Source: Ancylobacter oerskovii (lineage in GTDB: Bacteria; Pseudomonadota; Alphaproteobacteria; Rhizobiales; Xanthobacteraceae). From it: DNA of 64,000 nucleotides. How positions within the stretch are numbered: position 1 is the stretch's first letter; every line of letters begins with the position of its first letter. A program made the position numbers and the translations under genes. Positions 1-64,000 of this stretch are shown piece after piece. The DNA lies in contig NZ_JAHBGB010000006.1 in assembly GCF_018390555.1 (NCBI RefSeq), positions 62,001 through 126,000 on the forward strand. Direction: 5' to 3'. The notes beneath the pieces are model-generated. The model searched no databases. It was not told the origin of the DNA and worked only from the letters and a program-made list of their open reading frames with translations.

Positions 1-2
1 TC

Positions 3-650
3 GGTGCCCCCCTGTTTCTGGCCGGTTGCGCGACGCAGGGCCGCCTGCCGGCCCCGACTGCCGCCACCCCCGTGGTCGATCCGCGCTGGGCGGCGATGTA
101 TGGCCCGGTGGAAGGCGAGCCCTTCCCGGTGCCGGCGATTGATATCTCCGAGATCGATCCGCAGTTCCTCCGGCAGGAAGTAGCCTTCCGGGGCGCCGAT
201 CCGGCCGGCACCCTCGTGGTCGATCCCAATCGGCGCTTTCTCTATCTGGTGCGCGAGAATGGCCGGGCGATCCGCTACGGCGTCGGCGTCGGCAAGGAGG
301 AAGGGTTCAATTTCCAGGGCGAGGCGACCATCGCCCGCAAGGCTCAGTGGCCGCGCTGGACGCCGACCCCCAACATGATCGCCCGCGAGCCGGAGCGCTA
401 CGGCCCCTATCGCGGCGGCATGCCCGGCGGACCGACCAATCCGCTCGGCCCGCGCGCGCTCTATCTGTACAAGGACGGCCGCGACACGCTCTATCGCCTG
501 CACGGCACCACCGAGCCCTATACGATCGGCACCATGGTGTCCTCCGGCTGCATCCGCCTGCTCAACCAGGACATCATCGATCTCTATCGCCGCGTGCCTG
601 TCGGTTCGCGCGTCGTGGTGCTGCCGGCCGGGTCGCCCGGCGTCGCCTGA
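3..650 (+). CDS. L,D-transpeptidase (YkuD fold) lipoprotein, 5' end outside window
   Basis: Cross-links peptidoglycan in the periplasm through meso-diaminopimelate (3-3) bonds; this role comes from the family. The reading frame is open from the window edge. Upstream of the first candidate start codon (GTG at 72) it encodes L-F-L-A-G-C, a lipobox with Cys at 27-29, so the true start lies left of the window and the protein is a lipoprotein. The YkuD domain spans roughly 200-625. The catalytic His lies in YRLHGTTEPY and the catalytic Cys in SSGCIRL (Cys codon 549-551), the usual variant of the family signature. A strong terminator follows. The family is clear; which of the several paralogues usual in these bacteria it is cannot be told. 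Confidence 0.87.
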   Translation, partial: GAPLFLAGCATQGRLPAPTAATPVVDPRWAAMYGPVEGEPFPVPAIDISEIDPQFLRQEVAFRGADPAGTLVVDPNRRFLYLVRENGRAIRYGVGVGKEEGFNFQGEATIARKAQWPRWTPTPNMIAREPERYGPYRGGMPGGPTNPLGPRALYLYKDGRDTLYRLHGTTEPYTIGTMVSSGCIRLLNQDIIDLYRRVPVGSRVVVLPAGSPGVA

Positions 651-675
651 ATCGGGCGAGCGGTCAGGATGGATC

Positions 676-718
676 GAGGCGGAGCGGGGCAGGGGTCCCG
701 CTCCGCCTCATTGCTTTT
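676..718 (+). terminator. Rho-independent terminator after the L,D-transpeptidase
   Basis: A perfect 13-bp stem, GAGGCGGAGCGGG (676-688) with CCCGCTCCGCCTC (697-709), closes an 8-nt loop. It is followed by a short T-rich stretch (ATTGCTTTT, 710-718). It lies 26 bp after the stop codon, on the same strand, where an intrinsic terminator is expected. Confidence 0.78.
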
Positions 719-1076
719 CGGGGCCCCCCGGGGAGCCTGCTGGCTGCCGTCTCCCGCCTGTGGACGGATGGCGGAACCCGGTTGGAAATGTCGGGGAGTG
801 GCGGCAGGATGCCGCCGCAATCTTGCCGCCAGCCTGTCCGCCGGCGGAGGTGGAGCCTTGAAAATGCAAGGCTTTCCGAAATGTCAGCTTACCGTTTGTT
901 TACCACGTTGTAATGTGCGCCGCATTTTCGCCGCACTCGGGCAGCCTCCTGTGGCATAAGGAGTGGGGGATCGGGTGTCTGGCCCGATGTCCCGAATGTG
1001 GGTTTGCAGCCGCCAGTATTCTCGACGTCAGCCTTCAATCGGCGTCGCGGCGATTGCCAACGGAACGGTCGGGTGC
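719..1076. other. Intergenic region upstream of the RlpA-like gene
   Basis: No convincing gene is seen here. The stretch holds a perfect 7-bp hairpin (GGCGGCA/TGCCGCC, 800-816), a 6-bp inverted repeat (GCCTTG/CAAGGC, 855-872) and a TTGAAA (858-863) with ATGTCA 17 bp downstream that could be a weak promoter. An AAGGAG lies at 958-963, which would suit a longer form of the next gene starting at the GTG at 975. Confidence 0.4.
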
Positions 1077-2261
1077 ATGGGGCAGGAAGCGGCTCTGGGT
1101 CGGGGTGCCGGCAAAAAAACAGCGCGGTTTGGTTCGTCGGGCCTCTCGGGGGTCTGCCGCGTCGCGGTTCTTGTCGGGGCTGGCCTTCTGGTCGCCAACT
1201 GCACGGGTGAGAACAAGCTCACCAGCAAGATCGATCCCAAATATGGCGTGTCGGCCAGCCCGCGCGTGGTGAAGCCGGGTGATCCGGTTCCCAAGGGTGG
1301 CGGCACCTATCGCGTCGGCAAGCCCTACACGGTCGCCGGCCGCGTCTACACGCCCTCCGAGAACAGCAAGTATCGCTCCGAGGGTCTCGCCTCCTGGTAT
1401 GGCGACGATTTCCACGGCCGCCTGACCGCCAATGGCGAAGTCTTCGACATGCACTCCATCGCCGCGGCGCATCCGACGCTGCCGATGCCGAGCTATGTGA
1501 AGGTCACCAACCTCTCCAACAACCGCTCGATGGTGGTGCGCGTGAATGATCGCGGGCCCTATCACGGCAACCGCGTCATCGACGTGTCCTCGCGCGCCGC
1601 CGACCTGCTCGGCTTCAAGCGCTCCGGCACCGCCCGCGTGCGGGTCGAATATGTCGGCCGTGCCCCGCTCGAGGGGTCCGACGACATGCAGCTCGCCTCC
1701 ACGCTGCGGCAGGATGGGCGGCAGGTCGTCCCGACCACCATGCTGGCCTCGGCCGGCTCCGCCCTGCCGACCCGCATGGCCACGCCGGCCACTCGCGTAG
1801 CCGCCGCCAACGTGCCGCTGCCGCCGAGCCGTCCGTTCGAGCTCGGCGAGCCGAGCGCCGAGGACGTCGCCGAGGCCCCGGTCGCCGGGTCGCGGGTCGC
1901 GAGCGCCTATTCCGTCAATCCGGTGCGCGTCAGCACCCGTCCGGCGCAGCAGGCGGCGGCCGTGGTCGCTCCGCCGGCTCCCGCTCCCCAGCAGGTCGCC
2001 TTCGCGCCGCTGCCGCCGAAGCCGGCGGCCAAGCCGGTCGCGCCCGCCCGTCCCGCCGCGGTGGCCACCGCTCCGGCTCCCCGGCCGGCGGCTCCGGCCC
2101 GGCAGGTGCCCGCCACCGCGCCGGCCGCCGTCGCCCAGATGGCGCCGCAGCCGACCCAGCAGCAGGCGCTGGCCGCCTCGGGCTGGGTGGTGGGCGCGCA
2201 GCCGGTGATGAGCTATTCCCCCTCGCAGGGCAGCGCGGCGACCGGACAGGGTCTCTACTGA
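1077..2261 (+). CDS. rlpA: RlpA-like septal/cell-wall lipoprotein (DPBB domain)
   Basis: RlpA-family proteins are outer-membrane lipoproteins that cleave or bind stem-peptide-free glycan strands at division sites. The product is 394 aa from this ATG. It has a hydrophobic stretch ending LLVANC (residues 37-42), a lipobox with an unusual Asn before the Cys. The double-psi beta-barrel domain follows (about 100-190, motifs GLASWYGDDFHGR, TANGE, AAHPTLPM and VRVNDRGPY), and then about 200 residues of Ala/Pro-rich low-complexity sequence. There is no C-terminal SPOR domain, which many RlpA proteins carry. The start is uncertain: the frame is open back to 963, and an AAGGAG at 958-963 would fit a GTG start at 975. 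The signal-peptide length favours 1077. Confidence 0.85.
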   Translation: MGQEAALGRGAGKKTARFGSSGLSGVCRVAVLVGAGLLVANCTGENKLTSKIDPKYGVSASPRVVKPGDPVPKGGGTYRVGKPYTVAGRVYTPSENSKYRSEGLASWYGDDFHGRLTANGEVFDMHSIAAAHPTLPMPSYVKVTNLSNNRSMVVRVNDRGPYHGNRVIDVSSRAADLLGFKRSGTARVRVEYVGRAPLEGSDDMQLASTLRQDGRQVVPTTMLASAGSALPTRMATPATRVAAANVPLPPSRPFELGEPSAEDVAEAPVAGSRVASAYSVNPVRVSTRPAQQAAAVVAPPAPAPQQVAFAPLPPKPAAKPVAPARPAAVATAPAPRPAAPARQVPATAPAAVAQMAPQPTQQQALAASGWVVGAQPVMSYSPSQGSAATGQGLY

Positions 2262-2341
2262 TCCGTTCGCCTTCCACCGGCGACCGACGGCGGGGCTGAT
2301 TGCCCCCGCCGGGTTCGGCTGGTAACTGTTCCGGCATGCGC

Positions 2342-2347
2342 GGAGGG
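2342..2347 (+). promoter_or_regulatory. Ribosome binding site that fixes the carboxypeptidase start
   Basis: GGAGGG lies 9 nt before the ATG at 2357. It supports this start over the in-frame ATG at 2336 and the earlier alternative codon at 2300. Confidence 0.6.
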
Positions 2348-2356
2348 TCGTCGAGC

Positions 2357-3622
2357 ATGTCGTCTGGCAAGCGGTCATCGTCTGTCGCCGCCGGGCTCGG
2401 CCGGATCGGTCAGTTCGGCCTGCGTTTCGGCCCCATCGTACACCTCATCGTCCTGGTTGCGGCGTTCTCCGGCTCCCCTGCCCAGGCGCAGAGCCAGCCG
2501 CCGGTGATCGCCTCGCCGCAAGCGATTCTGGTCGATTACGAGAGCGGTACCGTGCTCTTCGAACGTGGCGCCGACACGCGCGTCGCGCCCGGCAGCATCG
2601 CCAAGATGATGACGACAGCCGTTGTTTTTCAAGAGCTTGCGGAAGGCCGGCTGACGCTCGACACCAGCTATAAGGTGAGCGAATACGCCTGGCGGCACGG
2701 CGGTGCGCCCTCCGGCGGCGCCACCATGTTTGCCGGCATCAACACGTCGATCAAGGTGTCGGACCTGCTGCGCGGGGCGATCATTCCCTCCGGCAACGAT
2801 GCAACCATCATTCTCGCGGAAGGTATCGCGGGCAACGAGCTCGCCTTTGCGCAGAAAATGAACGAGGAGGCGAAGAAAATCGGATTGACCGACTCCGTCT
2901 TCGCAAATGCAAGCGGGCTGTCGGATCCGACGCAACTGACGACGGCTCGGGATATGATGAGGTTGGCGACCCATATCATTCGCCAGTTCCCGCAATTTTA
3001 CACGATCTATTCCGAAGCGGATTTCCTCTGGAACAAGATTCGTCAGAGCAATCGCAACCCTCTGCTGGGCATGAGCCTCGGGGCCGATGGGTTCCAGACC
3101 GGCTATCTCAAGGAATCGGGGTTCAATCTCGTCGGGTCGGCGATACAGAACGACCAGCGCCTGATCCTGGTGATCCTGGGGGCCAAGAGCGACAAGGAGC
3201 GGGCCGAGGATGCCCGTAAGCTGTTCGAATGGGGGTTCCGCGCCTTCGAGGCCAAGCTGTTGTTCGATAAGGGACAAGTCGTTGGAGAGGCTGCGCTTTA
3301 TGGCGGAGAACGTGGCGGTGTCCCCTTGGCCGGCACCTCCGCGATCCGCCTTCTGGTGCCGCGAAACGGCGCGGAGAGGATCAATGCCCGCATCCTGTAT
3401 GAGGGCCCCATCGACGCGCCGGTAGCGGCGGGTACCGAGCTTGCCCGGCTGCGGGTGATGCGGGGCGACCAGCTGGCGCTCGAGGTGCCGCTGGTGGCGG
3501 CGGAGGATGTCGTGCGCGGGCCGCTCTGGCGACGGGCGCTTGATGGGGCCTATGAACTGGTTGTCGGCCTTGCCCGGCAAGGTTTCAGCAAGCTGAAGAG
3601 TGCTTATGCCCGAGCCACTTAA
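2357..3622 (+). CDS. D-alanyl-D-alanine carboxypeptidase (PBP5/6 type)
   Basis: Removes the terminal D-Ala of peptidoglycan pentapeptides in the periplasm (peptidase family S11). The product is 421 aa, with a long signal peptide ending around PAQAQ (residue 45). The serine motif is SIAK (80-83) and the second motif is SGN (145-147). The third motif, normally KTG, reads QTG (DGFQTGYL, 247-249). This is a substitution of a lysine usually needed for carboxylate recognition, so activity or specificity may be altered. The C-terminal beta domain and amphipathic tail are present, so the gene looks full length. Its 3' end overlaps tmk by 17 bp, which suggests co-transcription. Confidence 0.9.
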   Translation: MSSGKRSSSVAAGLGRIGQFGLRFGPIVHLIVLVAAFSGSPAQAQSQPPVIASPQAILVDYESGTVLFERGADTRVAPGSIAKMMTTAVVFQELAEGRLTLDTSYKVSEYAWRHGGAPSGGATMFAGINTSIKVSDLLRGAIIPSGNDATIILAEGIAGNELAFAQKMNEEAKKIGLTDSVFANASGLSDPTQLTTARDMMRLATHIIRQFPQFYTIYSEADFLWNKIRQSNRNPLLGMSLGADGFQTGYLKESGFNLVGSAIQNDQRLILVILGAKSDKERAEDARKLFEWGFRAFEAKLLFDKGQVVGEAALYGGERGGVPLAGTSAIRLLVPRNGAERINARILYEGPIDAPVAAGTELARLRVMRGDQLALEVPLVAAEDVVRGPLWRRALDGAYELVVGLARQGFSKLKSAYARAT

Positions 3623-4322
3623 GTCGCGTGCGCCGCGCCGGCGCACGGCGCGTTCTCCAGTGCCGGGGCGCTTCATTACCTTCGAGGGCGGGGAGGGCGC
3701 CGGCAAGTCGACGCAGGTGCGCCTGCTCGCCGAGCACCTGCGCCAGGGGGGGCTGGAAGTGGTCACGACCCGGGAACCGGGTGGCTCGCCGGGAGCGGAA
3801 ATCCTGCGTCACGTCATTCTGTCGGGTGCCGCCAAGCCTTTGGGGCCGCTTGCGGAAGCGACCCTGTTCGCCGCGGCCCGCGCCGATCATCTGGATGCCA
3901 CCATCCGTCCCGCCCTGGCCGCCGGCTGCTGGGTGATCTGCGATCGCTTCGCCGACTCCACGCGGGTTTATCAGGGCGCGCTGGGACAGGTGGATATCGG
4001 CGTGCTGCGGCAGCTCGAGACGGTGACGGTCGGCGAGACGCGCCCGGACCTCACCCTCGTCCTCGACGTGCCGGCGGAGGAGGGGCTGGGGCGTGCCGCC
4101 GCCCGCTCCGGGGCGGGTGCAGATCGCTTCGAGAGCGAAGGCCTCGGCTTTCACCAGCATCTGCGCGAGGCGTTTCTCGCGCTTGCGCGCCAGGAACCGG
4201 AGCGCTGCGCCGTGATCGACGGCCGTCGCGGCATAGAGGCGGTCGCGGCCGATGTCCGGCAGGTGGTCGGCGAGCGATTGAAGCCGCCCGCAGCACGCAG
4301 CCGAGCGAGGAAGTCGCTATGA
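3606..4322 (+). CDS. tmk: Thymidylate kinase
   Basis: Phosphorylates dTMP to dTDP for DNA synthesis in the cytoplasm. The product is 238 aa from the ATG at 3606; a GTG two codons upstream is also possible. It has a P-loop GGEGAGKST (28-36), a REPGGSPGAE segment and the conserved CDRFADST motif that positions the substrate. A basic N-terminal extension of about 20 residues precedes the core fold. It overlaps the carboxypeptidase gene upstream, and its stop overlaps the holB start in an ATGA junction. The tmk-holB pairing is common in bacteria. Confidence 0.96.
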   Translation: MPEPLKSRAPRRRTARSPVPGRFITFEGGEGAGKSTQVRLLAEHLRQGGLEVVTTREPGGSPGAEILRHVILSGAAKPLGPLAEATLFAAARADHLDATIRPALAAGCWVICDRFADSTRVYQGALGQVDIGVLRQLETVTVGETRPDLTLVLDVPAEEGLGRAAARSGAGADRFESEGLGFHQHLREAFLALARQEPERCAVIDGRRGIEAVAADVRQVVGERLKPPAARSRARKSL

Positions 4323-5356
4323 GCGAGGCCAATGCCCTGGAGGCCGATCGCTTCGGTGCCGCTCCGACGCCGCGCGCCAATCACTGGCTGATCGGTCATG
4401 ACGAGGTCGAGGCGGCCATTCGCGAAGCCTGGGATGCCGGCCGGTTGCCGCATGCGCTGCTGATCGGCGGACCGGAGGGCATCGGGAAGGCCACCTTTGC
4501 CTATCGTCTTGCGCGCTTTGTTCTTTCCGGTGGGAAGGCTCCCGTCGGTACGCTGGAGATTGGTGCCGATCATCCGGTTTCGCGACAGGTGACCGCGCTT
4601 TCGCATCCCGACCTTCTCGTCTTGCGCCGGGTACCCAACGACGCCGGCAAGCTGCCGACCGCCATTCCCGCCGAGGTGGTGCGCCGGGTGCGAAGCTTCT
4701 TCGGGTCGACAGCGGCCGCCGGCGGCTGGCGGGTATGCGTCGTCGATACGCTGGACGAGATGAACGCGCAGGGCGCCAACGCCCTGTTGAAGACGCTGGA
4801 AGAGCCGCCGGACAACGCGCTGTTCCTGCTGGTCAGCCATGCCCCCGGCCGGCTGCTCCCGACCATCCGCTCGCGATGCCGCTCGCTCACGCTGCGCGCG
4901 CTGCCGCAGGATGGGGTGATGGCGGCCCTGGAACATCTTGCCGGCCACATGCCGGACCTTGCCCGCGAGCGCTTCGCCGAAGCGGCCGAGGCGAGCGATG
5001 GCAGCGTGCGCGAGGCCCTCGCGCTCCTCTCCGCGGACCGCCTAGCGGTCCGGCGCGCCACCAACGAGCTTCTGGCACAGTTGCCGCATGTCGATTCCAG
5101 GGCGTTGCACGGCCTCGGCGACAAGCTGCAGGCCGACCGCGAAGGCGGCATCGAGAGCTTCGTGGCGGCGGTTGAAAACTGGATTTCCGACCGTGCGACA
5201 GGGAGAGTGCAAAGCCCCGGCGTGCGCCTTGCACGCCTGCCGGAGGTGTGGGAGAAGGTTCGCCGCGCCGCGATCGACGCGGATGTCTACAATCTCGATC
5301 GCAAGACGTTCGTATTCCGCATCTTCGCGTCGCTCCACGAGGCGGTGAAACCCTGA
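4319..5356 (+). CDS. holB: DNA polymerase III clamp-loader subunit delta'
   Basis: A stator subunit of the clamp loader. The product is 345 aa, with a P-loop GPEGIGKAT (51-59), an [10 protein letters not shown] segment and the SRC motif (185-187) that supplies the trans-acting arginine. The four zinc-binding cysteines of the E. coli protein are absent: no Cys occurs between the P-loop and residue 139. It starts inside the tmk stop (ATGA), so the two are probably translationally coupled. Fifty-eight bp separate it from metG. Confidence 0.94.
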
Positions 5357-5414
5357 CCGCCGAAGGCAGGCCGCGAGGTCCGGTTGCCGCAGGATCGTGC
5401 CAGGATTACGCCTC

Positions 5415-6968
5415 GTGAAACCCGCCTTCTACATCACCACGGCCATCGACTACCCGAACGGCGCGCCGCATATCGGCCATGCCTATGAGAAGATCGCCAC
5501 CGATGCCATCGCCCGCTTCAAGAAGCTGGACGGCTACGATGTGTTCTTCCTCACCGGCACCGACGAGCACGGGCTGAAGATGGCGCAGACGGCGGAAAAG
5601 CAGGGGCTGACGCCGTTCGACTGGGCGACGAAAAACTCAAACCGCTTCAAGGCGATGGACGAGTTGCTGCGGGTCGACTACGACCGCTTCATCCGCACAA
5701 CCGACGCGGACCATATCGCCGCCAGCCAGGCGATCTGGCGGCGCATGGCGGATAATGGCGACATCTATCTGAGCGCCTATTCCGGCTGGTATTCGGTGCG
5801 GGACGAAGCCTACTACGCCGAGGACGAGACCACGGTGAACGCCGACGGCGTGCGGCTCGGTCCGCAGGGCACGCCGGTGGAGTGGACCGAGGAGAAGAGC
5901 TACTTCTTCCGGCTGTCCGCCTATCAGGAGAAGCTGCTCGCCTTCTACGAGGCGCACCCGGATTTCATCCGCCCGGACAGCCGGCGCAACGAGGTGCTGA
6001 GCTTCGTGAAGGGCGGGCTGCAGGATCTCTCGATCAGCCGCACCACCTTCTCCTGGGGCGTGCCGGTGCCTGATGATGCCGAGCATGTGATGTATGTGTG
6101 GGTCGATGCGCTGACCAACTACATCACCGGCGTCGGCTTCCCGGACGATTCCAGCGAGCCATTCAAGCGCTTCTGGCCGGCCGACCTGCACGTCATCGGC
6201 AAGGACATCATCCGCTTCCACGCGGTCTATTGGCCGGCCTTCCTGATGTCGGCCGGCCTGCCGGTGCCGAAGAGCGTGTTCGCGCACGGCTTCATCCACA
6301 ATCGCGGGGAGAAGATGTCGAAGTCGGTCGGCAACGTCATCGACCCCTTCGACCTCGCCCAGGCCTATGGCGTCGACCAACTGCGCTATTTCCTGCTGCG
6401 CGAGATCCCGTTCGGCCAGGACGGCTCCTACAGCCACGAGGCTATCGTCGCGCGCACCAATGCCGATCTCGCCAACGATCTCGGCAACCTCGCCCAGCGC
6501 TCGCTGTCGATGATCGCCAAGAATCTCGACGGCGTGCTGCCCGAGCGTGGCATGCTCTCGCCGGAGGACGCTACCATGCTGGCCAGCGCCGACGGCATGC
6601 TGTCGGCGGCTCGCAACGCCATGGACGAGCAGCAGATCCATCATGCTCTGGCGGCGATCTGGACGGTGGTGGCGGATGCCAACCGCTATTTCGCCGCCTC
6701 CGCGCCGTGGGAACTGCGCAAGAGCGCGCCGGAACGCTTCGGTACGGTATTGTGGACGACCGCCGAGGTGATCCGCCAGGTGGCCGTGCTGGCCCAGCCC
6801 TTCATTCCCGATAGCGCAGCCAAGCTTCTGGATCTGCTCGCGGTTCCCGGCGATCGCCGGGACTTCGCGGCGCTGGGGGAGGGCGGGCGTCTCGCGGCGG
6901 GCACTCTCCTGCCCGCTCCCGCGCCGGTATTCCCGCGCTATGTCGAGCCTGAGGCGTCTGCGGGCTGA
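5415..6968 (+). CDS. metG: Methionyl-tRNA synthetase
   Basis: Charges tRNA-Met. The product is 517 aa, class I, with HIGH at 19-22 (GAPHIGHAY) and KMSKS at 300-304. The length matches the short bacterial form without the C-terminal tRNA-binding dimerisation domain. The GTG at 5415 has AGGA 9 nt upstream (5402-5405) and places the conserved [10 protein letters not shown] at the N-terminus. The alternative GTG at 5397 has its AGGA only 2 nt away. The stop overlaps the start of the TatD gene. Confidence 0.96.
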
Positions 6969-7741
6969 TGATCGTCGACAGCCACTGCCATCTCGATTTC
7001 CCTGATTTCGCTTCCGAGATCGACGCGGTGGTCGCGCGGGCGCGCGCGGCCGGCGTCGGCCGGATGGTCACGATCGGCACCCGGGTGCGCCGCTCGGGCG
7101 AGGTGAGGGCGATCGCCGAGCGTTTCGAGGATGTATTCTGCTCGGTCGGGACGCATCCGCACAATGCCGGGGAGGAGCGCGACGTCACCCTCCCCGAGCT
7201 TCTCGCCGCCGCCGATCATCCCAGGGTGGTGGCTATCGGCGAAGCCGGGCTCGACTATCACTACGACACCGCTCCACGCGACGATCAGATGGCGGGCTTT
7301 CGCCTGCATATCGCGGCGGCGCGCGAAACCGGGCTGCCGCTGGTCATCCATGCCCGTGAGGCGGATGCCGACGTCGCCCAGGTGCTGGAGGAGGAATACG
7401 CCAAGGGGGCTTTCTCCTTCGTGTTGCATTGTTTTACGGCCGGGGCCGAACTTGCGCGCCGGGCCGTGGCGATCGGTGGCTACGTGTCCTTCTCGGGCAT
7501 TCTGACCTTCAAGAGCGGTGCGCCGCTGCGGGAGATCGCCGCCGCCTTGCCGGCCGAAAGGCTGCTGGTCGAGACGGATGCTCCCTATCTTGCGCCCAAT
7601 CCCTGGCGCGGAAAGCGCAACGAGCCTTCTTATGTCGTCGAGACGGCGCGTATACTGGGCGAGACGCGCAACCTCGGGGTCGAGGCCATCGCTGCGTTGA
7701 CCACCGAGAACTTCTTCCGACTGTTCTCCCGCGCCCATTGA
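6968..7741 (+). CDS. TatD-family metal-dependent hydrolase
   Basis: A TIM-barrel hydrolase. Members act as 3'-5' DNases or in RNA and D-aminoacyl-tRNA quality control; the exact substrate is not visible here. The product is 257 aa with metal ligands in SHCHLD (residues 5-10), IGEAGLDYHYD, HARE, LHCF and ETDAPYLAP. It begins in the metG stop codon (TGATG), a gene pair conserved widely in bacteria, and lies 18 bp before the metallo-beta-lactamase-fold gene. Confidence 0.93.
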   Translation: MIVDSHCHLDFPDFASEIDAVVARARAAGVGRMVTIGTRVRRSGEVRAIAERFEDVFCSVGTHPHNAGEERDVTLPELLAAADHPRVVAIGEAGLDYHYDTAPRDDQMAGFRLHIAAARETGLPLVIHAREADADVAQVLEEEYAKGAFSFVLHCFTAGAELARRAVAIGGYVSFSGILTFKSGAPLREIAAALPAERLLVETDAPYLAPNPWRGKRNEPSYVVETARILGETRNLGVEAIAALTTENFFRLFSRAH

Positions 7742-7759
7742 GAGCGAGCCGGCAGCGCC

Positions 7760-8569
7760 ATGGTCTTGACGTTCACCATCCTTGGCTGCGGCTCCTCCGG
7801 CGGCGTGCCGCGGGTGGGACAGGGCTGGGGTGCCTGCGATCCCTCCGAGCCGCGCAACCGGCGCCGGCGCTGCTCGCTGCTGGTGGAACGCTCCGACGGG
7901 GAGGGCGGGCCCGTCACCCGGGTGCTGGTGGACACCTCCCCCGATCTGCGTGAGCAATTGATCGACGCCAAGGTGGACCGGCTCGACGGCGTGCTGTTCA
8001 CCCACGAGCATGCCGACCACACTCATGGCATCGACGACCTGCGCCCTCTGACCATCCTGCACCGCAAGCGGATGAACGTGTTTCTCGACGCCGAGACGTC
8101 GGCGATCCTGAACAACCGCTTCAGCTATTGCTTCCAGTCGCCGCCCGGCAGCGACTATCCGCCGATCCTGGACGAGCACCGCTTCGGCCACGGCGACACC
8201 ATCCGTATCGACGGGCCGGGCGGACCGATCGAGGCGACGGCGTTCCGCATGTTCCACGGCTCGATCCTCGCCTATGGCTTCCGCTTCGGCGACCTCGCCT
8301 ATTGCCCGGATCTGCACGACCTGCCTGCCGAGAGCCTGGCCTATCTCGAGCAGCTCGACACCTGGATCATCGATGCGCTGCGCTACACGCCGCATCCCAC
8401 GCATCTCTCGGTAAGCGAGGCGCTGGGGTGGATCGAGCGGGTGAAGCCGCGGAGCGCGGTGCTGACCAATCTGCATACCGATCTCGATTACCGCAGGCTG
8501 GCCGCCGAATTGCCGGCTGGGGTCGTGCCCGCCTATGATGGCATGCAGCTAGCCTTATCGGCGTCGTGA
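7760..8569 (+). CDS. PhnP-like metallo-beta-lactamase-fold phosphodiesterase
   Basis: A predicted cytoplasmic cyclic-phosphate or phosphodiester hydrolase. The product is 269 aa with the N-terminal LGCGSSGGVPR typical of the PhnP/lipoyl-transferase-associated branch and the metal motif HEHADH (82-87). Further ligands are in the FHG and HPTHLS segments. The metG-tatD-MBL order is common in Alphaproteobacteria. No phosphonate genes are nearby, so a role in C-P lyase metabolism should not be assumed. Confidence 0.88.
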   Translation: MVLTFTILGCGSSGGVPRVGQGWGACDPSEPRNRRRRCSLLVERSDGEGGPVTRVLVDTSPDLREQLIDAKVDRLDGVLFTHEHADHTHGIDDLRPLTILHRKRMNVFLDAETSAILNNRFSYCFQSPPGSDYPPILDEHRFGHGDTIRIDGPGGPIEATAFRMFHGSILAYGFRFGDLAYCPDLHDLPAESLAYLEQLDTWIIDALRYTPHPTHLSVSEALGWIERVKPRSAVLTNLHTDLDYRRLAAELPAGVVPAYDGMQLALSAS

Positions 8570-8652
8570 CAGAAGGTTGGGGCCGTTGCCTCGCCCAGAT
8601 TGATATGAAGATATTTTCCATAATATGTCTTCTGCGACTTGTCGGAATATCC

Positions 8653-8658
8653 AAGGAG
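8653..8658 (+). promoter_or_regulatory. Ribosome binding site that fixes the mazG start
   Basis: AAGGAG lies 11 nt before the GTG at 8670. The earlier in-frame ATG at 8625 would put this element inside the gene, so 8670 is preferred. Confidence 0.5.
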
Positions 8659-8669
8659 ACATCGCCATC

Positions 8670-9494
8670 GTGACGCCCTCCCGCGACATTCAGCGCCTCC
8701 TCGACATCATGACGGCGCTGCGTACCCCTGGCACCGGCTGCCCCTGGGACCTCGAACAGGACTTCGCCTCCATCGCGCCCTACACCATCGAGGAGGCCTA
8801 TGAGGTCGCCGACGCCATTGCACGTCACGATCCCGAGGATCTGTGCGACGAGCTTGGCGACCTGCTGCTCCAGGTGGTGTTTCACGCCCAGATAGCGCGC
8901 GAGGACGGGTTGTTCGATTTCGGCGATGTGGTCACGGCGATCACCGCCAAGATGATCCGCCGGCACCCGCATGTCTTTGGCGCCGAGCAAGGCCGGGACG
9001 TCGCGGCGGTCAACCGGGCCTGGGCGGACATCAAGGCGGAGGAAAAGCGCCTGCGGGCCGAGCGGCGCGCCCAGCGCGGCCTGCCAGCGGAGGAGGCCGA
9101 TGGGCGGGTGCTCTCTGGCGTGCCGGTCGGAGCCCCTGCCCTCACACGCGCGGTGAAGCTGCAGCAGAAGGCTGCAACGGTGGGGTTCGACTGGCCGGAT
9201 ACGGGGCCGGTGCTGGCCAAGATACGCGAGGAGATCGCGGAGGTGGAGGCGGAGATCGCCGCGAACAATCGTGCCGCCGCGGCGACCGAGGTGGGCGATC
9301 TTCTGTTCGCCGTAGCGAATCTGGCGCGCCATCTCGGCGTGGATGCCGAGGCGGCCCTGCGCGGCACCAATGAAAAATTCACCCGGCGCTTCGCCTATAT
9401 CGAGGACACGCTGGCACGAGGGGATCGAGGTCCCGCAGATGCCAGCCTCGATGAGATGGAAACGTTGTGGCAGGAGGCCAAGTCGCTGGGCTAG
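8670..9494 (+). CDS. mazG: Nucleoside triphosphate pyrophosphohydrolase MazG
   Basis: Hydrolyses (d)NTPs to NMP and pyrophosphate, cleaning the nucleotide pool and lowering ppGpp in some species. The product is 274 aa with two MazG domains. The N-terminal metal motif is E41-E42-x2-E45 with E61-x2-D64 (in TIEEAYE and CDELGD). The second copy is in the C-terminal half (REEIAEVEAEI with EVGDLLFA). The start is chosen from the AAGGAG at 8653. The upstream gap is AT-rich and contains TTGATA (8600-8605) and TAATAT (8621-8626), a possible promoter with a short 15-bp spacer. In many Hyphomicrobiales mazG adjoins hflX; here hflX is about 20 kb away. Confidence 0.95.
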   Translation: MTPSRDIQRLLDIMTALRTPGTGCPWDLEQDFASIAPYTIEEAYEVADAIARHDPEDLCDELGDLLLQVVFHAQIAREDGLFDFGDVVTAITAKMIRRHPHVFGAEQGRDVAAVNRAWADIKAEEKRLRAERRAQRGLPAEEADGRVLSGVPVGAPALTRAVKLQQKAATVGFDWPDTGPVLAKIREEIAEVEAEIAANNRAAAATEVGDLLFAVANLARHLGVDAEAALRGTNEKFTRRFAYIEDTLARGDRGPADASLDEMETLWQEAKSLG

Positions 9495-9740
9495 CCGCTC
9501 GCTGGCCCATGGCTTGGGCCTCGCTGCTGCTCGGGCGCGTGTGGGAATGTCACATATGGAAGAGGAAGATCGTGCATTCCAGCATCTACTTTTGATCGAA
9601 TCTCGGCTAGGCACGTTCAAGTCGGCTCGACAGAATGGACGTCTCGGCCCTACGATTTCCTCCTTGGCCACCCGGCAGACGGCGCAGGGCGAAACCCTGC
9701 CTGGCACGAGCCTGGCGGACGTTCGCAATTGGATGGGTTA

Positions 9741-11021
9741 ATGGAATTTCCTCGTACGCCGGCGCCAGCGATCACGGAGGCCGGCCGGCCGGGCAAGGCC
9801 ACGCCACGCATTCTGATGTACAGCCACGACACCTATGGGCTGGGCCACATCCGGCGTACCCGCGCGATCGCCAACGCTCTGGTCGGCGCGCATGAAAACC
9901 TGTCGGTGCTCATCATTTGCGGCTCCGCCCTCGCCGGCAGCTTCAACTTCGCACCTGGCATCGATTTCGTCCATGTGCCGAGTGTCGCCAAGAGCGAGGA
10001 CGGCGAATATGCGAGCGCCAATCTGCGCCTTGGCCTGCCGCAGGTCACGGCCATTCGCGAAGCGCTGATCCGCCAGACCGCCGAAGCGTTTCGCCCGGAC
10101 ATCTTCATCGCGGACAAGGAGCCCGCCGGTTTCCGCGGCGAATTGCTGCCGACGCTCAAGCTGATGGGCCATATGGGCACGCGGCGCGTGGTGGGGATCC
10201 GCGACGTGCTGGACGGGCCGGAGGCCATCCGCGTCGAATGGCACGACAAGGGAGCGATCCGGGCGCTGACGGAGCATTATGACGACGTGCTCGTCTATGG
10301 GCTCGAGCAGTTCTACCGTCCGCTAGATGGCATACCCCTGCCCGCCGAGCTTCGCTCCCGTCTGGTCTATACCGGATATCTCCGCCGCTCGGTGCCGGGC
10401 GGGCTCGCCACCATGCGCTATCCGCGAGCGACCAAGGAACCGTTCATCCTGGTCACCACCGGCGGTGGCGCCGATGGTGCGGGGCTGATCGACTGGGTCA
10501 TTTCCGCCTATGAGGCCGACCCCTATATCCCCCTGCCGGCTGTCATCGCCTTCGGGCCCTTCCTGTCGAATACGCAGCGGGGGCATTTCCTGGAGCGGAT
10601 CGAACGCCTCGCGAAGGTCGATGCCATCGTGTTCGACCCGAAGATCGAGCGCCTAATGAATCGTGCCGCCGCAGTGGTCGGCATGGGTGGCTACAACACG
10701 TTCTGCGAGATCCTGTCGTTCGACAAGCCGGCATTGCTGGTCCCGAGGGCACGCCCGCGCCTCGAGCAGACGATCCGTGCCGCCCGTGCCGCCGATCTCG
10801 GCCTGATGCGGATGCTCGAAGATCCGATGGAATATGGCGCGTCGTCCCGGGACCCGCTGCAGATGGCGGCGGCGCTGACGAGCCTGTGCGACCAGCCCTC
10901 CCCGTCCAGCGTGCCCATGCCCGGATTGCTGGATGGGCTGAACCGAATCATCCAGCATCTGGATCCCCACATTCGCAAGCCGGACCACGACAGTGAGCCC
11001 GCCATCGGGATCGGGGTCTGA
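9741..11021 (+). CDS. MurG/GT28-like glycosyltransferase
   Basis: A predicted cytoplasmic GT-B glycosyltransferase of 426 aa. After a 22-residue linker comes YSHDTYGLGHIRRT, the N-terminal acceptor-side motif of MurG-like enzymes. The donor-side half has VTTGGGADG and GMGGYNTFCEILS, matching the GGYNT-type donor loop of GT28 proteins. The ATG at 9741 is used; a TTG at 9729 is in frame. It is the first of four coupled glycan genes, 3 bp before the next. The sugar and acceptor cannot be read from sequence. Confidence 0.82.
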   Translation: MEFPRTPAPAITEAGRPGKATPRILMYSHDTYGLGHIRRTRAIANALVGAHENLSVLIICGSALAGSFNFAPGIDFVHVPSVAKSEDGEYASANLRLGLPQVTAIREALIRQTAEAFRPDIFIADKEPAGFRGELLPTLKLMGHMGTRRVVGIRDVLDGPEAIRVEWHDKGAIRALTEHYDDVLVYGLEQFYRPLDGIPLPAELRSRLVYTGYLRRSVPGGLATMRYPRATKEPFILVTTGGGADGAGLIDWVISAYEADPYIPLPAVIAFGPFLSNTQRGHFLERIERLAKVDAIVFDPKIERLMNRAAAVVGMGGYNTFCEILSFDKPALLVPRARPRLEQTIRAARAADLGLMRMLEDPMEYGASSRDPLQMAAALTSLCDQPSPSSVPMPGLLDGLNRIIQHLDPHIRKPDHDSEPAIGIGV

Positions 11022-11024
11022 GGC

Positions 11025-12338
11025 ATGACGGTCGCTTTACGCGAAGGCGGCACCGCATCGGTGCAGATTTCGCACGGGGATGCCGCCTCCCCTCGCCTGG
11101 CCATCGTGCTCAAGGGCTATCCGCGCCTGTCGGAAACCTTCATCGCCCAAGAGCTTCTCGCGCTGGAGCGGGCTGGATACAACCTCGACATCTGGTCGCT
11201 GCGGCGGCCGACCGATCGCTATCGCCATCCCATGCACGAAGAGATCGCCGCCCGGCTGTTCTACCTGCCGGAATATCTGCAGGACGATCCGCGCCGGGTG
11301 ATGCGCGCCTTGGCGCATGCTCTGCGGCGCCTGGATTGGCGGGCGGTACTGCCGGTATTTCTGCGCGACCTCGGGCGCGACTTCTCCGCGAGCCGCGTTC
11401 GGCGGCTCGGCCAGGCGCTCGTGCTGGCGCGGGAGGTCGATCCCGCCATCAAGCATCTGCATGTGCATTTCCTGCACACGCCGGCCTCGGTCACACGCTA
11501 TGCGGCCCTGCTGACTGGGCGGTCCTTTTCGTTTTCCGCGCACGCCAAGGACATCTGGACCACCCCGGAATGGGAGCGTCGCGAGAAGATCGCCGCCGCA
11601 GAATGGGGCGTGACCTGTACCCGCGACGGTTGGTCGGAACTGCAGCGCGTGGCCGAGACCGGTACCCGCGACCGGCTTGAGCTGGTCTATCACGGTCTCG
11701 ACCTGGCCCGCTTTCCGGCACCGCCCGCCAGCCGCGCCGCAGAGGACGGGCACGATGCCGCGCGGCCGGTGCGGCTGCTGGCGGTTGGCCGTGCCGTTGA
11801 GAAGAAGGGGTTCGACGATCTCCTCGCCGCTCTGGCCCGCCTGCCCCCTGCCCTGCATTGGCGGCTGGTTCATATCGGCGGTGGCGAGCTTCTCGATGCG
11901 CTGAAGGCGCAGGCGGCCGAACTCGGCCTTGCCGAGCGCATAGAATGGCGCGGCAGCCAGGCACAGGGTGCGGTTGTCGAGGCCATGCGGCAGGCGGATC
12001 TCTTCGTGCTGCCCAGCCGGCCGGCCGGCGATGGCGACCGCGATGGTCTGCCCAACGTGCTCATGGAAGCCGCGACGCAGGCCTTGCCCGCCATTTCCAC
12101 CGATTTCGCCGGCGTGCCGGAATTCATCGAAAACGGCGTCAATGGCGTTCTGGTCCCCCCCAAAGCACCCGAAGAGCTCGCCGCGGCACTTGCCGCGCTG
12201 ATTTCCTCTCCCGGGGAGCGGCAGCGCCTGGGGCTGGCCGCCTATGAGCGGTTGCGGGCGGCTTTCTCCTTCGAAGCAGGTATCGCACGGCTGGACGAGT
12301 TGATGAGGCCGCTGGCGCTGTCCCGCCCCCGGCCATGA
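11025..12338 (+). CDS. GT4-family glycosyltransferase
   Basis: The product is 437 aa, a retaining GT-B enzyme of the type used in exopolysaccharide assembly. The N-terminal half has LKGYPRLSETFI, an acceptor-side motif of colanic-acid-like transferases. The C-terminal half has LLAVGRAVEKKGFD and then DGLPNVLMEAATQALPAIS, which contains the donor-binding glutamates, and GVPEFI. Its stop overlaps the next gene start (ATGA). No membrane segment is visible. Function beyond surface-glycan synthesis is inference. Confidence 0.86.
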   Translation: MTVALREGGTASVQISHGDAASPRLAIVLKGYPRLSETFIAQELLALERAGYNLDIWSLRRPTDRYRHPMHEEIAARLFYLPEYLQDDPRRVMRALAHALRRLDWRAVLPVFLRDLGRDFSASRVRRLGQALVLAREVDPAIKHLHVHFLHTPASVTRYAALLTGRSFSFSAHAKDIWTTPEWERREKIAAAEWGVTCTRDGWSELQRVAETGTRDRLELVYHGLDLARFPAPPASRAAEDGHDAARPVRLLAVGRAVEKKGFDDLLAALARLPPALHWRLVHIGGGELLDALKAQAAELGLAERIEWRGSQAQGAVVEAMRQADLFVLPSRPAGDGDRDGLPNVLMEAATQALPAISTDFAGVPEFIENGVNGVLVPPKAPEELAAALAALISSPGERQRLGLAAYERLRAAFSFEAGIARLDELMRPLALSRPRP

Positions 12339-13471
12339 AGATCCTGTTCCTGGCGCCGCTCAAGCCGCCGGATCATCCGGTGCCATCGGGCGAGCGCACG
12401 GTCGCGCGCCTGTTCCTGAAGCTGCTCGGGCGGCTGGGCTATGAGGTGGAACTGGCGTCCCGCCTGCGGACCCTCGTCAGGCAGCCGTCTCCGGGAGCGT
12501 GGAGCGATGTGCAGGAGGAGGCGCGCGGCGAGCTCCGGCGCATCCTGGCTGCGCCAGTGGCAGCCAGCGGGCCGATCGCCTGTGTCTTCACCTATCACGT
12601 CTACTACAAGGCGCCGGACCTCATCGGCCCTACCCTCGCCGCTGCCCTCGGAGTCCCCTATGTCATCGCCGAGGCCTCGCGCGCATCGAAGCGGGCGACA
12701 GGTCCCTATGCCGAGGGACACAGGCTCAGCGAGGCGGCCATCGACCATGCCCGCCTCATATTGACGCCGACCCGTCACGATAGAGCGGCGCTGGAGGCAA
12801 TGCGCCCGCCACAGCAGCGCATCGTCGACCTGCGCCCCTTTCTCGATCTCGGCGAATGGCCTCTGGCCGGCATGCCCCGCCCCGCCCCCGCCCCTCGCGG
12901 CATCACCAGCTTGATCACCGTGGCGATGATGCGTGAGGGCGACAAGCTGGCTTCCTTCCGCCAATTGTCGGACGCGCTGTCTCTCCTTGGCGATCGTTCC
13001 TGGCACCTCACCGTGGTGGGGGACGGGCCTGCCCGTGAGGCCGTGGAGGCGCTTTTCGCCAGCTTCGGGAACCGCGTGAGTTTCCCCGGAGCCATCGTCG
13101 AGCGCCCGGCACTCGGTCGTCTGTTGGCCGATGCCGATCTGTTCGTCTGGCCGGGCGTGAACGAAGCGTTCGGGGCGGTTTACCTGGAGGCCCAGGCACA
13201 CGGCCTGCCTTGCGTCGCGGCCGGCTATGGCGGTATCCCCGACGTCATATGTGACGACGTTACCGGCCGGCTCACGCCACCGGGAGACATCGCCGCCCTG
13301 GCAACCGCTATCGGTGCTCTCATCGACGATCCCGCTGGCCGAGCCTCGATGGCGACGGCTGCGTCGCGCTTCATCGCCGCCGAGCGCGACCTTGCTGCCG
13401 CTTCCGACAGCGTTGCCCGGGCCTTCCATTTGGCAGGTATCGCCTTGCCGGCCTCCTCGCCCGGAGCTTGA
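12335..13471 (+). CDS. GT4-family glycosyltransferase
   Basis: The product is 378 aa, with the N-terminal motif MKILFLAPLKPPDHPVPSGE. The C-terminal donor-binding half is clear: NEAFGAVYLEAQAHGLPCVA carries the E-x7-E signature, followed by GGIPDV. ATGA overlap with the upstream GT4 gene implies translational coupling. The stop overlaps a TTG, and the next gene probably starts 3 bp later at a GTG. With its neighbours it likely adds sugars to one oligosaccharide. Confidence 0.86.
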   Translation: MKILFLAPLKPPDHPVPSGERTVARLFLKLLGRLGYEVELASRLRTLVRQPSPGAWSDVQEEARGELRRILAAPVAASGPIACVFTYHVYYKAPDLIGPTLAAALGVPYVIAEASRASKRATGPYAEGHRLSEAAIDHARLILTPTRHDRAALEAMRPPQQRIVDLRPFLDLGEWPLAGMPRPAPAPRGITSLITVAMMREGDKLASFRQLSDALSLLGDRSWHLTVVGDGPAREAVEALFASFGNRVSFPGAIVERPALGRLLADADLFVWPGVNEAFGAVYLEAQAHGLPCVAAGYGGIPDVICDDVTGRLTPPGDIAALATAIGALIDDPAGRASMATAASRFIAAERDLAAASDSVARAFHLAGIALPASSPGA

Positions 13472-13473
13472 TC

Positions 13474-15393
13474 GTGACCGACCGCACGGCTTTCATCGTC
13501 GTGACTCATTTGCTGGGCGTCGGCCATCTGGCGCGGATGGCGGCGCTCGGTCGCGCATTGGTCGCGGAAGGATGGCGGGTGGTCCTCGCATCGGGAGGGC
13601 GACCGAACCTCACGGTTCAGATGGATGGGTGCGAACTGGTGCAACTCCCTCCCCTCCACTGCGTCGGCGCGGATTTCGGCACATTGCTGATGCCGGATGG
13701 CCGGCCAGTCGACGAGGCCTATCGCGCGCGACGTGTCGAGGCATTGGTCGAGGCTTTCGAACGAGCCCGGCCGGAGGTGCTGATCACCGAGCTTTATCCA
13801 TTCGGCCGCCGCAGCCTGAGCGACGAATTCGAGGCCGTCCTGCAATGCGCGCTCGCCCAGCACCCACGGCCGGCCATCTTGTGTTCCATCCGCGATGTGC
13901 TCAACCCGCCTTCACGGCCGGAAAAGGCCGAGCGCGCCCAGGCCCGACTGGCGGCCAGCTATGATGGAATCCTGTTCCATGGCGACAGTGAGGTTGTCCC
14001 GCTTTCGGCATCGTGGCCGGTGGTGGATGCACTCATCCGACGTGTAAGAAATTCTGGCTATCTTCATGACAACAATCGATTCATCGAGAACGATGGACGG
14101 GACGGGTGTGACGAGATCGTGGTTTCCGGCGGAGGGTCGACTGCGGGCCTGCCACTGGCCCGCGCTACCCTGCTGGCCGCGGCCGAATTGCCGGAGCATC
14201 GCTGGCGGCTCTTGATCGGCCATGGCGTCGCGGAGCCGGATTTCACCGATCTGGTGGCCTCGGCTCCTTCCAATCTGATCGTGGAACGAGCGCGCCCGGA
14301 CTTTCCGCTGCTGTTGCGCCGGGCGGCGTTGTCGATCAGCCAAGCCGGCTACAACACGGTGCTCGATCTGGCGGCGGCAGGGGTTCGCTCCTTGCTGGTG
14401 CCCTTCGCCGAAGGGGGCGAGCGCGAGCAGACGCTGCGCGCCGTGGAACTGGAGCGGCGTGGCCTTGCCCGGGTCATCCCGACATCGGAGATCGATGGAA
14501 ATCGCCTGGCGCACGCCGCTTCCACCTTGCTGGCGGAGCCTCGCCCGGACTGGTCCGGCATCGCTCGCGACGGCGCCACGCGGGCGGTGCGGTGGATCGA
14601 TACGTTCGCCGGACAGGCTGCGGCGCGCTCAACGGGCCTTGACCGGCTCGATGCGATTCTGCGGCGCGGCGAGGCAATGCAGCGGACGTTTCGCTTCTGG
14701 TGGCGCGACGACGATGCCGTCGCGCCAAGCCCGGCATTGGACCGCCTGCTCGGTCGGGCGGTCGCACGCAACATTCCCGTTGCATTGGCGACCATACCGG
14801 CAAGCACGACGTCGGAACTCGCGCGCCATGTCGAAAGGCTCGATCGGGTAGACGTGCTGGTTCACGGCTGGAAGCACGGCAATCACGCGTCCGTCGGCGA
14901 GAAGAAGGCGGAGTTCGGCGCCCACCGGCCGGTCTCCGACATGGCGACCCAGGCGCGGCAAGGCTTGGAGCGGGTGACGGACCTGTTCGGCGACAAAGCC
15001 GTTCCGGTCTTCGTGCCGCCGTGGAACCGCGTGACGCCGGAACTGGTGAGCGCCCTGCCCGATGCCGGCTATATCGCGCTGTCGACCTATCAGCGGCGGA
15101 AGCAGCATTGTGCTGTCCCGAAACTGCTGCAGATCAATACCCATCTCGATCCGATTGCGTGGCGGAGCGGCGGGGGGCTCGTCGACGAGGCGGAATTGTT
15201 GGACCGGCTGGTCCTGCTGATGGAGCAGGAACTGGCGGCGGAGCCCGGCATGTTGGAGCCGATCGGGCTGCTGACCCATCATCTGGTGCATGACGGGTGG
15301 ATCGAGCGCTTCCTCGACGAACTCGTCTACCGGTTGCTGGCGTCAGGCGTGGTGCACTTCGTGAGTATCCGCGAACTGGTGGCGGAGCGGTGA
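13474..15393 (+). CDS. Bifunctional glycosyltransferase / NodB-type polysaccharide deacetylase fusion
   Basis: About 639 aa in one frame. Residues 1-390 form a MurG/GT28-like transferase: VVTHLLGVGHLARM at the N-terminus, VVSGGGSTAG and SISQAGYNTVLDLAAAG in the donor half. Residues about 400-640 resemble the NodB-homology deacetylase fold: WWRDDDA for the metal-binding Asp, VLVHGWKHGNH for the histidines, FVPPWNRVTPE for the catalytic loop and a C-terminal LLTHHL. The two activities would let one protein transfer a sugar and N- or O-deacetylate the product. No export signal is seen, so deacetylation would be cytoplasmic, unlike most NodB proteins. A TTG at 13468 is an alternative start. It is the last gene of the four-gene glycan run. 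Confidence 0.8.
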   Translation: MTDRTAFIVVTHLLGVGHLARMAALGRALVAEGWRVVLASGGRPNLTVQMDGCELVQLPPLHCVGADFGTLLMPDGRPVDEAYRARRVEALVEAFERARPEVLITELYPFGRRSLSDEFEAVLQCALAQHPRPAILCSIRDVLNPPSRPEKAERAQARLAASYDGILFHGDSEVVPLSASWPVVDALIRRVRNSGYLHDNNRFIENDGRDGCDEIVVSGGGSTAGLPLARATLLAAAELPEHRWRLLIGHGVAEPDFTDLVASAPSNLIVERARPDFPLLLRRAALSISQAGYNTVLDLAAAGVRSLLVPFAEGGEREQTLRAVELERRGLARVIPTSEIDGNRLAHAASTLLAEPRPDWSGIARDGATRAVRWIDTFAGQAAARSTGLDRLDAILRRGEAMQRTFRFWWRDDDAVAPSPALDRLLGRAVARNIPVALATIPASTTSELARHVERLDRVDVLVHGWKHGNHASVGEKKAEFGAHRPVSDMATQARQGLERVTDLFGDKAVPVFVPPWNRVTPELVSALPDAGYIALSTYQRRKQHCAVPKLLQINTHLDPIAWRSGGGLVDEAELLDRLVLLMEQELAAEPGMLEPIGLLTHHLVHDGWIERFLDELVYRLLASGVVHFVSIRELVAER

Positions 15394-15405
15394 ATCCGCT
15401 GCCGC

Positions 15406-15906
15406 TCAGTCCTGGCGCCGATACAGGTAATAGCGGTCGGGAGAGGCGCCGTCCGGCACCGGCACTTCGTCGAAATCTTTGAGATTCAACGGTAAATCCG
15501 ACATGACGATGCCGCCCGGTGCCATGAACGGGGGCAGAAGGTCGCTGGCCAATCCGGCGACACGGCGGTTCGATTCCCGGTCGAAGGAGCCGAGATCCGA
15601 GTTCGCGAGCACCACCCGGCCGGCAAGGCGCTCCCGCAATCGGGGCAGGGTTTCCTCGATTTCCCCGAGGATGAGGAAGCGAGGATCGGGCTGGCATTCC
15701 GCATAGGCGCCGTTGACCCGATCGAAGACGTAGATGTCGCGTCCCGGCAGGTGCTTGCGCAGGTGGTCGAAGGTGCGGCCGAGACCGAGACCGAGCTCTA
15801 TGACCGGGCCGGTGCGGTGTACGATGCGTTCGAAAGCCCAGGCCAGGCAGGCTTGCTGTGACTGCAGGCGAAGCAGCGTCTTCTCCAGACGGGACAGGCC
15901 GGTCAT
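15406..15906 (-). CDS. Small class I SAM-dependent methyltransferase
   Basis: The product is 166 aa. SAM-binding motif I is VIELGLGLGRTFDHL (35-49), with an acidic end of strand 2 at YVFDRV (59-64) and a catalytic-region segment GGIVMSDLPL (131-140). Size and motifs fit the small rhizobial methyltransferase family that I recall as Methyltransf_17 (not verified). It starts 11 bp after the stop of the importer permease, so it is probably the last gene of that transcription unit. It converges on the deacetylase fusion with 12 bp between stops. The substrate is unknown. Confidence 0.75.
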   Translation of the reverse strand: MTGLSRLEKTLLRLQSQQACLAWAFERIVHRTGPVIELGLGLGRTFDHLRKHLPGRDIYVFDRVNGAYAECQPDPRFLILGEIEETLPRLRERLAGRVVLANSDLGSFDRESNRRVAGLASDLLPPFMAPGGIVMSDLPLNLKDFDEVPVPDGASPDRYYLYRRQD

Positions 15907-15917
15907 GTGCGGCTTGC

Positions 15918-17099
15918 CTATCGATAGGGATCGGCCGCGTCGCGCAGCCCGTCGCCCAGGAAATTGAAGGCGAGGATCACCGCGATCACCGGCACCACCG
16001 GCAGGATGAGCCAGGGATAGAGCACGACGATGTTGATGTTCTGCGCCTCGTTCAGCATCACCCCCCAGCTGGTGATCGGCGGACGCAGGCCGAGGCCGAG
16101 GAAGCTGAGCGCGGTCTCGCCGAGGATCATGCTGGGAATGGCGATGGTGGCCGAGGCGATGAGATGGCTCAGGAAGCCCGGCACGAGGTGGCGGAACACG
16201 ACGCGCGGCGTGCCCGCCCCCATCAGTTGCGCCGCGACGACGTAATCGTCCTCGCGCAGCGACAGCAGCTTGGAGCGGACGGCGCGCGCCAGCCCGGTCC
16301 AGTCCATCAGCCCGAGGATCACGGTGATGCCGAAATAGACCAGGATCGGGCTCCAGCTCGGCGGCATGATGGCGGAGAGCGCCAGCCACAGCGGGATGGT
16401 CGGCAGCGACTGCACCACCTCGATGGTCCGCTGCACCAGCAGGTCGAACAGCCCGCCATAATAGCCGGCGAGGCCGCCGATCACGATGCCCAGCGTGAAG
16501 CTGACGGCGATGCCGATGAGCCCGATGGTGAGCGAGATGCGCGCGCCGTAGATGATGCGCGAGAGCATGTCGCGGCCCAGCCTGTCGGTACCGAGCAGGA
16601 ACAGCGTGCCGCCCTCCCCCGGGCAGACGAGATGGAGATTGCCCTCGAACAGGCCCCAGAACCGGTAGCCGTCGCCGCGGCAGAAGAAGCGGACCGGGAA
16701 GATCTGCTGCGTGTTCTCCGCGTAGTTGCGCTTCAGGCTGGTCATGTCGAGCGTCGAGGTCAGCCCGTAGGTGAACGGCCCGACGAACTGCCCCTCATGG
16801 AAGAAATGGACGCTCTGCGGCGGCGTGCGGATGAAATCGGTGTGGCGGACCTGATAATTATAGGGCGCCAGGAACTCGCTGATGAGGATCGAGCCATAGA
16901 GCAGTATCAGGAAGACGCCCGAGGCGACCGCCAGCCGGTGCTTGCGGAACTTCCACCACATCAGCGTCAGCTGCGAGGCGAGGTAGACCCGCTCCTGCGC
17001 CTTGGTGAGCTTGTCGGCCTGGTAGGGATCGAACGCGCCTCCGGCCACGTAGTGGGGTAGCGGCGTGCCGGAGGGCGGCAAGGCAACCGGTTGGTTCAT
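15918..17099 (-). CDS. Peptide-type ABC importer permease (DppC/OppC class)
   Basis: Inner-membrane permease of 393 aa. A hydrophilic N-terminus of about 55 residues precedes TM1 (about 56-75). A large periplasmic insertion of about 110 residues follows, longer than in OppC and reminiscent of YejE-type permeases. Then come GTDRLGRDMLSRIIYGARISL and five further TM segments. The EAA-type loop that contacts the ATPase is visible as DDYVVAAQLMGAGTPRVV. The start overlaps the stop of the partner permease (4 bp), so translation is likely coupled. Confidence 0.92.
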   Translation of the reverse strand: MNQPVALPPSGTPLPHYVAGGAFDPYQADKLTKAQERVYLASQLTLMWWKFRKHRLAVASGVFLILLYGSILISEFLAPYNYQVRHTDFIRTPPQSVHFFHEGQFVGPFTYGLTSTLDMTSLKRNYAENTQQIFPVRFFCRGDGYRFWGLFEGNLHLVCPGEGGTLFLLGTDRLGRDMLSRIIYGARISLTIGLIGIAVSFTLGIVIGGLAGYYGGLFDLLVQRTIEVVQSLPTIPLWLALSAIMPPSWSPILVYFGITVILGLMDWTGLARAVRSKLLSLREDDYVVAAQLMGAGTPRVVFRHLVPGFLSHLIASATIAIPSMILGETALSFLGLGLRPPITSWGVMLNEAQNINIVVLYPWLILPVVPVIAVILAFNFLGDGLRDAADPYR

Positions 17100-18094
17100 T
17101 TCGTGCGCCCCCCCTGCAGGCGGATGCGCGGATCGAGGAAGCCGAGCAGGATGTCGGAGATCAGCACGCCGATCACCGTGAGGCAGGACAGGAACAGCAG
17201 GAACGAGCCGGCCAGATACATGTCCTGGCTCTGCAACGCGCGCAGCAGCAGCGGGCCGGTGGTCTGCAACGACAGCACGACCGCGGTGAGCTCCGAGCCG
17301 GAGACGATGGACGGCAGCACGTCGCCGATATGCGAGACGAAGAAGTTGAGCGACATGCGCAGCGGGTACTTCACCAGCGCCTTGCCGGGCGGCAGGCCCT
17401 TGGCCTTGGCGGTGACGTAATACTGCTTCTGCAACTCGTCCAGGAGGTTGGCGCGGATGGCGCGCACCATGCTGCCGGTGCCGCCGGCGCCGATGATGAG
17501 CACCGGGATCCACAGATGGGCGAGGATCGACTGCGCCTTGGCCCAGCTCATCGGCTGGTTGAAATAGATCGGGTCCATCAGCCCGCCGATGGACAGGCCG
17601 AACCACACATTGGCGAAGTACATGAAGATCAGCGCCAGCAGGAAGTGCGGCACCGCGATACCGATGAGGCCGATGAAGGTGAGCCCGTAATCCGCCCAGC
17701 TATATTGATGCGTCGCCGAATAGATGCCGATCGGGAAGGCGATGATCCAGGTCATCAGGATGGTGCAGAACGACACCAGCACGGTCAAAGCGAGGCGTTC
17801 GCCGACCACGTCGCTGACCGGCATCTCATATTCGAACGAGTAGCCGAAATCCCCCTGGACGAAGCCGGTGACCCAGAGGAAATAGCGTTCGATCAACGGC
17901 TTGTCGAAGCCGTATTCCCTCTTGAGGAATTCGACGCGGCTCATGTCGGCATGCTCGCCCTGCGCCGCCATCTCGGCCACGTAGGTCTCGAAATAGTCGC
18001 TGGGCGGCAGCTGCATCACCGTGAAGATCAACGCGCTGGTGATCAGCAGCGTCGGGATCATGATCAGGATGCGACGGGCTATGTAGCGCAGCAT
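17096..18094 (-). CDS. Peptide-type ABC importer permease (DppB/OppB class)
   Basis: The product is 332 aa, starting MLRYIARRILIMIPTLL, the standard first TM of DppB/OppB permeases. The periplasmic loop holds the helical segment with FLKREYGFDKPLIERYFLW. About six TM segments follow, with the coupling loop YYVTAKAKGLPPGKAL. The gap to the substrate-binding protein gene upstream is 3 bp and the overlap with the second permease is 4 bp, giving a standard importer operon. Confidence 0.93.
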   Translation of the reverse strand: MLRYIARRILIMIPTLLITSALIFTVMQLPPSDYFETYVAEMAAQGEHADMSRVEFLKREYGFDKPLIERYFLWVTGFVQGDFGYSFEYEMPVSDVVGERLALTVLVSFCTILMTWIIAFPIGIYSATHQYSWADYGLTFIGLIGIAVPHFLLALIFMYFANVWFGLSIGGLMDPIYFNQPMSWAKAQSILAHLWIPVLIIGAGGTGSMVRAIRANLLDELQKQYYVTAKAKGLPPGKALVKYPLRMSLNFFVSHIGDVLPSIVSGSELTAVVLSLQTTGPLLLRALQSQDMYLAGSFLLFLSCLTVIGVLISDILLGFLDPRIRLQGGRTK

Positions 18095-18097
18095 CGC

Positions 18098-20014
18098 CTA
18101 GTCCTTTGCGTCGTCGAACCAGAAGGTGTCGGGCAGGTACACGCCGAAATAGGCGCCGGGCTCGAAACTGTAGATGCCGACCTCCGGCACGTTCTTCAGG
18201 CGATTGGAGACGACGACCGGCTGCGAGGCGCGATTGACGATGCCGATGGTGAACACCTCGTCGGCATTGATCTCCAGCATGCGCTGCCAGATGGCGCGCC
18301 GCTCCTCCGTGGTGACCGACTGCCGCCAGCGCTTCTGCAGGTCGATCAGTTCCTGCGCCGCCGGCAGATCGGGCTTCTCGCCCATCTGGCCGCTGGTTTC
18401 GACGTGCTGGCCCCATTGCGGCCACTGGAACTGCATGGAATTCGACGGTGCCAGGCCATCCGGCGCCATGTCGGGCCCGGGAATGGCATTGTCGATGCCG
18501 GGCCACACCGACATCATGGCGTTGCCGGAGCTGACGCTGCGCCGGAGCAGGTCGGTCTGCGTCGCCCGCACGAACAGCTTGATGCCGACCTTCTCCCAAT
18601 CATAGGCGACGAGCTCGAGGATGTCGGTCTCCTCCGTGCTGTTGCCCGCCGTCTGGATGGTGATCTCGGCGCGCCGGCCGTCCGGCAGCAGGCGGATGCC
18701 GTCGTCGTCGCGCTTCGACAGTCCGGCGGCGTCGAGCAGCTTGTTGGCGAGCGCCGGGTCGTATTGCGCCCAGGCGGTATCGTATTTGGAATCGTAGAGC
18801 GAGCTGCCGGGAATGATGGTGTTGGCGCCCTCATGGGCGAGGCCGAAGAAGATGACCTGGTTGATGTCGCGCCGGTTGATGGCGACGGACAGCGCCCGCC
18901 GGACGTTCACGTCGCGCAGCACGGCGCGCCAGCCGGGATCCTGCACGTTGAGATTGGGGAACACCGCGACATAGGCCCCCTCCCCACGCTCCCACAGCCG
19001 CACCGTGTAGTTGCCGCGCTGCTCCCCCTCCTTGAGGAAGGTGTAGTTGTCGAAGCGCAGATAGCGGGCCTGCAAATCGGACCCGCCGGCGCCGACCTTG
19101 GCCGGGATGAGCGAGGAGGTGCCGATGGCGATGGTGACGCGATCGATATAGGGCAACTGCCAGCCGCGCTCGTCGATACGGTGGAAATAGGGGTTGCGGT
19201 CGAAGACGAAGAATTCCGCCGGCGGCTTGGTGCGCGGGATCCAGGGCCCGAGCATCGGCAGTTCCGGGTTCTCCGGCCGGTAGGAACGCGCCATGCGGTC
19301 GTGCAGCGCGCCCCAGTCCTTCACCCGCTCCTGCCGGATCAGCGCCCCCAGCCGGATGGGATCGGCATAGCGCTGGTGGAACATGCGCAGATAATGCGCC
19401 GGCGCGTAGATCTCCAGCGGCTGCGCCCCGGCGAGCGCCGGCAGGAAGGACGGATTGGGCTTGCTCCAGGTGAAGCGCACCGTCGTCTCGTCGACGACCT
19501 CGAACCGGGCGATCTCGCCATCGACATAAAGCTGGACATTGGGCGGCCCGCCCGGGCTGAGCCGGTCGTTATTGGCCATGTCCTCCCACCAGTAGCGGAA
19601 GTCCTCGCTGGTAAAGGGCCAGCCATCCGACCATTTGTGCCCCTTGCGCAGATGCAGGGTGAAGATGCGGCCCTCCTCCACATCGACCTTCTCCAGCAGG
19701 TCGGGGACGATCCTGCCGGCGGTGTCGAACACCACCAGCCGCGTGTAGCCGTAGATGCTGATGGCGCGGATATCGCGCTGGTCGCCCATCAGCATGCGCA
19801 TGGTGCCGCCATAGCGCCCCGGCTCGCGGCCCATGCCGGCGACGTCGATCACCCGGGGCGAATCCGGCAGCCGGTCCGCCATGGCCGGTATCTGGTTGAT
19901 GTCGACCTCGGTGCGCAGCAGCGGCGGTTCCGGCGGATAGCGCCCGCCGGGCGCGGCGAGCGCCGGGCCGGCGGCCAGCAGCAGGGTGAGTGCCAGTAAC
20001 GTGATCCGGCGCAT
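18098..20014 (-). CDS. ABC importer substrate-binding protein (SBP_bac_5 family)
   Basis: Periplasmic ligand-binding protein of 638 aa. The signal peptide MRRITLLALTLLLAAGPALAA is cleaved near residue 21. The length places it in the large cluster-C binding proteins used for peptides and peptide-like compounds. Recognisable segments include FTLHLRKGHKWSDGWPFT, which is characteristic of the family, and RRALSVAINRRDIN. It lies 8 bp after the fused ATPase gene and 3 bp before the first permease gene. The ligand cannot be predicted. Confidence 0.92.
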   Translation of the reverse strand: MRRITLLALTLLLAAGPALAAPGGRYPPEPPLLRTEVDINQIPAMADRLPDSPRVIDVAGMGREPGRYGGTMRMLMGDQRDIRAISIYGYTRLVVFDTAGRIVPDLLEKVDVEEGRIFTLHLRKGHKWSDGWPFTSEDFRYWWEDMANNDRLSPGGPPNVQLYVDGEIARFEVVDETTVRFTWSKPNPSFLPALAGAQPLEIYAPAHYLRMFHQRYADPIRLGALIRQERVKDWGALHDRMARSYRPENPELPMLGPWIPRTKPPAEFFVFDRNPYFHRIDERGWQLPYIDRVTIAIGTSSLIPAKVGAGGSDLQARYLRFDNYTFLKEGEQRGNYTVRLWERGEGAYVAVFPNLNVQDPGWRAVLRDVNVRRALSVAINRRDINQVIFFGLAHEGANTIIPGSSLYDSKYDTAWAQYDPALANKLLDAAGLSKRDDDGIRLLPDGRRAEITIQTAGNSTEETDILELVAYDWEKVGIKLFVRATQTDLLRRSVSSGNAMMSVWPGIDNAIPGPDMAPDGLAPSNSMQFQWPQWGQHVETSGQMGEKPDLPAAQELIDLQKRWRQSVTTEERRAIWQRMLEINADEVFTIGIVNRASQPVVVSNRLKNVPEVGIYSFEPGAYFGVYLPDTFWFDDAKD

Positions 20015-20022
20015 GACGACCC

Positions 20023-21891
20023 CTATGCGCAGCGAATGTCTTGGGCGGTGCAGTTCTCGGCCGCCAGCACGCTATGGCCGTTGCCGAGATCGATCATTCC
20101 CAGGGGAGAGCCTTCGGAGCCCCGGAACTCCCGCGGCCAGCTCGCCGGATCCGACGCCGTGCCGCCGGACATGGCGATGTCGAAGTCCAGCTTGCGGTCG
20201 AGGTCCGGCAGCGGCACCGCCTTCAGCAGGCACTGGGTATAGGGATGCGCCGGATGGCGGAACAGCTCCTGCCGGGGCCCGATCTCGACGATGCGCCCGC
20301 GCGCCATCACCGCGATGCGCTCGGCCATGTAGTGCACCACGGCGAGATTGTGGGAGACGAACAGGTAGGTGAGGCCGAGCGAGGCCTGCAGATCCTTGAG
20401 CAGGTTGAGGATCTGCGCCTGCACGGAGACATCCAGCGCCGATACCGGCTCGTCGCAGATGATGAGCTCGGGATCGAGCGCCAGGGCGCGGGCGATGCCG
20501 ATGCGCTGGCGCTGCCCGCCGGAGAAGCTGTGCGGGTAGCGGTTGAGGAAGCGGGGGTCGAGGCCCACCGCCTGCATCAGCTCCACCGCCCGCTCCTTCT
20601 GGGCGCGGATGTCGCCCCGGCCCTGGATGATCATCGGCTCGCGGATGATGTCGAGCACCGTCATGCGCGGCGACAGCGAGCTGACCGGGTCCTGGAAGAT
20701 CATCTGCATGTGCGGGCGGAAGGCCTTCAGCGCGTGGGAATCCAGCCCCAGCACGTCGACGGCGCCCTTCTCGCCGTGAAAGACGACGTCGCCGGCATCC
20801 GCCTTGCGCGCCCGCATGATCATGTTGCCGACGGTGGTCTTGCCCGAGCCGCTCTCGCCCACCAGGCCGAGGCATTCGCCCCGCCCGATGTCGAAGCTCA
20901 CATCGTCGACCGCCAGCACCGCGCCGCCGCTCTTGGAGCCGTAGGTCTTGCGCAGATGGCGCACGCTCAGCAGCGGCGCGCTGTTGTCATAGGCGGGCTT
21001 GAGCCGGGTCGGCGCCACCGGCGCCACGTCGCGCAGCGCCACCAGGCGCTCGCCTTCCTTCATGTCGAAGTCCGGCGACGCCTTCAGCAGCGCCTTGAGA
21101 TAGGGATGCGAGGGCCGGCGGAAGATGTCGTCCACCGGGCCGGCTTCCATCACCTCGCCGCGATAGACCACCACCACCTCGTCCGCCATGTTGGCGACGA
21201 CGCCGAGGTCGTGGGTGATCAGGAGGATCGCCATGCCGATGTCGTGCTGGAGCTCCTTCATCAGCTTCAGCACCTGCGCCTGGATGGTGACGTCGAGCGC
21301 GGTGGTGGGCTCGTCGGCGATCAGCAGCGCCGGGTGGCAGATGAGCGCCATGGCGAGCATGGCGCGCTGGCGCAGGCCGCCGGACAGTTCGAAGGGGTAG
21401 CGGTCATAGGAGCGGGGCGGGTCGCGGAAGCCGACCAGGCCGAGCATCTTCTCGGTGACCGCCCTCGCCTCCCGGCGCGGATGCGGGCGATGGAGCTGCA
21501 GCGCCTCCTCGATCTGGCTGCCGACCGTGTGCACCGGCGACAGCGAGGACATCGGCTCCTGGAAGATCATGCCGATGCGCCCGCCCCGCAGCTTGCGCAT
21601 CTTGGTGCCGTCGGCGGGAAGCTGGGCGATGTCGAGGACCTTGCCGTCCTTCAGCGGGTCGCTGAACAGGATGCGGCCTTCGGTGATGAGGCCGTTGCGC
21701 GGCAGCAGCCCCATGACCGCCTGGGAGATGACGGTCTTGCCGGAGCCGGATTCCCCCACCAGCGCGACCGTGCGCCCGGCGGGCACGCGCAGTGACACGC
21801 CCTTCACCACCTCGTTGAGATGGCCGTGCATCTCGAAGGAAATGCGCAGGTCCTCGATGCGCAGGACATCGGAAGGCGTCGGGAGCGCCAC
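20023..21891 (-). CDS. Fused dual ATPase of peptide-type ABC importer (DppDF/YejF class)
   Basis: The product is 622 aa with two complete nucleotide-binding domains in tandem. The first has Walker A GESGSGKT (46-53), signature LSGGLRQR and Walker [13 protein letters not shown]. The second has [17 protein letters not shown] and [12 protein letters not shown]. All catalytic residues are intact, in clear contrast to the exporter-like protein encoded upstream. Each half carries the C-terminal oligopeptide-transporter extension. It begins 4 bp after the stop of the cyclase-like gene, which puts the importer in the same transcription unit. Confidence 0.94.
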
Positions 21892-21895
21892 GCGT

Positions 21896-23635
21896 CTATA
21901 CTCCGGCCTTGTTCAGGACCCTGAGCATAGCAGGGCGCGCCATGATCTTGTCCAGCGCCGCGCGATCGGAAACGGCATAGGCCGGGACCGTCGTGTTGTG
22001 CGCGTCGACCACGACGTCGCGGACGCTGTAGTCGGTGAAGTCGTAGCCGGAGGCCTCGGCCGTCGTGGTCGAGACCACGTAGTCCGCCAGGAACTCCTTC
22101 GACGCCGCCTCCAGGCCCACCGAGAAGGCGACGGTGGTGCCGATGGCGCGCATGACGGAATTCTGCAGGCCGTCGCCGATGCGGGCCAGCACCACCGGCC
22201 CGGTATGGACGCCGATGCCGGCGCGGATGGGGATGGGCAAAGCACCCCTCATTTCCGAATTCAGCAGGTCGAGCACCCGGCTCATGTCCCGCATCGCGCT
22301 CAGCGCCGCCCGGGCGCCGGCACCGACATGGTGCTCGTCGGCGTCGAAGACCGCTACCAGGCCGTCGCCATACATCAGGTCCACATGACCGCCATGGCTT
22401 TCCACTGCCTGGGTCATCTCGGCGGCAAAGCGATTGATCAGCACAGCGATCTCATAGGGGAGCCGGTTCTGCGTCAGCGTGCTGAAGGCCCGCAGGTCCA
22501 GGCACAGCACGGTGGCGCTGCGCTCCAGCGCCCATTCATTGGCGTCGCCGTCGACGTCGGCCGTCGCGCGGCCGAGCACCGGCATCAGCACCCGCACGCC
22601 GATGTCGTGATTGGGACGGAGCTGGCAGCCGAGGCGCACATTCTCGGGCGCGCCGATATGGGCGAGCAGCATCCGCTCCGGTCCCGACGTCTCCGGCAGC
22701 CCCTTGGCGCCGGCCAGTATATGCACCCGGCAGGTCGAGCAGCGCCCGCGCCCGCGGCAAGTCGAGGGGTGCGGAATGCCGTGCATGCGGCTCGCCTCCA
22801 GCACGGAGACGCCGCGGGGCACCTGGATGGGGCCGTAGCCGCGATAGGTGATGGTCACCGTCGCCCGCGCCCGCCGGCGCAGATAGGCGAAGCCGATGAG
22901 GCCGGCCAGCCCGATGCCGAAGGCGCCGAGACCGCTGTCCAGCATCATCCGCGCCCGGTCGAGGCCGGCCCGCTGCTCGGCCGTCATCGGCTTGGGATTC
23001 ACATAGGTTCCCCCCGCCTCGCGTCCCGAGGCGACGAAGCCGGCGAGCGACAGCAGCGGGATGATGATCGCCACCACGCGCAGCGTCGCCTGCCAGTGCG
23101 GGTACCAGCCCTGGTAGCGCAGCGAGTGGTGGATGCCGACCACGCCATGCGTCCAGGCGACCAGGAGGAGCATGGTCTGCCACGGGGCGACCGCCGGCCA
23201 CATCCGGGAGAGCACCGCGTGGTAGGTCTCGTCGGCTCCGAACCAGGTGCCGCCGACCCGGGTCTCCAGCACATGGCCGGCGGCCAGCAGCGGGATGGCG
23301 AGGCCCGACACGATCTGCCAGGCCTCGTCCCGCGGCATCCGCCAGGTATGGCGGCGCAGGATGCGCTGGCTGGCGAGGACCAGATGCGTCGCGAAGGAGC
23401 CGTAGAGCAGGACGGTGCCGGGAAGCGACTTCCACAGCAGCCACCGCCATTGCTGCGCGACCTCCATCGCCTCGATGCCGAATATGCCGACCGCATGGTT
23501 GACGAGATGCGTCAGCACGAAGGTGAACAGTACGATCCCCGACCAGAGCCGCGCATGGCAAGCCCAGGGACGGTCGCGAAGATCCTGCTGGATCCTGCCG
23601 GGCGCCGGCGTGCCGGTGGTGGTGATCGAGGCCAT
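21896..23635 (-). CDS. Membrane protein with 2Fe-2S ferredoxin domain and degenerate class III cyclase domain
   Basis: The product is 579 aa in three parts. Residues about 30-250 hold five or six TM helices rich in histidine (H43, H47, H84, H121, H163, H169, H170), like the cytochrome b subunits of succinate dehydrogenase, so haem binding is plausible. Residues 265-350 are a ferredoxin domain with C293, C299, C302 and C337, the adrenodoxin-like C-x5-C-x2-C spacing. Residues 374-555 align with class III nucleotide cyclases. Both metal-binding Asp are kept (D380, D424). The base-specifying Lys is L420, the second base-contact residue is V494, and the transition-state Asn and Arg are A503 and G507. 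Normal cNMP synthesis is therefore doubtful. The gene is 8 bp after the cNMP-binding gene and 4 bp before the importer ATPase gene. Confidence 0.85.
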   Translation of the reverse strand: MASITTTGTPAPGRIQQDLRDRPWACHARLWSGIVLFTFVLTHLVNHAVGIFGIEAMEVAQQWRWLLWKSLPGTVLLYGSFATHLVLASQRILRRHTWRMPRDEAWQIVSGLAIPLLAAGHVLETRVGGTWFGADETYHAVLSRMWPAVAPWQTMLLLVAWTHGVVGIHHSLRYQGWYPHWQATLRVVAIIIPLLSLAGFVASGREAGGTYVNPKPMTAEQRAGLDRARMMLDSGLGAFGIGLAGLIGFAYLRRRARATVTITYRGYGPIQVPRGVSVLEASRMHGIPHPSTCRGRGRCSTCRVHILAGAKGLPETSGPERMLLAHIGAPENVRLGCQLRPNHDIGVRVLMPVLGRATADVDGDANEWALERSATVLCLDLRAFSTLTQNRLPYEIAVLINRFAAEMTQAVESHGGHVDLMYGDGLVAVFDADEHHVGAGARAALSAMRDMSRVLDLLNSEMRGALPIPIRAGIGVHTGPVVLARIGDGLQNSVMRAIGTTVAFSVGLEAASKEFLADYVVSTTTAEASGYDFTDYSVRDVVVDAHNTTVPAYAVSDRAALDKIMARPAMLRVLNKAGV

Positions 23636-23643
23636 CTAAGTGG

Positions 23644-24156
23644 TCAATGTGCGTGCTGCGGCTCGGAAATGTTGCGCCCGGCATCGGCCGCCGCCGCCCC
23701 CTCGGGGAGCTGCTGCACCAACTGGGCGCAGATATTGTTCAGGTCCATGATCTGGCGTCCCAGCTCGCGCATGACGGCGAAATTGAAAGGCGGCGATTCT
23801 TTCAGCAACTGCAAGAAGATATCGCGATCGATGCGCAAGGCGACGACAGGAGTTTCGGCGGTGATGGTCACCATGCGGTCCTGATCGCACAGCACGCCCG
23901 CCTCGCCGAGAATGGCGCCGCGCACGTGCTGGGCGAAATTGATCACCCCCGCCGCCGCCGTGCGGAGCGAGACGGTGAACTGCCCTTCCAGCACGATGTA
24001 GACCGCATCGGAGGCGGCACCCTGCTCGTAGATCACCTCGCCCGGCTGGAACGTGATCCGGTCGCTGACCATGGCGAGCAGCTTCAGCTTGGACGCCTCC
24101 ACATGATGGAACATGCGGAATTTCTGCATCGACCTGACTTCGTCCTCGATGGTCAT
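23644..24156 (-). CDS. Stand-alone cyclic-nucleotide-binding domain protein
   Basis: The product is 170 aa, a single Crp-type cNMP-binding domain with no DNA-binding helix-turn-helix, no kinase and no membrane segment. The phosphate-binding cassette is GAILGEAGVLCDQDRMVTI, with the conserved Glu at 85 and Arg at 94, so ligand binding looks possible. The tail ends in Ala-rich and His-containing sequence. AGGAGG (24163-24168) lies 6 nt upstream and sets the ATG start; a TTG at 24162 is also in frame. It sits between the exporter-like gene (27 bp) and the cyclase-like gene (8 bp), so it likely relays a signal between those proteins. Confidence 0.88.
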   Translation of the reverse strand: MTIEDEVRSMQKFRMFHHVEASKLKLLAMVSDRITFQPGEVIYEQGAASDAVYIVLEGQFTVSLRTAAAGVINFAQHVRGAILGEAGVLCDQDRMVTITAETPVVALRIDRDIFLQLLKESPPFNFAVMRELGRQIMDLNNICAQLVQQLPEGAAAADAGRNISEPQHAH

Positions 24157-24162
24157 GTTCAA

Positions 24163-24168
24163 CCTCCT
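24163..24168 (-). promoter_or_regulatory. Ribosome binding site of the cNMP-binding gene
   Basis: A perfect AGGAGG on the minus strand lies 6 nt before the ATG at 24156. It selects that start over the TTG at 24162. Confidence 0.65.
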
Positions 24169-24183
24169 GAGGAGCTCGGCCCC

Positions 24184-26901
24184 CTATGCAGATGCCGTCG
24201 CAGGCTCCGACGCCACCGCATCGGAAGGTATCCGAGCGCTCTCTCTCCGTTCAAGGCCAGTAAACTTAGCACCTTCGAATTTAAGCACTGTGTCGAAGGA
24301 CGACAGGTCATCCTCGCCCGACTGGGTCACGATGACGGTGCGCCCTTCCATGGCGTCCATGATGTTCTCAAGGATCATATGGCCTTCCGACGGCGTGAAG
24401 CTAGATAGAGCATCGTCGAGTATGAGGATATCCGGCCGCCGCAGCATGGCGCGGGCCAGCTGCACCGTCACCCGCTGCTGCACCGAGATCAGCCGGCCCC
24501 CCGGGCCGACCTCCTGGTCGAGGCCCTTGGAGACCACGAAGCTTTCCAGCCCGTGCTCGTTCAGCACCTCGGCGATGGCGGCGAGAAGCTTGTCGCGCAT
24601 GTGCGCCTTGCCATAGCGGACGCGGCCGAAGATGAGGTTGTCGCGGATGGAGGCGGCCGGCATCAGCCGCCCCTCGTCGTAGAACTCCACGTCCTTGGCA
24701 TCCGACGCCGGCAGGAACTGCCGGAAACTGGCGCGCGCGCGCAGGATGCGGGCCACCAGCCGGTCGTCGATCAGGTTGAGGCGATGGCGCGGCTCCACAT
24801 ACATCAGCGCGTAGCCGATCAGCTTGTCGCGGACCTGCGCGCTCAGATGCCGACGCTGCCCGCGATTCCAGGCGGAGCGAACCTCCGGCCACACCGCCTC
24901 GATCTCGGCATTGTCGATGAAGGAATAGCGCTCGCGCAGCGGATTGTCCGGGGCGAGGTCCTGGAAGACGTCGGCCACCGTCTCCACCATCTTGATGCCG
25001 ATCGCGGTCAGCGGAGCGGTCAGCGCCTCGGCGGCGATGATCGAGCGCATGAACGGATCGGCGGCCATGTTCTCCGGGCTGAAGCGGTTCCCGACCGCGA
25101 CGCCGTAGAGCAGGTTCTCGCCGATGCTGGCGCTGGTGTTGAACGTGTCGGGCTCGAAGGCCTCGACATATTGCAGGAGGCCCCGCTCCTTGAAGCGCTC
25201 GATCATCGCCGGCCGTGCCGCCAGCAGGCGCTCGGCGGTGTCCGGGGGCGTGTCGTCGCCGAGCCGGCTCGACATGCCGACCCGGAAGATCTCGTCATAG
25301 CCGCGCACGATCCGCAGGGCATTGCTGACGGCGGCGTCCACCTCCGCCGGGCTGGAGGCGCCGATGGCGGCGTAGTCGATCCAATCGGCATCGGGCGACA
25401 CCAGCGGATTGTCGGTCTTGCGCGCCTCCTCCAGCCAGTAGCGCTGCTTCGCGGAGAGCTCTGCGCGCTCGTCCGGCCGCGGGGTGGCGCGGCGCAGCGC
25501 CAGGGTGAGGTTGTCGCGAATGGAGCCCGACATGATGAAGGGCTCGCTCGACACGTAGAGCAGCAGGGCGCTGGCCTCGCGGTCCGACATGCCGGCGATC
25601 TCCCGTCCGTCGATCGCCACGCTTCCCTGGTAATCGGTGACCTGACGGCCGATGACCTTCGCCAGCACGTCGCGCCCTCCCCCCGCCGGGCCGGCGAGGG
25701 CGATGCGGCCGGGGCGGTCCATGGCCACCGACATGCGATCCAGCTGGACGAGGCCGCGGCCATTGACCACCCGCAGCCCGACCACGGTGATCGGCGCATC
25801 GGCCGCCACCGCCGGCGGCGGCTCGATGGTTTCCTTCGGCAGCAGCGTGTCCTTGGAGAACTGGCTGACCACCTGCTCGTATTTGACGGTGACGTCCGCC
25901 CGCTGCTGGTCCCAGTCGATCAGTTCCTTGATCGGCGTCGGCAGGTCGCGATAGGCGGCGATCACCGCCACCAGCTGGCCGATGTCCAGCTGGCCCTTGA
26001 GCGCGAGGTAGCCCCCGAGCGTGTAGAAGACGAAGGGAGTGAGCTGGGCGAGCAGGTTGTTGAGATACTTGACCGCGAATTTGCGGCGATAGAGCCGCAG
26101 GCGGATGTCGAACAGCGTGCCGAGCCGGTGGCCGATCTCGGCCGAGGAATGGCCGGTGACGCCGAAATTATGCAGCGCCGGCGCCGCCTCGATCATCTCG
26201 CCGATGCGCCCGGCGAGGATGCGGGATTCGATCTGCCGCTCGCGCCCGAGGCGGATCTGCTCGCGGCGCAGATGCGGGATGACGAGGCCCTGCACCAGGA
26301 TGAGCGCAATGGCGAGCGTGCCCAGCCACATGTTCTGGACGAGGATGAACGCCATGGCGGTGAGCGCCTGGGTGCCCAGAAAGGCCGGGGTGATGAACGC
26401 CTCGCCGAAAAAGCCGCCGATCGGCTCGACCTCGTCCTTGATCATCGAGGTGACTTCCGCCGGCTTGGTCGTGCGGATGTCCTCCGGGCGGAAGCGCATG
26501 ACCAGCCCGAACAGGTCGAAGCGCAACCGGCGCAGCATGCGCTCGCCGAGCACGCCCTTGCGGATGTTGATGACGTATTTGAACCAGCCGTTGATCAGCG
26601 TGAGCACCAGGAACACCAGGCTCAGCGCGAAGAGATAGGGCAGCTGGGCCAGCAGCAGCCCGTCGGAGATCACATAGCTGCCGCCGCCGAGATAATCCGG
26701 CAGCGAAAGATTGTAGGCGAACAGGCGGGCCTGGGAGACCCCGTTCTCGAAGACGCTGCCCTGGATGCCCTCGTTGACGATGCGCTTGGGCACGTCGAGC
26801 GACCACCAGTAAAAAGGCAGCGACGCCGCCACGTAGAACAGCACGATGAGCTGCTCACGCCGGCTGTACATCCAGACGTAACGAAAAAAATTGACCGACA
26901 A
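24184..26901 (-). CDS. ABC exporter-fold protein with degenerate, expanded nucleotide-binding domain
   Basis: The product is 905 aa. Residues 1-330 form the exporter membrane domain: TM near 18-34, 83-104, 173-205 and 283-315, and coupling-helix region around 135-165. Residues 370-880 resemble an ABC ATPase, but every catalytic motif is altered. Walker A reads GPAGGGRD (404-411, Lys to Arg and Ser/Thr to Asp). The Q-loop Gln is Ser452. The signature is ISVQQ (805-809). Walker B ends DD (829-830) instead of DE. The D-loop is SSFT and the switch His is Gln860. The Q-loop to signature distance is about 350 residues rather than the usual 75-80, and the lid motif S-I-x-[DE]-N-L occurs three times (460, 592, 751). 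The frame is continuous. The start is a TTG, and the ATG at 26871 is an alternative. It is the first gene of the eight-gene unit. Confidence 0.85.
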   Translation of the reverse strand: MSVNFFRYVWMYSRREQLIVLFYVAASLPFYWWSLDVPKRIVNEGIQGSVFENGVSQARLFAYNLSLPDYLGGGSYVISDGLLLAQLPYLFALSLVFLVLTLINGWFKYVINIRKGVLGERMLRRLRFDLFGLVMRFRPEDIRTTKPAEVTSMIKDEVEPIGGFFGEAFITPAFLGTQALTAMAFILVQNMWLGTLAIALILVQGLVIPHLRREQIRLGRERQIESRILAGRIGEMIEAAPALHNFGVTGHSSAEIGHRLGTLFDIRLRLYRRKFAVKYLNNLLAQLTPFVFYTLGGYLALKGQLDIGQLVAVIAAYRDLPTPIKELIDWDQQRADVTVKYEQVVSQFSKDTLLPKETIEPPPAVAADAPITVVGLRVVNGRGLVQLDRMSVAMDRPGRIALAGPAGGGRDVLAKVIGRQVTDYQGSVAIDGREIAGMSDREASALLLYVSSEPFIMSGSIRDNLTLALRRATPRPDERAELSAKQRYWLEEARKTDNPLVSPDADWIDYAAIGASSPAEVDAAVSNALRIVRGYDEIFRVGMSSRLGDDTPPDTAERLLAARPAMIERFKERGLLQYVEAFEPDTFNTSASIGENLLYGVAVGNRFSPENMAADPFMRSIIAAEALTAPLTAIGIKMVETVADVFQDLAPDNPLRERYSFIDNAEIEAVWPEVRSAWNRGQRRHLSAQVRDKLIGYALMYVEPRHRLNLIDDRLVARILRARASFRQFLPASDAKDVEFYDEGRLMPAASIRDNLIFGRVRYGKAHMRDKLLAAIAEVLNEHGLESFVVSKGLDQEVGPGGRLISVQQRVTVQLARAMLRRPDILILDDALSSFTPSEGHMILENIMDAMEGRTVIVTQSGEDDLSSFDTVLKFEGAKFTGLERRESARIPSDAVASEPATASA

Positions 26902-27018
26902 CGCGCCTGGCGCCTTTTCTCAGGGGTACTCTCGTGGCGACATATGGTGTGCGAGGCGCTCGCCCGCAGGGGGCCTCACTGCTTTATGATCCTAGCATGA
27001 CAATCGAGTCCCGGTGAG

Positions 27019-27972
27019 ATGCGCATTGCCCCGACCGCTGCCCTGTTCGTCGCCCTGCTGACCTCGCCGGGAATGGCCGATCCCGCCACCCCGCTCGCGG
27101 ACGGTTTCGAGGGCCAGGATTTCGCGCCCGCCGGCGGGCTCTACTACAAGCACAACCGCGAGCAGAGCGCCGGCACCGTGGTGTTCCAGTCGCAGGTGGT
27201 GCGGGCCGGCCGCCAGGCGCTCGACCTGTCGGTGCGCCCGATGTGCAAGCCCGAGAACGAGCTGTGCAGCGAGCGCGCGGAGATCTGGGAAAAGCCGGAG
27301 GTGCTGGTGCCCTATGGGCAGCCGACCTGGTACGGGCTGTCGATGCAGCTCGCCCAGCCGGTGTCCACCGAGCGCCATCGCTACGTGATGATGCAGTGGA
27401 AGCGCGAAATCGATCCGGGCGCGATGGGCGACTACAGCCCGCTGCTGGCGCTGCGCCTGATGGAAGGCCGCCTCGCCGTCACGGTGGACACCGATACCGG
27501 CACGTTCGCCCCCATCGGCACGCCGGAGCGCCCGGACGGCTGCAAGCCGGGAGAGGCGATGGCGGCGGCGCCCGACGAATACAACCAGTTCCGCTCGCTG
27601 GTCGCCATCGAGCCGGGCGCGATGGGGGCGGAGGAAGCCGGCTTCACCGGCTGCACCCCGGACATAAGGGTGACGCCGCGCGGGCCGCTGCCGGCCGCCG
27701 GCTCGGGCTGGGTCGACTACGTGTTCATGGTGAAGCCGGGGCCCACGGGCGACGGGCGGATCGACGTGGTCGCCAACGGCCAGTGGATCGTCACCGTCGA
27801 AGGCAAGATCGGCCATGAGGGGCCGCAGCTCGGCGAGCACATGTATTTCAAGTTCGGCCCCTATCGCGGCGGCGACAGCAACATCTGGCGCATCTATTAC
27901 GACGACTTCCGCCGCGGCCCCGCCTGCTCCGACGTGGCCGACGCCGCCCTCTGCGCCCGGATCGGCAAGTGA
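27019..27972 (+). CDS. Secreted polysaccharide-lyase-like protein (heparin lyase I family fold)
   Basis: The product is 317 aa. A signal peptide MRIAPTAALFVALLTSPGMA precedes a beta-rich, jelly-roll-like protein. Segments such as CSERAEIWE, RHRYVMMQWKRE and WVDYVFMVKPGP, and a C-terminal GPYRGGDSNIWRIYYDDF, fit the polysaccharide lyase family I know as PF14099. Six cysteines in the mature protein are in keeping with a periplasmic or extracellular location. It is transcribed divergently from the exporter-like gene (117 bp apart) and converges on the UDP-sugar dehydrogenase with 12 bp between stops. It could trim or turn over the glycan made by nearby transferases; that is inference. Confidence 0.6.
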   Translation: MRIAPTAALFVALLTSPGMADPATPLADGFEGQDFAPAGGLYYKHNREQSAGTVVFQSQVVRAGRQALDLSVRPMCKPENELCSERAEIWEKPEVLVPYGQPTWYGLSMQLAQPVSTERHRYVMMQWKREIDPGAMGDYSPLLALRLMEGRLAVTVDTDTGTFAPIGTPERPDGCKPGEAMAAAPDEYNQFRSLVAIEPGAMGAEEAGFTGCTPDIRVTPRGPLPAAGSGWVDYVFMVKPGPTGDGRIDVVANGQWIVTVEGKIGHEGPQLGEHMYFKFGPYRGGDSNIWRIYYDDFRRGPACSDVADAALCARIGK

Positions 27973-27984
27973 GGCCGGCCCGCG

Positions 27985-29322
27985 TCAGGCCCTGACCAGC
28001 CGCCGCGGCGCCAGGCCGAGGCGCGCGAAGACGTTGCGGGTGTCCACCACCAGCCGGGCCTGCTCCGCTACCAGCGCGTAATCGACGTCGTCATGGTCGG
28101 TCGCCACCAGCACGGCGTCGAAGCCCGCCAGGGCCGCGGCATCGAGCGGGATCGACGGCTTGCCGCTGAGGCGCGGGTGCCTGCGCGTCGGCGGCAGCGC
28201 CGTCACCTGCGGGTCGTGGAACTCGCAAAGCCCGCCGCGCTCGTCGATCAGCTCCATCAGCTTCAGGGCCGGGCTCTCGCGCACATCGTCGACATTCTTC
28301 TTGTAGGCCGCACCGAGTACCAGGATGCGGGCGCCGGCAAGGCCGCGACCGAAGCTGCGGTCGAGCGCCTCGGCGAGCTGGTCGACGACCAGATACGGCA
28401 TGCGGGTATTGATCTGGCCGGCGAGCTCGATGAAGCGGGTCTCGATGTCGAACTCGCGCGCCTTCCAGGTGAGGTAGAACGGGTCGATCGGGATGCAGTG
28501 TCCGCCGAGCCCGGGGCCGGGATAGAAGGGCATGAAGCCGAAGGGCTTGCTGCTGGCCGCCTCGATCACCTCCCAGATGTCGATGCCCATGGCGGCGTAG
28601 ACGCTCTTCAGCTCGTTCACCAGCGCGATGTTCACCGAGCGGAAGATGTTCTCCGTGAGCTTCACCGCTTCCGCGACCTGGGTGGAGGAGACCGGCACCA
28701 CCCTGCTGATCAGCTGCCCGTAGAGCAGCTGCGCCAGCGCGCCGGCCTCGGGGCCGTCTCCGCCCACCACCTTGGGGATGGTGGCGGTGGAGTAGCTGGC
28801 ATTGCCGGGGTCTTCCCGCTCCGGCGAGAAGGCGAGGAAGAAATCGCGACCGCAGACGAGCCCGGTCTCTTCCAGGATCGGCCTGACCAGCTCGACCGTG
28901 GTGCCGGGCCAGGTGGTGGATTCCAGCACCACCAGCTGGCCCGGGCGCAGCGTCGCGGCGATGGTCCGCGTCGTCTCGGCGACGAAGGAGAGATCGGGCT
29001 CGCGCTGGCGCGTCAGCGGCGTCGGCACGCAGATGACGATGGCGTCGCAGGCACCGAGGCCGGAGAAATCCTCCGTGGCCCGGAAACGCCCGTCCGCCAG
29101 GGCCGCCTTCATGCGGTCGGCGGCGATGTAGCGGATCACCTGCTCGCCGGCATTGATCGCCTCGACGCGGCGCGGGTTGATGTCGAAGCCGCGCACCGGG
29201 AAGCCCGCCTCGGCGGCGACCAGGGCCAGCGGCAGGCCGACATAGCCGAGGCCGATGATGCCGATCGTGGCGCGGCGCGAGCGGAACAGCGTGTCGAGCT
29301 CGGCGAAGGGAGACGTGGTCAT
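27985..29322 (-). CDS. UDP-sugar 6-dehydrogenase (UDP-GlcNAc/ManNAc dehydrogenase type)
   Basis: Oxidises the C6 hydroxyl of a UDP-hexose or UDP-HexNAc to the uronic acid, using two NAD+. The product is 445 aa with Rossmann motif [13 protein letters not shown] (21-33), FSPEREDPG (165-173), the catalytic Cys276 in [11 protein letters not shown], and a C-terminal UDP-binding domain with [17 protein letters not shown]. The FSPERxxPG and GGHCIPxDPxY patterns favour the WbpA/TviB/WecC branch over UDP-glucose dehydrogenase. It lies 42 bp downstream of hflX on the same strand. It probably supplies a uronic acid for a surface glycan. Confidence 0.9.
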
Positions 29323-29364
29323 CTGGAAGGGTCTCGGAAGGGGCGGATCTTGGGAAGGCGTCGC

Positions 29365-30771
29365 TCAGGCGGCGCCGCGCCGGGACGCGGTGCGGCGGGC
29401 GCCGAAGCGGCGCTCGATGTTTCCGGCCCGATCCGGCGCCACCCGCACCACCAGATGCAGCGTGCCGTTGTCGGCGGCCCGGCGATCCAGCACCTCGCTG
29501 TGGCGATAGAGCCAGCCGAGCCCCTCCCCGTCCGCCGGATCGAGATCGAGCGCCAGCGTCACGCGGTCGCGCGACAGCCGGCGGGCGATGGCGAGCTTGA
29601 GTTCGTCCATGCCCTCGCCCGTCAGCGCCGACACCGGAATGGGATGCGCGTCGCCGGTGAGCCGCGCCGCCGAATTGAAGGTGCGGGTGCGCCCCTCCTC
29701 GTCGAGCCGGTCGATCTTGTTCCACACCTCGATCAGCCGGTGATCGTCGTCCGGGTCGACCCCGAGGCCGCGCAGCACGTCGGCGACGTCGGCCGCCTGC
29801 GCCGCGGTGTCCTCGTGCGAGACGTCGCGCACATGCAGGATGATGTCGGCCTCGATGACCTCCTCCAGCGTCGCCCGGAAGGCGGCGACCAGTTGCGTCG
29901 GCAGGTCGGAGATGAAACCCACCGTGTCGGAGAGGATGATCTGGTCGCCGGTGTCGAGCTTCACTTGCCGCAGCGTCGGGTCGAGCGTGGCGAAGAGCAG
30001 GTCCTGGGCCATGACGCTGGCGGCGGTGAGCCGGTTGAACAGCGTCGATTTGCCGGCATTGGTATAGCCGACCAGGGCGACGACCGGGTAAGGCACCTTC
30101 TTGCGGCTGGCGCGGTGCAGCGCCCGGGTGCGCTTCACCTGTTCGAGCTCGCGCTCGATCTTGGTGATGCGCTCGCCGATGATGCGCCGGTCCGCCTCGA
30201 TCTGCGTCTCGCCGGGACCGCCGAGAAAGCCGAAGCCGCCGCGCTGGCGCTCCAGATGGGTCCAGGAGCGGACCAGCCGGCTCTTCTGGTAGTTCAGGTG
30301 CGCGAGCTCGACCTGGAGCACGCCTTCCTTGGTGCGGGCGCGCTGGCCGAAGATCTCCAGGATGAGAGCCGTCCTGTCGATCACCTTGGCGGACCACGCC
30401 TTTTCGAGGTTGCGCTGCTGCACCGGGCTGAGCGGCGCATCGACGAAGACGAGGCCCGCCTCATGGGCCTTCACGTCCTCGCCGATCTCCTCGACCTTGC
30501 CGCTGCCGAGATAGGTGGCCGGCCGCACGGTGGAAAGGCCGATGACATGAGCCGCGACGACATCGAGATCGATGGCGCCAGCAAGGCCGACGGCTTCGTC
30601 GAGCCGGGCCTCGGGCGAACGCCGGCGCTCCCCCTCCTCGCCCGGCCGGCGCGCGACATGCGGCACCAGCACGACGACGCGGGTGGCGTCGCCGGTCGGC
30701 TCGTCGGTGGTTGCGGGGCTCTCGCCGGAACCGGCGGGCGAGCGCCGGGGATTCCTGCTTTCCAAGCTCAA
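29365..30771 (-). CDS. hflX: Ribosome-associated GTPase HflX
   Basis: A GTPase that splits stalled 70S ribosomes during stress. The product is 468 aa: HflX N-terminal domain with [10 protein letters not shown] and [13 protein letters not shown], linker motif [13 protein letters not shown] (184-196), then the G domain with P-loop GYTNAGKS (235-242), DTVGFI and NKID. The TTG at 30771 overlaps the hfq stop (TTGA). A second TTG at 30765 has a better-placed AAGGG and may be the real start. The hfq-hflX pair is widely conserved. Confidence 0.95.
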
Positions 30772-31019
30772 CCCTTCTCGCCGGTCTCGTCAGGCTCGAA
30801 AAGTTGGACGGGATGACCGGGCATGATGGTGGAGATCGCATGCTTGTAGACGAGCTGCGAATGTCCGTCCCGCCGCAGCAGGACGCAGAAATTGTCGAAC
30901 CAGGTGACAACTCCCTGCAGCTTCACGCCATTGACGAGGAATATCGTGAGCGGCGTCTTGTTCTTGCGGACGTGGTTGAGAAAAGTGTCCTGAAGATTTT
31001 GGGTACGTTCCGCGGCCAT
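30768..31019 (-). CDS. hfq: RNA chaperone Hfq
   Basis: A hexameric Sm-like protein that pairs small RNAs with mRNAs. The product is 83 aa, starting [19 protein letters not shown]. The Sm1 region is [14 protein letters not shown] and the Sm2 motif is YKHAIST, with the usual [12 protein letters not shown] between them. The frame is open further upstream, but this start gives the canonical length for Alphaproteobacteria. No strong ribosome binding site is seen. Its stop overlaps the likely hflX start. Confidence 0.97.
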
Positions 31020-31167
31020 GTTTTTTGATCCGTTGTTTGTGTGGTGCGCCGGCGCGGCCATCGTCGCCGCCTTTCCCGTCCGGGGATCGGCAGCCACGAC
31101 GTGCTCTTTTAGCATCGCACACCAAGCCTATCGCGCAAGATGCCTTCGTCTGTGAAGAGCTTTTGCG

Positions 31168-32028
31168 CTATTTGCGGGCAAATTCCGCAACATTGTAGAA
31201 AGAATCGCGCAGCGAACGCGCCACGGGACCGGGTTTGCCATCGCCAATGGTCTTCCCGTCTATGGTGACGATGGGGACGACCACGTTGCTCGCCGACGAA
31301 ATGAATGCTTCTCGCGCGGCAAATGCCTCCTCGAGCGTGAAACCGCGTTCCTCCACCGTCAGGCCGAGCCGATTCGCCACCTCGAACAGCACGGTGCGGG
31401 TGATGCCGCGCAAAATGCCCGAATCGGCCGGCCGGGTGATGATCGCACCCGCTGCGGTGACGATCCAGGCATTGGTCGAGCCGCCCTCGGTGACCACGCC
31501 GTCGCGCACGAACCAGGCTTCGCGCGCGCCGGCCTCCTTGGCCGCCTGCTTGGCCAGCACGTTCGGCAGCAGGCCGACGGTCTTGATGTCGACCCGCTCC
31601 CAGCGATTGTCGGGGACGGTGATGATGGCGGCGCCGTTCGCGGCCGCCGCCGCGGCCTTGGCGGCATCGGTCGACCGGGCGGTGACGACGATCGACGGTG
31701 GGGTATCCGGCGCCGGGAAATAGTGATCGCGCCGGGCGACGCCGCGCGTCACCTGCAGATAGACCATGCCCTCGCGCACGCGGTTGCGGCGGATGGTCTC
31801 GCGCAGCACCACGCCCAGCGCCGCCAGCGACATCGGCATGACGATCCGCAGCTCGCGCAGGGAACGCTGCAGCCGCTCCATGTGGCGGCGCTCGTCGACC
31901 ATCCGGCCGCCACGCACCTCGCACACCTCGTAGACGCCGTCGGCGAACTGGTAGCCCCGGTCCTCCACATGCACGGCGGCCTCGGCGTGCGGGACATAGA
32001 GACCGTTCACATAAGCCACGCGCGACAT
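31168..32028 (-). CDS. D-amino-acid transaminase (class IV PLP fold)
   Basis: Transfers amino groups between D-amino acids and 2-oxo acids, supplying D-Ala or D-Glu for the cell wall. The product is 286 aa. The catalytic Lys is at 149 (VDIKTVGLLPNVLAK), the phosphate-binding segment is SGILRGITR, and EGGSTNAW lies near the substrate site. VYLQVTRGVARRDH is the motif typical of D-amino-acid transaminases rather than branched-chain enzymes. Gene position between trkH/trkA and hfq matches the known Hyphomicrobiales order. Confidence 0.9.
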   Translation of the reverse strand: MSRVAYVNGLYVPHAEAAVHVEDRGYQFADGVYEVCEVRGGRMVDERRHMERLQRSLRELRIVMPMSLAALGVVLRETIRRNRVREGMVYLQVTRGVARRDHYFPAPDTPPSIVVTARSTDAAKAAAAAANGAAIITVPDNRWERVDIKTVGLLPNVLAKQAAKEAGAREAWFVRDGVVTEGGSTNAWIVTAAGAIITRPADSGILRGITRTVLFEVANRLGLTVEERGFTLEEAFAAREAFISSASNVVVPIVTIDGKTIGDGKPGPVARSLRDSFYNVAEFARK

Positions 32029-32049
32029 GAAATCCTCGATCCGTCCTCG

Positions 32050-33498
32050 TCACCGCCGCCACAAGGCGAAATGCGCCAGGCCCAGGACGACAAGGATCTC
32101 AAGGCGTCCGAGAATCATGGCGAGGGCCAGTATAATCTGGGCATAGGCCGGCAGGGCGATCCAATCCGGCCAGACCGCCGTCTGCGACCAGTCGGCATAA
32201 TAGACCGGGCCGGCATTGCTGATCGCCGCCACGACAGCCACCAGCGCCGCCTCGAAGCTCGGCATGGCCGGCGCGACCGCCGCCGTCAGGATCGCGACCA
32301 TCGAGCAGGCGACGCCGAAGCACAGCCAGATCGCCTTCATCATCTGCATGGAGATGCTCTGCTGCCCGAGCCGGCGCGGATGCACGGCGTTGGGATGCAC
32401 CAGGCGCTCCAGCTCCAGCGACGCCTGCACCGCCATGGCGGCGGCGCGGTACATCTTGATGCCGCCCGCCGAGGAGAAGCTGGCGCCGCCGACGAAGACC
32501 ACCGCCAGCACCAGGGCGAGCGGCAGCGCCGCGAAGGCGCCGGCATGCGGCTCGATGGCGGTGGTCGTCACCAGCGCGATGCCGGTGAACAGCCCGTCCT
32601 CCAGCGCCAGCGCCAGCGACTGGCCACCGACCGGCGTCGCATACCAGCCGGCGGCGGCGAGGATGCCGATGGCAAGGCTCACCAGCACGACGCCGAGATT
32701 TTCCTGCTGCCCGAGGGCGAGGCGGAAGCGGCGGCTGAGGATCATGCGATGCCAGAGAATGCTGGTGCCTCCGACCAGCATGAACAGCATCATCACCAGC
32801 TTCACCGCGAATGGCCCATAGGCGGCCATGCCGTCGGCATCGGGCATGAGGCTGCCGGTGGACAAGGCGGCGCCGGCGAGGCCGAGCGCGTCGAACACCC
32901 CCACGCCGGTCGCGTAGAGCATGACCGTGCAGATGGCGGTGGCGCCGAGATAGAAGGGCAGCACCTGCCGCATGGCATCGGAGACCGAGGTGGCGCCGCT
33001 CCGCCGCAGCAGGTGGCTGCGTTCGGCGTGATCGGGCAGCCCGCCGACGCCGGCGGGGCCGAGCACCGCGACGAAGCCGACCAGAGTGAGCAGCCCCCCG
33101 GTCCATTGCAGCGTCAGCAGCCATCCCAGCGTCGAGCGCGACAGGGAGGAGATGTCGTGAACCGAGCCGCCCCCGGTGGTGGTGAAGGCGGAGATCGCCT
33201 CGAACCACGCCTGCGCGAAGGTGAGCGGCGTGGTGGCGGCGATGGGAAAGGCCGCGATGAGCGGAAGGCCGAGCCAGAGCACCAGCAGCAACGCGAAGGA
33301 AGACAGCCGGTCAAGCTGCGCGGTGAGGTTGCGCAGCCCCAGATAGACCGCCCCGGCGCCGAAGACGGTGAGGAGCGCCGTCGCCAGGAACGCCGCCGCA
33401 CCGTCCTCGCGCCGCAGCAGCGCGCCTATCGCCGCGGCGAGCAGGAAGGTGGCCATCACGCAGGCGGCGGCAGCTCCGTAGCGGGCGAGCGCGATCAT
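32050..33498 (-). CDS. trkH: Trk-type potassium uptake channel TrkH
   Basis: Inner-membrane K+ translocating subunit of 482 aa with about ten membrane segments. The repeated half-membrane loops with Gly-containing filters are visible, for example AFTTTGGGSVHD and DGLFTGIALVTTTAI. A conserved ASFSSAGGIKMYR segment lies in the third repeat. It is 12 bp downstream of trkA on the same strand, which forms the regulatory pair, and 21 bp upstream of the transaminase gene. Confidence 0.93.
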   Translation of the reverse strand: MIALARYGAAAACVMATFLLAAAIGALLRREDGAAAFLATALLTVFGAGAVYLGLRNLTAQLDRLSSFALLLVLWLGLPLIAAFPIAATTPLTFAQAWFEAISAFTTTGGGSVHDISSLSRSTLGWLLTLQWTGGLLTLVGFVAVLGPAGVGGLPDHAERSHLLRRSGATSVSDAMRQVLPFYLGATAICTVMLYATGVGVFDALGLAGAALSTGSLMPDADGMAAYGPFAVKLVMMLFMLVGGTSILWHRMILSRRFRLALGQQENLGVVLVSLAIGILAAAGWYATPVGGQSLALALEDGLFTGIALVTTTAIEPHAGAFAALPLALVLAVVFVGGASFSSAGGIKMYRAAAMAVQASLELERLVHPNAVHPRRLGQQSISMQMMKAIWLCFGVACSMVAILTAAVAPAMPSFEAALVAVVAAISNAGPVYYADWSQTAVWPDWIALPAYAQIILALAMILGRLEILVVLGLAHFALWRR

Positions 33499-33510
33499 CG
33501 GCAGCAGCCC

Positions 33511-34887
33511 TCAAAAGAATTCCAGGCTGACCCGGAACATCTGCTCGACCCGCTTCACCCGGTCGGCCATCGCGAACAGGATCACCCGGTCGCGGGCGTG
33601 GATGACGACGTCGCCGCGGGGCAGGATCAGCTGCCCTCCCCGCAGGATGGCGCCGATGCGCATGCCGTCGAACAGGTCGAGGCTGCGCAGCGGCTTGCCG
33701 ACCAGCGGCGAGGTTTCCAGCGCCTCGGCCTCGATCACCTCGCCGGCGCCGTCCAGCAGCGAATGCACGCCGCGGATGCGCCCCTTGCGGACATATTGCA
33801 GGATCTTGGAGACGGTGATCTGCCGCGGATTGACATAGGCATCGATGCCGAGCCCGCGCGCGAAGCCGGGATAGTTCGGGTCGTTCAGCAGCGAGAGCAT
33901 GCGGCTGGCGCCGAGCTCGCGCGACAGCAGGCAGGACAGGATGTTGACGCGGTCGTCATTGGTGACGGCGATCATGGTGTCGGCGTCGCCAACCGCCGCC
34001 TCCTCGAGGATCAGCCGGTCGAGCGCGCTGCCGCGCAGCACCACCGTCTTGGACAATTGCTGGGCGATGGTCTCCGCCCGCTCGGCATTGTCCTCGATGA
34101 TCTTCACCCGCGCCCGGGGATTGCGCCGCTCCAGCTCGCGGGCGACGTAGAGGCCGATATTGCCGCCGCCGCCGATCACCACGCGCTGGGCCGGCGGCTC
34201 GTCATGGCCGAAGATCGACAGGGCGCGCGTCACCTGGTCGGCGCCGGCGACGAAATAGGCGAGGTCGCCGGCGATCAGCGCGTCGGCGCTGCGCGGCACG
34301 AACACCCTGCCCTTGCGATTCACCGCCACCACCACCGCCCGCAGATCGGGGAACAGGTCGGTGAGCTGGCGCAGCGGGGTGTCGAGCACCGGGCAGTCGT
34401 CGAGGCAGCGCACGCCCACCACCACGGCGGCACCGTCGCCGAAACTCACCGTATCGACGGCGCCGGGCAGCGACAGGCGCCGCAGCACCATCTCGCCCAC
34501 CTCGATCTCCGGGGAGATGACCACGTCGATGGGCAGGTGATCGCGCGAGAACAGGTCGCGCCAGTGGCCGTGCAGGTAGCTCTGGGCGCGCACGCGGGCG
34601 ATCTTGGTGGGGACGTCGAACAGGGCGTGCCCGACCTGGCAGGCGACCATGTTCACCTCGTCGTGCAGCGTCACGGCGATGAGCATGTCCGCCGCTTCCA
34701 GCCCGGCACGCTCCAGCACGTCGGGGTGCGAGCCGTGGCCGACAAAGCCGCGCACGTCCAGCGTGTCGGTCACCGCCTGGATAAGGCGCGGCGACGTGTC
34801 GATGATCGACACGTCGTTCTGTTCGGCCGCCAAACGCTCGGCGATGCCGAAACCCACCTGGCCCGCGCCGCAGATGACGACCTTCAT
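33511..34887 (-). CDS. trkA: Trk potassium uptake regulatory subunit TrkA
   Basis: A cytoplasmic gating subunit that binds NAD(H). The product is 458 aa with two RCK modules. The N-terminal one starts MKVVICGAGQVG (GxGxxG at 7-12). The second Rossmann motif is VVIGGGGNIGLYVA near the middle. Each is followed by an RCK-C domain. The ATG at 34887 fits the family start; the frame is open a few codons further upstream. It lies 60 bp downstream of ntrX, a linkage known from Azospirillum and rhizobia. Confidence 0.94.
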   Translation of the reverse strand: MKVVICGAGQVGFGIAERLAAEQNDVSIIDTSPRLIQAVTDTLDVRGFVGHGSHPDVLERAGLEAADMLIAVTLHDEVNMVACQVGHALFDVPTKIARVRAQSYLHGHWRDLFSRDHLPIDVVISPEIEVGEMVLRRLSLPGAVDTVSFGDGAAVVVGVRCLDDCPVLDTPLRQLTDLFPDLRAVVVAVNRKGRVFVPRSADALIAGDLAYFVAGADQVTRALSIFGHDEPPAQRVVIGGGGNIGLYVARELERRNPRARVKIIEDNAERAETIAQQLSKTVVLRGSALDRLILEEAAVGDADTMIAVTNDDRVNILSCLLSRELGASRMLSLLNDPNYPGFARGLGIDAYVNPRQITVSKILQYVRKGRIRGVHSLLDGAGEVIEAEALETSPLVGKPLRSLDLFDGMRIGAILRGGQLILPRGDVVIHARDRVILFAMADRVKRVEQMFRVSLEFF

Positions 34888-34947
34888 CGCTACCCCCAAA
34901 CTCCCAAGCGGGAGACTATATCATTCCGCCGGCCGCGCCACGGGCCC

Positions 34948-36315
34948 TCAGCCGATGCCGAGGGCCTTCAGCTTGCGGTGCAAGGCCGAGCGTTCCATGC
35001 CGACGAATTCCGCCGTGCGCGAGATGTTGCCGCCGAAGCGGCTGATCTGCGCCACCAGATATTCACGCTCGAACACCTCGCGGGCATCGCGCAGCGGCAG
35101 GCCCATCAGGTGCTCGCCGCCATTGCCGTTGGGCAGGTTCGGCACCAGCGAGCCGACATCCGGCGGCAGCATGTCGGCGGTCACCGGGGCGTCGGGCTCG
35201 CCGCTGGCGAGGATGAGCAGCCGCTCGATATTGTTGCGCAGCTGACGGACATTGCCCGGCCAGTCATGCGACTGCAGCACCGCGAGCGCGTCGTCGGCGA
35301 TGCGCCGGCGCGGCAGGCCGGTGCCGTGCGAAATCTGCTCGAGGAAGAACTCGACCAGTTCCGGCACGTCGTCGCGGCGTTCGGCCAGCGGCGGGACGCG
35401 GATCGGCACCACGCCCAGGCGGTGATAGAGGTCCTCGCGGAAGCGCCCCTCGGCGATCTCCTTCTCCAGATTGCGCGCCGTGGAGGAGATGATCCGCACA
35501 TCCACCGATACCCGCGTGGTGCCGCCGACGCGCATGAAGTTCTGGTCGACCAGCACCCGCAGGATGCGGTTCTGGGTCTCGCGCGGCATGTCGGCGATCT
35601 CGTCGATGAACAGCGTGCCGCCATGCGCTTCCTCCAGCGCCCCGACCTGCCGCCCCTGCCCGCCCGTCGCCTCGACGCCGAACAGCTCGACCTCCATGCG
35701 CTCGGGCGTGATGGCGGCGGCGTTGATCACCACGAACGGGCCGCCCGCCCGCGCGGAAGCGGCGTGCAGCATGCGCGCGGTCAGCTCCTTGCCGGAGCCG
35801 GAGGGGCCGACGATCATGATGCGGCTGTTGGTGGGCGCCACCCGCTCGATGGTCTGGCGCAGCTGGTTCATCACCGAGGACTTGCCGATCAGGTGCTGGG
35901 CGAGCGGGGCGCGCTGCTTGAGGTCGCGTACCTCGCGCTTGAGCCGCACCGTCTCCAGCGCCCGGTTGGCGACCAGGATCAGCCGATCGGAATTGAACGG
36001 CTTCTCGATGAAGTCGTAGGCGCCCTGCTTGATCGCCGCCACCGCGGTCTCGACGGTGCCGTGGCCGGAGATCATCACCACCGGCACTTCCGGGTGGTTG
36101 CGCTTGATCGCTTCCAGCAGCTGCAGGCCGTCGAGCTTGGAACGCTCGATCCAGATGTCGAGGAAGATGAGGTGCGGCCGGCGCGCCTCGATGGCGGCGA
36201 GTGCCTCGTCGCTGTCCTTGGCGGTGCGGGCGCCATAGCCTTCGTCTTCCAGAATGCCGGCGACCAGCCCCCGGATATCGGCCTCGTCGTCGACAATCAG
36301 AATGTCGGTCGCCAT
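34948..36315 (-). CDS. ntrX: Response regulator NtrX
   Basis: Partner of NtrY. The product is 455 aa: receiver domain with phosphoacceptor D53 (IFLDIW), AAA+ domain with Walker A GPSGSGKE (170-177) and Walker B TLFIDE (234-239), and a Fis-type helix-turn-helix at the C-terminus (GGNISRTAEFVGMERSALH). The loop that carries GAFTGA in sigma-54 activators instead reads ELFGVEATGGQGR (210-222), so classical sigma-54 activation is unlikely. AAGGAG (36324-36329) lies 8 nt upstream and overlaps the ntrY stop. Confidence 0.95.
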   Translation of the reverse strand: MATDILIVDDEADIRGLVAGILEDEGYGARTAKDSDEALAAIEARRPHLIFLDIWIERSKLDGLQLLEAIKRNHPEVPVVMISGHGTVETAVAAIKQGAYDFIEKPFNSDRLILVANRALETVRLKREVRDLKQRAPLAQHLIGKSSVMNQLRQTIERVAPTNSRIMIVGPSGSGKELTARMLHAASARAGGPFVVINAAAITPERMEVELFGVEATGGQGRQVGALEEAHGGTLFIDEIADMPRETQNRILRVLVDQNFMRVGGTTRVSVDVRIISSTARNLEKEIAEGRFREDLYHRLGVVPIRVPPLAERRDDVPELVEFFLEQISHGTGLPRRRIADDALAVLQSHDWPGNVRQLRNNIERLLILASGEPDAPVTADMLPPDVGSLVPNLPNGNGGEHLMGLPLRDAREVFEREYLVAQISRFGGNISRTAEFVGMERSALHRKLKALGIG

Positions 36316-36328
36316 GGGCGGGTCTCCT

Positions 36329-38593
36329 TCAGCCGGCCTGCTGCGCAGGCGCGGTCCTGTCACTGGTTACGAGGTTGGGAAGGCCGCTCCCGGCGCGGGA
36401 GAAGCGCAGGCGAATCCAGGCGCCGCGGCCTTCAGGCGCGTCGGCGAGCTCGATGCCGCCGCCGTGTTCTTCCATGATCTTGCCGACGATGGCGAGGCCG
36501 AGCCCGGTGCCCTTCTCGCGCGTCGTCACATAGGGTTCGAGCAGGCGCGCCCGGTTCTCCACCGGCAGGCCCCTGCCATTGTCGATCACGTCAATGGTGA
36601 CCACCCGCTCATCGGTGGAGAGACCTACCTTGATGCGCGGAGGGGTTATTCGCTCTTCAGGCGTCATGCCTTCAAGGGCTTCCGTGGCGTTCTTCACAAT
36701 ATTGGTGAGCGCCTGCGAAATGAGCCGGCGGTCGAACCGGGCGGTGACGGGCCCCTCGGGCGCATCGAACTGGATGTCGATCTCCGGGTTGCCGACCCGC
36801 ATCAGGAAGACCACCTGGCGGACGGTCTCGGCGACGTCCTGCTCCTCGACCACCGGCTTGGGCATGCGGGCGAAGGAGGAGAACTCGTCCACCATGCGGC
36901 CGATGTCGCCGACCTGGCGGATGATGGTGTCGGTGCACTGGTCGAAGATCTCGCGGTCCTCGCCGATCACCTTGCCGTAGCGCCGGCGCAGGCGCTCCGC
37001 CGAGAGCTGGATGGGGGTCAGCGGGTTCTTGATCTCGTGGGCGATGCGGCGGGCGATGTCCGCCCAGGCGGAGGAACGCTGGGCAACGACCAGCTCGGTG
37101 ATGTCATCCAGCGTGACGACCCAGCCGTGATCGGCCTCGCGCGACTGCTCGGTGGTGAAGCGGACGGCGATCACCCGGTCGCGGCCGTTGCGCGACAGGG
37201 TGGTGTTGCCCTGCACCGTGCGCGGCCCTGCGCCCATGGCCTCGGTCAGCATCGGCGCGATCTCCGGCACGATGTCGCCGAGCGGCTTGCCGAGCGCGTC
37301 CTCCTCGCTGACGCCGAGCATCTTCTCGGCGGGGCGGTTGATGATGGTGGTCGAGCCCGAGGAATCCACGCCGATGACGCCGGCGCCGACGCCCGACAGC
37401 ACGGCTTCCGTGAAGCGGCGGCGGGTGTCGATTTGGTCGCGGGCCTGAACGAGGTCGTTCTGCTGGGTGCGCAGTTCCTGCGTCATCTTGTTGAAGGTCT
37501 CGGCAAGGCTCGACAGGTCGCCCTCCGCCCGGCGCACCGGCACCTCGACATAGAGATTGCCTGCGGCGACGAGATCGGCGGCGCCGATCAGCCGGCGGAT
37601 CGGCGCGACCAGACGGTTGGCGAAATGGATGCCGAGCCACACCGCGCAGAGCAGCACGGTGAGCGAGATCACCGCATAGAGCAGCGCGAAGGCCACCTGC
37701 ACGCCGATGCGCTGCTGCTCGAGATTGCGGTAGTCGGCGACCGCCGCCTGCGTCTCCTTGAGATAGTTGATGACGCGCGGATCGATGGGACGGGCCACAT
37801 AGAGGAACAAATCCCCGAAGTCTTTCAAGGGGATGACCGCGCCGACGAAATCGGCGTCGGTCGGCAGGTAGATGAGCGGCTGCTCCTCGGTCGCGTCCTT
37901 CACGGCGAGGTTGGAGGGCACCACGAATTCGCGGCCGGTGCGGATGGTGGTGCGGTCGACCACGGCGAGGTCGCGCTGGATCACCATCGCCGCCGGCAGG
38001 CCGCGCACCACCGCCTGGGCGGTCATCGCCTGGCGGAAGCGGCTGCGGTCGGTGTCCCAGAGCGGGCGGATGCGCTGCAGGTCGCGCGCCATGCCCATGA
38101 CGTCGCCGCGGATCGAATAGGCGTGCTCGCGCACATAGGTCTGCGCCACCGATACCGCGTTGTCGACGATGGCGCGGGTACGCACCGAGAACCAGCGATC
38201 CAGCCCACGATCTAGCGTGATGCTGGCCAGAAGCGCTACCAGTAGTGCCGGCACCACGGCGACGATGCCGAACAGCCCGACGATGCGCACATGCAGCCGC
38301 GCCGCCGCCCGGCCCCGCCGCCGGGCCTTGACGATGCGCCAGACCTCGCGGCCGATGATGCCGAGGAGGATCAGCGACATCGCGCCGTTGATGCACAGCA
38401 CCACGACGACGATCTCCTGCGACGGCACCAGCGGGGTGATGCCGATCAGGATGATGAAGCTGACCAGTGAGGTGACCAGTGCGGTCAGAACGGCCAGTGG
38501 GGCCAGCCCCCAGAGCGAGAATCGAAAGCCCATGCCCCCGAGATCGGGGGTGTCGCGGGTTTCGGTGTCTCGTGCTCGATCGGTATCCGTCAT
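36329..38593 (-). CDS. ntrY: Sensor histidine kinase NtrY
   Basis: A membrane sensor kinase of 754 aa. Several TM segments lie in the first 110 residues (two near the N-terminus, then KARRRGRAAARLHVRIV and another TM). A periplasmic sensor segment, a further TM and a HAMP linker (ANRLVAPIRRLIGAAD) follow, then a PAS domain, and a kinase core with H519 in [20 protein letters not shown] and KGTGLGLAI. It lies 13 bp upstream of ntrX. NtrY-NtrX systems respond to nitrogen, redox or envelope cues in alphaproteobacteria. Confidence 0.95.
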   Translation of the reverse strand: MTDTDRARDTETRDTPDLGGMGFRFSLWGLAPLAVLTALVTSLVSFIILIGITPLVPSQEIVVVVLCINGAMSLILLGIIGREVWRIVKARRRGRAAARLHVRIVGLFGIVAVVPALLVALLASITLDRGLDRWFSVRTRAIVDNAVSVAQTYVREHAYSIRGDVMGMARDLQRIRPLWDTDRSRFRQAMTAQAVVRGLPAAMVIQRDLAVVDRTTIRTGREFVVPSNLAVKDATEEQPLIYLPTDADFVGAVIPLKDFGDLFLYVARPIDPRVINYLKETQAAVADYRNLEQQRIGVQVAFALLYAVISLTVLLCAVWLGIHFANRLVAPIRRLIGAADLVAAGNLYVEVPVRRAEGDLSSLAETFNKMTQELRTQQNDLVQARDQIDTRRRFTEAVLSGVGAGVIGVDSSGSTTIINRPAEKMLGVSEEDALGKPLGDIVPEIAPMLTEAMGAGPRTVQGNTTLSRNGRDRVIAVRFTTEQSREADHGWVVTLDDITELVVAQRSSAWADIARRIAHEIKNPLTPIQLSAERLRRRYGKVIGEDREIFDQCTDTIIRQVGDIGRMVDEFSSFARMPKPVVEEQDVAETVRQVVFLMRVGNPEIDIQFDAPEGPVTARFDRRLISQALTNIVKNATEALEGMTPEERITPPRIKVGLSTDERVVTIDVIDNGRGLPVENRARLLEPYVTTREKGTGLGLAIVGKIMEEHGGGIELADAPEGRGAWIRLRFSRAGSGLPNLVTSDRTAPAQQAG

Positions 38594-38682
38594 GCCTCAC
38601 CGCAGCGGCGGACGGTTCGATTCGGTCCGGCGCAACTGATGCAGTGAAACGACACTGGTGCAAAAATGTGACATGCGCCAGA

Positions 38683-38706
38683 GCCGGCCGCATTTAATCG
38701 GCCGGC
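38683..38706. repeat. Perfect hairpin between ntrC and ntrY
   Basis: GCCGGCCG (38683-38690) and CGGCCGGC (38699-38706) form an 8-bp perfect stem around an AT-rich 8-nt loop, in the 143-bp gap between the two two-component operons. No adjacent U-tract is present. It may dampen read-through from ntrC or be a protein site. Confidence 0.4.
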
Positions 38707-38736
38707 ATCCACATCACTTGAAGGTCAGCGGGCCTC

Positions 38737-40179
<1,443 letters not shown>

Positions 40180-40186
40180 GGCGCTC

Positions 40187-41397
40187 TCAATTCTTCTCAG
40201 TGCCGCGGGCCGCGCCGCGATACATGGGCATGAGGACTCGGAAGGTGGTGCGGCGCGGCTGGCTGTCGCATTCGATGATGCCGCCATGGTCGCCGACGAT
40301 CTTGGCGACCAAAGCGAGGCCGAGGCCGGTGCCGGTGGGCTTGGTGGTCACGAACGGGTCGAACAGATGCTGCATCAGGTCCTCCGGCACGCCGGGACCG
40401 TTGTCGCGCACGCAGAATTCCAGCGGCAGGCTCACCCGCGTCGCCGAGCCGGGCACGGTGAGCCGCACGCCGGGACGGAAGGCGGTGGTGAGCATGATCT
40501 CGCCATCCGGGCTGTCGCCAATGGCTTCCGCGGCGTTCTTCACCAGATTGAGGAAGATCTGCACGAGCTGGTCGCGGTTCGCCAGCACCGGCGGCAGCGA
40601 GGGGTCGTATTCCTCGACGAAGCGGATGTTGCGGGCGAAGCCGGTGGAGGCCAGCGTGCGCACATGCTCCAGCACCGCATGGATGTTCACCGGCTCGCGC
40701 TCGATCGGGCGCTCGTCGGAGAATACCTCCATGCGGTCGACCAGCTTGACGATGCGGTCGGCCTCGTCGGTGATCAGCCGGGTGAGCGAGCGGTCATCGT
40801 CGCTGGCGTTGAGCTCCAGCAACTGCGCCGCGCCGCGAATGCCCGAGAGTGGGTTCTTGATCTCGTGCGCCAGCATCGAGGCCAGCGCGGTGACGGAACG
40901 GGCGGCGCCGCGATGGGTGAGCTGGCGGTCCATCTTGTCGGCGATGGTGCGCTCCTGCAGCATCACCACCACATGGCCGGGCGCCTCCGGCAGCGGCGCG
41001 ACGTGGATGTCGACGATGCGCTCGCCGCCATTGCGCGGCGTGCCGAGATCGACGCGATACTCGTTGACCGCCGCGCCGGAGTTGCGGACCTGCTCGACCA
41101 GCGCCAGCAGCGGGCTGCCGAACGGAATGAATTCCTGCAGGCGATGCCGGGCGAGGACGGCGTGGCCGGCCTCGAAGAAGGCTTCGGCGGCGACGTTGGC
41201 CTCGATCAGGTGGTCGTCGTCCGAAACCGTGAACACCGGATGCGGCAGCGCGTTCACCACCGCCTCCGACATGGCCGGGCTGCCGGCCTCCAGGCCGGGG
41301 GACGCGCCCTTCGCGGCCAGCTTGCGGGGCGCCGGAGCCTTGGTCTCCCCTCCCTTGGCCTCCCCTCCCTTGGCCGCGGCATCGGTCTTGAGCGTCT

Positions 41398-41401
<4 letters not shown>
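40187..41401 (-). CDS. ntrB: Nitrogen sensor kinase NtrB
   Basis: A soluble histidine kinase/phosphatase controlled by PII. The product is 404 aa: an N-terminal Lys/Ala/Gly-rich tail that includes a duplicated KGGE unit (11-18), PAS domain about 45-150, phosphoacceptor H179 in [14 protein letters not shown], then the ATPase motifs [17 protein letters not shown] and GTGLGLAL. It starts at ATG 41401 in an ATGA overlap with dusB, with GGAG 9 nt upstream. The dusB-ntrB-ntrC order is conserved in Alphaproteobacteria. Confidence 0.96.
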
Positions 41402-42429
<1,028 letters not shown>

Positions 42430-42625
42430 GCGGTGATCACTCGGTGCACACGAAATGAGCCCAGAGGGCGGTGCCTACATAATAGACAGTCGGGGCTCGC
42501 CATCAAGCCTCTACCGCCAGATGCTTCGAAACTTTTGCACGGCCGTGCCGCTTTTGCGCTAAACGGGAAGCCGGGGCAAGGCCCGGACGCGTGCGCCGCA
42601 GCATGGCGACGGGCCCTGCCCGCGC

Positions 42626-43888
42626 GTGGAGGCGGAGTTGCGGGCGGACGACGTGCAGGTGAGCGGGGCGCGGGACGAAGCGGTGGACGCGACGGCGGAT
42701 GTCGTGGTGGTGGCGGCGGGGCGCGGCACCCGCGCCGGCGAGGGGCTGCCGAAGCAGTACCGCCCCATTGGCGGGCGCCCGCTGCTGCGCCACACGCTGG
42801 AGCGCTTCCTCGGCCAGCCCGGCATCCGCCGGGTGGTGACGGTGATCGACCCTGCCCATGCCGAGCTCTATGCCGCGGCGACGCAGGGGCTTTCGGGTGC
42901 CGGCGGCGCCCGCCTCGCGGCACCGGTGACGGGGGGCGCGACCCGGCAGGCCTCGGTGCGCGCCGGGCTGGAGGCGCTGGCGGAGGATCCGCCCGAGCTG
43001 GTGCTGATCCACGACGCCGCCCGCCCCTTCGTCTCGGCGCGGCTGGTGGCCGATGCGCTGGAGACGGCCGCGCGGCATGGGGCGGCGGTGCCGGTGCTGC
43101 GGCTTGTCGACACGGTGAAGCGCTGGGAGGCGGACGGCTTCGTGGTCTCCGGCCCCGACCGGGACCTGCTGCGCAGCGTGCAGACGCCGCAGAGCTTTCG
43201 CTACGCCCTGATTCGCGAGGCGCATCGCGCGCTCGCCGGGCGCGACGACCTCACCGACGACGCCGCGGTGGCGGATGCCGCCGGGCATCGGGTGGCGAGC
43301 TTCACCGGCGATGCCGCCAATCTCAAACTGACGACGCCGGAGGATTTCGTGGGCGCCGAACGGGTTCTTGCGCGGGAACTTCGCGACCTCGCCGATGTGC
43401 GCAGCGCCACCGGCTATGACGTGCACGCCTTCGGCGAGGGCGACCATGTGATGCTGGGCGGCATCGCCATTCCCTTCGGGCGCGGGCTGGCCGGCCATTC
43501 CGACGCCGATGTGGTGCTGCACGCGCTGACCGATGCGCTGCTCGGTACCATCGGCGCCGAGGATATCGGCTTCCATTTCCCGCCCTCCAAGCCGGAATGG
43601 AAGGGGGCGGCCTCCGACCAGTTCCTGCGCCACGCGGTGGACCTCGTCGCGGCCAAGGGCGGGCGGGTGGCGCATCTCGACGCCACCATCGTCTGCGAGG
43701 AGCCGAAGATCGGCCCGCATCGCCAGGCGATGCGCGAGCGGATCGCCGGGATCGCCGGGCTTCCGGTGGCGCGGGTGAGCGTGAAGGCGACCACCAGCGA
43801 GCGGCTGGGCTTCACCGGCCGGCGCGAGGGCATCGCCGCGCTCGCCACCGCCACGGTGCGGCTGCCCTTCACGGAGGACGGGGAATGA
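42626..43888 (+). CDS. ispDF: Bifunctional MEP-pathway enzyme IspDF
   Basis: Combines two steps of isoprenoid precursor synthesis: CDP-ME formation (IspD) and MEcPP formation (IspF). The product is 420 aa. IspD spans about 23-250 with [19 protein letters not shown] and HDAARPF. IspF spans about 258-415 with [11 protein letters not shown] and [11 protein letters not shown], where D-x-H and the following His bind zinc. Fusion is typical of Alphaproteobacteria. Several GTG codons could be the start; the farthest upstream is used. The 3' end overlaps cinA (ATGA). Confidence 0.95.
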
Positions 43889-44373
43889 ACGATCGCGATG
43901 CGCTCGCCAGCCGGGTGCTGGAGCTGTGCCGGGCCCGCGGCCTCACCGTGGCGACGGCGGAATCCTGCACCGGCGGGCTGGTCAGCGGGGCGCTGACCGA
44001 GATCGCCGGCTCGTCCGACGTGGTGGACCGGGCCTTCGTCACCTATTCCAACGCCGCAAAGGTGGCGGTGCTCGGCGTCTCCGAGGCGACGCTGGCGGCG
44101 CATGGCGCGGTGAGCGAGGAGACGGCGCGGGAGATGGTGGCCGGGCTGCTGAAGGTGGCCGGCACCTCGCTCGGCGTCTCCGTCACCGGCATCGCCGGGC
44201 CGGGCGGCGGTTCGCCGCAGAAGCCGGTCGGGCTGGTACATTTCGCCGCCGCGCGGGCCGATGGCCGGGTGATCGTGCGGCGCGAGGTGTTCGCCGGCGA
44301 GGACCGCACCGGCGTGCGCGCCCGTTCGGTGATGACGGCGCTGGATATGCTGGCGGAACTGGCGGAAGGCTAG
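43885..44373 (+). CDS. CinA C-terminal domain / NMN amidohydrolase (PncC-like)
   Basis: Predicted to deamidate nicotinamide mononucleotide for NAD recycling. The product is 162 aa, only the CinA C-terminal domain, without the N-terminal pyrophosphatase domain. Motifs are [21 protein letters not shown] near the N-terminus, [10 protein letters not shown], and [17 protein letters not shown]. It starts within the ispDF stop codon (ATGA), so it is translationally coupled; this pairing is common in rhizobia. It converges on the COQ10-like gene 49 bp away. Confidence 0.93.
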
Positions 44374-44422
44374 ACGCGCTCCACGCCACGGCCGCCGCCG
44401 CCGCGCGGCCGAGGGAGCGGCC

Positions 44423-44881
44423 TCAGGCCAATGTGCCGTAGACGATATCGGCGCGCTTCTCGAACGCCTCGGCGAAGCGGCGGAAGGCGGCGTCGAACAT
44501 CGCCCCCATCAGCATGCCGAGCGTGCGCGAGCGGAACTCGTAATCGATGAAGAACTCGACCTCGCAGGACCGCTCGCCGGTCTGGCGGAAGGTCCAGCGA
44601 TTCTCCAGCCGGCTGAACGGGCCGTCGAGATATTCCACCACGATGGTGAGGCGCGGCCTGTCGAGCGTCACCCGGCTGGTGAAGCTCTCGCGGAACAGCT
44701 TGTAGGCGACGCTCATATCGGCGACGAGGATGTCGATCCCCTCCCCGCTCGCCACCTTCCGGCGCACATGCAGGCTCTCGCAGAGCGGCACGAATTCCGG
44801 GTAGCGCTCGACATCGGCGACGAGATCGAACATGTCGGCGGCCGAGTGCCGGACCTGCCGCTTGCTGCGGAACGAGGGCAT
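44423..44881 (-). CDS. COQ10/RatA-like START-domain protein
   Basis: The product is 152 aa, a single START/polyketide-cyclase domain. It matches the family that includes yeast Coq10, a ubiquinone-binding protein needed for respiration, and the E. coli protein annotated RatA. The start MPSFRSKRQVRHSAADMFDLVADVERYPEFVPLC is typical. In Alphaproteobacteria it follows lipA, here with 3 bp between. A role in quinone handling is more likely than toxin activity, because no antitoxin gene adjoins. Confidence 0.88.
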   Translation of the reverse strand: MPSFRSKRQVRHSAADMFDLVADVERYPEFVPLCESLHVRRKVASGEGIDILVADMSVAYKLFRESFTSRVTLDRPRLTIVVEYLDGPFSRLENRWTFRQTGERSCEVEFFIDYEFRSRTLGMLMGAMFDAAFRRFAEAFEKRADIVYGTLA

Positions 44882-44884
44882 GGC

Positions 44885-45871
44885 TCAGGCGGGCGAGAGC
44901 GCAGGAGCCGCGGTGCCGAGCTTGCCCGCCCGCGCCGCGCGCAGCCGGGCGAAATCCTCGCCGGCATGGTGCGAGGAGCGGGTCAGCGGGCTCGACGAGA
45001 CCATCAGGAAGCCCTTGGCATAGGCGATGGTCTCGTAGGACTTGAACTCCTCCGGCGTCACGAAGGCCATCACCGGGTGATGCTTGCGGGTGGGCTGCAG
45101 GTACTGGCCGATGGTCATGAAATCGATATCCGCCGAGCGGAAATCGTCCATCAGCTGCAGCACCTCGTTACGGACCTCGCCGAGGCCGACCATGATGCCG
45201 GACTTGGTGAAGATCGACGGATCGAGCTCCTTCACCCGCTGCAGCAGCCGCAGCGAATGGAAGTAGCGCGCGCCGGGCCGCACCTTGAGATAGAGCGAGG
45301 GCACGCATTCGAGATTGTGGTTGAACACGTCCGGCTTCGCCTCGACCACCACTTCCAGCGCGCCGTCCTTGCGCAGGAAATCCGGGGTGAGGATCTCGAT
45401 GGTGGTGCCGGGGCTGGTGGCGCGAATGGCGCGGATGGTGCGGGCGAAATGCTCGGCCCCGCCATCGGCGAGGTCGTCGCGGTCCACCGAGGTGACGACG
45501 ACATGTTCGAGGCCGAGGCGGGCCACCGCGTCCGCCACCTTCTGCGGCTCGTCGCGGTCGAGCGGGCCGGGCATGCCGGTGCGGACGTTGCAGAAGGCAC
45601 AGGCGCGCGTGCAGGTGTCGCCCATGATCATGAAGGTGGCGTGCTTCTTCTGCCAGCACTCGCCGATATTCGGGCAGCTGGCCTCCTCGCACACGGTGAC
45701 GAGGCCGCCGGCGCGCACGATGTTCGCCGTCTCCTGCCAGGCGGGATTGCCGGGCGCGCGCACGCGGATCCAGTCCGGCTTCTTCAGAGCCGGGGTCTCG
45801 GGCCGGTTCACCTTCTCGGGGTGGCGGGGCTTTTCGAGAGCGCGGTTCAAAGTGTTGAGGACGGTGACCAT
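44885..45871 (-). CDS. lipA: Lipoyl synthase
   Basis: A radical SAM enzyme that inserts two sulfurs into octanoyl groups on lipoyl domains. The product is 328 aa. The auxiliary cluster Cys are 61, 66 and 72 (C-x4-C-x5-C in [12 protein letters not shown]). The radical SAM Cys are 87, 91 and 94 (CTRACAFC). It is encoded just downstream of the PDH operon, whose E1-beta and E2 carry the lipoyl domains it modifies. A 127-bp gap separates it from the GlsB-like gene. Confidence 0.97.
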
Positions 45872-45998
45872 GCAGTGCCCGATTCCGTTGGAGTTCGGCC
45901 CGTACGCGTTGCGCCTTCACACTTAGTCGCTGTGTGACGGCCGGGAAACCCCGCCTTGCGGAGGGGAGACCCGAGCCGGACGCAGGACAGCCGCGCCG

Positions 45999-46274
45999 TC
46001 AGCGGCTGCGAAGCTTGCGCCAGATGAACAGCACGATGATGGCGCCGACGGTGGCGGCGATCAGGGTGCGGAAGAAGCCGAACACCGGGATGTCGACCAG
46101 CTCGGCGAGATATTTGCCGACGAAGGCGCCGATCAGGCCGAACAGCAGGTTGGCGAACAGGCCGTGATCGCTCTCGGTGACACGCTCGGCGATCCAGCCG
46201 GCGAGCAGGCCGATGATGATCATGGTGAACCAGCCGACACCCGGCTGGTTCGCGACGGCGGCGAAGCTTTCCAT
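45999..46274 (-). CDS. GlsB/YeaQ/YmgE-family membrane protein
   Basis: The product is 91 aa with three glycine-rich TM helices (about 15-32, 40-58 and 66-84). The family shares the Gly-zipper-like pattern seen in IIGLLAGWIAERV and LIGAFVGKYLAE. Members are often described as stress-associated small membrane proteins, but no biochemical role is settled. It lies between lpd and lipA on the same strand; transcription with them is possible. Confidence 0.85.
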   Translation of the reverse strand: MESFAAVANQPGVGWFTMIIIGLLAGWIAERVTESDHGLFANLLFGLIGAFVGKYLAELVDIPVFGFFRTLIAATVGAIIVLFIWRKLRSR

Positions 46275-46314
46275 GGACGATTCCTACCCCTGCCGATCGG
46301 CCCCGAAGGCCCCC

Positions 46315-47730
46315 TCAGATGTGGATGGCGCGCCCATAAGCGGCGAGCACGCTCTCATGCATGGTCTCAGAAACCGTCGGGTGCGGGAAGACGGCGTTGA
46401 TCAGCTCTTCCTCGGTGGTTTCGAGATTCATGGCGAGCACGAAGCCCTGGATCATCTCGGTCACTTCGGCACCGACCAGATGAGCGCCGAGCAACTGGCC
46501 GGTCTTGGCGTCGAAGATGGTCTTGACGAGACCTTCCGCCTCGCCCAGCGCCACCGCCTTGCCATTGCCGATGAAGGGGAAGCGGCCGACCTTGACCTCG
46601 TAGCCGGCTTCCTTGGCCTTCTTCTCGGTGAGGCCGACGGACGCCACCTGCGGCATGCAATAGGTGCAGCCGGGGATCATCAGCTTGTCCATCGGATGGG
46701 CGTGCTTGCCGGCGATGCCCTCGACGCAGATCACGCCTTCATGCTCGGCCTTGTGCGCCAGCATGGGCGGGCCGGCGACGTCGCCAATGGCATAGATGCC
46801 CGGCACATTGGTGCGGCACAGGCCATCGATGACTACGCAGCCGCGATCGGTCTTCACGCCGAGCTTCTCGAGGCCGAGATTCTCGATATTGCCGACCACG
46901 CCGACCGCCGAGATGAGACGGTCCGCCGCCAGGGTGACGGTCTTGCCGTCGGCGGTCTCGACGGTGGCGCTGACGTTGTCCGCGCCCTTCACCACCTTCG
47001 ACACCTTGGCGCCGGTGAGGATCTTGATGCCCTGCTTCTCGAAGCGCTTGCGGGCGTGATCGGCGATCTCCTCGTCCTCGACAGGGAGGATCTGCGGGAG
47101 CAGCTCGATGATGGTCACGTCTGAGCCCATCGCCTTGTAGAAGGAGGCGAATTCGACGCCGATGGCGCCCGAGCCCATGATGAGCAGCGACTTCGGCACG
47201 CTGGCCGGCGCCAGCGCGTCGAAATAGGTCCAGATCAGCTTGCTGTCCGGCTCGATGCCCGGCAGCGCGCGCGGGCGGGCGCCGGTGGCGACGATGATGT
47301 TCTTGGCGGTGTATTCGCCGGCGCCGAGGGCGCCCTTGGGCGCGCCATCGGTGGCGGCGACCGACACCTTGCCGGGCGCGGTGAGGGTGGCCTGGCCCCA
47401 GATCACCTCGACCTTGTTCTTCTTCAGGAGGAAGCCGACGCCGTTGCTCATCTGGCTGGCGATGCCGCGCGAGCGCTTCACCACCCCGGCGATGTCGACG
47501 CCGAACTTCTCGGCGACGAGGCCGTAATCCTTGGCGTGCTCGATATAGTGGAAGATCTCCGCCGAGCGCAGCAGCGCCTTGGCCGGGATGCAGCCCCAGT
47601 TCGGGCAGATGCCGCCCATGTACTGGCGCTCCACCACGCCGACCTTGAGCCCGAGCTGGGCGGCGCGGATGGCGGCGACATAGCCGCCGGGGCCGGAGCC
47701 GATGATGAGGAGGTCGTAGGAAGCGGCCAT
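46315..47730 (-). CDS. lpdA: Dihydrolipoyl dehydrogenase (E3)
   Basis: The flavoprotein that reoxidises lipoyl groups of the PDH complex. The product is 471 aa: FAD motif LLIIGSGPGGYVAA, redox-active pair in GGICPNWGCIPAK (C-x4-C), NAD motif LLIMGSGAIGVEFA, second FAD segment YAIGDVAG, and the C-terminal catalytic HPTVSE at the dimer interface. The ATG at 47730 fits the family N-terminus. It is the last enzyme gene of the pdh operon. Confidence 0.96.
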   Translation of the reverse strand: MAASYDLLIIGSGPGGYVAAIRAAQLGLKVGVVERQYMGGICPNWGCIPAKALLRSAEIFHYIEHAKDYGLVAEKFGVDIAGVVKRSRGIASQMSNGVGFLLKKNKVEVIWGQATLTAPGKVSVAATDGAPKGALGAGEYTAKNIIVATGARPRALPGIEPDSKLIWTYFDALAPASVPKSLLIMGSGAIGVEFASFYKAMGSDVTIIELLPQILPVEDEEIADHARKRFEKQGIKILTGAKVSKVVKGADNVSATVETADGKTVTLAADRLISAVGVVGNIENLGLEKLGVKTDRGCVVIDGLCRTNVPGIYAIGDVAGPPMLAHKAEHEGVICVEGIAGKHAHPMDKLMIPGCTYCMPQVASVGLTEKKAKEAGYEVKVGRFPFIGNGKAVALGEAEGLVKTIFDAKTGQLLGAHLVGAEVTEMIQGFVLAMNLETTEEELINAVFPHPTVSETMHESVLAAYGRAIHI

Positions 47731-47841
47731 CTGGGTTGTTCCGTCATGCACCGGGGCCGCGCGGGCGGTTCGCGCCGGCAGGCCCCTCGCGAAGGTGGAG
47801 GCCGGGACGGCTGCCCCGGCCATGACGAGATCGGCGGTCGC

Positions 47842-49197
47842 TCAGACCAGCATCGACATCGGCTTCTCGATCAGCGCCTTGAAGGCGGTGAGAAGCTGCG
47901 CGCCCATGGCGCCGTCCATGACGCGGTGGTCGCAGGAGATCGTCACCGTCATCACCGTGGCGACGGCGAGCTCGCCCTTCTTCACCACCGCCCGCTGCTC
48001 GCTGGCGCCCACCGCTAGGATGGTGGCGTGCGGCGGGTTGATGATGGCGGTGAAGTCCTTGATCCCGAACATGCCGAGATTGGAGATCGCCGAGGAGCCG
48101 CCCTGGTACTCGTTCGGCGCCAGCTTCTTGTTGCGGGCGCGGATGGCGAGGTCGCGGGTCTCGTTGGAGATCGCCGACAGGGACTTGGTCTCCGCCTTGC
48201 GGATGATCGGGGTGAGCAGGCCCTTGCCGCCGTCGATCGCCACCGCGACGCCGATGTCGGAGTGCTTCAGCTTGAGGTAGCGGTCGCCGCCCCACACCAT
48301 GTTGGCGTCCGGCACCTGCTGGAAGGCCAGCGCATAGGCCTTGATGACGAAGTCGTTGACCGAGAGCTTGTAGGACGGCTTGCCGTCCTTCTCCGGCGCG
48401 GCCTTGTTCAGGGTCTCGCGGAGCTTGAGCAACTCGTCCACGTCGCAATCGACGGTGAGGTAGAAGGTCGGCACCGTCTGGCGGGCCTCGGTCATGCGCT
48501 GGGCGATGACGCGGCGCATGCCGTCGAGCGGGATCTCCTCATAGGTGCCGGCCTCGTAATAGGCCTTGACCTGATCGAGCAGCGCGCCGGGGGCCGGGGC
48601 GGGCTTGGCGGCCGGGGTCGCAGCGGCGGGCGCCGCGGGCGCCGCGGCAGCCGGCTTGGTGGCGCCGGGCGTCGCGGTGCCGATGTCGGCGGCGACGATG
48701 CGGCCGCGCGGGCCGGAGCCCTTCACGGTCGACAGGTCGACGCCCTTGTCCCTGGCGAGGCGGCGGGCCAGCGGCGAGGCGAAGACGCGCTCGCCGGTAG
48801 CGACCGGTGCCGGCGCAGCGGCAGCCGGAGCCGGTGCCGCGACGGGAGCGGCGGCGGGTTCGGCCGGCTTCGGCGCTTCGGCGACGGGCGCCGGAGCCGC
48901 TGCGGCCGGTGTCGGGGCGGAGGCGCCGCCGGCGGCGACCGCCTTGGCGTCCTCGCCGTCAGTGGCGAGCACGGCGATGAGCTGGTTCACCGGCACGTCC
49001 GCCGTGCCTTCCGGCACCAGGATCTTCGCCAGCGTGCCCTCGTCGATGGCCTCGACTTCCATCGTGGCCTTGTCGGTCTCGATCTCGGCGATCACGTCGC
49101 CGGGCGCGACCTTGTCGCCTTCCTTCTTGAGCCACTTGGCGAGGTTGCCCTTCTCCATGGTGGGAGACAGGGCCGGCATGAGGATCTCGATCGGCAT
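47842..49197 (-). CDS. pdhC: Pyruvate dehydrogenase E2 (dihydrolipoyl acetyltransferase)
   Basis: The core of the PDH complex. The product is 451 aa: one lipoyl domain (1-80, lipoylated Lys in [13 protein letters not shown]), an Ala/Pro linker (about 85-135), a peripheral subunit-binding domain ([17 protein letters not shown]), a second linker, and the catalytic acyltransferase domain ending with the active site [11 protein letters not shown]. It sits 24 bp after pdhB. Confidence 0.96.
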
Positions 49198-49221
49198 ATC
49201 TGCTCTCCGTCCTCAGCAGCT

Positions 49222-50619
<1,398 letters not shown>

Positions 50620-50657
50620 GGCGGCGTTCCCCAAAGAACGAGCGTCGAGATCGCGCG

Positions 50658-50987
50658 TCACTGATGCGTCTGCGCCGGGAGCGCAAACGTCAGGTTGCTG
50701 TAGACGGCCAACGAAGCGGTGGCCACGAGAAAGGCGACGAAGAGGGCGACCAGCATCCGCGAGAGGCGTTGCGAAAGATTGGCCGCCCGGTCCGCCGGCG
50801 CCCCGGCGAGGTGGCGTATGGCGAAGGGCCACACGACCATCTTGATCCAGTCGACAGCCGCGTTGCTGCCGCCGCCGGCGCGGACGCCGGAAAGAATGCG
50901 GAACGCCGTGCCGACGGAAAACACCCACAGCACGACGATCGCCGATGCTCCGGCGACCCACAAACCCCAGAACAGCCAGGCGAGCAT
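50658..50987 (-). CDS. Small two-helix membrane protein inserted in the pdh operon
   Basis: The product is 109 aa and not recognised. It has two predicted TM helices (about 4-28 and 77-97) joined by a loop that contains [27 protein letters not shown] and a short basic segment. Codon use matches its neighbours. It lies 16 bp after pdhA and 38 bp before pdhB on the same strand, where pdhA and pdhB are normally adjacent. No function is proposed. Confidence 0.7.
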
Positions 50988-51003
50988 GCCCCCTACTCCG
51001 CGA

Positions 51004-52065
51004 TCAGCGGAGGACGTCGGTGTAGAGCTCGGAGGGATCCGGCTCCGGGTCGTGGCTGGCGAAATCGGCGGCGGCGTTCATCACCTCGCGGATCTCGGCG
51101 TCGATGGTCTTGAGGTCTTCCTCGCTGGCCCAGCCCTTCTCCAGGAGACGCGCACGGACCTGCTCGATCGGGTCGTGCTCGGTGCGCATCTTCTGCACCT
51201 CCTCCTTCGACCGGTACTTGGCCGGGTCGGACATGGAGTGGCCGCGATAGCGATAGGTGAGCATTTCGAGGATGTAAGGGCCCTTGCCGGAGCGGGCGAA
51301 CTCGACGGCGCGCTCGCCGGCGGCCTTGACCGCCCGCACATCCATGCCGTCGACCTGCTCGCCGGGAATGTTGAAGGAGGCGCCGCGCTTGGAGAAGTCG
51401 GTCTGGGCGGAGGCGCGGCTCACCGCGGTGCCCATCGCATACCGGTTGTTCTCGATGATGTAGACCACCGGCAGCTTCCAGAGCTCCGCCATGTTGAAGC
51501 TCTCGTAGACCTGCCCCTGGTTGGAGGCGCCGTCGCCGAAATAGGTCAGGCAGACATTGCCGTTGCCGCGGTAGTGATCGGCGAAGGCGAGGCCGGTGCC
51601 GAGCGACACCTGGGCGCCGACGATGCCGTGGCCGCCGAAGAAGCCCTTCTCGATGCTGAACATGTGCATCGAGCCGCCCTTGCCCTTGGAATAGCCGCCG
51701 CGGCGGCCGGTGAGCTCGGCCATGACGCCCTTGGGGTCCATGCCGGTGGCCAGCATGTGGCCGTGGTCGCGATAGCCGGTGATCACCTGATCGCCGGTCT
51801 TCAGCGCCATCTGCATGCCGACGACGACCGCTTCCTGGCCGATATAGAGGTGGCAGAAGCCGCCGATGAGGCCCATGCCGTACATCTGGCCGGCCTTCTC
51901 CTCGAAACGCCGGATCTCCAGCATCTGACGATAGGCGGCGAGTTCCTGGTCCTTCGAGAAGTCCAACTTTGCGGCGGTCCGTTCCGACCGCTTCGCGGGA
52001 GCTTTCGGCGCGGCGCTCTTGGCGGCGGCCTTGGGGGCGGGGGACTTCTTCGCAGCGACAACCAT
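51004..52065 (-). CDS. pdhA: Pyruvate dehydrogenase E1 alpha
   Basis: A thiamine-diphosphate-dependent decarboxylase subunit of 353 aa. A Lys/Ala/Pro-rich tail (1-30) precedes the catalytic fold. The TPP/Mg motif is GDGASNQGQVYESFNMA with a later ENN, and the phosphorylation-loop-like segment YRYRGHSMSDPAKYR is conserved. It is the first gene of the pdh operon and is preceded by an AT-rich, 266-bp region with a strong inverted repeat. Confidence 0.96.
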   Translation of the reverse strand: MVVAAKKSPAPKAAAKSAAPKAPAKRSERTAAKLDFSKDQELAAYRQMLEIRRFEEKAGQMYGMGLIGGFCHLYIGQEAVVVGMQMALKTGDQVITGYRDHGHMLATGMDPKGVMAELTGRRGGYSKGKGGSMHMFSIEKGFFGGHGIVGAQVSLGTGLAFADHYRGNGNVCLTYFGDGASNQGQVYESFNMAELWKLPVVYIIENNRYAMGTAVSRASAQTDFSKRGASFNIPGEQVDGMDVRAVKAAGERAVEFARSGKGPYILEMLTYRYRGHSMSDPAKYRSKEEVQKMRTEHDPIEQVRARLLEKGWASEEDLKTIDAEIREVMNAAADFASHDPEPDPSELYTDVLR

Positions 52066-52193
52066 AGGCGCATCCCTAGCTCGTTACCGGATTTTGCCAG
52101 TGTCTTAGCGCAACTCCCCCGTCATTGCTACGCGCAGAATGCATTGCTGCGACGCACAACATGTTGCCAGCGCAAGGGTTTCCAATTTTCAAC

Positions 52194-52223
52194 TTAAATC
52201 GAGTTAAATATGACATTTAACTC
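52194..52223. promoter_or_regulatory. Candidate operator upstream of pdhA (inverted TTAAAT boxes)
   Basis: GAGTTAAAT (52201-52209) and ATTTAACTC (52215-52223) form a perfect 9-bp inverted repeat around ATGAC. A further TTAAAT lies at 52194-52199, 10 bp before the first box, so the boxes face the same side of the helix. The stretch is unusually AT-rich for this genome and lies in the pdhA-FtsB/DivIC gap, 129 bp from the pdhA start. The regulator is unknown. Confidence 0.5.
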
Positions 52224-52331
52224 AAATCAGATTAAGCTATTGCGATCTATCGCTTTCCCATTGGTATGCCAGACATGCACCCGCGCGGGGCGCTTTTCGC
52301 GCCCTGCACGAATTAAACCTGTGATCGAGGT

Positions 52332-52667
52332 CTATTGCGCCAGAACCGCGTGGGCGCGCGGGCGCAGCAGGACGAGATCCTTGGGATGGACGAGATTGAG
52401 GAGCGAACGCGCCTGCTCGTCGAGCATGTCGGCGTCGACCAGCTCGGGCGACAGCAGGCGGACCTTGGCCTCGATGGCCTGGCGCTGGGTGCGCAGGACA
52501 TCGCGCTCCTGCGTCAGCCCCTGCATCTGCTCCTCGAAGTGCCGCCGGGCGACCAGGCCGTACTGGCCGTTATAACCCTGGAAGGCGAAATAGCCGATGA
52601 GGCAGGCTGCGCCGAGATGCAGCGTGATGGTTTGGAGAATCGAGCGCCAGCGGGTTCTTGCTATCAT
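52332..52667 (-). CDS. FtsB/DivIC-family septum formation protein
   Basis: The product is 111 aa. A short basic N-terminus and one TM helix (about 12-30) precede a periplasmic coiled coil (about 40-75, RRHFEEQMQGLTQERDVL), and a C-terminal segment with ELVDADMLDEQARSLLNLVHPKDLVLL typical of alphaproteobacterial DivIC. It probably joins the FtsQ-FtsL-FtsB complex at the division site. It is encoded upstream of pdhA as in other Hyphomicrobiales. Confidence 0.87.
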   Translation of the reverse strand: MIARTRWRSILQTITLHLGAACLIGYFAFQGYNGQYGLVARRHFEEQMQGLTQERDVLRTQRQAIEAKVRLLSPELVDADMLDEQARSLLNLVHPKDLVLLRPRAHAVLAQ

Positions 52668-52774
52668 GGAAGCGGAGCGTAGCCGGATCCGGTTTCAGCT
52701 CCGTTAACCGTAAGCGACAAATCGCCGGCAAGGGCGGTGGCGGGAGCCGGGAGCCGGTTCGGCGGCGAGGCCGG

Positions 52775-52885
52775 AGGGGGGATGTCGCGAGCGAAAGGGG
52801 CTTGGGGCGTCGAGGGCCCCTCACCCCACCCCTCTCCCCGACGGGGAGAGGGAGGCGCCCGGGTCTGCGCGGGGTGTGCCTGCGG
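52775..52885 (+). repeat. Copy 1 of a palindrome-containing dispersed repeat
   Basis: A unit of 111 bp that recurs at 53031-53140 in the same orientation, with only scattered substitutions. Its core is CTCTCCCC-GAC-GGGGAGAG (52832-52850), flanked by CCCTCACC on the left and AGGCGCCCGGG on the right. This is like the REP/RIME-type elements common between genes in rhizobial genomes. Confidence 0.75.
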
Positions 52886-53030
52886 GGTGGCGGATCCTGG
52901 TGGGGATGGGAGTTTCGGCGGCTGGGCGGAGGCGCAGGACGGGTGCGTCGCCGGGGACGGCCTTATCGGGCGGGGAAATGTCGAGGATCTGCAGTGAAGC
53001 GGCAGGCGCCCGGGTTGTGCCTCGGGGTCG

Positions 53031-53140
53031 AGGGGGATGCCGCGGGCGAAGGGGTTTGGAGTGTCGAAGGTCCCTCACCCTACCCCTCTCCCCGACGGGG
53101 AGAGGTAGGCGCCCGGGGTCGGTGCGGGGCGCGCATGCGG
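53031..53140 (+). repeat. Copy 2 of a palindrome-containing dispersed repeat
   Basis: Direct repeat of 52775-52885, about 255 bp apart start to start. The palindrome CTCTCCCC-GAC-GGGGAGAG (53086-53104) is identical, while flanking bases differ by mostly single changes and one or two small insertions. It is located downstream of eno, so it could also act as an RNA hairpin at the 3' end of that transcript. Confidence 0.75.
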
Positions 53141-53201
53141 GAGACACGGGGCGCCGGTGGTGGCCAGTGCCGCGTCGGGATGAAGTGCCGGGCCCGCCCC
53201 T

Positions 53202-53218
53202 CCCCGCCGGGAGCGGGG
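53202..53218 (-). terminator. GC hairpin after eno, possible weak terminator
   Basis: CCCCGC (53202-53207) and GCGGGG (53213-53218) form a 6-bp stem 17 bp beyond the eno stop codon. There is no U-tract, so it may slow RNA decay and not end transcription by itself. Confidence 0.3.
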
Positions 53219-53235
53219 CAGGCCCGGCAACGGGA

Positions 53236-54582
<1,347 letters not shown>

Positions 54583-54647
54583 TCACCATGACATGCGAAA
54601 GAGGTACGGCTAAAGAACGCGGCCGGGGACGGGGCGAGGAGACAGAG

Positions 54648-55100
54648 ATGACCGACGACATGCTGCAGCTCGGGCGCCAGACCGCATGGCCGGCCTCGCC
54701 GGAGGAGGCGGTGCTCGACCGCGTGCCCAACCCGCAGGCCGATACGCTCTACGTCGCCCGCTTCACCTGCCCGGAATTCACCTCGCTCTGCCCGGTGACG
54801 GGGCAGCCGGACTTCGCGCATCTGGTCATCGACTACGTGCCGGACGGGTGGCTGGTGGAATCGAAGTCGCTGAAGCTCTACCTCGCCAGCTTCCGCAACC
54901 ACGGCGCCTTCCACGAGGACTGCACGGTGGCGGTGGGGCGCCGGCTTCACGATCTGCTGAAGCCGCACTGGCTGCGCATCGGCGGCTACTGGTACCCGCG
55001 CGGCGGCATCCCGATCGACGTGTTCTGGCAGAGCGGGGCGCCGCCGAAGGATATCTGGCTGCCGGACCAGGGCGTGCCGCCCTATCGCGGCCGCGGCTGA
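54648..55100 (+). CDS. queF: preQ0 (7-cyano-7-deazaguanine) reductase QueF
   Basis: The NADPH-dependent reduction of preQ0 to preQ1 in queuosine synthesis. The product is 150 aa, the short single-domain form. The nucleophile is Cys48 in [11 protein letters not shown], with Asp55 as partner. The family motif ESKSLKLY is at 71-78 and HEDCTV follows. GAGGAGA (54636-54642) lies 5 nt upstream of the ATG. No preQ1 riboswitch-like structure was found in the 128-bp leader. Confidence 0.95.
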
Positions 55101-55189
55101 CGCGCCTCGCCGGCTTGACACCGGCTGCCCCCGCCGGGAAGGTTCGTGCCCTCATGGAGCGGCTCCGGCCGGCATGAAAGGAGCGCTCC

Positions 55190-56272
55190 GTGCCGACATC
55201 CTTCGCGGTGGTGGTCACCAACTACAATTACGGCCGCTTCGTCCTCGACGCGGTCGGCAGCGCGCTGGCGCAGACCCGCCCGCCGGAGCGGGTGATCGTG
55301 ATCGACGACGGCTCGACCGACGACTCGGCGATGCGGCTGACGCGGGCCTACGGGCAGGATCCGCGCGTCGAGCTGGTCTTTTCCGCCAATCGCGGCCAGC
55401 TGGCCGGCTTCGCCGCCGGCGTCGGCCGGGCGAGCGCCGACGTGGTGTGCTTCCTCGACGCCGACGACCTGTGGGAACCGGACTATCTCGCCCGGATCGG
55501 CGCGCTCTACGACGCCCGGCCGGAGGTCGATTTCGTGTTCTCCAACCTGCGGCAGTTCGACCAGTCGACCGCTGTCGAGGCCTTCGCGCCGGAGGAGGAG
55601 GATCTCGGCCATACGGCGGTGATGACCTATCTCACCGGCACCTGGTACGGCGCCTCGACCTCGGCGCTGTCGCTGCGGCTCTACTGGGCGCGGCGCTGCA
55701 CCGACTTCCCCGAGCCGTTCCTGCGCATGTGGCGGCTCTGCGCCGATGGCTGCCTCGTGCTGTCCGCCAGCCTCTACGGCGCCCGAAAATATTACCTGCC
55801 GACCGATGCCGTCCGCTATCGCGTGCATGGCCATAATGGCTGGTACGGCAACCGGACCGACGTGTCCGACTACCGCGAATCCCTCGCCAAGCGCACCACT
55901 CTCAACCATTGCGCCCGGCTGATAGGGCTGGAGCCCAATTGCGCGGCGATGCTGCCGCTGGAGCTCGCCACCAAGCCGTCGCCGCCGGAGCGCGAGGTGG
56001 CCCGCTATCGCGCCCTCATCGAGCAGATGGCGCGCGACCCGGCCTCGGTGCATCCGCTGGCGCACGTACCCGCGCCGCGCCGGGACCTGACGGCCGGCGC
56101 CGCCGCGGCGGGGTACGATCCGCTGCGTCTCGCCGCCGCCCTCCGCGACGCCGGGGGGCTGCCGCGGATCCCGGACCCGCTCCTCGTCGTCGGGCGCCGC
56201 TCGCCGTGGCGCCATCCGCGCCGCTACCTGCGCGACGTCCTGCGCGTGGTGCTGCAGAAGCCGAACCTCTGA
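55190..56272 (+). CDS. GT2-family glycosyltransferase
   Basis: The product is 360 aa, an inverting GT-A enzyme. The N-terminal motif is VVVTNYNYGRFVLDAV, then IDDGSTDDSA for nucleotide binding and FLDADDLWEP for the metal-binding DxD. No TM helix is evident, so a soluble or membrane-associated transferase is likely. The GTG start has AAGGAG 6 nt upstream (55178-55183). It lies alone between queF and the convergent glmS; the acceptor is unknown. Confidence 0.86.
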   Translation: MPTSFAVVVTNYNYGRFVLDAVGSALAQTRPPERVIVIDDGSTDDSAMRLTRAYGQDPRVELVFSANRGQLAGFAAGVGRASADVVCFLDADDLWEPDYLARIGALYDARPEVDFVFSNLRQFDQSTAVEAFAPEEEDLGHTAVMTYLTGTWYGASTSALSLRLYWARRCTDFPEPFLRMWRLCADGCLVLSASLYGARKYYLPTDAVRYRVHGHNGWYGNRTDVSDYRESLAKRTTLNHCARLIGLEPNCAAMLPLELATKPSPPEREVARYRALIEQMARDPASVHPLAHVPAPRRDLTAGAAAAGYDPLRLAAALRDAGGLPRIPDPLLVVGRRSPWRHPRRYLRDVLRVVLQKPNL

Positions 56273-56276
56273 TCCC

Positions 56277-58103
56277 TCACTCCACGGTGACGGATTTGGC
56301 GAGGTTGCGCGGCTGGTCGACGTCGGTGCCCATCTGCACCGCCGTGTGATAGGCGATCAGCTGGATCGGGATCGCGTAGACCAGCGGCGTCACGAAGGGG
56401 TGCATCTCCGGCAGCACCAGCGTCGCTTCGGTCTCGATGCCGGCCTCGGCGGCGCCGCGCGCATCGGTGAGCAGCACGATGCGGCCGCCGCGCGCCGCGA
56501 CCTCCTGCATGTTCGACATGGTCTTGTCGAACACCTGGTCATGCGGGGCGATGACCACCACCGGCATCTTCTCGTCGATCAGCGCGATCGGGCCGTGCTT
56601 CAGCTCGCCGGCGGCATAGCCTTCCGCGTGGATGTAGGAAATCTCCTTCAGCTTCAGCGCCCCTTCGAGCGCGAGCGGATAGGAGGTGGCGCGGCCGAGA
56701 TAGAGCACGTCCTGCGACTTGGCGAAGGAGCGGGCCAGCACCTCGATCTGCGGGCCGAGCCGCAGCGCCTCGTTCATCAACCGGGGCACCTCGATCAGCG
56801 CCCGCACCAGCTCGCGCTCGCGCTCCGGCGTCAGCACGCCGCGCGCGCGGCCCGCCGCCACCGCGACGGCGGCCAGCGTCGCCAGCTGGCAGGTGAACGC
56901 CTTGGTGGAGGCGACGCCGATCTCCGGGCCGGCGAGGGTCGGCATCACCGCGTCGCTCTCGCGGGCGATGGTGGAGGTCGGCACGTTGATGACCGCCATC
57001 ACCTTCTGGCCCTCCTGTCGCGCATAGCGCAGCGAGGCGAGCGTATCGGCGGTCTCGCCGGACTGGGAGATGACGATGGCGAGGCCGTTCTTCGGCAGCG
57101 GCGCCTCGCGGTAGCGGAACTCGGAGGCGACGTCGATCTCCACCGGCAGGCGGGCGATCTGCTCGAACCAGTATTTGGCGATCAGCCCGGCATAATAGGC
57201 GGTGCCGCAGGCGGCGATGGAGATCCGCTCCAGGCCGGTGAAGTCGAACGGCAGGTCGGCTTCCAGCAGCACGGTCTCGGCGGCGAGGTCGAGATAATGC
57301 GCCAGCGTGTGGGAGACCACCTCGGGCTGCTCGTGCATCTCCTTGGCCATGAAGTGGCGGTGATTGCCCTTCTCGACCAGGAAGGCGGTGGCGGAGGAGC
57401 GCTGGATGGGGCGCACCACCACGTCGTTGGCGGCGTTGCGGATCTCCGCCCGGCCGCGATGCAGCACCGCCCAGTCGCCGTCGTCGAGATAGCAGATCTG
57501 GTCGGTGAAGGGGGCGAGCGCGATGGCGTCCGAGCCGAGATACATCTCGCCCTTGCCGTAGCCGATGGCGAGCGGCGAGCCCTTGCGGGCGCCGATCAAG
57601 AGGTCGTCCTCGCCATCGAACATGAAGGCGAGCGCGAAGGCGCCCTTGAGGCGCGGCAGCGAGGCGGCGACCGCCGCCTCCGGGCCGGCGCCGCTGCGCA
57701 GCTCGCGGGTGACGAGGTGGGCGACGACCTCGGTATCGGTCTCGCTCTCGAAATTGGCGCCGTCGCGCAGCAGCTCCTCGCGCAGCTCGCGATAATTCTC
57801 GATGATGCCGTTATGCACCACCGCCACCTGCGTGGTCGCATGCGGGTGCGCGTTGGCGACGCTGGGCCTGCCGTGGGTGGCCCAGCGCGTGTGCCCGATG
57901 CCGATCTGCCCGGCGAGCGGCGCCTGGGCGAGCTCGGTCTCCAGGTTGCGCAGCTTGCCCTGGGCGCGGCGGCGATTGAGCCGGCCGGCTTCCAGCGTGG
58001 CGATGCCGGCGGAATCATAGCCGCGATATTCAAGACGCTTGAGCGAATCGACGAGCCGATCGGCCACGGGGGCGGTACCGACGATGCCAATGATGCCACA
58101 CAT
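56277..58103 (-). CDS. glmS: Glutamine-fructose-6-phosphate aminotransferase
   Basis: Makes glucosamine-6-phosphate, the first step to UDP-GlcNAc. The product is 608 aa: a glutaminase domain with N-terminal nucleophile Cys2 (MCGIIGIVG), two SIS isomerase domains (SQSGETADTL; LGRATSYPLALEG) and C-terminal LAKSVTVE. It lies 100 bp downstream of glmU on the same strand. The short gap has no room for a glmS ribozyme, which is not expected in Proteobacteria. AAAGG lies 8 nt upstream of the start. Confidence 0.97.
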   Translation of the reverse strand: MCGIIGIVGTAPVADRLVDSLKRLEYRGYDSAGIATLEAGRLNRRRAQGKLRNLETELAQAPLAGQIGIGHTRWATHGRPSVANAHPHATTQVAVVHNGIIENYRELREELLRDGANFESETDTEVVAHLVTRELRSGAGPEAAVAASLPRLKGAFALAFMFDGEDDLLIGARKGSPLAIGYGKGEMYLGSDAIALAPFTDQICYLDDGDWAVLHRGRAEIRNAANDVVVRPIQRSSATAFLVEKGNHRHFMAKEMHEQPEVVSHTLAHYLDLAAETVLLEADLPFDFTGLERISIAACGTAYYAGLIAKYWFEQIARLPVEIDVASEFRYREAPLPKNGLAIVISQSGETADTLASLRYARQEGQKVMAVINVPTSTIARESDAVMPTLAGPEIGVASTKAFTCQLATLAAVAVAAGRARGVLTPERERELVRALIEVPRLMNEALRLGPQIEVLARSFAKSQDVLYLGRATSYPLALEGALKLKEISYIHAEGYAAGELKHGPIALIDEKMPVVVIAPHDQVFDKTMSNMQEVAARGGRIVLLTDARGAAEAGIETEATLVLPEMHPFVTPLVYAIPIQLIAYHTAVQMGTDVDQPRNLAKSVTVE

Positions 58104-58203
58104 GGCGAAGACCTTTCGCGCGAACCAGCACAGAAGCTTACCGGTACGGGTTTAACCGGGTGTCACCGCACTGCAAAAATCAATTCGGATGACGATTCGT
58201 ATC

Positions 58204-59559
58204 TCATCCCTCGGCGGGGGCTTTTCGGAACGCCTGAAGGCGTTCGCGCAGGCGGGCGGCAAGGCCCGGCTTGTTGACCTGCCGGGCGCGGCCGATGGCC
58301 AGCGCATCCGCCGGCACGTCCTCGGTGATGACCGAGCCGGTGCCGACATAGGCGCCGTCGCCGATGGTGACGGGCGCGACCATCAGGCTGTTGGTGCCGA
58401 TGAAGGCGTTGGCGCCGATGGTGGTGCGGTGCTTGTTGAAGCCGTCATAATTGCAGGTGATGGAGCCGGCGCCGATATTGGTGCCCTCCCCGACCGTGGA
58501 ATCGCCGACATAGGACAGGTGGTTGACCTTCACCCCCCGGGCGAGCTCGGCGTTCTTGATCTCCACGAAATTGCCGATGTGCACGCCCTCCCCCAGCGCG
58601 GCGCCGGGGCGCAGGCGCGCGAAGGGGCCGGCCGAGACGCCGGCGGCCAGCGTCGCGCCCTCGATATGGCTGAAGGCGCGGATGACGACGCCGTCCGCTA
58701 CCGCGACGCCGGGGCCGAACACCACGTTCGGCTCGACCACCACGTCGCGGCCGAGGCGGGTGTCGGCGCTGAAGAACACGGTTTCCGGCGCGACGAGCGT
58801 GGCGCCGCCCTCCATCGCCGCCCGGCGCAGCCGCTGCTGCAGCACCGCCTCGGCCTCGGCGAGCTGGGCGCGGGTGTTGACGCCGGCGACCTCGCCGGCC
58901 TCCGCCTCGCTCACCGCCGCGGTGCGGCCGCGGGCGATGGCCGCCTCCACCGCATCGGTGAGGTAGTACTCGCCCTTGGCATTGGCGTTGCCGATGCCGG
59001 CCAGCAGCTCCAGCGCCAGGGCGCCGTCGAGCGCCATCAGGCCGGCATTGCACAGGTCGATGGCCTTTTCCGCCGGGCTGGCGTCCTTCTCTTCGCGGAT
59101 GGCGACGAGACGCCCGTCCTGCGTCACCAGCCGGCCATAGCCGGCGGGATCGGCGGGACGGAAGCCGAGCACGGTGACGGCGGCCCCCTGCGCCAGCGGC
59201 GCGCGCAGCGCTTCCAGCGTCTGCGGCTGCACCAGCGGCGTGTCGCCATACATGACGAGGATGTCGTCATAGCCGCGCGCAATCGCCTCGCGGGCGGCGA
59301 GCACGGCATGGGCGGTGCCGAGCCGCTCGCGCTGCACGAACACGCCGGCGTCCGGCGCGACGCGCGCCACCTCGGCCGCGACGCGGTCATGATCGGGGCC
59401 TATGACCACCGCGATCTCGGCGGCGCCGGCCGCCCGCGCCGTCTCCAGCACATGGCCGACCATGCTGCGGCCGGCGACCTTGTGCATGACCTTCGGCAGA
59501 GCCGACTTCATGCGCGTGCCTTCTCCGGCGGCGAGGACGATGACGAGCAGGCGGCGCAT
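58204..59559 (-). CDS. glmU: Bifunctional GlcNAc-1-P uridyltransferase / GlcN-1-P acetyltransferase
   Basis: Completes UDP-GlcNAc synthesis. The product is 451 aa. The uridyltransferase domain (1-230) has [19 protein letters not shown] and MYGDTPL. The left-handed beta-helix acetyltransferase domain follows, with hexapeptide repeats and [24 protein letters not shown] and [12 protein letters not shown]. The ATG at 59559 has GGAG 9 nt upstream (59569-59572). The glmU-glmS arrangement is standard. Confidence 0.97.
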
Positions 59560-59741
59560 GCGCTTATTCTCCGAATGGCGGGCGCCCGTATGTACCGCAG
59601 CGCCGCGGCTGCCGGGAAGCCGCAGCCGGAAAGACCGGGAAATTCCGGCCGTTGAATGGCGGCCGCCGCCGTGGCATCCAAGGGCGACTGTACCGGGCGC
59701 CCGCACAGGGCGCCCGCACGAGCCGAAACGAGGAGCCGACG

Positions 59742-60122
59742 ATGAGCCAGCGCAATTTCATGCCGGGCGCCCGCGCCTGGAACGTCATCCTGGTGCTCGG
59801 CGGCTTCGCGCTCGGCTGGGCGATCTACATGCGCTACGCGTTGGTGGAGCAATCGGCGGTGGGGCTGGCCTGCCTCGGCGTCGAGACCGGCACCTGCACC
59901 GTGCGCGCGGCGGTCATCCAGCTGTTCGGCTATTCCGCCTTCGGCATCCTGGCGCTGGCGACCTCGGCGATCCAGCTGATCCGCCCGTCCGTCCCGATGT
60001 TCACGATCGCCGCCATGGCCACCGGCGCCGGGCTGGTGATGTACAACAACAACCTGTCCGGCGTGGCGGCGGGCCTGCTGCTCATCTCGTTTGCGCGGCC
60101 GTGGCGAGGCGCCAGAGGCTGA
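59742..60122 (+). CDS. Small four-helix membrane protein, unrecognised
   Basis: The product is 126 aa with about four hydrophobic helices (12-31, 52-75, 80-98 and 100-116) and one periplasmic or cytoplasmic loop holding two cysteines ([14 protein letters not shown]). GAGGAG lies at 59730-59735, giving a good start at 59742. The 3' end overlaps the 3' end of the convergent GH17-like gene by 41 bp. Composition matches neighbours. I do not recognise a family. Confidence 0.7.
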
Positions 60123-61689
60123 GCGCCATCACCACCAGCAGCGCGCCGGTCCACAGGCCCTGCCAGTTGGCGAGGGTCTCGTTGACGACGATGTAGAGGC
60201 CGCTGCCGAGGAACACGGCGGCGGCGATCTTTTCCGCCGCCGACGCTTCGGCGGTGATGCGGGGCGGCGCCAGCAGGGCATAGAAGGCGAAGGCCATGAC
60301 GATGGGCGTCAGGCCGGCAAACTGGAAATCCTTGTAGCGCGGGTCGAACACCAGCCCGAGCGCCACATGCGCGATCAGCACCACGGCGGCGGCGAGCAGC
60401 AGCGCCATCACCCGCTCCACCGGCGCGGCGCTGCGGCGCACCTCGCCGTCCAGCACCTGGGTGAGCGCCGCCGCCCTCGCCTGCCGGCCGACCGCGAAGG
60501 CGGCGGCGAGCGGGACCAGGACCGCAAGGGCGAGAATCGAGCCGCCGCGGATCCAGCCGCCGACGCCGAGGCTCTCCACCGGCACCGAGACGAAGGCGCG
60601 GCCGATGGTCAGCCCGGAAAACAGGGCAATGCCGGACACCGCCAGCCAGCGGCGGGCGTCCATGCCCGCGAGGCGTCCGCCGAAGGCGCCGGCGGCGAAC
60701 ACGCCCAGCGCCAGCAGCACGCCGAGGAGCGCCTGGCGCAGCCAGGCGGGATGATCGGACACCGCCTCGCCCCAGCCGAACTTGAAGTCGCGGCTATAGG
60801 CATCGAGGAAGCCCCAATGGCCGCCGACCGTGCCCTCGGAGGCGCGCTTCCACGGCTGGTCGAACGCCTCGATGACGTTGATGCGGTAGCCCTTGTCCTT
60901 GGCGAGCGCCAGCAGCTCCTGGATCACCATCGCCTGGTTGGAGGGGGACGGCAGCGCGCCCTCGCGCATGCGCCCCTCGCTCGGCCAGCCGGTCTCGCCG
61001 ATCAGGATCTGCTTGCCCTCGAACACCTTGCCGACATGCTCGCGGATCTCGCCGATATGGGCCGCGGACTTCGCCGCCGACACCGGCAGGTCCTCCCAGA
61101 ACGGCAGAATGTGCACGGTGACGAAGTCGACATATTGCGCGAGCTCGCGATTGCGCTCCCAGAACTCCCAGACATCGGCATAGGTGACGGGCACCGGCAC
61201 CTTCGACTTCACCTCGCGGATCAGCGCCGCCATGCCGGTGGCGGACTGCTCGCCGCGCAGCAGCACCTCGTTGCCGACGATGACGGCGTCGATGACGTCG
61301 GGATTGTCCTGCGCCGCCTTCACCGCCGCATCGATCTCGACGCGGTTCTTCTCCTCGTTGCGGCCGATCCAGATGCCCTGCAGCACCTTCAGCCCGTGCT
61401 TGCGCGCCATGGCCGGCACGACGTCGAGGCCCATCTCGGTGGAATAGGTGCGCACGCAATGGGTGATCTTCGCCAGCCGGGCGAAATCGTCGTCGATCTG
61501 CTCGGGCGGAATGACCAGCCCCTCGATGAAGGGCGACTGGCCGGGACGGAACGGCGCATAGGACACGCAGGGCATCTTCTCCCCGGCCGCCAGCGGCGTG
61601 GCCGGCATCGGCACAGGCTGTCCCAGCCAGGCCCAGACGGCGACGATCACCGCGCTGACGAGGGCGGCGAGCGGGAGGGCGATGCGCAT
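60082..61689 (-). CDS. NdvC-like GH17-domain membrane protein (beta-glucan synthesis)
   Basis: The product is 535 aa. An N-terminal TM anchor (5-22) precedes a periplasmic GH17 domain (about 38-310) with acid/base E141 in VGNE and nucleophile E232 in GETGWPSEG. About seven C-terminal TM helices follow (from 316). In Bradyrhizobium, NdvC has this GH17-plus-membrane plan and is needed for 1,6 linkages in cyclic beta-(1,3),(1,6)-glucan; transglucosylation rather than hydrolysis is expected. GGAG (61699-61702) lies 9 nt before the start. It diverges from the small secreted gene and the synthase gene. Confidence 0.8.
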   Translation of the reverse strand: MRIALPLAALVSAVIVAVWAWLGQPVPMPATPLAAGEKMPCVSYAPFRPGQSPFIEGLVIPPEQIDDDFARLAKITHCVRTYSTEMGLDVVPAMARKHGLKVLQGIWIGRNEEKNRVEIDAAVKAAQDNPDVIDAVIVGNEVLLRGEQSATGMAALIREVKSKVPVPVTYADVWEFWERNRELAQYVDFVTVHILPFWEDLPVSAAKSAAHIGEIREHVGKVFEGKQILIGETGWPSEGRMREGALPSPSNQAMVIQELLALAKDKGYRINVIEAFDQPWKRASEGTVGGHWGFLDAYSRDFKFGWGEAVSDHPAWLRQALLGVLLALGVFAAGAFGGRLAGMDARRWLAVSGIALFSGLTIGRAFVSVPVESLGVGGWIRGGSILALAVLVPLAAAFAVGRQARAAALTQVLDGEVRRSAAPVERVMALLLAAAVVLIAHVALGLVFDPRYKDFQFAGLTPIVMAFAFYALLAPPRITAEASAAEKIAAAVFLGSGLYIVVNETLANWQGLWTGALLVVMALSLWRLATAAQTR

Positions 61690-61973
61690 GCGGGAGATCT
61701 CCAGCGGCGGGACAGGAAACGGCACCGGTTGGGGTAGCCGCGCAACATGGCGAGCGCAAGGGGGCCGCAGCGGGGTGGCAAAACCGTGTCCGCGCGCCCA
61801 TTCTCCCCGATCCCGATGAAGATGGGGGGAGCCATGCGCGGGTCTTAATCGTCCGGTGAGCACAGTTACGCACAACGAGGCGGCATGGGCGCCGCGATGC
61901 TGACAAATTCAGCAGCTTCACCTAGTGTCTTCGAGCCCGTTCGGTTTTCCTCTCGCGTGTGACGAATTCTTCC

Positions 61974-62450
61974 ATGTTGTGCTCCGTACGCCCCTTCGCC
62001 GCCGCTCTGTTCGGCGGCCTCCTCCTTACGGCCGCCGTCACCGCTCCGGCGTTCGCGCAGAACAGCGCTTCCGAGCAGAAGCCGGCCGAGCAGCAGTCGC
62101 CGGAAGAGCAGGCCAAGGAAGCCCAGCGCCGGTCGATCGAGGAATATAACGAGGCGGCCAAGCTGCCGGGCAATGCCGGCCTGCCGGAATGCGTGTGGAG
62201 CGGCCGGCGCATCGCCATGCTGCTGTGGCGCGACGACGTCGACACCGCCAAGCGCCACATGGAGCTCTATGAGCGCTTCGGCTGCCCGACCGAGCACCTG
62301 AAGATCGCCTTCCGCTGCCTCGTGCGGCAGGGCAACATAGATCCCAAGGCGCAGGAGCGGCTTTCCGAGCGCGTCCACGCCTGCTGGGTGAACCCGGATT
62401 CCACGCCCGCCGCCCCGGCGGCCCCGGCCGCGGCGCCGCCCGCGCAATGA
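61974..62450 (+). CDS. Small secreted protein of the beta-glucan locus
   Basis: The product is 158 aa. A signal peptide ends at APAFAQ (about 24-29), followed by an acidic Glu/Gln-rich stretch, then a compact domain with four cysteines (C73, C104, C115 and C137) that may form two disulfides, and an Ala/Pro tail. I recall similar rhizobial proteins annotated as beta-1-3,beta-1-6-glucan biosynthesis proteins (unverified). Its place between the NdvC-like and NdvB-like genes parallels ndvD of Bradyrhizobium. A GTG at 61959 is an alternative start. Confidence 0.7.
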   Translation: MLCSVRPFAAALFGGLLLTAAVTAPAFAQNSASEQKPAEQQSPEEQAKEAQRRSIEEYNEAAKLPGNAGLPECVWSGRRIAMLLWRDDVDTAKRHMELYERFGCPTEHLKIAFRCLVRQGNIDPKAQERLSERVHACWVNPDSTPAAPAAPAAAPPAQ

Positions 62451-62652
62451 TTTGAGCCCAATGATTTCATGGCGTGGCCCCAGCCTCGACATGCCGTCGC
62501 CACAGACGGGAACCATCTTCCCCTCCGTGCGTTTGAAACAGGCCGCAGGCACGAATCGCTTTTTTTGCGATGCAGCCATGCGGATGCTGCAAAAGCGTAG
62601 AGTTTAAATTATATATTCGCCCGTTACCTCTCAAAAGCTGGTGGGTAGTTCC

Positions 62653-64000
62653 ATGCGTCCCGCTGTTCGTGTCGCTGCCGCTGCGATTGCGGTAGTCACG
62701 TCCGTGCATGCCTTCATGTGGCTCGCGATGCGTTCGGAGGCGACAGCCCCGGCGATCCCCGACCGTTTGGCGAGCATGTCCTTCGCCCCCTATGGGCGCG
62801 ACGCGAACCCGGACAAGGGCGAGCCGACGACCGAGGCCCAGATCCGCTCCGACGTGGAGGCCGTGGCGCCCTACACCAAGGCGGTGCGTACCTACGCCTC
62901 CACCGGCGGGCTGGAAAACGTCGCCCGCATCGCCTCGGAAAAAGGGCTGAAGACCACTGTCGGCGCGTGGCTCGACATGGACGAGGACCGCAACGCCCGC
63001 GAGATCGCCAACGCGGTCGACGCGGCGAAGAAGAACGCGAACGTCGTCGGCATCGTGGTCGGCAACGAGTCGATCCTGCGCGCCGAGCGCACCCCCGAGC
63101 AGCTGATCGACACCATCCGCCGCGTGAAGCGCGAGGTGAACGTTCCCGTCACCACCGGCGAGACCTGGGACGTCTGGCTCGAGCATCCCGAGCTGGTTTC
63201 GGCCGTCGACTACATCGCCGCGCATATCCTGCCCTATTGGGAAGGCGTGCCCGCCGACCAGGTGGTCGACCGCACCATCAACATCTACAACCGCCTGCGC
63301 GCCGCCTATCCCGGCAAGCGCATCGTCATCGCCGAGTTCGGCTGGCCGAGCGCCGGCTACAACCGCGACGCCGCGGTGCCGGGCGAGCTGATCCAGGCGC
63401 AGGTGATCCGCGACTTCGCCGCGCGTGCCGACGCGCAGGGCATCGACTACAACCTCATCGAAGCCTTCGACGCGCCGTGGAAGAGCTTCGAGGGCTCGGT
63501 CGGCCAGTACTGGGGCATGCTCGATGCCGACCGGCACCTGAAGTTCCCGCTCTCGGGCACGATCACGCCGGTGAGCTACAACGCCACCGCCGCCATCGCG
63601 CTGCTGTTCGGCATCGCCTTCTCGCTGCCGCTGTTCCGCTTCGCCCGCCTGACCTTCACCCAGGCGGCGGTGATGGCCGGCGCGGCCAATCTCGTCGGCG
63701 CGTGGATCGCCACCGTCACCGACCACTGGCTGACGCACTATGTCATCGGCGGCAACAAGATCACCTTCGTGGTCTCGATCGTGCTGCTGGTGCCGCTGGT
63801 CATCGTCATGCTGTACCGGGTCGAGGAGCTGGCCACCATCGCCTTCGGCCGCCGCCCGCGCCGGCTGATCAACAATATCGACGGGCCGATGCCGGCCCGC
63901 ACGCCCAAGGTGTCGATCCACATCCCGGCCTACAAGGAGCCGCCGGAGATGCTGAAGCAGACGCTCGACAGCGTCGCCCGGCTCGACTGGCCGAACTATG
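62653..64000 (+). CDS. NdvB-like GH17-GT2 beta-glucan synthase, 3' end outside window
   Basis: Open from the ATG at 62653 to the window edge (449 codons). TM anchor 7-25. GH17 domain about 42-300 has E139 (VGNES) and E228 (AEFGWPSAG) as catalytic pair. TM helices lie about 312-330, 337-356 and 370-390. The start of a GT2 domain (KVSIHIPAYKEPPEML, from 419) reaches the end. This matches the Bradyrhizobium NdvB type of glucan synthase, with an N-terminal GH17 module fused to a processive GT2. The upstream AT-rich stretch holds TATATT (62612-62617), a possible -10. The rest of the GT2 domain and later TM segments should follow beyond the window. Confidence 0.85.
   Translation, partial: MRPAVRVAAAAIAVVTSVHAFMWLAMRSEATAPAIPDRLASMSFAPYGRDANPDKGEPTTEAQIRSDVEAVAPYTKAVRTYASTGGLENVARIASEKGLKTTVGAWLDMDEDRNAREIANAVDAAKKNANVVGIVVGNESILRAERTPEQLIDTIRRVKREVNVPVTTGETWDVWLEHPELVSAVDYIAAHILPYWEGVPADQVVDRTINIYNRLRAAYPGKRIVIAEFGWPSAGYNRDAAVPGELIQAQVIRDFAARADAQGIDYNLIEAFDAPWKSFEGSVGQYWGMLDADRHLKFPLSGTITPVSYNATAAIALLFGIAFSLPLFRFARLTFTQAAVMAGAANLVGAWIATVTDHWLTHYVIGGNKITFVVSIVLLVPLVIVMLYRVEELATIAFGRRPRRLINNIDGPMPARTPKVSIHIPAYKEPPEMLKQTLDSVARLDWPNY

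Follow-up and report, generated by a model that had tools for sequence, protein, structure and literature searches.

Why should a membrane protein with the fold of an ABC exporter, a lone cNMP-binding protein and a cyclase-like redox protein be encoded in one packed run with an importer and a methyltransferase? The run (G1 to G8; table 1) lies in Ancylobacter oerskovii, in a window of 64,000 nucleotides that is the whole stretch of DNA analysed here, and the initial annotation proposed that its first three products form a sensor complex controlling the uptake of a peptide-like compound. In this work, we propose that the run of eight forms one half of a conserved locus that would make and retrieve a glycan, in which G1 and G2 would form a regulated membrane element with a cyclase or a redox pseudo-cyclase as its input; we give this model as a whole a probability of about 0.5. 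The locus is present in roughly a third of the sampled alphaproteobacterial genomes, rhizobial replicons included. It offers a natural series for asking how an ABC membrane fold works once its ATPase motifs are lost, and what becomes of a cyclase with a redox sensor, and of the nucleotide-binding protein paired with it, after catalysis is lost, questions that are open to testing in tractable bacteria. Searches of open-access papers gave no description of the whole locus, those on the family combinations, Methyltransf_17, 3IHT and 5IPW included.

Table 1. Genes of the locus, with their positions in the window
Gene	Product	Position	Strand	Length, start and family matches
G1	Type IV ABC-exporter-fold protein, degenerate NBD with long insert	24184..26901	-	905 aa, TTG start; Pfam ABC_membrane + ABC_tran
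G2	Lone cNMP-binding domain protein	23644..24156 (or 24162)	-	Pfam cNMP_binding
G3	CyaC-like: membrane domain, 2Fe-2S domain and class III cyclase fold, active site lost	21896..23635	-	Pfam Fer2 + Guanylate_cyc
G4	Fused Opp/Gsi-type importer ATPase	20023..21891	-	Pfam ABC_tran x2 + oligo_HPY
G5	Binding protein	18098..20014	-	Pfam SBP_bac_5
G6	OppB-like permease	17096..18094	-	Pfam BPD_transp_1
G7	OppC-like permease	15918..17099	-	Pfam BPD_transp_1
G8	SAM-dependent methyltransferase	15406..15906	-	Pfam Methyltransf_17 (PF12692)
gtA	GT28-like glycosyltransferase	9729..11021	+	weak MJ1255-family match
gtB	GT4 glycosyltransferase, EpsE-like	11025..12338	+	
gtC	GT4 glycosyltransferase	12335..13471	+	
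gtD	MurG-like glycosyltransferase, polysaccharide-deacetylase-like C-terminal part	13468..15393	+	
Lyase-like gene	Polysaccharide-lyase family protein, accessory, divergent from G1	27019..27972	+	PF14099
Dehydrogenase	Nucleotide-sugar dehydrogenase, accessory	27985..29322	-	closest equivalog UDP-ManNAc dehydrogenase, below its cut-off

All eight ORFs on the minus strand between 15406 and 26901 were confirmed, and the tight packing that had been described for them is borne out by their coordinates, with gaps from G1 to G8 of 21, 8, 4, 8, 3, -4 and 11 bp. The first of these becomes 27 bp if G2 begins at ATG 24156, which is better placed, with AGGAGG six bases upstream, than TTG 24162, also open. 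The assigned products likewise stand, each being backed by Pfam (Guanylate_cyc in G3 at 19.8 bits, below the cut-off of 21.9, and at 22.8 bits in the genome search). Scans of the DNA gave four promoter-like sites, where shuffled sequence gave 1.5, and seven terminator-like sites, some of them overlapping, where it gave 3.7; all are weak consensus matches. A unit limited to eight genes is too small. The four glycosyltransferase genes (9729-15393, plus strand) end 12 bp from G8, with which they are convergent, and belong to the same locus, and the lyase-like gene and the dehydrogenase are part of the same neighbourhood.

Chance adjacency of the eight genes is ruled out by the order kept in ten related loci together with the genome-level contingency. 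Locus membership and co-occurrence were computed directly, as were motif loss, the fusions of G1 with G2 and the conservation of the sensor. Among the best 80 of at least 575 confirmed relatives, from which the named loci were taken, the same eight-gene order was found in ten (L039-L047, L061), that is, eight from Ancylobacter, one from a Xanthobacteraceae MAG and one from a MAG labelled Asaia. G1 itself is present in 131 of 385 alphaproteobacterial genomes, about one third, partial and membrane-domain-only matches included. The first glycosyltransferase gene, gtA, occurs in 124 of the 131 genomes with G1 and in 3 of the 254 without it, and the binding protein in 120/131 and 4/254; identical handles and totals indicate that these counts refer to the same 385 genomes. 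The link between signalling genes and importer is therefore far above chance, and the near-absent co-occurrence named beforehand as evidence against it was not obtained in the survey of genome neighbourhoods. The strongest genome-level partner of G1 among the genes tested is gtA. The locus is widespread and is gained or lost almost as one unit, so a definable product is to be expected.

Gene order within the locus is variable across relatives, the importer being either divergent from G1 or co-directional ahead of it, and the single run headed by G1, G2 and G3 is thus a local arrangement. The importer counts are lower bounds because the locus regions end at about 8.6 kb on each side or at contig ends, and some importer and glycosyltransferase assignments may be paralogues, since they were made by tblastn score thresholds, without trees. 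The three signalling genes do not constitute the conserved unit either, as shown by the rarity of the CyaC-like gene, present in 1 of 80 loci in the class sample (the better-ranked matches) and in 7 of 40 in the order sample (most of the matches found). The conserved unit is the pair formed by the ABC and cNMP-binding proteins, G1 and G2. Moreover, in 72 of the 80 class-sample loci the retrieved region contains no ORF for a class III cyclase, and control by a cyclase is therefore not universal.

If the locus makes a glycan, its four glycosyltransferases, of which gtD carries a deacetylase-like part, would build a short amino-sugar and/or acidic chain, with the methyltransferase and the nucleotide-sugar dehydrogenase assisting in some genomes. 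The activities of the glycosyltransferases are family-level guesses, and the glycan chemistry of the product is accordingly a prediction. The C-terminal part of gtD was aligned with separately annotated deacetylases, and gtD, the lyase-like gene and the dehydrogenase are present in all eight Ancylobacter loci. No NCBIfam family was assigned to the lyase-like gene or to the methyltransferase G8, and a PDB sequence search gave no match to the former. The near-obligate association of an exporter-fold protein, a glycosyltransferase and a dedicated importer, along with the deacetylase-like part and the methyltransferase that are often present, would also suit the production of a small secreted glycoconjugate (a signal, or a metallophore-like or antibiotic-like compound), which G1 would release and the Opp-type importer recapture. 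We consider this unlikely, since the genes searched include no recognisable enzyme for making a core scaffold and G1 is without canonical ATPase motifs.

The products of G4 to G7 have the layout of Opp/Dpp importers (SBP_bac_5, two BPD_transp_1 permeases and intact ATPases with oligo_HPY), and both Walker A motifs of G4 are canonical. The best-scoring solved relative of G5 is OppA (5ipw), but the closest one of known ligand is SPH1118, a binder of pectin oligosaccharides, which speaks against a peptide as the cargo. SPH1118, from Sphingomonas sp. A1, is like G5 a large SBP_bac_5-type protein annotated as oligopeptide-binding, and the available part of its description gives Arg57, Arg438 and Trp594 as ligand residues (PMC9314435). 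With the comparison limited to these three residues, the position of Arg57 is R in 60/60 locus binding proteins and that of Trp594 is aromatic in 59/60 (W in 28), whereas Arg438 is not conserved (R in 2/60). Judged by these residues, the cargo of the "peptide" importer leans towards an oligosaccharide, which in our model it would carry back or in. The original idea of a G1-G3 sensor governing peptide uptake can appeal to the eight-gene order in ten loci among the best 80 of at least 575 relatives, to SBP_bac_5 and the Opp-like permeases, and to OppA as the best-scoring solved relative of G5. It nevertheless appears very improbable to us, given that the strongest tested partner of G1 is a glycosyltransferase, that the three signalling genes are not a conserved unit and that the residues of the binding protein partly resemble those of a pectin binder. 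What remains of it is the linkage of signalling genes with the importer and a likely complex of G1 with G2.

Structure comparison showed an exporter fold over the full length of G1, with a TM domain followed by an NBD in one chain. In the window, its Walker A reads GPAGGGRD, with R in place of K and D in place of S/T; Walker B keeps the Asp and has D for Glu, and the H-loop His is replaced by S. None of 205 family members has all three canonical ATPase determinants (Walker A, the Walker B Asp-Glu and the H-loop His), and a Walker A in the right region was found in five. On this evidence the ATP motor of G1 appears to be gone, and the protein would not act as a pump. The Walker A Lys is kept in 71/205 members, the Walker B Asp in 95/205 (the window included) and the Walker A Lys together with the Walker B Glu in 40/205, so that nucleotide binding or weak hydrolysis by G1 is possible.

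Heterodimeric exporters such as TM287/288, in which one of the two nucleotide sites is degenerate, are among the structural matches of G1 and lend some weight to a different view, namely that G1 is a working glycan exporter, acting through a non-canonical site or with a separate canonical ABC half, in which case the locus would pair an ordinary export pathway with an importer for scavenging, and the part of G2 and the cyclase would only be to tune it. The exporter fold over the whole chain, the stronger conservation of the membrane domain relative to the nucleotide-binding part and the residues kept in 71 and 40 members agree with this view. We hold it to be possible yet doubtful, for the full set of determinants is missing throughout the family and the locus genes examined in the window include no recognisable canonical exporter half. 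In the model preferred here, G1 with G2 as its subunit would be a regulated membrane element (a gate, a receptor or an assembly platform) rather than an ATP-driven pump. By analogy, G1 may share its role with non-pumping ABC proteins of the sulfonylurea receptor/CFTR type, which have an exporter fold and may regulate or gate instead of pumping, and one of which, SUR2B, is among the structural matches of G1. Those proteins are eukaryotic and, to our knowledge, have no cNMP subunit.

The G1-G2 complex is likely because gene fusions join the two: a cNMP-binding domain is fused to G1 in 8 of the 205 family members. G2 of the window (172 aa) retains the Glu and Arg of the phosphate-binding cassette (E87 and R96), as do cNMP-binding regulators of the CRP/FNR superfamily, but unlike them it has no C-terminal DNA-binding HTH, cNMP_binding being the only Pfam domain found at E <= 0.01. 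Cyclic-nucleotide control of the pair is a prediction of the model. More tentatively still, and with doubt prevailing, G1-G2 may be a new kind of ABC-fold protein, that is, a cyclic-nucleotide-gated glycan channel, flippase or scaffold that is not ATP-driven and that, across Alphaproteobacteria, works in near-obligate association with a pathway of four glycosyltransferases and with a glycan importer.

In part of the Hyphomicrobiales, an adjacent class III cyclase would make the signal for G2, one version being a CyaC-like, haem/2Fe-2S redox-sensing protein. G3 shares with CyaC of Sinorhizobium meliloti a membrane domain with conserved His, a 2Fe-2S domain and a class III cyclase domain, the last of which took up the match list in the fold comparison. 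Class III cyclase active sites comprise two metal-binding Asp, an adenine-binding Lys/Asp and the transition-state Asn/Arg. G3 differs from CyaC in lacking the catalytic K, N and R, replaced in the window by L, A and G, and the label "degenerate" given earlier is thus right for both G1 and G3. The sensor part is intact: the membrane histidines H43, H84, H121 and H163 (presumed haem ligands) and the 2Fe-2S cysteines C293, C299, C302 and C337 are invariant in 51/51 linked rows of a deduplicated set. In the clade of the window, the cyclase domain would therefore have become a pseudo-enzyme, and with the redox sensor intact the respiratory redox state would most likely be passed on by protein contact.

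A quick tree places the loss of the cyclase active site in a single event in one clade (support 91, not starred, for the branch with that clade), within which decay of the cNMP pocket occurred about three times. Since the first loss is a single event, any association of a dead cyclase with a decayed pocket depends on the later losses, about three in number; an independent-pairs test found one pair. Counting against the association, the pocket Arg is also lost in one further locus without a CyaC-like gene (L172), and G2 of the window still has the pocket Glu and Arg. As far as the accessible text of PMC10463352 describes it, CyaC has a six-helix di-haem-b domain and responds to quinone, and its gene adjoins TetR- and LysR-type regulator genes, whereas G3 adjoins ABC, cNMP and importer genes.

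G1 has its fold in common with MsbA-like type IV ABC exporters, MsbA2 of S. meliloti included, from which it differs by its large insert and incomplete set of ATPase motifs. The passages available to us place msbA2 with glycosyltransferase genes, a setting like that of G1, and propose its product as the exporter of an unknown polysaccharide (PMC3687685, PMC12239276). The G1 homologue of S. meliloti 1021 lies at pSymB 841723-844435, and the first gene of the msbA2 operon, SMb21188, has a fragment at 938297 in the portion of PMC3687685 at hand; the differing positions rule out that the two are the same gene. SMb20813, called the msbA homologue of S. meliloti in an excerpt of PMC10945364, was considered as a candidate for the G1 gene. 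By position only, a plausible candidate member of the locus in R. johnstonii is pRL110056, which the accessible part of PMC11103875 lists among O-antigen genes needed in root colonisation.

The eight open reading frames described in the initial annotation, together with their order and spacing, were borne out by reading of the window sequence, and the product of each gene was backed by Pfam. The proposed link between signalling and importer genes also held, and proved stronger and wider than suggested there. In place of a three-protein sensor controlling a peptide importer, we read the region, with about even odds, as a conserved glycan locus in which an ABC fold without the full ATPase motif set (G1) and a cyclic-nucleotide-binding partner (G2) would form a membrane element. 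How this element works, also in the window, where it is joined to a redox pseudo-cyclase, is a matter on which we can only infer.

The assembly containing the window is 5.48 Mb long, and the nearest relatives of G1 among named loci in the matches listed are from Ancylobacter, with 91-92% identity over the best segment. When the window proteins were mapped onto the best 80 of at least 575 relatives, the eight-gene order recurred in ten further loci (L039-L047, L061), that is, in eight Ancylobacter, one Xanthobacteraceae MAG and one MAG labelled Asaia. Genes were then assigned by score thresholds in 200 loci (80 named, 40 from an order-wide and 80 from a class-wide sample). The cNMP gene was found in 78/80, 40/40 and 77/80 of these, respectively, and at least three of the four glycosyltransferases (gtA-gtD) in 51/80, 25/40 and 57/80. 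At least one importer gene was present in 61/80, 22/40 and 45/80, which are lower bounds, as the fetched regions end near 8.6 kb. After upstream extension of 20 class-sample loci, the ATPase, both permeases and the binding protein were all present in 17; in the remaining three, the binding protein was the one importer gene missing from that stretch.

Co-occurrence was also evident in a single sample of 385 alphaproteobacterial genomes, with G1 in 131, gtA in 127 and the binding protein in 124. gtA was found in 124/131 G1-positive versus 3/254 G1-negative genomes, and the binding protein in 120/131 versus 4/254. Five distinct genomes carried a partner without G1; four are 68-86% complete, and the fifth (G042) is complete, with a weaker gtA match. 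Among 12 G1-less genomes checked separately, gtA and the binding protein were each found in one; both were absent from the one belonging to the window's own genus. In a phylum-wide draw, 32/398 genomes matched G1, 31 from Alphaproteobacteria and the other with a short match. Plasmid records gave 267 G1 matches, mostly from Rhizobium and Sinorhizobium.

Gene order varies. The glycosyltransferase run of the window (9729-15393, plus strand) ends 12 bp from the eight-gene unit. The importer lies upstream of G1 and divergent in Bosea, and the divergent run comprises glycosyltransferase and importer genes in Microvirga, Chelatococcus and many class-sample loci; in several order-sample loci both precede G1 co-directionally. 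Rhizobium johnstonii pRL11 has a single co-directional run of cyclase, ATPase, binding protein, two permeases, three glycosyltransferases, ABC and cNMP genes, and S. meliloti, Sulfitobacter and Azospirillum show other orders. A histidine phosphatase family gene lies within the glycosyltransferase run of the Sulfitobacter (L271) and Azospirillum (L272) loci, and the surroundings of the R. johnstonii locus include a DUF3095 gene (L268, 29257-30483), adjoined by a SAM-dependent methyltransferase gene.

Each of the eight named Ancylobacter loci has gtD, the lyase-like gene and the dehydrogenase, but an hflX match adjoins the cassette in just the three nearest relatives (L039, L040, L046) and in none of L041-L045 and L047. 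Relocation of the whole cassette (9729-29322) in one piece is thus suggested by this comparison of the hflX side.

The ATPase (G4) and permeases (G6, G7) are of ordinary Opp/Gsi types. The top solved matches of the binding protein (G5) were OppA 5ipw and SPH1118, then an alpha-galactoside-binding protein, with dipeptide- and chitin-oligosaccharide-binding proteins lower in the list. According to one study, 5ipw is from Thermotoga maritima, and SPH1118, annotated as oligopeptide-binding, has unsaturated trigalacturonate as a ligand and shows hardly any binding of peptide mixtures (PMC9314435). Of the three key SPH1118 residues, matched by reading an alignment of 60 locus binding proteins, Arg57 is common to 60/60, Trp594 is aromatic in 59/60, and Arg438 is not conserved. 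Judging from these sequences, a saccharide is the favoured ligand of G5.

gtA and gtD gave GT28/MurG-like matches and gtB and gtC GT4 matches, none reaching the NCBIfam cut-off. The gtD C-terminus can be aligned over its length to Sulfitobacter and Azospirillum genes that carry a polysaccharide deacetylase annotation; by Pfam, that family was found neither in gtD nor in the aligned Sulfitobacter protein. A nucleotide-sugar dehydrogenase was present in 12/80 named, 3/40 order-sample and 1/80 class-sample loci, and a PF14099-like protein in 21/80, 1/40 and 0/80. Judging by this gene content, the product may be a glycan of amino sugars and/or uronic acids, at least among relatives of the window.

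G2 is a single cNMP domain, and such a domain is fused to the G1 C-terminus in 8/205 relatives (two Pfam-confirmed, six read by eye), which argues for a G1-G2 complex. In the G1 alignment, the residue following the Walker A Lys is most often acidic (Glu or Asp, 139/205), and 75/205 have Asn in place of the Walker B Asp, as if an acidic metal ligand had shifted; the nucleotide site may be unusual. The G1 NBD also contains two extra SIRDNL-like segments (residues ~586-600 and ~746-760), conserved more than the ATPase motifs, with N596, N755 and G759 each in 205/205. Open frames of ~380-425 aa in five genomes match the membrane domain of G1 only, and are possibly stand-alone relatives without an NBD.

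Cassette flanks in the window and membrane-domain-only frames (genome:contig:coordinates)
Feature	Location	Remark
MazG	8625-9494	one flank of cassette 9729-29322
HflX-like	29365-30771	other flank of cassette 9729-29322; named by eye
Membrane-domain-only frame	G226:C4:21623-22381	
Membrane-domain-only frame	G495:C1:4600176-4601066	
Membrane-domain-only frame	G814:C7:146372-147142	
Membrane-domain-only frame	G811:C8:100893-101675	
Membrane-domain-only frame	G598:C67:301-1047	

No description of the whole locus was found in searches of an open-access library. MsbA2 of S. meliloti is likewise an exporter with glycosyltransferase genes, but it lies elsewhere on pSymB than the G1 homologue. pRL110056, listed as an O-antigen gene in a R. 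leguminosarum root-colonisation paper (PMC11103875), may belong to the R. johnstonii version of the locus.
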